Source: Isoetes taiwanensis
Lineage: Eukaryota > Streptophyta > Lycopodiopsida > Isoetales > Isoetaceae
Length of the DNA: 64,000 bases
Direction of reading: 5' to 3'
Assembly (NCBI GenBank): GCA_021234155.1
Contig: JAJEKV010000010.1
Coordinates: forward strand, 11,984,359 to 12,048,358
Shown: one piece after another, positions 1 through 64,000 of the stretch
How positions within the stretch are numbered: position 1 is the first letter of the stretch
How the letters are laid out: each line of letters starts with the position of its first letter
Translations under genes and position numbers: made by a program
Notes under the pieces: generated by a model
Told to the model about the DNA's origin: nothing
Databases searched by the model: none
What the model saw: only the letters and a program-made list of their open reading frames with translations

Positions 1-379
1 AAGCTGGTGTGTGCGGGCAACCTACATCTTAAGATTGATCGGCGACCATGAGTATGTCTAACTTTACCAGCGGCTAAAGTGGCGGGCCTCGGTCGTGACC
101 TTAGGGTTTCAATTTGTAGGACTGGGCCATTCTAGGAGAAGCAAAATTATGTGTACTTCAGGTATCCATAAAATTCTGAAAGGCTTACTATCTACTTGGC
201 CTATGGTGGAAATGGCGGTGGCTGACTTTCGGCATTACCCGGTTTCTATAGCTGCAAGGATATGAGGCTTACCGTGAATGTACTTTCGGGGCGTCCTCAT
301 CGGCGGTAATGTTGACTCAAGATCGTCCCAATCGAGGTCGGCCATGGCCAGCTGGGCAGTCTGGGTAACATATGGACAA

Positions 380-1110
380 TTGCATGAAGTGTCGGGCCTC
401 ATACACTGTAGCATGCCTTATCTCGGCGGAGCTGTTCACGGCCTCTTTAGGAATGGGTGTAAGAGGTTCGAACTTCCTTACCGGCATTGTTACATTTTAT
501 CCGGCGTGCTAAAGGCGACTTTCTTCTCTGGCGGCCGTAAGGATTTCTTTGAGAGGGCCGGACTTGGTGGCGGGGTTTGTAAAGGTGTGGGCGGCCGTGG
601 CTGCGAGTAAGGAGCGGGGGCGGATCTTGATTCCTTGATGTGTCCTCCTCGAGGCTCAATGCTTTAGCCTCGGCCTCTGCAACTGATTTCGGGTCTATGG
701 CCTTAACCATCCGTTTGATTGATGGTGCCAATCCCTCAATATAACCTTCCGCGCCCCTTTTCTCATTCATACCCGGTACATCTGACCTCGGTAGCATAAA
801 CTCATCCGTGTAAGCACAATGCGGACATACTCTTATGCTCCAACTTTGTAGAAAGTCACGGATCTGTTGGCATTTTGTGCCGCGGGGCACATAATGCGAC
901 TTGAAGGCCTTAGCAAACTTTACGAAGTTGCATCTACTCTGTCCGGATGTTTGGCTCGGCATAGCCCTTCCACCAAATACGGGCAGCTCGGTAAGGTTTG
1001 TGGTGGCAACCTTTCTGCGTATCCTTTTCTATCATGCCATAAGACCTTCGAACTCCTTCATTTCGTCCAACCGGGGATTAGGCATTCAATCCGCCTCTAG
1101 ATTTCCCATC
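380..1110 (-). pseudogene. gag: Gag capsid core with damaged zinc knuckle, element 1
   Basis: The region starts near 1110 with a PSFDGKSRGG-like and WLDEMKEFEG-like segment. It then enters a 171-codon frame (962-447) with FVKFAKAFKSHYVPRG, a YTDEFMLPRSDVPGMNEKRG segment and EGLAPSIKRMVKAIDP. This matches the Ty3/gypsy retrotrans_gag pattern (F..F..HYVP, an R-rich turn, Y.EGL) and aligns with element 2 gag (FLKHYVPRSH). Near 475 the CCHC knuckle reads C-N-N-A-G-K-E-V: the second Cys and the following Gly-His are lost to a local indel. The minus-strand continuation to base 1 is probably the decayed start of protease, but no active-site motif is readable there. Confidence 0.7.
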
Positions 1111-2020
1111 AAAGCTGGGCCAATTTTCTATTCTTCCATATACTAGTTATATCGTATCAACCGTCTTGCGGTACTCCTTATCTCGGCGATTTGTATGGTG
1201 GCCCGGATGATCGCGGACGATCGATTGACGAAGTGAAGTGGCAGATTTTGAAGAGGTGGCCTTGTCTGCGGAGGAGCTCCATCGGCGTTTAGAGTGGGGC
1301 CTCTTCGGCGCGGGTAGAAATTTGGTTTGTGGTGGGGGCGGCTGGCGTGTGTAGGTGGACTAGGCGACAGCGGAGGTAACTTCCGGTCCGTCCTCCTGTA
1401 CATCTTTGTGGGGGTTAGCATGCAACACATAGGCACTGTAACTTCGCCTATTTGTCTTTTCATCAACATCAATTCTTGTTGGTGTTAGCAAGTGGCGTTC
1501 GAGGGTTAATGCATAGCGGCGTTGCGTCTTGCCGTCTATATTAACATAAAAGGCGATATAAGCAAAATTGCGGTAACATTAAGTCTCCGAGAAAATTCAT
1601 TTTTGGGTAATGTAGAAACAACATGAACCACGAAAAGCGGCGGAAGATTTTAATTATAAGGAGAAGTAAGCTGTTACATCGAAAAACTTCTGCTTTGAAA
1701 GTAGTTATAAACTTATAGTTATATAATACATACGGGGACCTGATACAGGCCTTTTCCTTAGTCATACTGAAACATAGGAACAGAAAACTAGAAGATCCGG
1801 CTTAGGGGTTGGCAAAGGGATACATGACGGAATAGCGCACACTCTCACGCACAGCTCTGACGAGCTTGTAACGTGCCCAAGCCTGGATGATAACGGGTTG
1901 ATAATCCCAAGTGGGGCTAATAATGAGAAGATTGAAAAGCCTCCTTAGAGCGTAGAAGATTTGCCACAGGTGGTCATTGGCATCCTCGAAGGCTTCATGT
2001 CTGGACATATTCCAATAGTC
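1111..2020 (-). other. Degraded gag-leader interval of element 1
   Basis: About 900 bases between the acidic ORF and the gag core hold only short broken frames. The part near 1550-1790 is clearly more AT-rich than its surroundings and could be a small insertion. The part near 1150-1470 encodes a Pro/Arg-rich stretch in one frame. I see no domain here. Confidence 0.3.
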
Positions 2021-2311
2021 TCAAGTGCGGCAAAGGGTCCATTTCAGGTCGTCGAAAGCTCGTTCCCGAAGGAGGGTAACTATTTCCATCCCCTTGTCTG
2101 GGTCATAAGGTTCTTGTGGCTGTGCAGGTTCCTCCATCTCATCGTCACTTTCTCGTTCCGGATACTCGTCGTATCTTTGGCCGTAATCTTGTTCAGGAGG
2201 TCCCTGGTCATCCCTCAATATCTGGTCTGTGATCCTCTCTTCGTACTCCTCTAGTGTTTCTTCTGCAAAACGGCGGAGTGAGTATATAGTACTAACAATT
2301 CCAGGAGGCAT
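2021..2311 (-). pseudogene. Acidic N-terminal part of the gag-pol region, element 1
   Basis: A 96-codon frame starts MPPGIVSTIYSLRRF and is rich in Glu, Asp, Gln and Pro (for example ESDDEMEEPAQPQEPYDPD). It lies between ORF2 and the gag core on the same strand. Acidic, low-complexity leaders are common upstream of the gag capsid domain in plant Ty3/gypsy elements. No conserved domain is visible, so assignment to gag rests on position. Confidence 0.35.
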
Positions 2312-2466
2312 AATGACTCGTCATGGAAGAGACTGATTCAAAATTATATTGGCATCATGTATTGATTGATACAATAGACAGTAATGATAAAGGATAACAC
2401 ATCACGAGTGATAACCATGGCTTAAAACAACAGCTATTTCAAATGCAAAATACATAACACAATAAT

Positions 2467-3854
2467 CTAGGAGCTGGGCCCCTCGTCTTCGTCCATTGGC
2501 TGAGGAGGTGGACGATAACGCATCAAAGTGGCGCTAGGACTAGCAGAGAGGGCGGCTCGAGCTGCTGCCTCAGGTGATAAGCAAGTAGCCAGAGGTGCCG
2601 CTACAAGGAGGCGCATGTTGGTGCATCCCGCCACGTCCCCCAATGCGGCTATAGCCAAATCTCTACGGACCAAAGTAATGGTGGTGACGTGATAATCAAT
2701 CTTCTTATGGCCCGCTGAAGTGGATATGGCTCGGAGCGCCCACCAAGAAGCTTCAGAAGAAGGCCCTAGGTTCTTGGAGAAAAATAGCACCTCTCCTTGG
2801 CGGAAGGCGGAGAGAAAGAATCGGGCCACATGGTTCCCCATTGCCCTAACCTGAGGGTCGGTGGAGGTCTCCGCTTCTTTCTCCAAGTTGGTGGGGAGCT
2901 TCTCCTCCTCTTCTTCTTCCCTGTCATCCCTAAGGCTGACCTTGGTGTGCCAAAGGACTTCCTCGTCCTGATCCACCTCTCCCATAGTGATTTGCAAAGG
3001 CGGATCCGAGAGAAGAGGCCATGTCGGGGCCGCAAACTGCTCTTCTGGAGGCTGGGGTGTGTCGGTTAGTAGTAGCCCGGCGAAGTGGCAGAAAAGAGTC
3101 TCAGCGGGCTCTTGCTCTTCGGGCTGATATGCCAATAGGCTCTCTACTTGTGCGGGTTACTGCCGGTGTGGTGAAGTCGATGAAGTCATCTTGGCAATAC
3201 TCATAAGATCATAGAGAATCTCTAATTTCTTTGGCGGATCGATAAAACCTTGATAGGCCCACATGATATCCTCAAAGATCGGTACTCTTGGTCATTCAAA
3301 AGTCTTTGTAGGGAAGAAGGTTTAACCGCCGAGCTTGAGGGCTTTCTGTAATTTTGGCGGGGGGCTTACGTGGCAAGTTCCTTCCACCTTACAAAATCCT
3401 GCTCATTGGCGACCCGTCATCTTAAGGTCAGGAGGTAGAGGCGTGAAGAATGCTGTGAGGAATCTCTTCATCCTCTATGTACTGGTCCATAATGATGGCC
3501 AGTGCAAATTGGGCCTCAAAACAAGTTTCCCGATCTATTGTAACAATAGGGAGGTCGGTCCCTCGCCGTCTAATGCCTTTGATGACGTTGCGGCCATGCT
3601 CATCACCCCTAACATGCAGTGCGAGGGGTATGAAAGTCAAGATAGAGCTGCTCATCGTCTTCATTGTAAACGCATGCAGGTACAATCTCCTCACAATAGA
3701 ACTGAAGGAAAGCAGCATAATCTGGATGGCTCTGCATGTTGGAGATAAGATCTACCTGCTGAAGCAGGTAGGGGTGAAGAAGATCAAAGGGAACATGAGG
3801 GTCCCAATGCTCTCAGATCAAATACCAGCTTCTTTGCAAGGTTAGGCGAGCCAT
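2467..3854 (-). pseudogene. Element 1 ORF2, uncharacterised protein between H3 and gag
   Basis: The start ATG at 3854 gives MARLTLQRS. Reading continues through frameshifts (HPDYAAFLQFYCEE, then ETCFEAQFALAIIMDQYIED) and ends in a clean 222-codon frame (3135-2467) closing with QPMDEDEGPSS. The last part holds a Glu-rich stretch (REEEEEEK), a segment around RFFLSAFRQGEVLFFSKNLG, and an Ala-rich C-terminus. I recognise no domain. The ORF2 copies of element 2 start with MARQL or MALQQ, lie behind a matching TATA box and occupy the same slot. It could be a second captured gene or an accessory gag-like protein; no function is assigned. Confidence 0.5.
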
Positions 3855-3933
3855 GAGGGGTGAAAAGCATAAAGGAGGAGGAAAAGAAGCTAAAGCAAGA
3901 AGGGAAAATGAAACCCTAGTGGCCAAAAAGGGG

Positions 3934-3940
3934 TTTTATA
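3934..3940 (-). promoter_or_regulatory. Internal TATA box upstream of element 1 ORF2
   Basis: The minus strand reads AAGTATAAAACCCC about 80 nt before the ORF2 ATG at 3854. It follows an AT-rich stretch (about 3945-4090) after the H3 stop codon. Both copies of element 2 have a TATAAAAA box in the equivalent place, so the position is conserved and unlikely to be chance. Confidence 0.6.
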
Positions 3941-4098
3941 CTTTTTGGCACGTTTCCCGAAATTATTATTAAAAAGACTTATTTACTTAATAATAATTTC
4001 CAAAAAAAATATTTTTATATTCACAACCCCAAAAATGGGACTAGTACATGGATAAATTACAAAAATTGTACAACGGAGAAAAAAAAACGGTCGCCTAA

Positions 4099-5419
4099 TC
4101 ATCTAAAATCCCCTCGGATCCTTCGTGCCAAGTGAAGGTCCTTGGGCATAATAGTAACCCTCTTTGCGTGTATGGCGCAAAGGTTGCGTCGCTCAAGAGT
4201 TCAATAAGATAAGCCTCGGCAGCCTCCTGTAGGGCGAGGACCGCAAAAGCTTGAAACCTTAGGTCGGTTTTGAAGTCACAGGCGATCTCCGTACAAGCAT
4301 TTGGAAGGGAAGCCCGGCGGATCAATGGCTCGGTAGTCTTCGATACTTACATTATCTCTCGAAAATATCACCGTGCGGGTCGATACCTATGGGGCTTCCG
4401 CGGCTTGAGGGTCGCCTTAAGCGATGGAATGGATTTGCCGCCTGTTGAAGGATGCTTTGTCCGCTGGACAATGTGCTCCCGTCTCTGAGCCGATGTCTTC
4501 TTGGCAATTGTTGCATCCTGCTGCAGTTGGGTCTTATAGTGCACCCCACTCCTAACAGGTCTGGATTTCGTTCTCTTCAATCTCCGGTTACCCTTTCTTC
4601 GCTTACGGCTGGCGTGTGATTACGCCCGATTGGTTAACGTCGTCGGCGAGGGTTTTCACGGGGGTTAGCGTTACGAGCGCACCTAGGTCCTGCTGGTCAA
4701 CATCAAGGTTCTGCTGCTGCTCCACCTGCTGGTAATCTTGCTGATCCCCCTGCTGATTCTCACTCTGCTGACTATGAAGGTCCTCCCCTTCCTTTTGGAG
4801 CCGCTCTCTCTCTTCGTCCCTGGCCTCTCTCTCCAGATGCACTTGGGTGCGCCGGGCAATCTCAGTGCCCGCATGTCTTCTTGGATGGATTCCAGGTGGC
4901 ATTGGCTAAACCTTGGCGGAACGTTTTCAAAAATGAAGCTGTGAAGGCCTTCATTCCAAGAAAAGGTAGGAAGATTAAAGTATTCTTGGTATGTGAGTAT
5001 ACGACCCTTTCCCAAGTAATAGAAGCGGTCCATCCTTAGGTCTGGTGGAGCACTGGCTATCTGCTGCAAGTCTTCCACTCTCGCAAGATGCATGATCCTC
5101 ACGGGCTTCACTCGAATAAGCTCGGCGGGGTCTTCATCACAGTCTGGCGAGGGGTAAAAACTTAACCACGACCCATGCGCGTCCATTTGCTCCGCGAGTG
5201 TAGGCTGATCGGCTTCATTCAACTTGATAAGAAAGCTTCGTTGAAATGGAAGATAGGGTAGGGGACTCTTGACCCCTCGACAAAGTGCTTGGCGAAAAGA
5301 TCAAGAATGGTATCTATCATAGGGTCTTAAATTCGGCAAGATGCTTTCGACTAGTCGCGACAAATAGGCTGGAATACGCTCAACTTCTTCAATTCCACGG
5401 TTAGCTTAAAGCGCGGCAT
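4099..5419 (-). pseudogene. Element 1 ORF1: uncharacterised N-terminal region plus histone H3 domain
   Basis: The first plausible ATG is at 5419. The upstream part (about 5419-4600) reads in shifting frames as an unrecognised protein with a YQEYFNLPTFSWNEGLHSF-like stretch, then a charged Glu/Arg/Gln-rich, probably coiled segment. The rest is histone H3. From 4463 it reads RTKHPSTGGK, then KPRKPHRYRP, corresponding to the H3 tail and its KKPHRYRPG junction. It continues with a fREI/TEpLIRR segment (alpha-N helix), CDFKTDLRFQ and [10 protein letters not shown] (alpha-2), and after one frameshift [15 protein letters not shown] and [11 protein letters not shown], followed by TGA at 4099. The stop falls where cellular H3 stops. 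Damage includes a frameshift near 4370, an in-frame TAA near 4350 and a missing base near 4185. Loop 1 is short, as in canonical H3 and unlike plant CENH3. The H3 assignment is secure; that the upstream part is fused to it is inferred from frame continuity and lack of another start. Confidence 0.85.
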
Positions 5420-6124
5420 GGTTATACTAGTAAAAAACGGCAAAGGGAGGAGGAAGGTGAAATTTCGGGCAAGGGTGGGGCGGCACTCAAAAGAGTAAAT
5501 AAGGGCGCTGAGGCGTAGGGCCGATGCAAGGGAGGCGTGGAGGTCAGCTATGGCGGGTTTGGAGCTTAAGTCCGGTGACTATATGGGCGGAAAAGGGCGC
5601 TCAGAGAAAGCACACGTCCAAAAATATATTTCAAAATTCAAATTTTAACTTTTAACTTTTTATTAAATTTTTCAAAAAAATATTAATTTTTTTTATAAAA
5701 ATTTTAAGCGAGTAGCGATATAAAATCACAGCTTGTGACCAGGTATCAAGGGTGACTGCGTTGCTTATCGGCTTTTATTTTCAAAAAGAAACACCTCACG
5801 AGTACAGCAAGCCCTTTTCATTTTTTTGACTTTGTTGTCTTTTTGACCTCGGGAGGCGTGCCCCTAAGGGTATTTGAGAGGTGCCGATCCATTGGAGCCG
5901 TTTTAAGCCTTCATCAGGAGCTACCTACAAAAGTTATGGCTCTTGAAACTTGGGTCTTCGGTCGGCCCGGACTTCTTAAGGAATTACAGGTCTATTACAT
6001 TAACCTAGCACTAAATCAAACATCAAAGACTTAAACACTCACTCTTGCTTAACTCTCTCTCTAACTACCGAACTAGCGAGTTAGGGTTTGGTCGGTGCTA
6101 TGATTTGAGTAGTAACGAAATCAC

Positions 6125-6140
6125 GGCTCACGATACCACT
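6125..6140 (-). other. Primer-binding site of element 1 (tRNA-Met type)
   Basis: Immediately inside the LTR the minus strand reads AG then TGGTATCGTGAGCC. This is close to TGGTATCAGAGCC, the complement of the plant initiator-tRNA-Met 3' end used by many Ty3/gypsy and copia elements. The position, directly after the LTR's terminal CA, supports both the site and the LTR boundary. Confidence 0.8.
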
Positions 6141-7758
6141 TGTGGCGGCTCCACGAACATATCGACCCCGTGGTATACATGCAGGGGACTTTTCCCTCCC
6201 ATGGCAACCAACTTGCCATAGCGGAACCCTCAGTCTAACTTTCGGGCCGTCTATAATAAGGCAGCTCAAGTGAAGGACCCGAGAGGGTCATTCATTACGC
6301 CTTCAATGGGTGCCTACGTCGCGGAGCGTGAATACAAGGGTTAGCACACGGCATAAATCACATATAAATAACCACCACGAAGGGTGGCACATCCATCAAA
6401 TACCAGCGGCAAAGAATATGCATCTAAACCTAAGAAAACACCCCAAACCCGGGTTCTACCCGATTCGGACTCTGTGAGGATAGGCGGCGGCTCGGCCTCA
6501 AGAGATCGTGAGGAGAGGTATAACTTTGGCGTTGGTGGCATAGAACATCGGCTAGGGTTGTCCACTCCATCCGCCCCTCCTGTGCACACTTTGCGGATGG
6601 GTCAATTCCGCTATATGGCCGCTATAGCCTTGGGAAACCTTGGGCTCAAGGCATCACCCTTAGAGCCTACTCCGGGGTTCATGAAGCCCGGTCAGATGAA
6701 GGCGAGGTCAGGGGAAGCGTCCCCTTCGGAATCCGCGGTGGTTCCATGGGTGAGCTAGAGAATCGTGCGCATCGGCGACCCCGCATCCGTGCAGGCTTAC
6801 TCACCCTAAATCTACTCAAAGTGCAAGGTGCCCCATCACGGGTCACACCTCTACACCAGGGGAGTGTCGGACCCATACCCGGCCCTCGTGGCCGGCTATC
6901 GGGCCTAGCCCTTTGTAGGAGTCTCGGGGAGCCTTTTATGTTCATGCAAGACCCCACCTCCACTTCACCACTTGTGTTCCTTGTGCGGTGCTAAGCGGTC
7001 CATAGCATCTATGACCCGGTGGGCTCTTGTGCCGGGCCACATCTAGCGAGGGTAATCTGAGGGGCTCTATCTAGGAGCATACTACAATAAATGGGCTCGG
7101 AGGTCTCTACCCCCCTTAATTCCCCATTTCGAGAATAATACTAGGCAAAGAACCATCAATCCATCCTTTGAAAGCAATCCCGAATCGAATATAAAAGAGC
7201 GAACTTAGCTTTACAATAAAGGGTTAGTTCCTACGAGTATAAATCTGAGAGAAACGGACAACCAACCCAACATGTGCCCAGCGAGGCTATCCTAAATTCA
7301 CAACTACACTAGCCACCCACTTGTGTTTTCTTTGGACCCGTTATCATTGGGGATTTCCATCTTCTCGGTCTTGGTGTTCATTTCTCTGGTCACAAGGGTG
7401 GCGTCAAGCTGCTCAAGGTGGCTTCGGTTAAGTCACAAGGGTGGGCTCCTTTGCTCAAGGTGAATAGTGGCTGATATGGGGGTGGTGATCCACCTTATTG
7501 GTCTCAATTAGCATTACCATGTTAGCCAATCGATGGTGACCACGTGGCGCCTTCCCAAACCATAATTAACTTAATTATGCCTTTTAAATATGAGTTCCTT
7601 AATTATAGGTTATTATCTTTAATAATTAAATTAGCATAGCTAATTTAATCCCTTTTAAGTCAACCCCCTAGGTTACTATACCACATGGTGGCGTATCTGT
7701 ACTGGGTGACGTGTCAATATATTTATACGTATACCGTATAAATACTTGGAACGTCACA
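6141..7758 (-). repeat. 5' LTR of element 1
   Basis: On the plus strand the LTR runs from TGTGGCGGCTCC at 6141 to AACGTCACA ending at 7758. On the element's own strand it therefore begins TGTGACGTT and ends GCCGCCACA, the expected TG...CA form. It lies directly against the primer site on its inner side. Its 1618 bp compare with 1631 bp for the 5' LTR of element 2, and several internal blocks are shared. The outer flank starts with a run of T; the partner LTR and its target duplication are not in the window. Confidence 0.8.
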
Positions 7759-7769
7759 TTTTTCAAATA

Positions 7770-8760
7770 GTCCAAAGCAACCAACTTGCTGCTAAATGAA
7801 AAGCCTGGCTTTGTAATTTCGTTCAGGTACTTGGAAAAATTGCCAAAAGCACTTGTTGACTTGTTAGTAATACCTGGAAAAAGAACAACCAATCCCATAC
7901 ATATCTAATATGGCCATACATGAAAAAACAATGCTCAATGGTCTCAGATCTCGGCTTATATACTGGATACATATCTGATACTAGGGTCAAACCTGTGGAG
8001 AAGAACATTAACCCGAAGACATATGTGAAGAATCTGCCACCAAAGTACAATCACTTTAGGATGAAGTATCTTTTTCCATGCCCAAGTCCACATCTGCTGC
8101 CGTTGAGGAGGAGGGAGTTGAAGGGGCTACTTATTAGGAGGACAATATCAGTATCAAGCAATATCTTATACATAGACTTCACAAGTCTGCACTCTTTAAT
8201 ATCTTGATAACATATCCACACCAAAATATCTTCTTGCTGTAGCAAAATATGCTGCAGATAATCAACGACTTTTTTTTTTTTTGCCAAAGAGCTCTATCCC
8301 ATTGCCCCAACAAGAACTTTAATTGAAAAGCCTCCCATGTTAGCAAGTGGCATGAGCTATACCACGCTGCAATTATTAAGACTCCAACTATTTTCCACTG
8401 TCATTGAGTCAATGGATGCACAATAAAGCAAAATGATGCATTGTCAACCAAAGGAATCCACCAAGGAGCAGTCAACTGAGCAAAAGCGGTTGGGTTGATG
8501 TGAAATAATGTTTTTACTGTGTGTTACGAATCTAACAAGCCCTTTAAAAGGGTAGAAGCATTAGGATAAGGCTGCAAATTATATAATAGACTCCATGGAA
8601 AAACAGGTTTAAGTGTGGCTTTCCCCAAAAGGAATACAATGGGTAAGAGCCTGTGCAATAAGCAGTAACCCAGGAAAATCATCCTTACCCACAAGAAACC
8701 TCCAAATAATTTATTGTTCATGACTTTACAAATGGAAATCTATCTTGCCCAACCTTCCAG
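7770..8760 (-). pseudogene. LINE (non-LTR retrotransposon) relic, C-terminal zf-RVT region
   Basis: Minus-strand frames give a degraded zf-RVT-type region: WTWAWKKILHPKVIVLWWQ, then ICLRVNVLLHRFDPS, then ETIEHCFFMYGHIRYVWDWL. This matches the pattern W..(I/W)....P.K...F.W, then ETIEHLFF.C......W, found near the end of plant LINE ORF2 proteins. The first cysteines of the zinc motif are not visible. The frames carry several stops. The reading frame runs straight into the LTR of element 1, so element 1 apparently inserted into this older relic. Confidence 0.55.
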
Positions 8761-11700
8761 CAAACTTAGGTTTTATACACTTAGACCATGCAACCTTAAC
8801 CACAAACCTGCTTTATTTCCACCCTAATGAAAACTTCTGCTAACACCCACAATCTTTTGAAACTTTTACTGCGATAAAAAATGGTCTATCTGTTAATTTA
8901 CAACTATCTCTATAAAGACCTATCTTATATATAGGTAGACATGCAACATAAAATGCAAGGTTGATTTCTCTGGTTTCTGATTGATGATGTTGTTAGGCTT
9001 TGTGTAACATTTCATGTGAAATAGTTTCATCAACATGGAAAACAAGTTAGTTACTCTGGCTTTGGATGATCAAATATTGGATTGTCGGAGTTCTTGCTCA
9101 TGTGATCGTTAAAAACATGTATTATCGTGGAATACATAATTCTGAACAATGTGGCAATATCTCCTCCAGATTCTTTGAGTAACATTTTCGGTATGTGAAC
9201 ACATTTCTTGGAACTCACATGAGGTTTGCAAAATACAGGATTGGAATACAAAAGTGTTCTAGATGAGTAAGCATTACTCACAAATTACAAAAAAAAGGGG
9301 AGACCATAAAATTTCAGCCCTAAACAGCGAGTTTCTTCATGCGAAAAAATCAATCCATCTTTAGTTGATTTCTTGCCCGTCGGTTGGTTTCCTGTTATCC
9401 ATCGCCAGGAAACTCGTCAGAATCTGCCATGAAACTTGCCGGAATCTGCCATATAAGAAAAAAAATTCATGGTACCTTTTTTTCCCTTAGGGAATTTTCG
9501 CCGGCAAAAATTTCATGACAAAATTTTCTGCCGGTGAAAATTATCTATTCTAAAATGTTAATGTGAAAATGAATAATTGGAAGGGGCTGGAAAAGGAACA
9601 ATAAAAAATATTATGAAATACAGGCACATGCTCTGGCCACCAATATTGAAGAGCTTGACTCTGCGTATTCTATTCAACAATAGGCCAACACAAATAATAA
9701 ACACAATTGCTTATAGAGTATCGCTTGTTAAGCATGTTTCATTTTATTGTTTGTAAAATTATGTTAAAAACCTTGGAAAATCTCTCAAAGCACTAGATCT
9801 TGAGTAAAAACCAATAATGCCTATAATTTACATCTAATGCATAGAATAATACTCCACTGACTGTTCATATTTGGGGAGTCCTTGTAAAGTAGACCTCCGC
9901 AATTATATTTAGGGATCGTGACAAATCTCGAGAATTATCCCACATTCATATGTTGTTTACATCAAGGTAGTTGAGTACTTAGAAATCCGTACCTTAAAAA
10001 TCCGTATGCAAAGATTTTTTAAAGGTTTTTTAAAAAAATATAAAAATCCTTAGAATACAAATTTTATAGAAATTACAATATGGCCATTACAATATGAAAT
10101 TCTAAACCTGTAAGCCTACAATTCTAACCCTAAACCTAAATTCTAAACCTGTAATCCTAAATTTTCAACATTCTAACCCTAAACCTAAGTGTACACAATG
10201 TAAGCCTAAACATTCTAACCCTAAATTTAAACATTCTAACCCTAAACCTAAACATTCTAAACCCTGTAAACCTTAATTCTAAACATTCAAACCCTAAACC
10301 TAAATGTGCACAAAAAAATTAGGGGCAAATTTTTTTTTTTTATTTTTTTTTGGCTATCCCATTCCATAAAAATCTTTTAGAGTACCTACTTACATTACGT
10401 TAAATTTTCTAGAAGAAATATTCTGTTTATATGGGTTACAACCAAATTGTAGTGGGAAATGCTCTTCCTCTTTGACCATGAGATAATAGTGATATGAATA
10501 TTACTCACGTTGAAGATATAACCACTCAAAACTATATTTCTAAGATAGTTTTCTAATGTCTATTCAAAACATAGCTATGGATACATCTCATCTGCATCCT
10601 TTCTCAACAATACCCTCTAAATCCTTTCAACACCTACCACCATGCACAACAAATTACAAAATTTGCTTATGTCATGAAATTAATTTTATAAATTTACTTA
10701 AATCTTTAGTACAGTCTAATACATTCTATTGCAAACTTAAACAAGGATTCTCATCGAGGTTTCTAAGACTATATATCCTTTCACTTTCTGGCTTCTCCTA
10801 TGTCTTTTTCATCACAAATGGTTTATCTACTTTCAATTCCTCATGGGCAACCCTTTGTGTGATAACACCTTGATTATGTTTATATATCAAACATAAAAAG
10901 GGCTGCCAGCTATTTCGCCCAATTACCCGAGTCATATCGTGGTGGTGTTATGGGGTTTGGAAGTCGGTTCTGCGAGAACCAATTTTATGATGGCACATCT
11001 TAACTACCAATTGTCTTCTGATTCCATTCCAACAGTTAGCAATTACCACAACACTCCTCTCAAAACAAAAGACGCCACCGCTTTAACTCCAAAACACTAG
11101 TTTAATTGACAGGGGTGATCCCCTGGCCTTTAAAACTTGAATCAAAGGGAACTTGAGTTGGATAATAAGTTCTCGTTAGTCCATCCACATTCTTTGAATC
11201 AATTGCATGTGGTTATTTTTTGTTATAAGTAAAATTCTAGTGCCATATGCATCAACCCCCCTTTTAGATATATATGATCTTTAGATCTTTCAAACTACCT
11301 ATCTGAAAGCCTAATGTGCCAAGTGGTCAAAGTTTAGAAAGGGTAGTATGTCTGATATACATGTTCACAGAATTTTCTAGTCCACTCCATTTCCTTCTGC
11401 CTTAATTTCTATAATTATCTTATCATCAAGTTCTAAGTCCATGATCACGAAATTTGTTCATCCTCCTTTGATATAAAGAAGGCACATACTCTGAATTGTG
11501 CAAAATTTGTTCCTGCATTTTCACAAAGCCAGATACTCTATCAACATATGCATTAGAATTAGAACCACCAATATTTAAACAAGATGCAGCAAATCAAAAG
11601 GGCAAAAGAATAAACCATATTGATTTCATTTCCTGATATATTTATCATCAAACTTTTCCTTACATCTCATTATCATACTGAAAGTTAAGAATACAGAGAT

Positions 11701-12120
11701 TTTTTTTTTACTATTCGAAGAACATGACTTTACTTTTCCCTATATTCCAAAGAGTCAGAAAGATAATAGTATTCTTAGATAAATCATCATTCTGCATGCA
11801 AAAAAGAAGAGTCTTTATAATCAATCTCAAACTGAATTGAATTGAAGGCTACAATCTAACTCCAAAAATGTAAAAGCTTTGGGCAAAAGAAAATGTGTTC
11901 CATATCTTCTACTATCTTCTTTCTATTAGATATACTCAGGGGTATTAAGGACTCTCTTACCAAGATCAAGAACATTGGATGCTATGATTATGAATAATCC
12001 ACATAAAGAACTCACTTTAGGAGAGTCTAGTTATAAATAAAGAATCTAGAAGCAGTACCATCAACAAGAATTCAATAAATTAAGCCTTTAGAGGGAAGTC
12101 CTTTTGATGGAAAAATATAC
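8761..12120. other. AT-rich intergenic DNA, no supported gene
   Basis: Only short, low-complexity open frames occur here, with no recognisable domain. Visible structure includes a near-palindrome around 9488-9542 (ATTTTCGCCGGCAAAA against TTTTCTGCCGGTGAAAAT), a short doubled GAATCTGCCAT motif near 9420-9450, and the telomere-like block annotated separately. Confidence 0.6.
10095..10310. repeat. Interstitial telomere-like degenerate repeats (CCCTAAA and CCTAAA)
   Basis: About 215 bases are built from irregular units such as ATTCTAACCCTAAACCTAAAC. The plant telomere heptamer CCCTAAA is mixed with CCTAAA and TAAACATTCT spacers. The array is too degenerate to be a recent telomere. It could be an old repaired break, a minisatellite seeded from telomeric sequence, or a subtelomeric repeat. 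Confidence 0.7.
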
Positions 12121-12128
12121 CTTTTTTT

Positions 12129-12227
12129 TTTCCCTTTGGGTTGGGGAGGGATGGGGGTATATTTCATTATCAATAAAAAAAAAGGGTACAATAAGCTGAC
12201 AGAGGTTTAAAACCCAAAGGGATAAAA
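12129..12227. repeat. Short element with inverted repeat TCCCTTTGGGTT / AACCCAAAGGGA
   Basis: TCCCTTTGGGTT near 12130 is matched by its reverse complement AACCCAAAGGGA near 12211-12222. The arms enclose about 70 bases containing poly-A and poly-T runs. The size and terminal inverted arms could suit a very small MITE or a foldback. I could not identify a target duplication, so it may also be chance in homopolymer-rich DNA. Confidence 0.3.
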
Positions 12228-13305
12228 TGTCCCTTTGTGCAGGGTTATATGTACAACCTCAAAATTTTATTCAGCATGACTATCTTCTAACTCACTAATG
12301 ACTGCTGAAGATCGCTATTTCCTAGCTGGATTCTTGAGCGTGACAACAACCATCACCATGCTCCATTATAGTCTTAGAAATATGTAGCAATCGTGATAAT
12401 TGAAAAACAAAACAAGATGTCGTAGATGGAGTTACAATAGCATCCATTACTTCTGGATGTGAACTGTCACTTCCTGATTTTAGGGAGATGATTGTATCAC
12501 ATTCATATCACTTGAGACATTGTTAGACATACTAAATGGCACAAGATCAAGGGAGGGCTCTTGAGATGGAAGAGTAGATAATCACGTAGGAAATGGGTAC
12601 AATAATTGAGGAGATAATAGTGGATAATTTAATACTAGGAGCAATCATAGAAGAAGATGAAGGAATCATAAAACATTCAATCTTAGATGAGGATTCACAG
12701 AACGTTCTGTCAAGCAATGCGAGGGTCGTAGATGAGGCAGTCATGGAACGTTCAATCCTAGATCAGAAAGCAATGCGAGAATCATGAAGTGGCATTGTAG
12801 CAAATGGGGCAGGTCCACGAGATCTAGAATGTGAGGAAGCACTATTAAATATAAAAGACTTATCTAGAAATATGAAAGCAAGTTCCGAACCTTTTAGAAG
12901 AGGGAACTCAACTTCTTATACCACTTGCCACTTTTGACAATAATACACACTCAGGAATTGCTTCATCAATGGGAATAGAAACACAAATACGTGGACTATT
13001 GGTAATAGAGTGAGAAATGTGCTTACCAATGCCATAGGCAATGGCTAGAGAAAACTCAAAAAGCAAGCAAATTAACAAGCAAATCAGGATTGGAAAACAG
13101 CAAGGCATCTCAAGGGCTAAAAGCATACTAAGAGAAAAACCAGGTATAAAATATTGATAGAGGATGTAACCAATACCAAAGGATGCACACCTTGATAGAC
13201 CAATTTCTCTACTACCTCAGCATTATTATGTTCTAATATTCAAGTAGAAGCTCTTACCTATTTTTTTCAAAGATCCATAAGCAGGAAATCTGATGCAAGA
13301 ATTGT
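12228..13305. other. Intergenic, faint Ser-rich minus-strand frames, no identified gene
   Basis: Between 12547 and 13126 the minus strand has two moderate open frames. One is Ser/Ile-rich (MIPSSSSMIAPS) and the other hydrophobic. They do not join into a protein I recognise and have no conserved motif. They may be remains of an exon or chance openings. Confidence 0.3.
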
Positions 13306-13427
13306 CATCACATCATGAGTACATTAGATACATCACATTCCATATATTATATGGAAGCCAATCCACCATCACATCATAAGTACATTAGATACATCACATT
13401 CCATATATTATATGGAAGCCAATCCAC
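13306..13427. repeat. Tandem duplication of a 61-bp unit
   Basis: The unit beginning CATCACATCATGAGTACATT occupies 13306-13366 and is repeated at 13367-13427. One difference is visible (GAGT against AAGT). Near-identity implies a recent local duplication, such as replication slippage. Confidence 0.9.
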
Positions 13428-13439
13428 TACCTAACTGCG

Positions 13440-13600
13440 ATACCTTATGCTAGAAACTACTTGTATGCGATTATCTAGTACATATGATAGATTTAAGGTC
13501 TCTACCAACAGACCAATTGGTCATACTTGAACCTTGAACCCGTGACCTCAAATGTGGCGGTTTAAAGTTCTACCACTAGATGATGCGAGAAATGTGCTGA
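13440..13600 (-). mobile_element. tRNA-derived SINE-like repeat
   Basis: The minus strand carries CTAGTGGTAGAAC (13567-13580 region), which fits a Pol III A box. About 30 nt downstream is CGGGTTCAAGGTTC (13529-13542), which fits a B box. The order, spacing and tRNA-like first half are those of plant SINE heads. No tRNA cloverleaf can be drawn. The 3' end is unclear, so the left boundary is approximate. Confidence 0.45.
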
Positions 13601-14272
13601 GGAAGCCATCGAGATAGCCTATGGTAATCCAAAAAACTACCAATATTATAATAATTAATTCTGAGTGTATTCTTAAGTTCTATGCACATTTAAGACGAGA
13701 CTCATGGTTATCTCCACCAAAGAAACCCTAGCTTTGAGCAAATCCAATATCAAACTAGGTGTCTTTAGTGGTAGAGTATAGTATTTGAAGTGCAGCATTA
13801 ACACGAGCTGGCCTTGTTGATTAGCATTTGTCTTTCCTAATCCAATCAGAGAATGACATACATAAAACTCTTGCCACAAAATCAAAAGTATGTCAAGATC
13901 GAGGAACACCATATGCATGGGAGATACCTTCAGGAGCTGCATGACCAACATGCACGTTATGCTTCCCCTCTATGCCCGAGAAACTGACCCACAAAATTAT
14001 ATACCAACGTAGAGATATCAACAAATTTAGAAAGAGGTAGAAAGTGCTAGAAATCCACACTCATATTAACAAGAACAAGACCAAAAGACATAGCCGCAGA
14101 ACCGAGACGCTAGAATTTACCCTAAACAGAACTTCACATAATAGTATCTTTCCTTTTGTTGCAATTCTGTTGTGTAAGATGACGCGAGTCGGCACATCTT
14201 CCACAGCAGAATTGCAACAAAAGGGAAGTTCTTGTATACAAAACCTAATTAATTGCGGTATATCAAGTCTCA

Positions 14273-14505
14273 ATTTCGTGCAACCATTTTGGGTCCAGAT
14301 TGACTACTATGGCCATACTAACTATTTTGGGTATGTCCAGATTAACCACTTTGAATACCACCAAAAATTAGCCAGGCCAGATTAACTATTTTATCAATTT
14401 AGTGCAACTCTTTGGGCATGACCACCTTAGGTCTGGCCAGACTAACCATTTTGACCAGAGCCATACTAACCATTTTGGGTATGACAACTTTGGGTACCTA
14501 ACTAA
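14273..14505. repeat. Imperfect tandem repeats around (T)AACCATTTTGGGTATG
   Basis: Units such as CAACCATTTTGGGTCCAGATT, CTAACTATTTTGGGTATGTCC and CTAACCATTTTGGGTATGAC recur with variable spacing. Several are followed by CCAGATT(A/G)AC. This is a degenerate minisatellite just beyond the 3' end of the PPR gene, with no coding content. Confidence 0.55.
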
Positions 14506-14769
14506 TAATATTTTGACATCACATTCTATACAAACGGATACAAACAGAAGCTTAAGTTACGTGTTTGAATGAACGCTGCTTTTGCTGCTTTCCCACTGAT
14601 GTTGCTTAAGGGGACACGTGAACACACTAGAACACGACATACTGGGCTGTACTTTGTTCTTTCCCTTTACATTCTTGCTTAGGCCTTTGTTAGGATAAAA
14701 CCAGTCAAATATTGAGATGCATTTGGATGATTTGGATTTTGTGCATGCTGACTTGCAGCATTTTCATGT

Positions 14770-17700
14770 TCAATATACTTCTGTGCTCTTTTGCAGCTGA
14801 GCATACGTGTTGGAGAGCAAGGATAGGGCAGCCGTATTCTCTGGTTCAAGCTTTAAAACATGTTCTGTAGCAAGTTCTGCCAATCCCACATCCATGTGAT
14901 TTCTACAAGCACCAAGAAAAGACATCCACAATATGACATTAGGTTGGAATGGAATTCTATTAAGAAGTTCAATGCCTCTTTCAGGTGACCAGCATGACCT
15001 AAAAGATCAATCATACAAGTATAATGATCCTCATTTGGAGTGATGTTGTATTCATAACTCATCAAATGGAAATAGCGGTGACCTTCATCCACTAAATATG
15101 CATGGCTGCATGCAGAGAATGGAAATAAATGTGATAAGATCGGGTTCCACCCGTTCTTGTTACATTGCTCAAAAAAGTCAAAACTTCAATGGAGTTCCCA
15201 TGCTGCGCATGCCCTCCAATCATAGCATTCCAGGAAACTATACTTCGTATACGCATACCTCCAAAGATACTATAAGCTTCATGTATACTGCCACATTTAG
15301 CATACATATCCACAAGGGCACTTTCCAGAAAGACATCCAACTCACAGCCAGTTTCTAACATGTGATGGTGAATTTTTCTCCCATCTTCCAGATTTGATAA
15401 GAAACCACATACACTCAAAATGAAGACAAAGGTCACAGCATCCGGTTTCACCCCCTCGATCTGCATTTTCCTGTACAGATCCAGAGCTTTCTTTGCATCC
15501 CCATGTTGGAAATACCCCCCAATCAACGCATTCCATACAACCACATTTCTGTCATCCAAATGCTCAAATACTTTGCACGAATCTTCTAAACTACAACATT
15601 TAGCATACATATTAATAAGTGAACTTCCAACAAATAGATCAAACTCACAACCTCTCTTCAACATGTTACTATGAACTTGTTTTCCAGCTTCAAATGATGG
15701 CATGTTTGCACAAGCAGTTAAAGCATTGATGAAATCAGTCTTGCTTGGGTTTAGATCTTCCACTTGCATCTGCATGAAAAGCTTTAAAGCTGTCTTATTA
15801 TGCTGACTCTGTGCCAATTCTCCTAACATTAGTGTCCAGGTGTATGCATTCACTGTGGGTACAGTTCTAAACAATAAATGGGCTTCCATAATCCACTTCA
15901 CCTGCACATACATTTCAATCAGCATGGAAGCAACACTCACATCTGAAATATATCCAGAGTTCAACACAGCTGCATGAATGCGCTTTCCATATTCGGGCCA
16001 TGCTATGCCGCTGCATGCTGTTAACATGCTCATATATGTGGTCTGATCTGGTTTTGTACTGGCTTGTTCCATTTTCCAGAACAGGTCAAAAACCCCTTGT
16101 GTTCCATATTGCATATATCCTCCTATCATTGTATTCCAGGAAACGACATCCCAAGTGGGCATAATACTGAACACTTGAAACGCATCATTTATGCTCCCAC
16201 ATTTCGCATACATGTCAACAAGGCTATTATAAATTAAGATCTCTTTAGAATAACTAGAGATCAAAATCTCAGAATGCACTTTTTTACCGAATTCTAGATT
16301 TTGCACAGAAGAACATCCATTTAGAATGCTGATAAAGGTGACTTTGTCTGGACACAGAGCCATTTCTTGCATATGACCAAAAAGTTTAATGGCTAATCTA
16401 CAATCGCCATGATGTGAGAACCCTGAAATCATCACATTCCACAATATAACATTCCTTATAAGCAAGCTATTGAACAATTTACAGGCATTCTCCATACTGT
16501 CACATCTAAAATACATGTCAATAAGAGCACTGCTCACAAAGACATCCGGTTCCCATTCAAACTTTAAGACAATTGTGTGCATGTATTTTGCTTGCCCCAT
16601 ATCTGCAAGATCGGCACATATATTGAAAATACTAACAAATGTTGTACTATCTGGCTTCACATTGATTTCATGCATTTCTTTGAACATATTGAGTGCTTTT
16701 TTGCTCAGGCCATACCAGCAATAACCCCTCAACATTGAATTCCATAATATGACATCTTGTGAAAGAGAGCTATCAAATACTTGATCAGCATCTCCTAAAC
16801 TCCTGCATTTTATATACATGTCAATAAGCGCGCTCCCAAGAAAACTGTCACATATTGGGCTGACTGCAAGGACCTCAGCGTGAAGCATTTTTCCATGCTC
16901 AAGAGAAGACATTGCAGAAAACGCACGCAGAAAATCCAAAAAAACAGCTCTACTTGGTTTCACAACTTCATGCTTCATTCTTTGAAAAAGATACAAAATT
17001 GACCTGTTATCATCATGTTGGATAAATGCCGATGCCATCGTGGCCCATGTCAAGTCATCCTTTGTGGTGGTCATGCCGAAGATTGCCTGAGCATTCTCAA
17101 GACTTCCACAATTTGCATACATGTCAATAAGTGCTGTAAGAACAAATGTATTAGAGTCAAGGCCAACTTTTAAAATAGAACCATGGGTCCGCTTTCCCCT
17201 CGCAAAGGCAGCTACACTGGTGCATGCATTCAAGGAATTGATGAATGTCACGTCATCTTGAACTAACTCTTCTTGTTCCATCTGAGCCAAAAGTCTGAGT
17301 GCTTCTTCTGCATGTCCATTTCGCATGCATCCTGCAATTATTGCATTCCATGAAATTGTGTCAGGAATAGACATCCTACTGAACATGTGGTAGGCCATTT
17401 CCATGCTACCACATTTTGTGTACATGTCGATAATTGTATTATTGACAGGATTACTACTGTTTTCCTTAGACATCACAATTGAATGAATGCGTTTTCCTTG
17501 TTCGAAAGATGGTATGCTTGCACATGATCTCAAAATGGCCATCATTGTTATTACATCGGGATCCACACCCTGCTGCTGCATTTGCATAAAGAGCATAACT
17601 GCCTCCTTCCCATCTCCATGTTCTGTGTATCCTTCTATAATTGTGGTCCACACAAATACATCTCGCGTACACAATCTGTCAAACACATCACGAGCAATTT

Positions 17701-18595
17701 CTAAATTCCTACACTTGACATACATGTCAATGGCGCATGGGCAAGCTGGATATCCAGCTTGGGCGCGTTGTTCAGAATGTAAGCATGCAGACATTTCCCT
17801 TCTTCAATGACACATTTGCTGGCACAAGCTTTCAGAATAACTAGAAGAGTAACTTTGCTAGCCTTCATACCTGTGGCTTTCATTTTCCAAAACAGCTTCA
17901 GTGCAATTGCACTGTCCATATGCACTGCACTTGAAATAATTATATTTCAGCAGACCACATTTCCCTGAGGTGTATTCTCAAATATCTGAAAGGCATCTGC
18001 CATGCTCCCACACTTACCATACATGTCCATGTGTGCTACAAACGGATGTGTCTAATGTGCATCCAGCTTTTAGAATAATTGCATGCACTATCTTACCATG
18101 TTGCAGAGATGGTGTACTGGCACATGCACCTAAGAGAATTATAAAAGTCATTCGATTTGCTTCTAGGTCTTGATGCAGCATTTCTGCATAAAGCTTTAGA
18201 ACCTTGAAAATATTTCCATCACGACCATATCCTGCAATTATTATATTTCGTGTAAACAAATTTTGCCTTGGCATGCGGTCAAAGATGTTTTGAGCATCCA
18301 CACTACTTTCGCATTTGATATACATATTCATTAATGTATTTGTGATGAAAATATCTATCATGTCTCCTCCTTTGATAATGTGGGCGTGGATATGCTTTCC
18401 TTGTCTATAACTCTTCAGATTGGTGCACTCTTGTAAGAGAGGTATACAAAGATGCGTACATACCTTGGTACCACATTGATGTTCAAAGTTTCCCGTTGCT
18501 TTCAAATCGATGGCCTTATCTTTCTCTTCATCCAGCGTACAATTCTCCAGTGCATCATGAACACAAGAAATTCTGCAAAAGGAATCCCTCCCCAT
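14770..18595 (-). pseudogene. Large PLS-class PPR gene with E1 motif, multiply disrupted
   Basis: PLS-type PPR proteins bind organellar RNA and usually act in C-to-U editing in plastids or mitochondria. Frames starting at an ATG at 18595 (MGRDSFCRIS) encode PPR repeats to 14770. I count eleven DMY-type S/L landmarks (such as LMNMYIKCESS, IIDMYTKCGS, LVDMYAKCGS), so about 11 PLS triplets. An E1-like motif follows (HYTCMIDLLGHAGHLKEAL, then LWMSFLGACRNH and LKLEPENTAALSLLSNTYA). It stops after QLQKSTEVY with no E2 or DYW domain. The central 900-codon frame (17794-15092) is intact. Lesions: a frameshift near 18025, a TGA where Trp is expected near 17948, a frameshift near 17725, a T-run frameshift near 15173 and another near 14945. 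Either it is a young pseudogene or these are assembly errors. No convincing organelle transit peptide is visible at the N-terminus. Confidence 0.85.
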
Positions 18596-20594
18596 AAGCC
18601 AATATTTTTCTGAACTTCCAACTCATCATATCCAGATGTACCTAACCTGGAAAAAGACGATCTTCAATCTGACAATTTAAATCACTAACTAATCTTGCCT
18701 CTGGTATATTTTTGAATCTCGGATACGTTATACTTAAGAAATTTAGCATTCTCTGTACACCAAATATTCAGGAGCAAGATTAAGCTAAAATTGTCAAGCG
18801 TATGAAGCAGAAACTTAAGACAGACCTGGTTGGCCGCAGTTTTTGGTGTATGCAGCCACAACAGAGAGCATAATGAGGGCTCCCCGGGCCCGTTGTCCAT
18901 CAACCGCATCTGGCCTGATGAAGAACGTAAACAGTATCAACATACAAATCTAATGGATGAAGCCAGAAATTTACACACACAAAAATTTACAGACACGTGC
19001 ATGTGACTACATGTATAAATAGCGAATAGAACAATCGTTATTTCCCAGTCTACAAACAGATCTTTTTTGAAACCCACCATTTCTTATCCTATTTTTGTTT
19101 TTATTTCACGCCCAAAGCCCACATAAGCCATAAACCATACAAGAAATTTTTCGCGGCAGGAATTTCTCTTTCTCGGCTCCTTGTATTTTGAGTTTGTAGC
19201 ATTGCATTATGGTGCCAAGGTTAGTATCCTTCTGATCTATCTCGATTTTGGAGTGATATATCTGTCTAGAGTGGAGGAAACATGGAATCGTGTCATCCAT
19301 CGTGTCTATTCACGATAGAACGAACTACCTTGTCATTGGACCCACTTTCATCATAACATGTTTATAACATGTTTTTAAAATGGAACTTAAAAGGTTGCAA
19401 GTTTAAGTAAGTCTTAATAATGTTTAACAAAGCTGTGGAAAGGTCTTTAATATATTTGTTAATATAATGCACCTTGTGTTGTCAAATTGCAGTTTTCATA
19501 ACAAATTTAGAGAATCTTTAATTTTGAACGGGATGAACTGAACTGTTTAGGGTCTGCAAATCCGACAAATCCAACTTGGGTTCTAAATGAGGATATAGAA
19601 GCATACTGTGGCTAAAGTAGGTTTCTTGTAGGCTCCCCTCTTGCCATGTGAATCTTGTTAGACGATGTATATGTACACAAGAAACAACATCACTTTTTTG
19701 CCAAGATGGTACCATATTCTCTTTGTTCGTACGTGGTGATGTGTTAAAAATTTACCGTCAAATTTTCACCCATGACATATTAGTCTATGTGGCATTGATT
19801 ACATGTATAAAGGGCTAATCTCAAAAATTGAAACAGAATAGATGTGTGCCAATCACAAGCATATTCTGACTCTTGCCCAACAGAGAGAGGAGATGGAGAT
19901 AGAGAGGAATTTCAGGCATAGGATCATCGACGTGAGTGAATAGGATTGGGAAGAGAAATTTGGGAAATTTGTCAAGTGCATTTGGAGTGAGAGAAAGGGG
20001 AAATGACTTAGCAATTTTGTTACCTGTGTAGTAACGCTGTTTCAGATCTTCAACTATCTGAGAAGGGCAGATTCTATCAGCAATAATAACAAACCTCAAG
20101 TCAAATGCTCGCATAGATCAAACAATTGGCCCGTCTCTTGCCTTGTCCAATTCTGATATAAATTTGAAATAATCCTTAAGCATCTTAGCACAACTAAACG
20201 ATAATTAGTGTTAATCTCAAACTTTCTTTAACGTAATTCTTTAAATGCAATTAGACAGTCATGAAATAATATTTTATTAAGCAATAATATGTTGATTCTT
20301 CTACACATTGTATGCATCTACAGATGAGGCAACATTTTTGTCTTAGTAGCTAGCCTAATCACCATAACTTAATCAAAGAAAACAAATGTCCTTTGAGTAT
20401 CTGATATTGGATGGCCAGATTATGGGCCATGGAGTACCCACTAGCATCCCACCATTTTAAACCTTATATCCATGGAACTTCCATGAACGGGATACAATCT
20501 TTCTTTGGCTGAAAACAACCTTTACTTGATCTTACTTAAAAATTAAGCATTAATTTTATTCTATGGCAGACGGTTGAAGCAAGATAGTGAGACT
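18596..20594. other. Intergenic region between the PPR gene and element 2
   Basis: No gene is recognised. Short minus-strand frames (for example 18685-18909 and 19821-20114) lack motifs. The first few hundred bases would contain the PPR gene's 5' region, but I see no clear TATA box or leader intron. Confidence 0.5.
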
Positions 20595-20599
20595 ACATC
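20595..20599. repeat. Left target-site duplication of element 2 (ACATC)
   Basis: ACATC lies immediately before the TGTGACGG terminus. The identical 5 bases follow the terminal CCACA of the right LTR at 41122-41126. A 5-bp duplication is typical of LTR-element integration. Confidence 0.85.
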
Positions 20600-22230
20600 T
20601 GTGACGGTCCAGGGGAATATACGCCATAAATACGTATATTCCTGGATCCGTCACTATACAAGTCTATCTTCATAGCCTTGTATACCATAGGTTGTGGCAC
20701 TAGGGGGCATGGCCAAGTTATTCTCATAACTTAGCCAACCATGGGTTAGACCATTATCCACGTGGCCTTAACCCATTGGGGGCACCGCCACCACCAGGAC
20801 TCACCCGATTGGTGCCCCGTGGCATCTAGGTGGACCCTAACATATAGGCCTAAACCCTAACCCTAGGCCTCTTTCCGGCCCTAGCACCCGGAGACTCACC
20901 TACTCGTTCGAAACCCGTTTGAACATGGATTGTTTGTGGCATAGGTCAGTGCGGCTGACTGGCCGGGGGTGGGCTTCGTTCTTGGGTAGGGGCGGCACCT
21001 GTGAGTCGAAGATCATGGAGGCAATACCGGATGCGGAGGGGAGAGCTTGAGGGGCGGTATATAGGATAGTAGTTGTGATAGCTTATGCGGAATTAGCATT
21101 CCGGATATGCTAGTATCTTTTATCTAGAGTAGAGCCATCCTAGAACAGTATTCAACATCTTGAACCCTAATCAATGAACCCTACAGTTAGTTAGTTGTAT
21201 GATTAGGTTAAGATGTTGTTCTTATAAATTATTCTCGTGATATGATGATTATGTGATGATGGTTGATCATGTTTGCTCCTCTTGTATTGGGAAGGGGGTA
21301 GAGACCTAGAGCCATATGTAGTATGCTCCTAGATTAGATCCCTTAGTTCCTATTAGTTGCGGCTGTGCATAGGAGCCCACCCGGGCTATTGAGGCTATGA
21401 TACGACTCGGCCACCCCATAGCGGGGCTAGAGGGAAAGTGGAGGGTGGATCCTGTAGGAGTGGGGGCTTGGGGGATCCCATAGTGGGCTAGGCTTATGGT
21501 GGGTCACGCCGTGTGGGCGAGCATGGGTCCGACACCTCACGGGGGGCAATGGTGCAGCCTGCCTCTCGAGGGCGCAAGTGTTGGCTTGGCTCGTTTTGGG
21601 GGTTAAGTGCAGTGCAATGGGTGTGTCGCCCACGATTCTCTAGTCAGCCCGCACGGAACCTCTAGACCTGGGGGAAGGGAGATGCAACCCTTCTGCCTCG
21701 TCGGACCCGGGGAGATGCAACTTTGGGTAGTCAGATGGGTGATGCCATGGGGCTGCGTATCCAGGAAGGCTAGAGTCTGTCGAGCGATTTAGCCCATCGC
21801 AAAGTATGCACGGGAGGGCGGATGGAGTGGTCAACCCTAGCCATTGTTCTATGCCAGCCCTCGCCATTGCCATGACTCGTGCGCTCTATCTTGAGGCCTA
21901 GCGGTCGGTCATCCTCCCACAGTGCCGGCGAGGGGTAGGAGCTCTCGTGTTTTAGATTGTGCTTATCATCTTTGTATTGGTATATGTGTGATGCACTACC
22001 CTTCGTGGTAGTATTTGTATATGTTTGATGCTAGTTACGGCGTGTTATAAACCCCATTTGTATAGGAGCCCATAGGGGAAGGCGCCAAGACACCTTCGTG
22101 TTCCCTCCCGCACTAGGGATCCCCCTCGAAGTCGGGGGGGTAGACAAAGGGCCCGATGCGGTTGTTGAGCCGGGCCGGGGGATTTCCTGCCGAAGTGTAC
22201 GGTTGGCGTATGTTTAGCGAGGGCGTCACA
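20600..22230 (+). repeat. 5' LTR of element 2
   Basis: The LTR begins TGTGACGGTCC and ends GGGCGTCACA, giving 7-base perfect terminal inverted repeats (TGTGACG/CGTCACA). The primer site follows directly. It is collinear with 39445-41121, sharing blocks such as GTTTGCTCCTCTTGTAT and GTAGTATGCTCCTAGATTAG. A TATATAGGATAG sequence near 21057 could be the LTR TATA box; the matching 3' LTR site is altered, so this is weak. Confidence 0.85.
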
Positions 22231-22231
22231 A

Positions 22232-22245
22232 TGGTATCGAGCAAT
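22232..22245 (+). other. Primer-binding site of element 2 (tRNA-Met type)
   Basis: TGGTATCGAGCAAT follows one base after the LTR's terminal CA. It differs from the canonical TGGTATCAGAGC by loss of one A. This is the initiator-tRNA-Met site type, as in element 1. Confidence 0.8.
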
Positions 22246-22793
22246 GTTCTTGGTTGACCAAGAACTAGCGACCATAACCATGAAGGTAGTCTAACAGGGC
22301 CTATAGGGGTGGGAAATAAACATTCCACCATTGAACCGCGAAAATGGGGGAAAATTTTTTTCTCTAGGTAGTGGGTGGGATTTAGGTTAAGTGTTAGACG
22401 AAGGAATGAGTGAGTCAAATTCACCTTCTAGAAAAATTGGAGTGAAAATTATGCATGCATCAAATTTCACCTAAAATGGGTCGAAGAATCATGCCAATCG
22501 GAGACCCGGTGAAAAATATTTGTGAACTCATAATTAGCACTCCAAACCATTAGAGAAATTCGAAAATTTAAAGATAATATCAATTAATATAGGTTAATAT
22601 ATACATTAATAGTTAAATAATTACTAAATATGGTGTAATTAATAAGGGGCTAATAAATAGGAGTAATTATGGTAGGAGAATATTCGAGGGGACCCTCCTT
22701 TTTAAATATCGACACCTCATTCTCTCTCTCCAACCCTTCACCTTCACCTCTCTCTTGCTCGGCCTTTCATCACCCATTTTAGAACCATAAGAT

Positions 22794-23887
22794 ATGGCTC
22801 GTACCAAACAAACCTACAGGGGAAGCACGGACCTAGACCCACCCTCTCCATGGCTTGAGGCGTGGGGCGACATGTCAAGAAGGTCCCCGAGCATCTTGGT
22901 AGAAGCGAGGCGATGAGGAGTCCCCCCGGTGGCCCGGCGGCGGCGGAAGACTCCTTCCATGATCTGCGGCGAGCCCAGTGATGCTTCGTCATCGGGGAGG
23001 CAGAGAAGCGGGTGAATCGCGCCGCCGGGGCCTCGGACAGCCGAGGTGGAGGAGCAGTTGAAGAAAGGTGGAGGCGGCACCACCACCCGAGGACGAAGAA
23101 GCGGACCCTTGATTGCCCAAAAGAAGGGAAGGAGAAAGTCGCGGAGTGGCACGAGGAGAGCGCCGAGGAAGAAGCGGGGCGGGAAAGGGAGCCGAGGGAG
23201 GCGGAAAGGAGGGGGCGAAGAGGAGGAAGCAGCCGGCCCTCGCCCGGACCGTCGTTATTGAAGAGAACCCCGGCGGAGGAGGAACCACAAGTGGGAGGCG
23301 GCCGGAGAAGAGGAGGAGGAAGCGGCGGGGAACCCTCGGCGCTAGGGCCACCCTACACCTAAGTGGCGGAACCACCTAAAGTGGTGAAGAAGCAAAAAGT
23401 AGTAGGGAGGCGTTCAGCCGGCGAGGACCCGAGTTCAAAGCGGAAGATGGCGGCATACAAAGTACCGCCGTGCGTTGGGCCCAGTACAATGAAGTGTCTT
23501 GCCGCGGGGAAGTGCGGTAGCGTTATTGGAGAGCGGCGAGGCGAAGAAGAATCGACCCAAGCCACCCCACCTAGACAGGAAAAACCAAGAGGGTTCACCC
23601 GCGGGCGAGCGGCCGCGTGCGGGTGTTTAGGGAGATCTGGCACTTCGGATATTGCCGCGAATCTCGATAAGAAAGCCCGCCGGCGTCTCCTTAGAGAGGT
23701 CATCTGGCGATTCGGGGGTGATTCTGGGGTAACCCCTCTAATGACCCGGGCCCTGCAGGAGGCCGCCGAAGCAGAGCTGGTGCAGCTCTTCGAGGAGGGA
23801 AACCTCTGCGCTATCCATGCTAAGCGGGTCACCCTCATGCCGAAGGACATCCACTTAGCACGGAGAATCCGCAGGGAGAGGCCCTAG
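22794..23887 (+). pseudogene. Histone H3-derived ORF, unit A of element 2
   Basis: The ATG at 22794 opens with MARTKQTYRGST, a near copy of the H3 N-terminus (ARTKQTARKST). It follows a TTTTTAAATATC TATA-like site near 22700 and a CT-rich leader. That frame stops at about 22917. From 22982 a second frame runs to 23887, broken only by one TAA at 23360. It encodes a long Lys/Arg/Glu/Gly-rich linker, [14 protein letters not shown], a KPRGFTRG segment at the KPHRYRPG position, RRRLLREV for QRLVREI, and an almost intact H3 C-terminus: [19 protein letters not shown], then [20 protein letters not shown], ending RIRRERP. H3 is normally 136 aa; this gene is about 360 codons because of the linker. The alpha-1/loop-1 region ([13 protein letters not shown]) is divergent. 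It is clearly H3-derived; nucleosome assembly by the product is not implied. Confidence 0.88.
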
Positions 23888-24684
23888 GCCTCAAATTTTG
23901 TAAATTTTGTAGAAGAGTTAAAATTTTCATGTAACTATGTTTCTTATTAATATAAAAGTTATTTTCCTCTATAATTAGGAAAAAAATGTTGTATGCTTGA
24001 AATTTAGGAAATAGAACCCAAATTGTAGTAGGATTCTTCATAGCACCCTCAAAATATCCTAGAAATCATAACTGCAACAAAATTTTGGCAAAAAAATCAT
24101 CAAAATGCTAAAATTGGAAAAGATTGAGACGGCCCTAAGGCCTCTGCGTCCCCGGCCTTATGGCGTTCAGCGGATTCACTGGCCCGGCCCCAAAATGCGC
24201 TTTTAGATGCGGTTTTGCTCAAAATAAGTTGCTAGTTAGGTTAGAATTGGCCCAATTAGCCATATTAGCATCTTCAAATTCCTAAATTGACCAAAAATTG
24301 GCCCCAAAGCAGCCAGCCAGGGTGGTGAGACCAGCGCCAAAGCGGCGTCTGCGTCGTGACGGCGAGCCATCATCCGCAGATTCACGGGTCAGCCATCTTT
24401 GGCCCAAATTAGCCAAATTTGATCCAACAAATTGCCATATAGTGTTTCTTGCTTTGTTTTGCTTAAGTTTGCACTTCATGGTAGTTCATTTGGACAACGA
24501 GCCATAGAACCAAGGTGCGTCTTAGGTAGATACCTTTTTGCCACGAACCGAGAGATCACCCCTAGTCTATAAAAATAGGTCTCATTTGCCATTTTCCTTC
24601 TCTGCGCTTCTTCCGACCCCTTAGGCGATTTTACGAACCTCAAGCCGATCTTTGCAAGCCATTTTCTACACCCTTTCACGCTCA
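23888..24684 (+). other. H3 3' flank and ORF2 promoter region, unit A
   Basis: After the H3 stop comes an AT-rich stretch (AATTTTGTAAATTTTGTAGA, then TTATTAATATAAAAG) resembling a plant 3' UTR. It is conserved in unit B at 31550-31620. A TATA box follows at 24568. No ORF of note lies between. Confidence 0.5.
24568..24574 (+). promoter_or_regulatory. Internal TATA box before ORF2, unit A
   Basis: TCTATAAAAATAGGTC lies about 115 nt before the ORF2 ATG at 24685. Unit B has CCTATAAAAATAGGTC at the same place, and element 1 has TATAAAA in the equivalent slot. Conservation in three copies supports a real promoter element separate from the LTR. Confidence 0.65.
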
Positions 24685-26209
24685 ATGGCCCGGCAACTTT
24701 GAGAGATGGTACAATCTTTGACCACATCCATCGACTTCACGTGGATCAAGCCTTCTCGTGTTTGACCCACTGTTTGATCTTCATGCAACTCGACTAGAAC
24801 ACCCTACTACCACGGACATTATGTGCCAATATGACCGGCCGAGGTCTGCCTTGGGAAGTTAGATTACCCCCTAGGGGAGGGTGGGTTTCTCTTGAGACAC
24901 TTACCCAAGCCTTAGGTCGAGAGTTGGCGGGTTCAAAGGCAAAAGCGGCTATGGGATAGGACTAGGACCATGCAGATTACATGACACTGCGGACACAATA
25001 GGCATAGGTACCTCTGCGTCTCGAGGCGGCCCCTTGCCCTCTTCATGTACTATAAGTCAATCAACAAAGTAGGGGAACCTTACATTCAGCCCTTAGACTT
25101 AGCGCCACTTGATACGTAGAACCCCCGGGATCAAATCCTAAATATAGAGTCCTCAGCCTCACGAATACTATGGCATGGCGTCTCGGGCACCATCTCTGCT
25201 GATTCATGAAGACTACGGCGGCTAGGGGGCGGAGAACCCGAATGGGGGAAGGGGAAGCAACAAGAGTCGGGGAGATGCAGCGTTGAGGCGATGGCGATGG
25301 CGGCGGAAGCGACTCACAGGCCACCGGTCGGCATCACGGCTTTGTCGCAGGTAGTCATCGGCCGGGGAGGAAGTACATTTTGCAAATGACATCCTCAACT
25401 TGTCCCTCTTCGAGAAGCGGGGGTCTTGAATCGGCGAGCTCTTGGGCATGATAGCACCACGGGAAAACCTGCGGACCTCATCGACTATTCATACCGGGGA
25501 GATTCAAAGGGAGGCGGAGAGACACTCATATCTTTGGGGAGACAATGGCGGATATAGCGACCCTATCGGCCGGAATAAAGGGAGATCTATCGGCGGGAAC
25601 CTATCATCTAAGAGGAGAGTTCAGTGAATCCTGAGCACGCTCTACAAAGCCGGGGAGGGCCCAAGCTCCCGAGCAAACCCGGTTCGAGCCAGGCATGGGG
25701 AAGGGTCCCTTAGCATCAGCGGACAGCGCAGCCGGTATGTGGAGAGACCATAGAAGATCTTATAGCTGATAGATGCCTCGGCAGAAGCGCGGCTCAAAGG
25801 AAGGGAGCGGATGCGTGGGGAAGAGCCGACGCCCTTCTATCTTCGGCCCTCGGCCAAGGGCAAATGATAGTCTTCCCAAAGGAGTTTACAGCCAAGGGGA
25901 GAAAAGTCAGGTGGCGCCTCTCCTGCTTTGAGACCCCGGCGGCCTTTCGAAGATATAAGCTATGCCGACCACATCATTCTTTTCAGCAGGCGGTCGGCGC
26001 TCCATTGCCTCGACCGGCGAGAGGAGCACCTCGAGGGGATGCAACACTTTCGGTTAGTAGCGGCAAGCGGCACGAGAACCGGGCAGGAGATGGCGAAACG
26101 CCGCGAGAGGAAGATCGGCGAGAACATCTTAGCAACCTCGGCAAAGGCCTCAGGTCGGGGATGTCGAGAACTTCTTAGGGCTTTTGGGGAGGCCATTGAA
26201 TGGTGTTAA
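24685..26209 (+). pseudogene. ORF2, unit A of element 2 (unknown function)
   Basis: The ATG at 24685 gives MARQL and soon meets a TGA. The homologous start in unit B is MALQQRTLRDGTM. Broken frames continue to a TAA at 26207. The last 93-codon frame (25928-26209) reads YADHIILFSRRSALHCLD, then HLEGMQHFRLVAASG, and is the best-preserved part. Element 1 ORF2 has a loosely similar region (DYHVTTITLVRRDLAI, then MRLLVAAPLA), suggesting homology. No known domain is recognised. It might be an accessory capsid-like or second captured gene. Confidence 0.45.
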
Positions 26210-26639
26210 ATTCTCTTAAGTCTTGCTAAATGATTTCTTGTACCCCATTATGCTAAGATATATCTACCATTGTCATGTAATCCTTATGCATTAATGACTA
26301 TTAAGCTGTTTTGCAAATGTAAGGCTTTATGATTTCTTATAACTAAAGATAATTCAATTGCAAGTAAAATTGATCAACATCTAGCTTAAATAAAATGTAT
26401 TGATGATCAAACCTTGCGTGAGGAATTGAAGGATCCCAAGACCGGCAGAGCCACTTGTGATGGGTACCAAGGAACTTGTTTGGCGAGAGAAACGGGGAAG
26501 ACTTTTGGCGAGGATATATGTCACGAGAGGCAATCAGCGCCAAGGCTGGTGCTTGAGGATGAGAACCGGATCACGAGAACCTCATCAGCCCGGGGCGGCA
26601 CCTTGATGAATGAGGCGAGGGAGGATGGACCCCCTACCT

Positions 26640-27790
26640 CCCACCTCCACCCCTTGTTTTAGGGTGGTGGCCAGGTCCCTCGGCCGAAGGGGAGGGCAAC
26701 GAGCGTGTCCCGAGGGGATAGAAGAAGGAAGAGGGAGGCTAAGAGTCCATCATCATCAGCTCCGGCTCAGCCAGACGGTTCTTCAGTGAGACTGACTCTA
26801 GCTCAGAGCGGTCGGTCACGGCACACCTAAGCGAAAGGAAAAGAGCAAAAGAAAGGCAGGATGACTTCTCCGGGGAAAAAGGTGGATAGTGCTATGAGCA
26901 ATGTATGGAAGACAAGGAGCGGGCGGTTCCGAGGAAAGGCAGTGGGGCATGGAGGCTGAAGCATGGCTTGATGAAATGGAAAAATTTGGCAACTCCTACG
27001 GTATGAAGAACAAGGACATAGGGAAAGTTGCTACAGCTAACCTTATTGGGCCAAGCAAGGATGCGGTGGAAGGGATATGCTAAGTCTAACAAAATTTGAA
27101 GAGGAACAATTGCGGTTAAGACCTTGACCAAGGCTTCCTTAAGCACTATGTGCCAAGGTCTCATACTAGTAAACCGAATCCGAAGCCAGTTTTGGCCAGA
27201 TGAGGGTAGCTTATACGGTGGCTAAGTATCACAGAAGAATTCATGAGGCTTAGGCTCCATGTTCACAGGTCTCGAGAGAGAACTAGCGTGGATACTTATA
27301 TTGAGGGTTGAGCGGCAATATCAAGAGGCTTGTTAGAGCAATCAACCCAAGGTCGATTCTGGTAGAAGATAAAGCTATAAGTTTGGAAGAGGCACGGCAA
27401 CTCAGGAGTAAGTTGAGAGGCTGATGCTCGGGGACAATACTCGAATTAAGCAATCGCGCCCGGCTACACCATGAAGTGGCCCGGCAAAGGTAAAGTCGAG
27501 AATAAAGCTTTTGGGGGCCGTAAGCCTGGGAATGCATCGAGGCGATTAGCATGGCCTCACAGGCAATCTAGCAGGAAGGAAGAGCCGGGGAATGCGGTGA
27601 GAAAAAGTTATGCTTGAGGTGCTTCAGTGAGACACCAGAACACATGATTAATCCATTCGTCCCATCGCGGTCACGGCCTTGGCGGGGAACTGCTTGGTTG
27701 GGGACTCCCCATGAGAAGGCGGCGGTGAGGCCCGAGCTGACCCGGCCGAGGAGGCCCGAGGACTTCATAGATGGTGGAGTGCCACATATG
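26640..27790 (+). pseudogene. gag: Gag region, unit A of element 2
   Basis: Gag forms the virus-like particle that packages element RNA. After a disordered leader the capsid region reads EAWLDEMEKFGNSYGMKNKD, then VATANLIGPSKD and, across frameshifts, FLKHYVPRSH, EEFMRL and AINPRSILVEDKAISLEEAR, the Ty3/gypsy retrotrans_gag pattern. A zinc-knuckle-like LCLRCFSE...EH follows near 27610-27650; its last Cys is not visible. At least four frameshifts interrupt the frame. It aligns with the element 1 gag core. Confidence 0.7.
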
Positions 27791-27829
27791 TGCAAACATT
27801 GAGGCAATTGATATAGAGAATCGGTCATT

Positions 27830-28150
27830 TGTCATTGCATTGATAGGATCATAGATAGTAATCCATGCTCTTAGTCCTCATAGATCGGTAGCTCTCATAA
27901 TTTTGCATCTCACAGAATTTTGGCTGCTATAATGAAGAACAAGGTATTGAAGTCTAAGCCAAGGCGGTGGCTATGGCAAAAAATGAAGCCATTCGACACA
28001 CTAAGGGGAGGAGGATCATCTTTGACATAGACAGGTGGGGCTAAGTGGTAGATGGGAGGCGGAAGTCATGGATATCGGAAGATATGATCTCATAGTGAAG
28101 GGATGGAATTCTTGAAGCAGTAAAGCCGCAGTTGGTGGGTAGGAATGAAG
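27830..28150 (+). pseudogene. Retropepsin-like protease region, unit A
   Basis: The stretch between gag and RT contains, across frames, a DIGRYDLIV-type segment followed by a G-W/M-E-F-L-like segment near 28075-28115. This matches the C-terminal YD(V/L)I(L/V)G(M/I)(D/E)(W/F)L motif of Ty3/gypsy proteases. The catalytic D-S/T-G triad is not readable. Assignment rests mainly on the C-terminal motif and position. Confidence 0.45.
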
Positions 28151-28249
28151 TCACCATGGCGGCACCCGGGCGGCGCAAATTGATAGTGAGGTAAGAAGCT
28201 AGATTCTCTATGCGGTGTATTTCCTTGAAGCGGCTAAGGAAAGAGTATA

Positions 28250-29150
28250 GAAAGGAATGGGTGGACTACATCTTGAGGGATGGAATCCCGGTTGAGGCAG
28301 GCAAAGCGGGAGGAAGTGACCAAAGAATCGATTGCGAGCTGAATGTAAGGCTTATTTGAGTTCAAGGATGTATTTCGGATGAAGTATTTGCCACCTTATA
28401 GGGGTGTGTGGAATGTGAGATCACATAAAACAGGATGCAAAGCCTACGGTAAGGCCATATAGAATGAGCACCCGAGAATTGATTAAGCTCAAGAAAGCGG
28501 CCGGGGTACTTTCGAGCTTGGATTTATAAGAGCAAGTGTGTCTCCTTTTGGGCACCTATACTCTTTGTGAAGAAGAAGAAAGATGGGAGCTTAAGAATGT
28601 GCATAGACTATGCGTGACTCAATAAGCGAGCGATAAAGAACAAGTATGCATTGCCAAGGGCGAGATGACCTAATGGACCAGTTACAGGGCAAAAGGTATT
28701 CTCTAAAATTGATTTGAGATTCGAGGACACCATCGAGATAAGAATAAAAGAAGAGGAACATCATATGGGGCCTTTTAGAATGCTGGTACATTCCACTTTG
28801 AGTTCTGATGGTACCCTTTGGACTATCCGAGCGCTCGGCAAGCGTTTATAAGCCTCATGAGCGACATCTTGAGACTTCTTGGATGAGTTTGTTGTTTATG
28901 CTAATGACGACATCCTAATCTCTGACCAAGTCCTTGAGGAGCATTGTCGGCATCTCGGAAAGTGTTGGAGAAGTTGAGGCGTCATCGGTTGTATAGGAAG
29001 CTCTCTAGGTGCCACTTTCTTGATAGTAGAGTGGGTATTTGGGGCATGTAGTAGCTTATCAGAAGTCTCCATGAATCCATCTAAGATTGAGGCAATAGTT
29101 GATTGGCGGCTCCAAGGAATGTGGCGAAGTAAGAAGCTTTCTCACAGTAG
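28250..29150 (+). pseudogene. pol: Reverse transcriptase, unit A of element 2
   Basis: The RT core is easily read despite frameshifts: KPTVRPYRMSTRELIKLKK, a FVKKKKDGSLRMCIDY-type block near 28567-28615, KNKYALP, QGKRYSLKLI/FSKIDL near 28690, an HFEF.WYPLDYPSA segment (for the usual MPFGLTNAP), then DEFVVYANDDILI at 28883-28920. The catalytic YxDD box has one extra residue (Y-A-N-D-D), which would probably inactivate it. EEHCRHLGKVLEKLRRHRLY and the KLS.CHF thumb segment follow. Confidence 0.8.
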
Positions 29151-29189
29151 GGATATTCTGAAGAGAAGTTAAATGAGGACTTTCTTGAA

Positions 29190-29915
29190 ATTAGAGCGTC
29201 CCCCTTTATTAGGACCTCACTTAAAGGCCAAGAAGATTAAGGATTGGACTAGCCATTGGTTAGAAAGTCAAGCTTCTTTTGAGAGCTTAAAGAGGCCTTA
29301 GCTGCTTGACACCGGTCTTGTTCTCGGATCAGTAAAGATAAGTTGGTAACAGGATCTGAAGCAAGATAACCTTGAGGCAGTCTTGATGCAAGAAGGAAAA
29401 TAATGATAGCCCTCTGACTGAAGAAGATGAGCGGCAGAACAAGCGTACCCAACCCATGATCGGGGGCTGCTAGCAGCCATTTAATGAGCATTGAGGATGT
29501 GGGCATTGCTCTGGCGGGAAGGAAGTTTGATTGGATCGCGATCACGAGCCGGTATCTCTTCACCCAACCACTCCTCAACTTAAGGCAAAGAAGGTGGATG
29601 GAATTCCTTGAGGAGTATGACTTTGATATTGTATATAAGCACGGTAAGCAATATTTGTAGCGAGATGCCCTCTCCGGGGAGACCATTCCAGTTAAGGATG
29701 CATTGTAATCGCGATTTCCTCTTTTGAGTGCTTGAGTTTGGCAAGAAGATTGAGGAGTCATATAGCAGAGATGTGGACTCCAAGGAGGTATGGGAAAGTC
29801 TTTCCAAAGGAAGCGAGCGAATGGGCTGAAGCCTTCAAGCATTATCGCGGCGCGCTGGCTGAGCTCTCCCGGACGGGATTTCCGCCATGCACGGGTCGCA
29901 TGTTTATAAGTGGTT
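29190..29915 (+). pseudogene. pol: RNase H and spacer, unit A
   Basis: Frames after the RT contain an FESLKRGLS-type segment (29275-29300), PVLFSDQ near 29315 and a [20 protein letters not shown] run near 29560-29620. Then come the [11 protein letters not shown] block and an ADALS-type end near 29620-29680. This is the standard RNase HI-to-spacer order in Ty3/gypsy pol. The spacer ends near TGCACGGGTCGCATGTTTAT (29889-29907), which aligns to CTGCACGGGCATGTTGTAAA in unit B. Confidence 0.65.
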
Positions 29916-29940
29916 ACCACAATGGTGAGTCAGAAATGTT
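29905..29940 (+). other. Junction between units A and B, with a relic primer site
   Basis: Pol sequence ends at about 29913 and is followed by GGTTACCACAATGGTGAGTC. That aligns to GGCGTCACAATGGTATCGAG at the LTR/primer-site boundary (22221-22240). The second unit thus starts at the internal edge of the LTR, not inside it. Short similarity (ATGTTTA) precedes both sides and could mark a template-switch site. Confidence 0.65.
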
Positions 29941-30461
29941 CTCTGCTGACTCAAGAACTAGCACCCACTATAACCATGAAGGTAGCCCAACAGCCTATAG
30001 GGTGGGAAATAAATATTCCGCCCACCATTGAACTCAAAATGGGGAAAATTTTTTCTCCCAGTAGTGGGTCGATTTAGTTTAAGTGTTAGGACGGAAGGAA
30101 TGAGCGAGTCAAACAAATTCTGGAGTGCCCTGAGGAAATTATGCATCTGGTGATCAAATTTCACCTAAATGGGTCAAGAATCATGCCAATCGGAGACCTG
30201 TGTTCGCTAACTCAATAATTAGCACTCCAAACCATTAGAGAAATTCGAAAAATTTAAAGATAATATCAATTAATATAGGTTACTACATTAATAGTTTAAA
30301 CAATTACTAAATATGGTAATACCTAATAAGGGCCAATAACAGGAGTACTCATGGTGGAATATTCCCAGCACTCTCCCTAAATATCCACCCTCATTCTCTC
30401 TCTCCAACCCTCTTCACCTTCACCTCTTTGCTCACCTCATTACCCATTTTCCAACCATAAG

Positions 30462-31547
30462 ATGCTCACCAAACAAAACCGCCAGAAGCTCCGGATCAGA
30501 CCCACCCTCTCCATGGCGCAGCAAAGGCATGATTTCTACAGCGTCCCCTGGCATCTTCTACCGGGTTGAAGTTTGTAGACGAGGAGTCCCCCCGCCGCCA
30601 GCACAGCTGTTTAAGACTCCCTTCCATGATGCCTGGCAGCCCCAAAGAAGAGCTCCTCGCCATCGAGGCAGTTTTGGTAACCGTGAATCGCTACCACTTC
30701 TGGCCCCGTGACACCGGAGGTGGAGGAACGTGCTGGAAGAACAGGAGGAGCAAAGCCACCACCACCGTATCACAGCTGGCCCTTCGCTCCCAAAAAGAAG
30801 GAAGGGATAAGCTCACCAGAGTGGCCCCGCGGAGGCCGTGAAGCAGCCTTTTCGGAGCCGGAAAGGGAGCCGAGGGTTTAGAAAGGATAGTACTCTGAAG
30901 AGGAGGAACTACGGACGCCGCTATTAAAGAGCCCCTACAGGAGGAGGAACTGCGGGAGGGCTTAATTTGAGAAAGAGGAGGAGGAAGCGCACAGTACCCC
31001 TGAAGCCAGGGCCACCCTACCCCAGAAAAATTTTGGAATCCAAACCTAAAGTGGTGAAGAAGCAAAGGTAGGGAAGTTTTCGCTCGGGCTCGGACACAGG
31101 ATCAAGAAGTTCCGCCTTTAAGATGGCGGGCAGATAAGGAGTACCTTCGGCTGCTGACGGCGGGTACAATGAGTGGTGCACCGCCAGAGGCGGTGCAAAT
31201 TGCCAGGTGCTTGTCGGGCGAAGCAATCAGCCTGCCACCCCCACCTAGACCGGAAAACCCCAAGAGGTTCTCACCACCAAAGACGCGACGCTCTCGGGTG
31301 TTTGTGTGGAGATACTGCGACTTCTGATGCACCACCCCTGGCGGCAGCGCTCTCGAAAGGCCTCCCCTTAGAGGTCATGCAGCCAGCTCCTAATTCCTCA
31401 CAGAAAATCCCTCTAATGACCCGCCCCCAGGAGGAGGTCGGCAGAGTCGGTACCGAGAGGGAAACCTTCGCGCTTATCCATGCTAAGCTTAAATACCCCC
31501 ATGTCATGACATCCACTTTAGCAATCTGAGAATCATATGGAGTCCAG
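30462..31547 (+). pseudogene. Histone H3-derived ORF, unit B of element 2
   Basis: The ATG at 30462 corresponds to that of unit A. With one-base corrections the tail would read M-(x)-T-K-Q-T-A-R-S-S, so the ARTKQTAR start of H3 is recognisable. A basic linker follows, then PKVVKKQR-like sequence at about 31045. A TVALGCLWRYC-like segment near 31300 matches GTVALREIRRYQ of H3 better than unit A does. The C-terminus is badly eroded: MTRPQEEVGR and ETFALIHAKLK stand for ALQEAAEA and [10 protein letters not shown], and the final helix is frame-broken near 31500-31545. Confidence 0.65.
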
Positions 31548-32206
31548 GGTCTCAAATTTTGTAAATTTGTAGAAGAGTTAAAATCTCTTCTATGTAATCA
31601 TGTTCTTATTAATATAAAAGTATTTTCCCCAAAATTAGGGAAAAAAATGTCAGACAGTTTTGAAATTTAGAAATAGAACCCAAATTGTAGTAGGATTCTT
31701 CCATAGCACCCTCAAAATATCCTAGAATCATAACGCTAAATGTAAATTCTTGGTAAAAATCATCAAAATGTTAAATTGGGGCCAAACCCGCAGACCACAA
31801 TTTAAGGCCTCAAGGCCCCTCGATTTGGCTCCGGATTTCTCCTCCAATCTCACCCAAAACGCTTTACGGCTCAAAATAAGTTGCTATTAGGTTAGAATTG
31901 GCCCAATTAGCCATATATTAGCATCTTCAAATTCCCAAATTGATCTCACCACCAAAACAGCTTGACCGGTGAGACCATACCAAACGCCTGCCCGACGCTG
32001 AGGCCATCCGCAATTTCATCTTCAAATGTTCTATTCCAATTCAAATTAGCCAAATTTGATCCAACAAACGGCCATATGTTGTTTGCCTTTGTTTCTTTTG
32101 CTTTAAGTTTGACTTCATGGTAGTTCTATCACAACTGTGAGCTATATAGAACCAAGGCCTCGCCTTAGTAGGTACCCTTTGCACTAACCCCAGACGTTCT
32201 TAGCCC

Positions 32207-32213
32207 TATAAAA
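32207..32213 (+). promoter_or_regulatory. Internal TATA box before ORF2, unit B
   Basis: CCCTATAAAAATAGGTC stands about 110 nt before the ORF2 ATG at 32322. The TATAAAAATAGGT core is identical to unit A although the surrounding DNA has diverged. Confidence 0.6.
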
Positions 32214-32321
32214 ATAGGTCCTTGATTTGCCATTTTTCCTTCTACGAACCTTCCAGCCCCCCTTTAGGCCATTTTCAACCCTCAATCGATCTGCGCTCAC
32301 TTTCACACCCCTTCCTCGCCA

Positions 32322-33843
32322 ATGGCTCTTCAGCAAAGAACTTTGAGAGATGGTACAATGTCGCCCACATCCATCACCTTCCCCGACTCAAGCCTTCTCC
32401 AGGTTTGGACTAATCTGCTGACCTCGCAACCTCGACAAACACCCCTACCACGCGACATTATGCGCCAATATGACCGCCAGGTCCCCGCCTCGGGAAGTTA
32501 GATTACCCCTCAGGGAGGGAATTGGCTCTCCTGGCATAACACCCAAGCCCTTAGGTCGAGGAGCCAAGGTGCCCAAAAGGCAAGCAGCTATGGATAGGAC
32601 TAGGACCATGTTCGGGACATGACCCGCGGTACACACAGGGCATAGGTACCTCCCTGGCCCCCGCATGCACTCTGCCCTTCCGCACCATAAGTCAATCAAC
32701 AAAGCAGGGGAACCTTCCTCAAGCCCAGCCCCTAGACTTCAGTTTCTTCACTTGATAATCTCAAGAGTCTGCGGATCAAATCCCAACATGAGTCCCACCA
32801 CGTAATCACCATGGCACCCACGCCCCTAAAACCATCCTCCGCAGACGAAGACTACTTGTACTAGGAGCGCAAACCCGCAACGGGAGAGCGTGAGCCAAAT
32901 AAGAATGTGAGGGTATTTTGAGGCATCGACGACGCATGAGAATAGCCATCGACCCACCCGGTGGTGATTACAAGCGAGCCACTGGCAGTTTATCACGGGA
33001 GGAGTATATTTTAAATGATATCTCTAACTTGTCCCACTGCTGGGGAATCAGGGTCTCGGACCGACGAGCCTTTGGGCATGATAGCACACTGTGGAAGAGT
33101 ACGTGACCTCATCACTATTCATACTGTAGGACCTAAGGGGAGCTTCTAGCTGAGAGACACCTGGCGTCATAATGTCATGGAAGTGCTCATCGCCAGGAGA
33201 TCACTCCCACAAAGCAGAACCCACACCTAAGAGGAGAGGTTCCTGCAGCAGACATGGGAGCACACGGGCAACCCCAGTGAGGGCCTGCCTGCTTCACTCG
33301 GGCCTCGGGAGCCAAGCATGAGGGAAGGGTCCAAAGAGCATCACCCCGGCCAGTCTTAAATTCAAAGATGTGGAGAGACCATGAAGATCTTATGGCAAGA
33401 TGCTCACGACGCATAAACAAAGGGAAGGGCACCGGATCGGGCGAGGCTGTGAGGGAAGGGCACGACTTCGCTTACCATTCTCCCAGCCCCTCACCTGGCA
33501 AACATAGTCTTCCACAAGGAGTTCTGCCCTGTGAACCGCACTTCTCTATAGCACTTTCTAAGCTCAGCAAAGATCAAGATATACCTACGCCGCATCACAT
33601 CATTCTTCATCAGTAGCAAGCCAAGGGCTTCCATTGCCTCGACTTCAAGGAGGCGTACCCTGTGGATGCAACACTTTCGGGGCTTGTAGCAGCAACGCAC
33701 GTAACTTCCGGAATCGGAAAGATGGCCCCGGTACTGAAGAAGATCGACGAGGAACATCTTCAAGGCGAACTCCTCGCAGAAAGGCCTCCGATTCGTGGAT
33801 GCCAAGAACTTCTTCAGCTTTCGAGGCTATCAATAGTTGTTAA
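32322..33843 (+). pseudogene. ORF2, unit B of element 2
   Basis: The start reads MALQQRTLRDGTM, without the early stop seen in unit A. Frames then break repeatedly. The C-terminal part is readable as HHIIL, FHCLDFKEAYP, a MQHF-like segment and VDAKNFFSFRGYQ, and aligns with unit A up to the stop near 33841. No function is recognised. Confidence 0.4.
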
Positions 33844-34539
33844 ATCTCTTTTAAGTCTTGTGCTAAATGATTTCTTCAGACCCCCATTATGCTAAGTATA
33901 TATCTATACCATTATCATGTAATCCTTATGCATTTCAATGACTATTAACCGCTTTTGGTAAATGCGGCTTTGTATGATTTCTATAACTAGAAGATAATTC
34001 AATCGTAGCAAAATCTGATCAACATCTAACCTAAATAAAATGTATTGATGATCAAACCTTGCAAAGAAGTGAAACTCTGGCGCAGGATCCTGCAATGACC
34101 GCCAACACGCGAATTGGGTACCAAGGAACTTGTTCGCGTAGGTCGGTAGCGGTCTTTGAGCGTGATATGTCACCGTGAGGCAATCAACGCATACCGGGTG
34201 CGTATGAGGAACCGGGGATGCGAACCTCATCAACTCAAGGCAACTTAATTCATGAATAATCGAGTGAGGATGGAATCACTTCCACTTCCACGAGCCGTGG
34301 CGAACGGTCCCTCGCCAGAAGGGGAAGCAAACCGGAAACGCCGTGGGATAGAAGAAGGAAGAGGAGAACTATGAGTCCATCATCATCATCTAGTCTGTTC
34401 TCATCGCATAGCTTCTTCCGTTGAGGGATACTTTTCCAGTCTGAAGGGCCACCGCGTACCGGTAAAGCAAGGAAAAGAGCAAGAAAGCATGTGATGACTA
34501 TCGAAAAGCGCGGATAGTGCTAAGGAGTAAATGTATGGA

Positions 34540-35260
34540 AGATTAAGCAGCCGCTTCGCGGAAATACGTCAGTAATGGAGGTCAAGGCGGCTGATGAAAT
34601 GCAAGAATTCCGGGCAAATTCCCTACTGTGATGAAAGTACGCGCTATATAGGAAAGTTGCCAAACAACCTGGCTAATCGCTGGACCGTAAAGGGATATGC
34701 AAGCATCTAATGTCAAGAGGAAACAATTTCAAAAAGTTTTGCACTGTTAAAGTACGCGCGTTCCGCATTTAGATGACCGTACATTTTGGCAGTTTAACGT
34801 ATTTATCAGCTAGCTATTGGTGATAATCGGCGAATCTTATGAGGGCTTCAGTTCCGCGTTCTCGGAGCCCCAGAGTGCTAAAGGGATACTTTATATTGAG
34901 GTTGAATAAATAATTTATCAAGAGGTTTGTTTTCAGAAAGCAATCAACCCAAGGTCAACAGAGGTCAAGATGCTTTTCGCGTTTGGTATGAAAACCGTTA
35001 AACCTAAAGAGTTCCGCAGGGCATCGCGGACATCGTAAGTAACCGCGTTCGCTACCACCGTGGAGTCGCCAGCGGGTAAGGGTCAGAATAAAGCTTTTGG
35101 GGACCGTGGTATTTCAATAATGCATCAGCGCTCTGGGTTCCTGGGGATACCGCCTGGCGGAAAAGCGAGAACGCATTGAGAAAAAGGCGTTTGTGCGCTT
35201 CCAATTTAGGGCACCCACCACAATATCAAGTCCGCATTCGCCATTTTCGGGGCGTGAACT
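34540..35260 (+). pseudogene. gag: Gag remnant, unit B
   Basis: Nucleotide blocks match the unit A gag (ATGTATGGAAGA near 34530, GGGATATGC near 34693, TTTATATTGAGG near 34890, AGCAATCAACCCAAGGTC near 34940, AATAAAGCTTTTGGGG near 35088). The protein frame is largely lost and no zinc knuckle is readable. Confidence 0.55.
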
Positions 35261-35369
35261 CTTTGACAATTCCCCAACGTAATTTTTATTTGCGGATTGA
35301 ATTTTTTGCATCACAGAGTCTCGGTGACTTCGGCATGGTGAGCGCCAAGAAAACATTTGGTATTTATAG

Positions 35370-35670
35370 AGAATCAATACCCATGCCGACGGATCATAGG
35401 ATAGTAATCCATGGGCGTAACTCCCCGCGATACAATACAGTAGCTAATTTTGTGATCTCCAGTCAGCCGCCAGAACGGTAATAAATCAAGGTATTGAAGT
35501 CTAAGCCACAAGCATATGGTAAAATGGCTGCATTCATTAATAATTAAGGGGAGGAGGATCATCTTGACATAGACCTTAGTGGGGCTTAAGTGGGCCGATG
35601 GGAGCTTTCGGGCCGGATATCTAAGATATGATCTCATGTTGGGATGGAATTTTTAAAATGCCTGCGCCAT
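35370..35670 (+). pseudogene. Protease remnant, unit B
   Basis: AAGGTATTGAAGTCTAAGCC (35489-35508) and GGGGAGGAGGATCATC (35548-35563) match unit A exactly over short blocks. The RYDLM.GMEF-like end near 35625-35655 corresponds to the protease C-terminal motif. The active site is not readable. Confidence 0.4.
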
Positions 35671-35899
35671 CGACGCGTACCTACGCGACTTTACCACTTC
35701 CATTAACCAAATTGATAGCGGAAAGGGCAGCTAGATTCTCCTTCGGCGTATTTCTTTGAAGCGGCAAGAGTACATGTAGCACGGCGGTGGACTATGAATC
35801 TTTGGAGATGGAATCGGGCTTGAGATGCGTTGTGGAGGGAAGTGACCAAAAGGGGAAATCACGGTTCAAAAAGTATAGTAAGGTTTATTTCGGTGCCCG

Positions 35900-37350
35900 C
35901 GATGGCTTCCTGATGAAATTCACGCCACCTTATAGTGAAATGGAGATCACATCATCTTGATGTGCTCACGGCAAGAGGCGCTATATAGAATGAGCACCCT
36001 CAGAATTGATCGAGCCTTCAAGAAGGCCTGTGGAATTGCCTCTGTTTGATTTATGGGAGCAGGTGCCCCTTGGCAACTTTATAATTTTGTGAAGAAGGCG
36101 ATGGGAGCTTCAAGCATTTGAGGAGGATCATCGCTACTCTTAATAAGCAGTAATTATAAAAGAATAAGTATGTATTTCGCTAAGGGCGGGGAGGACCTAA
36201 TGGACTAGCTTATATGAGCAAGGTATTTCTAAAAATTGACGAGGTCGATACCAATGGGAGGGCGAATAAAGAAGAGGATATCTATAAGATCACGTAACGC
36301 GAGCGGTCACTTTGAGTTATAAAGAATTCCCGAATTTACCCAATCCGCCCGCCAAACGCTTATTTCATGAAACCACATCTTGGCACTCATTGAGCTTCAT
36401 TATCACCTTCTTCACACATCCTAATCTACGCCAAAGAAGTCCCTCGGCGATAATTGCCTTCATCCTCCTGGCGCCGTATGTTTGATTACCCGCCGTGCCC
36501 CGCTGCCACTTTACCAGAAATTGGTATATTAAAGCGCCGCAGTGTCAATCCTGGTAACTCACGCATCTACCCGTTATCGAAAGTACAGCTTATCGTTTCT
36601 ACCCGCGAATGCGCATAAGAAGCTTTCTGATCGTTTTGATACGGCAGTTCCGGTAGGGCGACTTCGTATGGCGGCATCCCCTTTGGTCGACTTCACTAAG
36701 GCTGGCAGCGATTAAGGATTGGACTAGCCACCGGGTTAGATATGTCCGCTCTTCGAGCTTTGAAGAGGGCTTCCTTTAAACAACGTTAATTTCAGCTGGC
36801 TTTGTCTCCCTGATCCGAAAGCGCAGCGATGCTGGTAACTGGATGCAAGCAAGAGAAAACGGTGATACCGACGCATGCAGCTATAGCTTCACGACTCGGC
36901 GAAGATGGAACCGAATTTCGGTGCTAACGCTACTCCAAACCCATGACGGAGTCGCCAGCCATTGTCGGCATCGAGGATATGGATATACTATTCCGCCGGG
37001 CGAAGCTCAGCTTGATACTCGATCACCCTTGCGCCTCTGATTCTCTCAACCCAAACCACCTCAACCTAAGGCAAAAGAAGGTGGATGGAATTCCCGAGGA
37101 GTATGACTTTGATATTGTATAAGCCCTGCGCTTTGCCGCAGCGCATTCCAGAGACCATTTCGGCATAAGGACGATTGTAATGCTGCATTTCCACTCTTTG
37201 AGTGAGTTTGGCGCAGCGATTGAGGAGTCCTTTGCCAACGATGTGGACTTGCTGAGGTATGGGAAAGTCTTTCCAAGGAAGCCGTAATCGGCATAAGGAG
37301 CCGTGCCTCTGCCATTATAAGAAGGAAGGCAACCTGCACGGGCATGTTGT
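35900..37350 (+). pseudogene. pol: Reverse transcriptase and RNase H remnant, unit B
   Basis: Blocks near 35990 (ATATAGAATGAGCACC), 36085 (TTTGTGAAGAAGG), 36195 (GACCTAATGGACTAG) and 36230 (AAAAATTGAC) align with the unit A RT. The YxDD box has been lost (36395-36425). RNase H blocks at 36710 (GATTAAGGATTGGACTAGCC) and 37075 (AAGAAGGTGGATGGAATTCC) are near-identical to unit A. This copy is much more eroded than unit A and cannot encode polymerase. Confidence 0.65.
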
Positions 37351-38355
37351 AAAGTCCTAATCGTCAGTGGGTAAGAAGCTGACCTTCATGATACACACAA
37401 TGTTCCTACCAGCAGGCATGCGCTTCTAAAGCATCTATTTCAAGATCTCAAGTAGCTACTCGCCAGAAATGAAGATGGATAGTCAAGATATATCTGGACT
37501 CATTATGTCGTACCCAAAGTTTTGAGCAACTTCTGGATCTGCGTGCCTTTGAGCCATCGGGGCAGCTAAATGCAAAGTGGGGAGGTCATAAGCATGGATT
37601 TCATCACGTCTCCCTTGTGAACTCTCGAGGCAAGGATGCATTGATGGTTGTCAATAGCAGAGGGCACGGAAGATGGCAGTTACCTTTAAAATGCAAAGAA
37701 TTAAACATAACCCCCATTAGATACTGCCATTTGTAAGGAGATTTCTTTACCCACGGTACGCCTTGGAGATAATATCCGATGTGGATTCCAAGTTTATGAG
37801 TGCCTTTGGCAGACCTCTTTAGCACTATCTGCACGGCTCTCCATGAGCACCTGGTGATATCATCCCCAAAACGATGTATCGACCGAAAAGGGCGAATCGG
37901 ATCATTGAAGACATGCTTTGCTGCGTGTGGGGAATCGCTACCCGCGGATGAGAGTATATCCACTGGTGGAATTCACGGCAATACGCCAGAGTCATCTCAG
38001 ATGTTCCTTTCATGGTAAATTACGGTACTTTGCTTAACCCTGATAATCGGCACAACTCGCGGTCCGTAGAAGTGCTGTCCAAGGTAGAAGTGTTCCGCCA
38101 GGCGTTGTGATATAGCAGCAATTTTAGTGGAAGAAGTGGCCACACGTACGAAGTCGGGCGTAAGAGTGTAGCCGCATGCTGCTGGACCGTGAAGGGAGTT
38201 CAAGGTAGGCGAGAAGCGCTTATTAAAGACCAAGGCAGCCGTTTCGATTGGGAGTTGCAAGAAGCTTGCCCCTAGGTGGGCTGGTCCGGCTCAAGATCTG
38301 GCAGAGTGGGCCTGCTTCCATAAGTTGGATCTTCCGCCCCATCTCAGTCCGCTGT
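37350..38355 (+). pseudogene. pol: Integrase (single copy) of element 2
   Basis: Integrase inserts the cDNA into host DNA. A zinc-finger-domain remnant reads LHDTHN, KHLFQDL and YSPEMKMD near 37380-37475. The catalytic core begins at MDFITS (37593) with the first Asp, then SRGKDALMVVVN-like sequence. NRIIEDMLCCVWGI at 37893-37935 corresponds to the conserved NR.(L/I)EDMLR after the catalytic Glu. The C-terminal domain is clear: EFKVGEK at 38196, then RWAGP, then KLDLPPHLSPL at about 38320-38350. Frames are broken in several places. There is one copy only, after tandem unit B. Confidence 0.75.
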
Positions 38356-38389
38356 CTTCCACGAAGTTTGTTAAAAGCAACAAATCCTA

Positions 38390-38620
38390 AACTCTGGTGG
38401 AGGTTTCTTTGATAATCTTAACCTTGTTGAAATGATCTGAGGATAGTAGAAATATAATTCGAAGCTACTCTTGATAGTTAAGTCATTCAAGAAGACGGAG
38501 GCCCCAGCCTCCAATATTTGGGCGAAACACCACCGCGGGAAGACGCCATGGGTATTGAAGCAAGATTTCGGCGTCAATACCCGCAGTTTATGGAAGCTGA
38601 GTTTAATGGGCGAAATGTCT
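38390..38620 (+). pseudogene. Probable chromodomain at the integrase C-terminus
   Basis: Directly after the PPHL segment, a (V)EMI segment near 38427 could be the start of a chromodomain (usual YEVE.IL). MGIEARFRRQYPQF at 38548-38589 resembles the chromodomain end (WE.E..L...YP.F). The central aromatic strand (YLVKWKGY) is not readable in any single frame. Chromodomains at this place define chromoviruses and bind methylated histone H3. I hold this as probable, not certain. Confidence 0.4.
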
Positions 38621-39433
38621 CACCTGGCCCACCCTAACGCCGTGGTTAGCTAGCTGTTGCTTAAGTTTCGCCCCGCTATGCATCTCTAGTTAGTAGGGTG
38701 CATGCCGTAACCTTGATCGTGGCCATGATGTGATACCTTTAGGGCATTCTCTAGGCCACACGCTAATTAAGAGGTGCGATGACCATTAGGAGAACAGAGG
38801 CAATGGCGACGTGGCATCAATTCATTGACCCTGCCAAAATGCACACCGTAGAGGGCGAAGGAAGCGAAGCATCACGTTTACGACGGGATCTATATCGCCC
38901 CCAATGCAAAACCCTGGCATGCGATGAATTGCAGTACTCATCCTGGATCGCGCCGCGTATGACTCCCATCAAAGGCCATGAATGTGGTTATCTAAATGAT
39001 CCCCAAGCTCAAACCAAAGTGCCGGATCTTGGGCAAGGTAGACAACCTTGAGCCAAAGAGTTCTGGGCCAAGGAGGTAAGGGTGGTCCCCTAAAACCACA
39101 AATTATTAACTAAACTAACGTGAACGGGCCTTTGCGTGCAAGTAGAAGGAGGACTCAACGAGGAGAGCTGCTATTTAGAAGAGGGGAGCCATGCACCTAG
39201 ACGGCGAAACCCCACAACCTTGGCACAGTGGCCTGGAACGGCTGGTGTTGGATGACGCCCGCTGGCGTTGCAAAGGCACCTCGGTATAAATGCTGCAAAA
39301 TATATCGTAAAATTCGGAATTCCTTTAACTAATAAAAAGCTTCTTTGATTGCTTAAACTTAAAGGTTATGACATGGTTGCTGCTCGCGTACAAGGAATTT
39401 TCCTTGAAGCAACGCCGGTAATGATTGTCCTAT
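38621..39433 (+). other. 3' non-coding region of element 2
   Basis: A 90-codon open frame (38779-39051, MTIRRTEAMATWHQFIDPAK) has no recognisable motif and is not preserved elsewhere in the window. The remainder shows no gene. Confidence 0.4.
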
Positions 39434-39444
39434 AGGAGAGAGAA
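39434..39444 (+). other. Polypurine tract of element 2
   Basis: AGGAGAGAGAA lies immediately before the TG that starts the 3' LTR. This is the expected primer of plus-strand synthesis and helps to fix the LTR start at 39445. Confidence 0.7.
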
Positions 39445-41121
39445 TGCGATATTCGTGCAAACATACCGCTAAATACGATATATTCCCCGATCTGCCACCG
39501 CTACAAGTCTATCTTCATGTTCTTGTATACCTTATAGGCAAGTACTAGGGCATGGCCAAGTTATTATTCTCATAACTTAATAACCATGGGTTAGACCATT
39601 ATCCACGCGGGGGTCTTTAACCTATCAAAGTACCAGCTGCATCACCTTCCCAAATTCCTGGATTGGTGCTGCACGGCAATCCCAGGTGGACCTAAACTTC
39701 AGGCAGGTGTGTGTGGCCCAACCAACCCTAGCCTCTTTCCGTTTCTAGCACCTGTGAGATACCCCCACTCTACTCGCTTCTGGAAAGTCCCCACAACATC
39801 GCTTGTTGTAAAGAATGGCAAAGAATTCTCGGTGGGTAGGTAATTCGCTCTTTTTGGAGTAGGAGCAAAGACTCCTCGAGTCAAGGATCATGGAGTACAC
39901 CTGATCTGGGAGGAGAGCTCGTGAGCGTGCTGGTGGATAGTAGTTTGTGATGCAGCTGGTCCTCAACAGCACCTGTGATATGCTAGTATCTGCACCAGAG
40001 TAGAGCCATCCTAGAATCAGATTCTGCATGATTCTAACCCTAATCAATGAACCCCAACCAAGAAGCAGCCGTGGCTGGATTAGGGTTAAGATGTTGTTCT
40101 CAGCGACATTCTCGATATGATGATTATGTGATGATGATTTCGACTCAAGTGTTTGCTCCTCTTGTATCGGGAAGGGGGGTGGCACTCCAGAGCCATGTAG
40201 TATGCTCCTAGATTAGATCCCCTTTAGTTCCTATTAGCCGCCGCGGCATAGGAGCCTACCTGTGCTATCGAGGCTATGATATTTCACCTGCCACCCCATA
40301 ACGGGGCTAGAGGGAAGTGGAGGGTGGATCCCCTCACGAGTAGCCTGATCCCATAGTGGGCTAGGGCTTATGGTCGGTCACTGCAGGCTTGCAGCATGGG
40401 TCCGACACCTCCGCAATGGTGTCACCGCCTTCCTCGAAAAGAGAGAGTCGCAAGCGTTGGCTTGGCTCTCGCTTTGGGGTTAAGCTTCCGGGTAATGAAT
40501 CGTGGTAAAGTTCTCAATGACATTCTCCAGTCAGCCCACTCAACCTCTGCGGTAGGACCCCTGGAAGGAGATGCAACCTCCCGCCTGACCAGGAGATGCA
40601 ACTGGAGTAGTCCCCGCTGGTGATGCTACGGGACCGCGATCCCAAGCATCCCCGTGAGCCCTCGGGATTTAGCCCACCTGCAGAAGTATGCACAGAGCGA
40701 TGGAGTGGTCAACCTTACCATTAGCCTCCTATGCCACCGCCATTGCCATGACTCCTGGCCTCAAGCTTCTATCTTGGGAGTCTACTCACAAACAACCTCC
40801 CTTGGCATTTAGTCCTGAGCCGGTAGGTTTCCTGCTCTCAAGCAGTTTGAAGCTAACACCCTGCATTGCATGGCGTGAACATGCACTACCCTTCTCGTGG
40901 TAGTATTTTGTATAAGCAAGGTTTGACACGCTGGCTCTAATGCTATCGCTCACTGTAGAGCCCACATGGGGGAAGGGGCTACAAGACACCTCCAGAGCCC
41001 CTCCCCCGCGACTAGGATCCCCTCATGTGGGGTGAGACTCAAGGGCCCGGGCTACAAGCTGGCTCCCACGGGATTGCCGAGTGTAATTACCACCGTGATG
41101 TTTAGGGGCAGTGGAGCCACA
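39445..41121 (+). repeat. 3' LTR of element 2
   Basis: It is collinear with the 5' LTR but with many short replaced or inserted stretches. Its start (TGCGATATTCG) has lost most of the TGTGACGGTCC terminus; its end reads GGAGCCACA before the ACATC target duplication. Shared blocks include GCATGGCCAAGTTATT, ACCATGGGTTAGACCATTAT, GTAGTATGCTCCTAGATTAG and CATGGGTCCGACACCTC. Confidence 0.8.
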
Positions 41122-41126
41122 ACATC
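41122..41126. repeat. Right target-site duplication of element 2 (ACATC)
   Basis: It is identical to 20595-20599 and directly follows the terminal CCACA. Confidence 0.85.
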
Positions 41127-44100
41127 GCAGGAAGTTATAATCTATATCCATTATAACACTTCAGACATCTTGATGAGCCTTTCTCCATAGTATATGCATA
41201 ATAAAATAAATGGTAATAACCAAATGGAGGTAATGGAGGTGTTCTTGTGTGTGTTTTCTCCCAAGGCATACAAAACACAAGACAACAATCTCCTTCATAG
41301 GTAGAATATTAGGTTTGCAACCCAGCCTTAAATTTTTGGTCAGTTCCCATTTTAGAGTGCAAATCAAATGTACAAAAGAATACTCACCTCACCCATCCCT
41401 CCAAGCTTTGATATAATTTCTACCTAAGTAGAATGCATAAATATCTAAAAGCAACCTACAAAAGAACTCTACGGTACCAAATGGAGCAGTTTCGTTTGTA
41501 CACCCTCCTGAAAAAGATTTTTACCTAAAATTTTTCATGTTTTGAATGACTCTTCCCATGCTTTTTATCCGTTTCCCTCTGCTTCATCGGGTAAATTTTC
41601 CTACGTGTTTCTAAACCAAAGCTCCCAAATACAACTATTTGGAATGTAAGTTCAATATTATCCAACCTTATTGTTTTAGTAAAATACAATCCCATGTTGG
41701 AATCCATTCCATCCTCAACTCGGTAGCCCAAACCCATCCCTAGCCTTTAAGATGGTCTACAATTCTCGAATGGGCGACATACAAAACACACCCATTCCCT
41801 TTGAAGGAAGGAGGACAAACCCAATGGAAGAGTCAAGGGTTATCACTCTAAAATTAGCTTAAAAGGAAGTCGCGCTAATGAGCATTCAAAACAAATGTAA
41901 ACACAAAAGAAACTATACAAATTGAAATGGAATACTATAATTTAACTGCATTCAAATTTCACCTTTTTTTGGATTTAAAACATATCGGGCCGCTCGTGCC
42001 CAATGGAATGCCATAGAGTAACCCCCACAAACGGCTAAAACCTAATTTCAATAGATAAATATGCTCAGAAATGTATAAAGCGACAACAAAAAATTAAACA
42101 AATCAATTGTAAGAAAGGGATACCACTTGCATTTATTGGTTCTCGGATTATGGGTTGATTCCAACAGTATTGACTCAGACGTCTCTATTTTGGTAAGTCA
42201 ATACCAAAAATGGGTATTCGGGCTTAGATTCTACATGTAAATTATGCTCAAACACCAAAAAATACTGTGAAAACAATACCTCCAAGTAAAATGCTAAAAG
42301 CGGCTGGGTTCGAATCCCCACAAAAGCCGAAACCAAACTAATTGACCATTTGCACCATCGCTGCATTATTGTAATAAAATTGCTTCCCATAAATATAATA
42401 AACTATTATATCTATGCATGGTATATTCCGGCCATTTGAATCCAACCCTCTTTCTCGAGTTTCTCAATATTCTCAACAGTGAAATATCTCACTTGTCATG
42501 GTATCAAGTTGGGAAATTTCTATTATAAAAAGAGGGTAAAAGACCGCGAATATGTCTTGATGTGGCCTTTAACTAGTAGTATGGGATTCTTGCTTTCTAG
42601 CTAAGGTGAGGTCCCAAAGCTTCTAATCTCAAAGATGTAACCCTACTTACTTTGTCATTATCTCCCATTCAGGTCCATGGCAACTTCTCGAAGTGAGGAT
42701 ATTGCCCTAACCACGCTTGCAAATGCTTTCTTTGAGATAAGAGCTCTAATCTAACAAGCAGAGTCCGAGTTAGGTTTACTAGGATTTCACAACTCGAACA
42801 AATTGGCATTTTTTCCTGAACAAGTTTCTTTGGCTGTCTCAAGGGCAACCTTTTCCCTTGATAGGGCCTGGCTAGTGGGGCCTTGGACTTGAGGGGTCGT
42901 AGATAACCTGGGGGCCTATTTGACGGCTCCAAATGATTTTAACAAACAGTTTTTAGACAAGCATATGGCTGCTTGGTCACATCGACGTACTTGTTATGCA
43001 TCTAGCTTTGAACTGGCCATGTCCCTCTATTATTTTTCTCATATTCTCTGCCTTTAAACTTGCACACCATCACTGCATTTGGGGGCATGATTGATGGTAC
43101 ATGGCCTCTATTTTAAGTCCCACTAAAGTGCCGGGATTGATGGTACATGGCCTCATTTTGGTTTTGGTTTTCTAGCCCCTCAGATTTTGGTTCTTAAGCC
43201 TCTAGATTTTGCACTTTGTTACAACCTCTCACAAGAAAACTTTTGGTAATCCTTTGCCCCTTCTAGCTTGCTTTTAGCCGGGCTTAACACAGTTCGGGCC
43301 TTTGATTGTAGCTTTGATTCTTGCTTTTAGCTTAGCTCTCTTTAAGCATTTTTCTTTTGAGTAGAACAAAGCTCTCAGGTAGTAACGAAGTAAGGCCTTC
43401 TAGTTCCAAACTTTGCAGTATCAACCAAGCTTCTAACTAATAGCATTATTTTCATGGAGGGATTTACTCGTTAATCACTCACCAAGATGGCTCCAAGAGG
43501 AGCTGCATTTGCTAAGCAACCCAAGCAGCTGCATAAGCACTTTTTTTTCATTTTCCTTTGTTTAAAATCTTTGCCTAAAAATGTTGTTGTAAATAAATTA
43601 CATAGTCAAACTAGGATGACCATGAGGAATTGCAATAATCCAGATATAAATCTTCTCATTAACTTTGCATAAACATCTATATGCGAAGCATCTTCAATTT
43701 TCTGAGCAAAGGAAGAATAACAAGAGCCATAGAAAGTGCATTTTGCATTGCCCAAACTTAAGGGAAACAAGGTGTTGTTTCACACAGCAGTTGCCTCAAG
43801 GAAATGAGATTAGCTATGGATTCATTTAATTATATAGAAGGAAATGCCATTCTAGCATAATGGTCATTCCGGGCTGGAATCAAATTAACCTGTGAGTATT
43901 AATCTTGAATTTATATAGACATTTCGTGGCTTATTACTAAGATGACTAAGTTTTCTACTTTGTGGTTTAAGTACCAAGCGTTTTTTATGATGATCGGGTG
44001 AAGAGAAGTATGTGTTCTAATATCAATTGTTATAAATAGTAAAATATAAGAATATATTTATGCTACGTATATAACTGCATAAGAACACGCGGTTTTGATG

Positions 44101-44725
44101 AGATCAACTACAGTAATTTAAAAGTGTCAGAAGAATATGAAATCGTGATAGTATTCAATATTACTGACAACAAAATAGAAATGTGAATTATCGTTGTGTA
44201 AAATATAGTCTCTAAATATGGAATATTAAAAATCCATAGCTTAATCGATTATTTGTAATATGGAGATGTAGAATAGCTCTTTACTAGATAATCGCGACTC
44301 TCGATGGCCCCCGCATTGGGCCTAAATCCAAGGCAGGTATGTGGACTGCTAAAATAAACTTAGATCGGGGAGCCGCGAAAAGGGATATAACATTTATATT
44401 ACAGGTCCTTAGCTATGCCGTTTTATTTGTAAACTAATGGACATTTCCCGGATGCATGCGATAGAAAATTGAGTCAATGCTATTCTCAAACACCTATGGA
44501 GAAAGTTCTAGACATGCCGGTACTAAGCGGGTTACAAAACGTTCAAGGTGTAAATTGATTTCTTAACAAGAGAAATGTAAGCTATCATAGCCAGCAGATT
44601 CTTAGTAAAGACATTGTATGTGAATTCCTCATGGGGAATAACCTGCTGCGCGTTAGAGGTGCAAATGAGATGCATAAGCATTGGGACTCTGACCCTGCCT
44701 TGCAATGCTTCATTTGACCAAAGAA

Positions 44726-44790
44726 TAATAAGCATCTAATCTAACGCATAATAAGTATAATCTAACGATAATAAGTATCTAAATCTAACG
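44726..44790. repeat. Three-copy minisatellite (about 20-23 bp unit)
   Basis: ATAATAAGCATCTAATCTAACG, ATAATAAGTATAATCTAACG and ATAATAAGTATCTAAATCTAACG follow one another with small indels. Confidence 0.85.
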
Positions 44791-47700
44791 TCACATTGTC
44801 TCTTTGTTCCTTTGCATTGTCCCACCATTGCCTTGGTACTTTAATGTCTCTTGAACCTCCTGGCTCCAGCTTCTTTAGGTTCCCAAGTGGCCCAGGTCAG
44901 GTTGGCATGCCAATGTTTATCCTCAGGTTTCTAAAGGTACCTTTGGTGCTTCGGTCACCGCCTAGTTTTCCCGCATCAAGATGCTACGTCACCCTGCGGA
45001 TTCCATCGTAAGAGGTCCTCCGCCGCACGGCCGGGAAGCGGTAGCGCGATATTTAGATAATCTCCCCATCAACCGTTTAATGTGGGCCCTTAAATGTGGA
45101 TACCGCCGGGGCATGTTTCGGGCTAATAGGGTCTCGCGATATAGGTCGGGCCGAGCCCCATTGTCCCGAGGATATGTTATGGTGACGGTACCTACTTTGA
45201 TGCTCATGTTTCCTACACTTTAGACCGCGGTCATTGGGGTTCCTCTAATCGCACTTTCACAAAAAGATCTTATGTCTCAGTTTCTTGTGCTTATGTTTTG
45301 GCATCCAAGTTTCTTCTAAGACATTTCCATGCATGCAAGGTACCAAAGGATTCCGATCAATCACAAGGATTAACCCCAAATTTGAGTGCAATGCAGTGCA
45401 TCTAAAAGGAAATCGTCGCTGATGGCTTAAATGTAGTCAGATCTACCTAAGTCGTAGCGAAGTTTGTCCGATTTTGACTAATTGTTATGCGGATGTATAT
45501 ATTGAGAATATATGGATATTAACTTCTAGATTTTTCATCTTTGGAGGAATAAGAATAGATCATTCCCGATGGTAAAGTGGATTGTAGAAACCTACCTCGT
45601 TCTGTTAGACAAGATCCCTTGTGCTGTTGGTGGTCAACTTGTGCTCGGCTACAATGGATCGAAAAAAAAAGTTTATGTAGCTCGGGCCTTTAGATCAATA
45701 GATTTCGAGTGGAGCTATTTCAGATGATATACATATTTAGAAGTAAACTCCTAATGTCATTCCAAATTGACATTCTTTTGACAACTCCTCATAAAATTAG
45801 AATCGGGTTTAATCAACCTGCACTAAAATGGTGACTTTATAGATGATAACGCACCAATTGAGTGTGTAATTTGCAAAGTTCCAAAGCTATTACTGTAACC
45901 TACATGACCAGCCCAAACAATTTAAAATTACTATACAGGGCGCAGGTCCGTATTGTAATTTCTTCTAGATTTAATGCATTGCATCCGTGAAGGTTACTTC
46001 CACCGCCGTGAGTCCTAAACATTACAAATACGAAGAAGTAAATAACGCGAATAATCTACTGGCCAAGCATACCGTGGACCTTACGAACTACGATGTTCTT
46101 CGGAAATAATATTATTTTTACTCTAGAGCTCCTTCGGGTAAGAGACACCATGGGTTTGTTCCTATAGCCACTATATGGCTTAATAATCGGAGCATCAAGA
46201 GATATTTCTACAAAATATGGATCTTAAATTGGGCTAGTTTCCATTTGAATAACGGCTTTGATGAGAGCTTTGTTGGTTTTTCCGCTTCCAGGGATCTGGC
46301 AAGCCGCATCTAATTCCCCATTGTTTCGCCATACTCCACTTCTAATCTCCACTTTCCACCTTCATGCATACCACCAATGGTCTCTCTCCGCCCTCGGCCA
46401 TATTATGGCTCCTTCACCGCTCTTTTGGTAAATGTCTAAAGATATTCCTCTTTTTGCTACTCCACACTTAGCCACTGTGGAAAATTCAAAATAAAATAGC
46501 GTCACCGGAAGGGAAATAAACTGGTTTCAATGGGATCCATCTCTAAAGCAAAGAAATAACAAAAGCCAAGCAGTGCATTTTCAATTAAACAAAAACTCAA
46601 AAGGGAATCTTCAGTAGTTGACATTGCATTATGCTTGTCGGCCCAGTCGAAGCTCAAGTAGCATTTCTCTCGAAGGATAGTGAGCAAGGGGAATCTCGAG
46701 TACTTTAATGCCTAAGCTTAATTTGACGGAAGACTTTCAAAACGCCTCACATATGGCCCTCTCCCAGCAAGAGTGAATTAGGAATCATGAAATCGGACTT
46801 GAAAAGGAGGACTAGCGATTTTAGTTCCTTCATACGCTACGTGCATCATATACGGATGCTCTTTAATCACTTCATACAAGGTTTATGAGGCTAAGCTGTT
46901 AGAAGTGGTAAAAATAGTCATAAACCATATTTGCTTTCCTTCTTAATATTTGTGATAAGAATTTGTCCTAATCGCGAAGTAGAGAAAAATTCTCGGTGAG
47001 AAAATGAAAAAAATGTATCGCAACAAAGTTTTAGGACACGGGTTTTCCTAACATGGATGTAGTGAATGTCACCCTAATTTGACTCTACAAAAGGTAATAG
47101 GGCCCTGTTGATCAAGCTTTGTTTGAAAGCAGAAGTGCTTAACCACTTATGTAAAATGTGGGGGTCTGTGATCACCGCTATACGCCAAAGATCCTTCATT
47201 ATAGTGATTGGCCAACCCTTCACTTGGCTACAAGGCCCACAAGCTTACTTAGAGGCACTCTATGGGGTCAGCAAAAGGAAGAGTATTGAAGCATCTATTC
47301 ATACAAGGCCCATCATTTTATGATTGACACAAAGCGTTAGAATGCCAACCTAGGGAAAATCAATTCTGTAAATAAAAGTCTGTTCACGAAATCGACTTCC
47401 AAAGGAATCTTTGAAAGACTCTGCACCCTTAAAAATGCCCATTTTTCTTAGAGATGAGTGGACAGGTGGATAATTTGAATATTTTGAAAGCACCATTTTT
47501 GAGGGGAATTTGAACTCACTCTTCCATCCTAAAACTGTCAGTACCATTTCATCTCCCAGTCAGCTCTTGGCGGTGTCAGTAACATTTTAAGGACAAAACA
47601 AAATACATTGAAAACAAATGTCAAGATGCCTTAAAACGTGATTTAGTTCAAAAGTTTATGAATTCACTGCCAAAATTATGAACAAAATTGCAAAAATGCA

Positions 47701-48194
47701 ACACATTTTGATATTTCGCCTCCCTAAATGAAGCTGTAAAATATCATTTTTTCACCTTAAAGTACGCCCCCACACGAGTTGAAGTTGAAGATGCTTCTGT
47801 TTCTTGCCTTTATACACTTGTCCCTTTATTCGTCTCCACTGCTAAGGTAGGACTTCCTCAGATAACGCGACGGTGACGATGTATCTAACTGACTTTTAAA
47901 CTCTTGCACTGGCTTTGTTCCTCCTAGTCCTAGTTCTTCCAACAATTCCCCAAGATGGTATAAATTTATACCTCAATAGACAGTAATATGTGGACATAGT
48001 ATGCTAGAGAGTTTGCACCGAGAATCTTCTATACCGCGAAGAAGACTTGAGCGATAGGATTTATACATCAAAGAACTCGAAAGCGCATAACCTATGTTGT
48101 AAGCGATTTCGAAAGTGGTGGCTAAATTTCTATACCGCAAGGATCTGCTGCAAATTTGAAATGCTAAAGGTGCCTTCTCAGAGCAAAGCTATAC

Positions 48195-48276
48195 CAAAGA
48201 TATATATATATATGTATATTATATAATATATAATATATATATATATATAACATATATATTTACATATATATCCTGA
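48195..48276. repeat. (TA)n-rich microsatellite
   Basis: A long run of TATATA interrupted by TGTATATTATATAATATA and ending in ACATATATATTTACATATAT. Further TA-rich tracts continue near 48368-48440. This is low-complexity sequence. Confidence 0.9.
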
Positions 48277-51200
48277 AAGTATATTCCCGGCGATAAATCT
48301 ATAACGAGAGACTTCCCCAAAGATAAATTTATACCGCTTATATATACAAATATGTGAACGATATGGCACAAATATATATATATATTAAAGGATGTATATA
48401 AATATATACATCCTTATCCTTATATATACAATTATATCGAGTGCACAAAATGAGGAAAAGTCCCAAAACCTGTATATTTGGCCGCCATGCCTTTGGTAGA
48501 GATTGATCTTGGTCATTCATCTTCGATAGATCTGCCTGTGACGCAAGGACACCCCCTCTAATCACCCTTTGGTGCAGAGATTGGTACGCCAATGTGCTAG
48601 ATTGACGCTCCGTGATGTGGACCTTTATTTGGGCTTTTAGTCCGGGCCGCTTCTGATCAAGGGAGTGCAAAATCATAGCCATTGATCTTTTCGGAGCAAC
48701 CACAAGGAAGGTACTTTAAAGTATTTAATCTAGGGCCCTTCAGTTAGCATCTTAATCTAGACCGCTATTTTAGCGTCCGACTCATTATTAATTTCTAATT
48801 TCATTAATGGCCTTTACTTTGGGGTTTTATTCTAGACCATTGGGCTCTTTTAGGATCTCGATCTTTAACCATTGGTTAATAGCGCCATCAAAATTTAATG
48901 CCGAGGCATACCATAATTTAATATCGTTTCCTTAGGTGCTCCCGTAATTTTGCATGGCTTTCAAGGAAAATTCTTGCAGATGAGAATTTCTGGCAAAATG
49001 CGGTATCCTCTCTCCGACAAATCCGCTTATGCCAAAAGCATTCCTCGCGAATCGAAGTTCTTCTACTATCTTTGCCGGACCGGCAGCCTTTGGCATTCCG
49101 CTCCACCATATCACGCATCGCTCAGCTGCCCCCTCGACCTCGAAGATTTCCAAGTCCCCGAGCTAGTAGCCGCCAAGGTAAATGTAAAAGGAATTGGTCT
49201 CTTTACGGCCCCACCGTGTTCTTTTGTGGCCGGTTTCACTTATAAAGCCTCCAAGATATGATTTCTATGACTGTGATTTATCCTCATAGTCAACATATAC
49301 AACTTCTAGGAACGCCGAGAAACCATTGGTAATTTAATTGTCAAAACCAGATTACTTACAACTAGACCTTTTGAGTTGGAATTATCCTCACGCTTCCCTC
49401 ATGAGAAGTTACTGACATAGTTTTGATGAAAGTAGCAGCTTTTGCAAGTCTTCTCGGGGCTTACTTCCAAAGGAGTTTAGAAAGGCACACCAGTGTGTTA
49501 AAGCTCGCTACATGAAGTAGGTTTTCCTCCATGGTATGCCCAAGTAAGCAAAGACTGGGCCCATTTTTGTATCATTGCATCAAGATTTCGGTATTCTTTC
49601 GAAAGATCGCTTTGATTAAGGTGACCCGTGGTTGTTGCAAAGCTAATCTCACGGCTGTTATTAAAATTTCTACAAACTACTTAGGAAATTGGTAAATAAT
49701 TTTGGTTTTTGAGAAGCTCACATGGAGAGGAGAAGGATCGGGATGCAAAAGCAACCAATTCAAACCATATCATTAATTCATCATGGAAGCCTTTTCGCTC
49801 GCTTTGGCTTCTTCTTCATGCGCCAGCTTAACCCGCGATAGTTTCTTCTCTTGCGCCTTAAGTAGTAACAAATCTACATATGCAAAGTATGAATATCTCC
49901 GTGGGCGACATTTTGGTCCTCGTTTCGCAGTCAAACCCGCATCCATGCTATTGTGCACCCTCTAGGTAGGCCTTCTTAACTCCTATCTCTTTACATTCAA
50001 TTTTTAAAACCCTTATTCTAAAAGATTACCAGAGCGTGAAGATATGATAATAACCCATGAAGCATAAACTAGGGTCAGATGTAAGCAAAAGTCAGCTTAA
50101 TTTTGAGCTGTGGTACACAATCTTTTGTAGTTCAAGATGGAATTACGCTTTGAAATATAATATAGGCGTGATGATCCGGAACGCATTTCCAAATGCCGTG
50201 ATTTTGAAATATCATACAAGGATGACCTCGACTCCAAAGGTTCGTGTTTATATTGGGTTCCTGGATTTAATTTCTTCTTTGAGTCCGTGGATTGAATATT
50301 TCTTCCCAAAAGAGTTCAAATTCTATTCTGTGACTTCATCGTAAAACACTTCAACATGAAACATGAGATGAATGCACGTGACAAGAAATCTGCTTAGGTG
50401 TACTGTAAATGGTTCTTCCAATCAAGCCCCGCTAAACATGTTGGATCCCGGTGATCTACCAATCATACTTTGGGTAGAATGGATGCATCACAGAAGTTTT
50501 AGAACCAATTTTACTTAAAACTATTATGCAGAATTTACCCCATTGCACAAATGCAAGCTGCCTTCTCCGGGCTTCCGTGTTCATGTCTTCCTCTTTGTCT
50601 CACTTTCGCTATAAGCCTTTTAGTTCAACTGAGTATACTTTTGCATAATCGAAGGTTATGGATCTTTGCATAGATAATGCGAGATGCTAATTTGTTCTGC
50701 GGCCGATCACATGTAAGGAGGAGCTTGATCTAGAAAGTGCTTCAACCCCTTTTGTTTATTTGTTGATCAATCTCGCGGATGATCTCTATATAATCATCGT
50801 GACCGCTTCTAAATTTCGAATTCAAATTCAATTATGTAAGCTCATCGTAGAAGTCATGTTTTTGCTTTTCCGTGATGCATGCATGAGAAGTTCCACTGAC
50901 CGACCGGTGATAAGATAGACGCGGAGCAAGCCTAGCTATGGTACAAATTTCATGGATGTGAAGACCCATGGAACTAAAGATTATTTCGCTCTCAGATGTA
51001 AATCAGCGCGAAGATATCCTCGCCCAGCAAACTTTAGAAGACATCCTTCCTCGAAAGCGTATTCTAAAAGGAGGTTTTGATGTCTTTGATTCCTCGACTT
51101 GCATTAACCAGCAAGAAATCACCCTTTTATCGAGTAGATTCATTCCTTTCTTTTAACGCACATGTAAACTTCATTCTTTTGTGGCAGCTTAAACCGGCTG

Positions 51201-54200
51201 AATGGGGCGATGGCTAAAGTTTCTTTGAGCAATCGCCTCTCACTTTGATTTCTTCTTTGGCATCCTAATCTAATTTAGAATCGCTTCAATTAATGCCGTA
51301 CCGATGATGGCGCGCATTGATCTGATCAATTATGCCAATGTGCCTTGAGTCACCGAGCTTGCTCGGTATTCAGGGATCAATATGCGTAACAAAGATGTCA
51401 TGCCGTGAGGCATAGACTGTTTGCCCAAATTGAATCAAACCCTTTATTTTCTCGCGAAGGTTTTGATCTGTCGTATCTCGCTTCATGGCTCTATCGCAAT
51501 TTCTTTTATTTTCGTGGACTAAGCGGAATCCGCCAACAAGGGAACTGATACAGCCGTATCAAGTGCTAACCTGAGAAATCGTTTATTTCTAAGTTCTTCC
51601 GGATTTTTCATTCTATCATGTTGTTATAGTTAGGTCTCTGGGTGGATAAGTTGTTCTCACAGATTGCCTCCGTCACTGCATATCTTATGCCCTTTTAACT
51701 TAGGTAAGGAATAAACGCATTAGTTATTTTGTTGCAATTTCAGAGTAATATTCGCTTGATCTAAGTCCTGGATATCCACGTGCTTTCTGTTTTTGGGTCC
51801 CTAAGTGTGATAGGAAATCAGATTTATTAGTATTGAGTCAGGCAATAAGAAAACTTCGGACGGCACTAATGGGCATGTTGGTTATTTCCGCTTTTTCTTT
51901 CATCTTGCTCCTTTGTGCTTTAATGCTGTGGATTGTCGATGACCGACAAGCCACTTCAGTGTCGACTTTACCCCAGAGTAACTGCGTTTGGTCGTAAGAA
52001 TAAAATGCTAAAATGGGATGTTATTGGCCATGTTGGAATGAATTATTAGGTAATGGAAACCATGTAAAACCAATTATAGCCAAGGAATTTGCACATTGAA
52101 CCTTTAAAACGCTTCCAATATGACTCCACTGGGAAGCCATATACGTTAATATGGGCAATCTTAGATGCAAGTCTTCTGCAAACAAACAAAATAGGTAAGC
52201 TCTTGAACCACCTTTTAGGCCATGTAAATTTATAGGAATTTCTATGTGTTGTGGAAATAGATGCATGTGCTAATATCTCCTCAATCTATCCTGCTTTGTT
52301 TTTGGGAGAATTGGAGCCTTTCTTTTGTCATTTTAACATCTCAGCCGGATTTCGATGGAGCAGCGAGTTGCTAGTTAGAGTTGTTAGTTAAAGTGTCGAT
52401 CGACGCCGGGCATTGGCCGGGTCTTGAACTTATAAGTGTGCAGTCCACAATCCTTTGAATTAGAATATACAAAGATGATCAAGGCCATACCATGCAAATG
52501 TTCTAAATGATGCATCCGGAAGCCGCTTTCAAATTCGTAGAACTTGGCGGACTTTGGCATCCTTTGGTTGATGCATCACCATCCGTAGGAACTGCCAATT
52601 CAATCGCTCTTAACTTTATCCTTCAGATGTGCCGTGGAGAGTTGGCGTAAAAACTAGCAAGTCTTATTGATTTCAAATCTTGATTCTCTCGCTGGTATGA
52701 TGTGTGTGTAAGATGATATGCGCTAAATGAATCGCGGGTATTAATTTATATTCATGATTAGCTCCTCTTTTAAATATTTCAAAGAATCGGGACTTCTTTT
52801 GGAGGTGTTGAACAAACTCCGCTTACCACTAATTTTTATCCATACTATAATTCAGGTCAGTTTCGCTGCATTCACCTCTCGATATGTACTTATATGCAGC
52901 AAAAAGTGTTAAAATCAAAAGTGAAGCTTGATGTACATGGAACTTAAGGCTCTTTTGAAAAATATGCACTACCTAACCCGGACAGGCATATTAGAAATGG
53001 TAGAAGTGGAATCGGTCATTTGAACCATAAGAACCAAGGTTTGGAGCAAAAAATGAGTTTCTTTGGTTTGGCTCTTAATGTCCCCGGAGCGCGGTTCTTG
53101 GGAAATTTCGGCGGGATTACATCCTACTACCATTATTGTTGGTAATCGGAGATAATCCCAACTATGAGTTGCATATCTTACCCATGTTTGCGCAGGCAAA
53201 GAGACAACAGGAAGGCCTTCCCACCCCTTTAGTTTAGAATCGTTTTCAGCCAAAGATGATATGTTTCTTTACACGCTACTTCGGAAAGTGCTGCCTTTTA
53301 AGCCATTATGAGCACCCTACTATCTTCAAGCATTTTAATGTCTTCTATTGGTCAAGATTTGGCTTCGTATAGGTAACTTTTGTGATGGACATCCCTTCAG
53401 CCCGCGAACAACTATGTCGGGTGACGCATCCCCGGCTCGTGATCATGCTCTCCGATGTCCGGGAATTTGGTTCTTTCCTCATATGCAGCTCAGCCAGGGT
53501 TTGCCTTTTAAATGCCATCAAATGCGGTATCTAACTCTTCCATGTGATGTTGCGTGTATCCGCAGACTTTAGTATTGAATTAAACCTCGCACCGCTTTAT
53601 GCAACAGATCATCATTGATATTATTGGGCCTTGCATGCACGGCGTCAACTGTTCTCTCGCTCTAACACATGTACTAATTCAAGATTCCATTTCTCCGAAG
53701 GGCACAAAGTGATGCCTGTACCATCGACCGCGCAAATGTTAGTCTTCGTGAATGACTTTCAAAGTTTGTTCCCCATCATATCTTCACATCACCGCATCAA
53801 AGATTGATGCCACCGCACGACGAAGAAAGGGGTGGTATGTCAAGCATTCTTAGCATGGCAAATACTCACATATGTCAGGTTGTAGGAACCGGATTATTGC
53901 AAGCACTCCATGATGATATACCGTAACCCTCATTGTGGGACTTTGAGGATGTTGTCGGCATTCAAACAAAAGCATAAAGCTTCTTATGATCAATGTTTCT
54001 CAAGTGTTTTGTGCCAAGCTTCCAGATTAGTCCACTTTTCTTCATCATGTCATGAAGGTGTATATTATTTCATTTGTTCCAAATTATTTTGCCTCAAATG
54101 GTAGCCATTGGATGGTCACAATGTAACAAATTTCTGGAAAGCAAGGTGTTAGATCCTTATTTTTAATCACAATCATACGCTGCCGCCAGATTATCACATG

Positions 54201-57200
54201 GTCTCGCATAGTCAAGTTTAATACTTACTAAGGACGCGGCTTTTGCATAATCCAAGAATGGGGCTTTCTACCCCAGCAATTTAGGTATTTATTCACAGTA
54301 AGAATTACTAAGAAGCCCCTTTGAGGTGCATGGGCCATTGACCCCTCTTCATTAGTTTTCCCCTTTATGAAGGGAATCCGTGTTGTAAAATCGAGTGTGA
54401 ATCTATAGGTTGAAGAGCAATTATATGTTACCACCAGAAATGTACCCTCCTTTTTTATGCATGAACACTTTTCCATGGAACATGCATAACCCGGTTTAAC
54501 CTCGTGATGAATTAACCAATTCCTGCTAAAACCCTCAACCGGTTGACGTATTGCCTTGAAGAATACTTACATGCTTGAACATGAATTTGCGACAAAGCCA
54601 TAGATGAGATTTAAGAAGGTGCACGGTACTAAGAGCATAAATTTTCCTTCATAACAAAGTTAAAATGATTTGCCTCTACATGTTTTATGTCCGGCCTCCT
54701 ATAGGCATTTCTTCAGAGTATTTCATAACATTTGTGCACGCCTTTATAGCCTCTAAGTATGCATTTGCTTTTTGGGTTTCCTTTCTATTTGACTTTCAAC
54801 TTTTTGGACTATAAATATGTCTCAATGTGCCTCCAAGCGATTCTTGCTATTTATATTAGTCAATATGATACAAGCAATTGTAGGAATACCTGTAATTATT
54901 GATTACGTAAATGCCCTTTATTGAACTTTTTTTCATGAAAAATTAAAATGGAGGTAATTGGCAAAGATAAAATGACTACCAACTTACTTTTGGGGATCTC
55001 CCTTTGACCACATGGACATGAGTACTTCATCTTTGCACAAGCTACCTACATTCTACTGTGGTTGCCGCACCTATTTATTACTACGCTTAAAGACACACTC
55101 CTCTTTCAAATGCTTTATGCATCACAAGGCGATTAAGCATCGGGTAATTTATGGAGTATTATCGCTTTCCAATTTGTTTTAGACAATTCCGTGACACGCG
55201 TTTATGAGTATTATCATTTCCAATTTTGCCTTGTGACAATCTATGATTATTGTGGTTTTCTCGGGCTTAAAGATAAATATCGTGGTTGCAAATGGACTCC
55301 CTTTAACCTAGCATTAATGTCAGCAGGAGCAAATAGCATTTCGTCCCCAGATATAGGAACGCCGCAAGTGATGTTGCATAATCCTCAAAGTTATTCCCGC
55401 CTAAAATGCCCCTTCTCTTTACATATATACCGTAGTCCAAACAGGCAAGGCAGGCAAGGCAGCCTAACGTTGGCTCAATCTCCTCTGCTATTTCCACATA
55501 AGAGATACCGATATATCATCAATCTGATTCTAAGATCTTCGAGTAAGATGTTTTGAAATACCCTCAATAGGCCCGCCCTTCTGGTTTTAAGGTCAAATTT
55601 TCTTCCTCAAACTATCTGAGTCTTACTTAACCCTTTATGTTATTGGGAATAAGTTTCTACATGCATTTGTAGTTTGCGGTAAGTATGTTGCCTTAACTTC
55701 TTGGTTGGCATTTTTATGCAGCTACTTTGCTCCATTGTTTCCATCAGAGCTATATTTTTGAATCAAATTTCAAGACCCCATAAGCAAGAAGCCTCTTCTT
55801 TGAGTTTCGGGATTTGAACATAAGCAGGCCGATTATCGCCCATCTTTTATGCCTCAGATTCATTTTCACTACTGCCCATGTACCGCTTTAAAGATCAAGA
55901 ATTTAGCTTTTAGCTCTACAAATTTATGCTCATGATTTATGCATACATCGCTATCCCCGATTCTTGCCTTTACTCATTACATAAAGCGTCAACATAAGTC
56001 CCAAGCAGGTAGTTGGTCTACAAAGATCTCGTGACACTTGTTATGGGATGGAGGATAAGGACCTTTGTGGTTCCGTGTAGAGCATTCACACGTAGCAATT
56101 TTATGAAAGAAGCTTTTCAAGGATGGCCGCACTGCAGCGTGTAATGCATAATGGCAAATGCGACAAAGGGTCCAATAGTTAAGGTATTCTCATTAATAAT
56201 TGAATGCAAAGAAAAATTGTTGCTTGTGTGCCCGCTCCAGAGCCTTTATTTATAGAAACAATTTCGGCAATGTATATCACCGCTGTTAACGGTTGAAGTT
56301 TATTCTCAACTCTTGCCTATGTAGCGCAAAGCTTCAATGCTAAAAATCCCTAGTTGATTCAAGAGGCCGAGCTTTGTTCTTACAAGCATTTGCATCAAGA
56401 AATGATCGTAATCAATTCATTCCTACTTCTAGAGGAGCAACGGATGTTGCATTGGGGAGGCAATGCGCGCACTTTTATTGGGAGAAGCGATTAACCGCAA
56501 GATGCCACCGGATATGGATGATGAAAATTCTTTTAAAGATATCCACCGCCTATGCATGATTTGTCAAGAATGATCATGGACCTTCCCTCATATTCCTACC
56601 GCTGCGATTGTCGAGCAGATTAATTTCTTTATGGCACTTGCTATTTGTGATCTCTATCATTATCATTTCTCACCTCCGACTCTAATACCCCGCTTATTTG
56701 TGAATCAAGCCTCGACGTAAGGAACAAGGCATCCAGACTCGCGGAATTGCGTGCTTGAAATAGCTCTTTTATCACTTTTGACCATGAAATTCATGCGGTA
56801 TGAAATTTCCGAATTTGTGAAATTTGTCAAAGTCTTGAATTTTCTCTTATTGATGTCAACAGATGACGGCCAATTGCTTTGATGTGGCGCAGACATGAAG
56901 ATTCTTGCGGCCTAACAAATTTGTTAACACTTTCGCCTTTTGCTAGAATCAAAATTATTGATCAAGTAAGTTGTATAATTGGTGCGCCTCACATGGTCTT
57001 TATTTGACAAATATATTTTAATTGTTCGTGGAAATGGAAACTCCTTGAGAGCCCAAGTGGGCATTACGTAATTTGTGTTTTCCATCCTTAGATCGTGGCT
57101 TGTAATTCATCCTCGATTAGAGAAAGCCGACCTAAAAAGTAATCCATGTAAGTTCAATGCTAAAAATGTTAAAGTAAAAGAAAGCTAGAGTATCATAATT

Positions 57201-60200
57201 GTGTTTGTTAGTTAATTGACTTAAAGCTTATAGGAGTAAAATGGGGCTCCCTTTAATAGTCAAGCATATATTTTAGTTGTGTTTTCATAGTAACTCAAGC
57301 ATATCCTTCCAAAATATCTTCTCCATTGGTGGAACTTGTCATAAGGTATTGTAAATATCTCTTCTAAAAAACCTTAGCTTTCGTAGACATTCAAGCACAT
57401 GCATTATCAATGTCGCCTATATATGTTAATGCCGGGTTATATCTCGAAGTTTAAAACTCAAAGATAGCAAGCAAGATCGCGGAAAGCAAGCCATCAAATC
57501 GTGATATCAGAGAGACCAATTGTCGCTAATTTTGCTATTGTTTTACCTGGCTGTCGCTAACTTGATTTCCATAACTGTATTGCAAAATTGTTAATTTATT
57601 TGAATCTTCAAGCAATTGATCAAAAAGTGCAATCTGACTCGCAGATAAAAAATATCAAACAATCAAGACATTTGTTTGTAGATCATCGACAATGGCAAAC
57701 GACCTTGCTTTGTCTATTCTTGTATTCTTGACAATACTATGTCTATGTGTCAAGGTTCAAATGATATTTTAAGTAGAAAGCATCAACTACGATTTGATGT
57801 TTGGGTAATGTTAAAAAGGGAGTTTCTATCTATTGAAATAAACAACCAAGGATGTGAGATGATACTATTTTATGTATTTTTTATACCGCATTGCTAAAGT
57901 TCATTGCCCTTCTTATGCAACTACCCTCTAGTGCGCCTTCAAAAATATGATTGTTAAACAAATGATGCCCATGTACTCCTAAGCATAACATTTACAAATT
58001 GTTAAATTATTTTGCACCTTCATTAATTTGTTGAGGTTCTTTTATTTCATCAAAGAAGACATTGAAATTCGACTATCAGTGCAAAGCCACAACGAATTGA
58101 CATAGCTTAATTAAGCGCAGAGCATAACTTTGATATCATCACATATTTTTGGAAGAAAATGCATGTTCCTTCCGCTTTTAAAAAATTGGACCATCATTGT
58201 CTTCTAATAGAACAACCCCTTCGCTAGAAATGTTCAATTGATTTAACATCTTCAGGGTTTCAAGGTTGTTAAGTTCAATACCATAACAAAATCTTAATTT
58301 CATGGCAGTTGAAGAATATATACGTACCAATTTTAATGAACCATGTTGAGCAATTCAATAAAACTTTTATGGAATATAAGAAACAAACACCTAGAGAAGG
58401 TTAATTCTATTAGAGTTTGAGCAGGTGTTAACCACACTACAAATTTGACTTTGACTTTGACTTTGACTTCCTAGTTGCAGCTTTGAAGTTGATTTTGCAC
58501 AACTCTTGACTTCGGGAGATCCCAAAGAAGCTACCAAATGACTTGATATAATTTCCCATAAGATAAATACTTGTATATATATATACATATAAAAATATGT
58601 AGTCCAGAGTATGTTTATATCGTGGCAAAAACTATGGGGTCTTTCTTGCTCCCAAAGGTTTTGCAACTTAATAATCGCTGAAATAAATACACTTAAGGGA
58701 TAATTTTATGCAGCTTTTCTTAGTTTTTAGTTCAAAAGTTCTAAAATAGTTCTAAATTCTCCACCTTGTAATGCAAATGTTAGAGCATAAATTAGTCGAA
58801 TCCCAAGAAGAGCTTTATTTTTTTTTTCTCTACACACATGTTAACTTCACTTTTAGGCGTACTCTCAAAAATCAAGCATCAAAGGCAAAGGACCCCTAAA
58901 ATGTTATGGAGACACATGTGTTCAACGAGAAGGAAACTAATGAGTTTGTCCATAAGTGGTATAAACCCCAAAAGTTTACCTATTTCTTTGCAAACAGACA
59001 AAAGCAATATAGATGCACATTTCTCTGTGGAGTAAAATGTGCACAATTTCATCGCTAATAGATGATGGAATTAGCCGGGCGACTCTCAACATTGACAAGG
59101 AGCTCGACTATCTTCAACATCACTATATATTGTGGATTGGTATCATGCAAGCCCAAAGATATGATAAATACATCTCCTAGAACAACAAAAAGGCCATGTA
59201 ATCATGTAGCTTCACTACTCAACTTCTCGTTTCCTGTGAGCAATTTATACCTAAGATCGCCATTGGAACTTCCAACTAATCGGTGATGATTTCATGGATG
59301 TATTACCATTTGTAATACCATATGATGCAAAACAATAATTTTTCATTCAAGCAGCTTTGTTCAACCAGATCCCAATGTCTTTTAAGGTCAATTAGGATGT
59401 TTTAGCCAAAATGGTTGTGAAATAACAAAATTTTTGGTCTTCTATAAATGTTCAATATAAATGTTCCCATATGGGATAAGATACAAAAGTGTCTATAATT
59501 TTATCATATGAGTTTGCCCCATAATAAATCTTTGGCTTCTCGTGAGGGTCCTTTTCCCTCTAAAATGAGATATATTTTTCTTTGTTGTTCTTCCTCTTTA
59601 TCGTTAAGTCTTCCTAAAATGTCCTGCTTTCATAGCTTTATAAATCTTAGACACAAGATAGTAAAAGAGTTCTTTTAGGGTATTTTAGAATTTTGTAAAT
59701 TCCCTTTAGAAGGAATTTCAAACGCGACTTCTTAAATAAGCGCTTCATTTTAAACCTCGTTTCTTTGTGTGTACTGCTTGTCACCAAATGAATTGGAAGA
59801 TGAGGCACAATACTTTCCAGCCTGTTTCAAATTATCATCATATCGTAGAGCAATATTCTCAACTTCTTCATCGTACATTTTGTAATCCCATTGTTGAATA
59901 CTCTACCTTAAGTCGCTAGGTCCTACTTACTACTGCTCCATTCCATCAAGAAAAAATCTATTGAAGATACAACATACCCCAGCCTCATCATAAATATTTT
60001 TGTATAAAAGATATATTTTTCTACTTAAGGTTTTTCCTAAAGGGCTGCATTTTAATCCTAGTAGTAAAATTCCAGATCGCTACATGCATCCGCTATTTGG
60101 CATTTATTGCCACCCATTGTATCTTCATCCTGCTAGACCAATTTGTTCCCCAAGGATGTTAAAACCAATTCCAGAATGAATTCAATTCAATTCCATATTC

Positions 60201-61239
60201 ATTATAATTCATGGCGCGTAAATATTATAGGATAAAAACTACAAAATTATAGAAATGAATTAAGCATACCGGAGATAAGAGTGCCCACTACTACGTAGCC
60301 CGAAGTTAGGCTTCACTACTTAGACAACTTTGAATAAATAGGCATTTTCATTGTTTCTTTTCCTTTGGGAACAAGTTTCGTCGCCTTTAGTGCAAACCCC
60401 GCTACGGTTTCAGGGATATAATCGGTGCATAAGGCCGAATATACTCGCGATGTTGATGATCGCTAAAACCCTTTGTTCCCCTCGTGAAATGCACCCGGCC
60501 GCCATGCCAGGGATCAAGCGTTGATGTTCGGATCAACCGGGTACCCAATCTCATGAATAAGAACACAAAGCAGGGAGCCGGCACTTTGCTTATGGCTATA
60601 TAGAAAAAGGAGTTCCGCACTAGGAAATGTACAAACAAATGCAAGATCGCCATTTTCCTTCCGATCTTGCCCAAACGCCAAGATTCTCGGCCTCAACCAA
60701 CACCGGAGTTTGTTACTCGGATTTTACCTACCTAATTGCCTCTTTGGCTCAAATTTCCCATATACATGTTCCTAGTACTTTGAAAAGGCATTGCGCTTGT
60801 GCAAGTGGATGGGTGGAAGCTTTAACCGTGCATGAGTTGCTGTTTATAAATACCTTGCGTAATTTGCCTAGCTTTGCTTTTCCGGCATGTGGACCTTGGT
60901 GTATTTTGTCATACAATGCTAGGGTTCCAACGATTTTGTACTCATCGCATTCTTGAAGTTGGGGAAAATTCTCCTCAAAGGTTAGCATTTACATAATCGT
61001 AGAACTAACTTGCAATTTCGCTTAGGATTATGACGATCCTTTATAGAGCATGCATTAGCATATATTCACCACTAAATAACTATGCCCTTGACATGTCAAA
61101 GCCCGGATAAGCAAAATTAGTATTTAACCACACCTTCAAAGCAAATTCATAATCTCATGGTCTTGCAAGGTCGGGAAACGCTCTTCAATTGTCTATCGCT
61201 GGTTTACCGCTAGCCATGAACACCCATCGCTACATTATT

Positions 61240-62720
61240 GGCTGCAGATATGCTAACAATGGCAAAGGTCTTCTTGTACTAGCTTGTTTTTCATATATGC
61301 AAAATGAAGGTTCAGGAACCTAATAACAAGGCCATATTCCTCGCTGAAAGCATGGAAGATATCTAAAGAATATGGAAAAATGGTATTCATGAGCGTGATT
61401 ATAGAAAGCAGTTTGACTGATGTTGTCTTGGGAAGCACTTTGTCTGACATGTATGCAAAATGTGTGGATTTGGATATGGCATGCAAAATCTTTGGACAAT
61501 TGTCTAATTTGATGCCATCACATGGAGTACAATGATACAGATATGTTCAAAGATGGAGAAGGCTCTTTGGCTCTTGAATGTTACGAAAGTGTATGCGTGC
61601 CAGAAAAGGTATAACGGCCTACCATCGGACTTTGAGCATTTTCAAGGCCCGCGACAAATGATTGGTGCCATAGAAATCGGTAGGTGTATTCATGAACACA
61701 TAATTCATCTAGAATTCCAATTTTAAGCACAACTTTGGGTAATACTCCTGATATGTATGTCAAATGTGGAGCCGTGAAATGAAGCGGTGAGACATGGTCT
61801 CTGCTGATTGCCAAACCGAACCTTCGGACCTCGAATGCGCTTAGTTGCGGATATGCCTATAAGCGGCAAGACTTCGCTTTAGAATGCTTTGTGGTAAAAT
61901 GAAGCATTACGCGTCGACAGGCAACATGGGCTACATTGGATTTCGCGTGGTTTGTTCAACATGGTAAAATCCCCGCTTGCTCCCGAATGCTACCTGCAAG
62001 TAATATGCGCAAACCGCGCATATTTCGCGCATTAAAGGCATTAAGCAATTCTAGGTGTCAGAGCAAGGCGTGTATTCATGAGCAGCATTATGGAGAATTC
62101 ATTGCAGAAGACATTGTTATTGCAAATACCCTTGTTGATATGTATGCGCAATGTAACAATTCTTCCGGCTCTGTAAAATTTTTAAATAAATTGACAGTAG
62201 GATGTTGTATCATGGAATAATGCTTGATTGGGCAGGATATGCTCAACATGAGAAGGGCTTATAGCCCCCGACATGCTTGAAAACCATGCAACTAGAGGGT
62301 ATAAATTCCCGCTAAGTCATCGCTATTGGCCATGCTAAAGGCATGTGGTTGTATTGTGCCGCAATAAACGAAGCAGCTTTTCCATGAACATGCCAATTGA
62401 GAAAGGTATCAATATAATATTCTTATAGTGGAATGCTATTGTTGATAATATGAACCTAAAAGAGGCGTAGTGCTGTATTCAGCATTGTAGTGCAATGATT
62501 GCGTGGATATGCCCAAACCGGCTGCTATTACCGTGACAATGTCTAAGGCATGCAAAACTGCGGTAATAAACCGCATCATATAGCATTCACGTATCCATAC
62601 CGAATGCAGATCAAAGCCCAGTAGAGGAAGGCCAATCGGGTATTTCGTAATCATGCAAAGAACAAAATGGATTGGGTACCGTATATGGTCCATATTACTT
62701 GCCCGATGGATTCCTTCTGG
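61240..62720 (+). pseudogene. PPR (PLS-type) pseudogene fragment
   Basis: The plus strand encodes several PLS landmarks in changing frames: KMVFMSVIIESSL, then VVLGSTLSDMYAKCVDLDMA and CKIFGQL (61375-61505). These are followed by a DAITWSTMIQ-like segment, a GRCIHEHIIH segment (61680-61710), IVIANTLVDMYAQCNNS (62115-62165), and a VFSIVVQ.LRGYAQTG segment (62480-62525). At least three triplets are present, all frame-broken. No start, E or DYW domain is found. It is on the opposite strand from the large PPR gene and may be a relic of the same expanded family. Confidence 0.75.
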
Positions 62721-64000
62721 CCGCGGTGATATCTTTAGAAAGCAGACCTATATTTCATAAAGTTCATGTGGGCGACCCGACATGCACTTATTTTTAATTG
62801 GTGCTTGCATTATGCTAACATGGCGCTTAGGGAAGGCAATCTTTTAATAATCTTATTCATTTGATGCTCTCGAAGGTCGCTAGAATAAGTATGTGCTCAT
62901 GTCAAACACTTTACGCAAATGCTTATATGCTGAGAATGTTAATAAAGGATCTCTTTGAGGCTATAAATTTAAATAAATGTTCTCAAGAATAGAGTATAGA
63001 TCTATCTTTGCCTTGGAGGGATTAATCACCTCTGCCTACCTTCGCCTTAATGCTTCAATTTACATGGGAATTTTTCCAAGACCATATTGTCATACAAGTA
63101 TTTAGAAAAATTCATACAAACATACCGAATAAAAGCCATGCAATACTTTGTAGTCGCAAAACAATGTGGAAACAAGGGAGGAAAAACAGTGGGAATGTGA
63201 TTCTCGCAGTTTAACTCTCAATATCAAAGTCTTTGTAGAATTTTGAGGTATTGAAAAGAAGTAAAATTTATAGAAACATGAAAAAATAGGGAAGGATTTT
63301 AATTTTATCGTGCTTAGATCAAGCCAAAGTCCATTCTAAAACGCTTAAAATAATAGGAAACCTCAGCTTCTAGATCAATTGGGCTTGCATTTCCATGAAA
63401 AATGCTAAGTCCAAGATAAAACGCGGAATAAAAAATCTAAATTTGCCGAGAAAATTGTTAAGACATACTAATACCTCTCTTATCCATTTCAAATACGTAC
63501 CAGACTGAGCCGAAAGGTGCAAAGATGATGTCGCGCAAAGTTCTGATTTGCATTTGGCTAACTCCAAATCGCATGCGCTTCTATGACTGGAATATGGTTC
63601 TGATAACCTTTGGTAATGGAAGATTGCATTGCCAAATAGCCAAAACCTTCGCATTGGAAAAACACATAAATATTTTTCACCGCTAGAAAGAAGCTAGTAG
63701 TAATTTTTGCTACCCTCAAAGGCAAACCCTCGCTTTATATGGTTTATGCGCATATCCAAGTATATGCCTAAGATATGCTTAGGATATACGGTGGATCATT
63801 TAAATCGGGTTGTTACGCGAACTCAAATAAAGATACAGGCTTCAGCCCTCAAGAGCAAAATCTTCAACATTATCCGCACCGGCTGGTCCGGAATCGATGT
63901 AGTAGGCATTTGAATGGGTATCGCATTTGAGAATGCAAAAGGTTCATTTCGCTTTTATGGCCCCGCCAGACCGCCCCTCCTCCTGGGTTGCTAGAAGTGG
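62721..64000. other. Intergenic, nothing recognised
   Basis: Only short frames without motifs. The stretch is AT-rich and continuous in composition with the preceding pseudogene flank. Confidence 0.5.

Follow-up and report, generated by a model that had tools for sequence, protein, structure and literature searches.

Histone H3 genes carried by transposable elements have been described in fungi. In Pyrenophora tritici-repentis, hAT DNA transposons carry H3L, for which full-length variants and ESTs are reported (PMC3538342), and H3-like copies are present in hAT elements of Pseudocercospora fijiensis and its relatives (PMC6710886). The Isoetes taiwanensis elements described here are similar in that a transposable element carries and amplifies a histone H3. 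As far as the accessible text of these papers goes, the fungal hAT elements are class II elements whose copies are recent and near-identical or inactivated, whereas the Isoetes element is a class I plant LTR element, in which the H3 is joined to a long extra region, is deeply diverged and has a measured purifying selection.

With the plant chromoviruses (Tekay, Galadriel, Reina, CRM and Tcn1) the Isoetes family shares a Met-tRNA-type primer site, 5-bp duplications, the order gag-PR-RT-RH-INT and an apparent CHD_II chromodomain, but no element-borne histone is described for them in the accessible parts of the literature (PMC6317226, PMC3350952). Extra ORFs outside the polyprotein (eORFs) are found in Ogre, Retand, Athila and SIRE, and the domains named for them are the plant mobile domain, Transposase_28 and Athila ORF-1 (PMC6317226). 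In contrast to these, the Isoetes eORF (ORF1) ends in a near-canonical H3 fold, and there is a second eORF (ORF2) without a Pfam match. Virus-encoded histones, such as the bracovirus H4, single H3s and the Marseilleviridae doublets, resemble ORF1 in their conserved fold, their altered tail and their presumed action in host nucleosomes; they do not belong to retroelements, and no N-terminal domain of the size found in ORF1 is described for them in the accessible text (PMC9145170).

An earlier note on this locus had stated that it knew of no described H3-carrying Ty3/gypsy family, and this agrees with our search, in which no H3 in an LTR retrotransposon was found in the open-access literature, largely without subscription papers and preprints. 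In the accessible text of a survey of plant LTR elements the word "histone" occurs once, for H3K9 (PMC6317226), that of a review on viral histones makes no mention of retrotransposons (PMC9145170), and the word is absent from the main text of the paper on the Isoetes genome (PMC8566536). Transposon-borne H3 is therefore already known; an LTR-element H3 under clear purifying selection was not found reported within the open-access literature searched. Points that go beyond the earlier note are the long additional region, the chromodomain, ORF2 ahead of gag and the fungal hAT precedent.

In our reading, to which we assign a probability of about three in four, a chromodomain-bearing Ty3/gypsy family has acquired an H3 of the host type and retains it as ORF1, a nucleosome-competent variant that would serve the element on chromatin. 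Much of the silencing that hosts impose on retrotransposons works through histone H3 marks, and for an LTR retrotransposon an H3 of its own, kept under selection through deep divergence, would offer a direct route to influence this silencing. The family also provides a large collection of natural H3 variants in which the tail is rebuilt while the core is preserved. Two questions become testable with it: can the histone bearing the silencing marks be replaced by a mobile element, and which partner does the integrase chromodomain of the plant CHD_II type bind?

The window copy and its relatives in lineage W

The window is the whole stretch of 64,000 nucleotides that was analysed. Its H3-carrying element of lineage W lies on the forward strand and begins with a 5′ LTR (20600..22230), which starts with TGTGACG, ends with CGTCACA and has partial matches of 70-83% to the LTRs of two further loci (L012 and L014). 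The decayed primer-binding site (22232..22242) reads TGGTATCGAGC, and many relatives have TGGTATCAGAGC, which we take to be of the tRNA-Met type. The ORF1 relic (22794..23887) is composed of the H3-like N-terminus MARTKQTYR at 22794, a long linker and a C-terminal H3 fold, which is encoded at 23681-23887. Downstream follow remnants of the same element (26949..29808), detected by tblastn with the gag-pol of L012: gag (26949-27391), RT (28277-29118) and RNase H (29224-29808). The H3 ORF is thus located between the primer site and gag, as had been noted earlier, and two whole elements described below show the same order.

The single ORF from MARTKQT to the H3 C-terminus that had been proposed is only partly found in this copy. 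Both ends are present, but they do not share one open frame: frame 1 contains stops from codon 41 onward, and the H3 end is encoded in a different frame (23363-23887). In the relatives L047 and L048 the frames are open from start to end, and the single ORF is therefore the structure of the family, seen through a broken window copy. The CT-rich leader and the TATA-like site that had been pointed out near ORF1 are both present as stretches of sequence, of putative function.

The relatives of lineage W (L043-L050) are eight of 39 other scored places, among the best, and were fetched by DNA similarity to window positions 22700-22960. This stretch includes the ORF1 start, so that the choice favours conservation, though not silent over replacement changes. 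All eight encode the start MARTKQTYRKPGPRPTLS, which matches H3 residues 1-6 plus R8 and K9, and the 18 codons differ only synonymously. One open frame from this start to the H3 end is found in two of them (L047 and L048, 364 and 368 aa), and no single open frame crosses the stretch read in the other six. The linker of lineage W differs from that of the lineages A, C and D introduced below. By alignment only, the core of L047 is identical to host H3 at 58 of 88 positions. Between the cores of L047 and L048 there are 24 non-synonymous and 49 synonymous changes, the silent sites being beyond correction. In the H3 tree, W, which may be a second capture, forms a long branch, and host and W are split from A, C and D with a support of 0.84. 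A comparison of W with ORF2 by hhalign resulted in a probability of 5.9%, on a 60-residue piece only.

Whole elements, gene order and family size

Two whole elements were read piecewise. The first (L014/L029) is about 13.2 kb long and has LTRs of 96.5% identity and the target duplication GTGGC; the second (L012/L031) is about 11.2 kb long, lacks ORF2 and has LTRs of about 93% identity and the target duplication CAATC. Both show the LTRs, primer site and target duplications of Ty3/gypsy elements, and Pfam detected the Ty3 capsid/gag, protease, RT, RNase H and integrase in that order. The layout is LTR, primer site, ORF1, (ORF2), gag-PR-RT-RH-INT and LTR, flanked by the 5-bp duplications. Transduplication by a hAT element, as for the fungal H3L, was rejected because the two elements show LTRs, a reverse transcriptase and 5-bp duplications. 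ORF2, which is located between ORF1 and gag, comprises 453-502 codons in eight aligned loci (e.g., L014:3306-4715:-) and is 43-45% identical between lineages A and D.

The genome (1,658,258,908 bases in 1110 contigs) belongs to a lycophyte, whereas the earlier note had thought of related ferns and gymnosperms. It was searched with PF00125, and 150 of the 8705 first-look candidates were scored. By their score, the best 15 of these 150 matches form a group apart; eight of them were fetched, and all eight are canonical H3 of 136 aa. Among the remaining 135 scored matches, 55 are located in open frames of at least 300 aa and five have an internal stop. Twenty loci (L009-L028) were taken from the 150 scored matches for score, long frames and H3 at the end. 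As they were picked for an H3 frame, the presence of ORF1 in them is given by choice, and intactness and omega values are favourable. ORF2 was found in 19 of these 20 loci, and in 17 gag follows downstream in the same order; in further loci of the set gag precedes PR and, where reached, RT. Additionally, DNA probes from two lineages yielded 678 and 1475 first-look candidates, with 40 scored in each search.

For a sample chosen independently of the H3 frame, the LTR-primer junction pattern was used, which has 184 forward and 184 reverse matches in the genome and none for the reversed control. Every tenth of 100 matches listed was taken, resulting in ten loci of one LTR type with 1.9 kb read downstream. 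ORF1 is present in six of them, five of these six contain H3 sequence, and three of the ten are open throughout: L037, L039 and L042 carry a complete open ORF1 with H3. L040 has two ORF1 parts in two frames and a start codon other than Met, L041 has an ORF1 part with most of the H3 core, and L035 has the N-terminal part only. In L033 (C1:1694190-1696090) gag starts about 770 bases past the primer site without ORF1, and this locus may be an ancestor-like form or a deletion derivative. No ORF1 homology was found in the 1.9 kb downstream of the junction in L034, L036 and L038. With six loci carrying it and four lacking it, ORF1 is common in the family, not universal. Furthermore, at least 17 of the 100 junction matches listed could be paired by eye with a listed H3 match on the same strand at a distance of 1.46-2.95 kb.

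Thus ORF1 is located within the mobile unit, and in a good many copies its frame is open. The earlier note had made its claim dependent on other copies carrying the H3 ORF, and this is borne out by the junction-chosen loci as well as by the ORF2 and gag neighbours in the H3-chosen ones.

The ORF1 protein and its possible roles

The lineages A, C and D were named by their ORF1 starts MPRFK, MANTK and MEEVK. Their ORF1 frames of 411-459 aa encode, in this order, a conserved domain of about 210 residues (N-domain), a variable acidic/Q-rich linker, a basic region and the H3 core. PF00125 was detected in all five ORF1 proteins scanned (A, C and D) with 142-148 bits against a cut-off of 26.4 and E-values of 1.2e-41 to 2e-43, and the best-matching PDB chains carry the names histone H3.3 and H3.1. 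A chance resemblance to H3 was rejected because of E-values down to 2e-43. For the N-domain (alignment A1) and for ORF2 (alignment A2) there was no Pfam match over the cut-off and no convincing PDB relative (best E-values 0.55 and 0.9, respectively), and a comparison of the two revealed no link between them. NCBIfam gave nothing over the cut-off, and a scan of IMG/VR gave no relative of ORF1.

The H3 core is 86.7-88.9% identical to host H3 over 90 aa (seven loci of A, C and D). In the 20 H3-chosen loci, 66 of the 99 residues at H3 positions 37-135 equal the host residue in every copy. R40, R49, R69, R72, R83, C110, H113, K115, R116, T118, K122, D123, L126 and R129 are kept in all 20 loci; we presume these to be DNA, H4 or H3-H3 contacts. 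Varying contact residues are R63 (kept in 19 of 20), K64 (R in 12) and R42 (K in 7), and most others are invariant. T107A is found in all 20 loci and I124L in 19.

The retention of residues that we take to be tetramer and DNA contacts would also fit a packaging role, in which ORF1 together with host H4 coats or compacts the cDNA of the element, either within the particle or as part of the pre-integration complex. Such a role has been proposed for some histones encoded by viruses. Altered tails are described for viral histones (PMC9145170). Packaging, however, needs host H4 in the particles, for which the sequence gives no sign, and we regard it as improbable.

The host loci L001-L008 encode full canonical H3 in two versions, one with S and the other with T at residue 87, and have Y41, E77 and L90 throughout. 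An origin specifically from H3.3 was rejected, since the host canonical H3 itself has Y41 and L90 and these residues therefore do not discriminate. CENH3 has a longer loop 1 than H3; a CENH3 origin was rejected because no internal insertion was found in 28 cores aligned with host H3. The H3 is a host gene by origin, and E77 of the eight canonical host loci is shared by 16 of the 20 element cores, which would fit a domesticated family of host histone-variant genes merely sitting in repeats. That the frames are not element genes is nevertheless barely credible in view of the two insertions whose LTRs and 5-bp duplications enclose ORF1 and gag-pol, and of the order kept in 17 of 20 loci.

Selection was estimated as omega by NG86. 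In 18 pairs of the H3-chosen loci, omega is 0.00-0.12 for the core, 0.04-0.22 for the N-domain and up to 0.95 for the linker. In six pairs formed by L022 and the three junction-chosen open copies, three of the pairs being wholly junction-chosen, core omega is 0.01-0.03 at a dS of 0.5-1.1. The ORF1 H3 core is under strong purifying selection. A single insertion of a host pseudogene, the counter-explanation raised in the earlier note, was rejected because ORF1 is present in junction-chosen copies, the order is kept in 17 of 20 loci and core omega is this low; in addition, two insertions have target duplications of their own with ORF1 inside.

The same values bear on the view that the captured H3 is a passenger which is amplified along with the element without benefiting it, a situation found in some fungal hAT elements. 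The fungal H3 transduplication, with copies inactivated in P. fijiensis (PMC6710886), and the broken or missing ORF1 at some junction loci are in line with this view. Against it stand the core omega at this dS and a core identity of 84-92% between lineages A, C and D, compared with 28-36% for their N-domains. For A, C and D a passenger is strongly disfavoured because of the omega values, and for W because of 0 amino-acid differences against several synonymous ones in the 18 codons of the eight relatives, so that we consider it very unlikely overall. The data suggest instead that the H3 is kept intact in a large element family and that the elements use it on host chromatin.

In place of the normal H3 N-terminal tail of about 36 residues, or interrupting it, there are a few hundred additional residues. 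All 24 ORF1 proteins with a start, from all lineages, have K as residue 4, although the start Met was assigned with motifs containing this K and K4 outside W is a short match; L009 (without an ORF1 start) and L040 (non-Met start codon) are omitted from this count. By eye, the start Met is the first Met of the frame except in L014, with an in-frame Met upstream, and L027, with an adjacent Met. Summed over a single member of each of the lineages A, C and D, ungapped identity to the H3 tail amounts to 10/33, which is reached by 0.0004 of random windows from the same proteins in a post hoc test. In the simplest reading, ORF1 would derive from an H3 into whose tail a long insertion entered after about residue 9.

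The usual setting of H3 K9 and K27 is ARKS. Ahead of the core it was found in three of four lineage-C proteins and in none of the 21 others, of which four (L011, L019, L020 and L024) have RKS without the A. The loss of the K9/K27 setting is therefore not general. The core points to the nucleosome, and the fusion would display something other than the normal tail there; ORF1 would accordingly be deposited in nucleosomes with an element-made tail, and the proposal includes that this would happen specifically on element DNA rather than elsewhere. A tail with K4 and without the ARKS setting, as in A, D and W, might let element nucleosomes resist H3K9/K27 silencing and stay open to activation, a suggestion that we hold at somewhat below even odds. 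Action on chromatin through such an escape is favoured as a first guess and the tethering of integration as a second.

Tethering would mean that ORF1 is present in host nucleosomes and that its N-domain or tail recruits Gag or integrase, steering insertions. The selection on the N-domain in the 18 pairs speaks for this, as does the chromodomain in which the integrase ends (PF00385, E-value 6.2e-9 in L031) and which is CHD_II-like in the one copy read. On the other side, the 26 exact junction matches on contig C907 show no uneven distribution (KS p 0.37) and thus reveal no pronounced choice of sites on this scale. We rate the tether as rather unlikely, below the escape from silencing.

In the single copy L031, A and L stand at the first and third sites of the aromatic cage and the W is kept; the corresponding stretch of L029 is frameshifted. 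The cage is defined by Y24, W45 and Y48 (PMC3350952), and without its first and third residues that of L031 looks like the CHD_II type. Both chromodomain types, including CHD_II, are reported in Selaginella (PMC3350952). The cage is reported to be preserved in non-seed plants (PMC6317226), with which this one copy does not fit. A binding partner of CHD_II is described as not identified in the accessible text of these sources (PMC6317226, PMC3350952). Much more speculatively, the element H3, with K4 kept and the canonical silencing sites absent in most lineages, could be deposited on the element's own DNA, and the cage-less integrase chromodomain could now read this self-made mark instead of host H3K9me. 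The element would thereby write and read both chromatin state and insertion choice, which we consider a long shot.

Further observations in the window and in related loci

In the window a second related internal region (29901..38345, forward strand) follows in tandem. It contains RT/INT remnants and an ORF1 relic in a more advanced state of decay (about 30460-31550), and is followed by a 3′ LTR-like sequence (39470..40768, forward strand). The latter is only 70% identical to 20627-21892, which marks an old, broken copy. The tandem internal regions extend over 22227-29814 and 29918-38345. Junction pairs on the same strand at distances of 7-11 kb were also found elsewhere (C908:7500212/7511614, C907:11379951/11391445 and C930:17415515/17422874). 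Together, the tandem regions and the close junction pairs suggest elements that share LTRs in tandem.

On the reverse strand, the window contains a second H3-carrying element, which belongs to lineage A. Its 5′ LTR (6136..7758) is 82-83% identical to the LTRs of L012 and L014. Its ORF1 (N-domain and H3, 4102..5455) has frameshifts and stops and was recovered in tblastn pieces, with an N-domain identity of at most 77% to L009. By sequence match, ORF2, encoding a protein without a known relative (2584..3935), and a gag/protease part reaching the window edge (12..1566) were assigned to this element.

A third small frame between ORF2 and gag is present in several loci, e.g., L022:7143-7637 (165 aa) and L026:7014-7529 (172 aa), and has no Pfam match. 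In L010:478-8512, LTRs of 95.5% identity enclose an open ORF1 and ORF2, and no gag-pol was found between them; this locus is perhaps a non-autonomous derivative retaining both extra ORFs. Finally, long frames of 900 and 193 aa on the reverse strand of the window (15092-18595) are PPR-like according to our own reading, which is in line with the richness in PPR genes of the Isoetes taiwanensis genome (PMC8566536).
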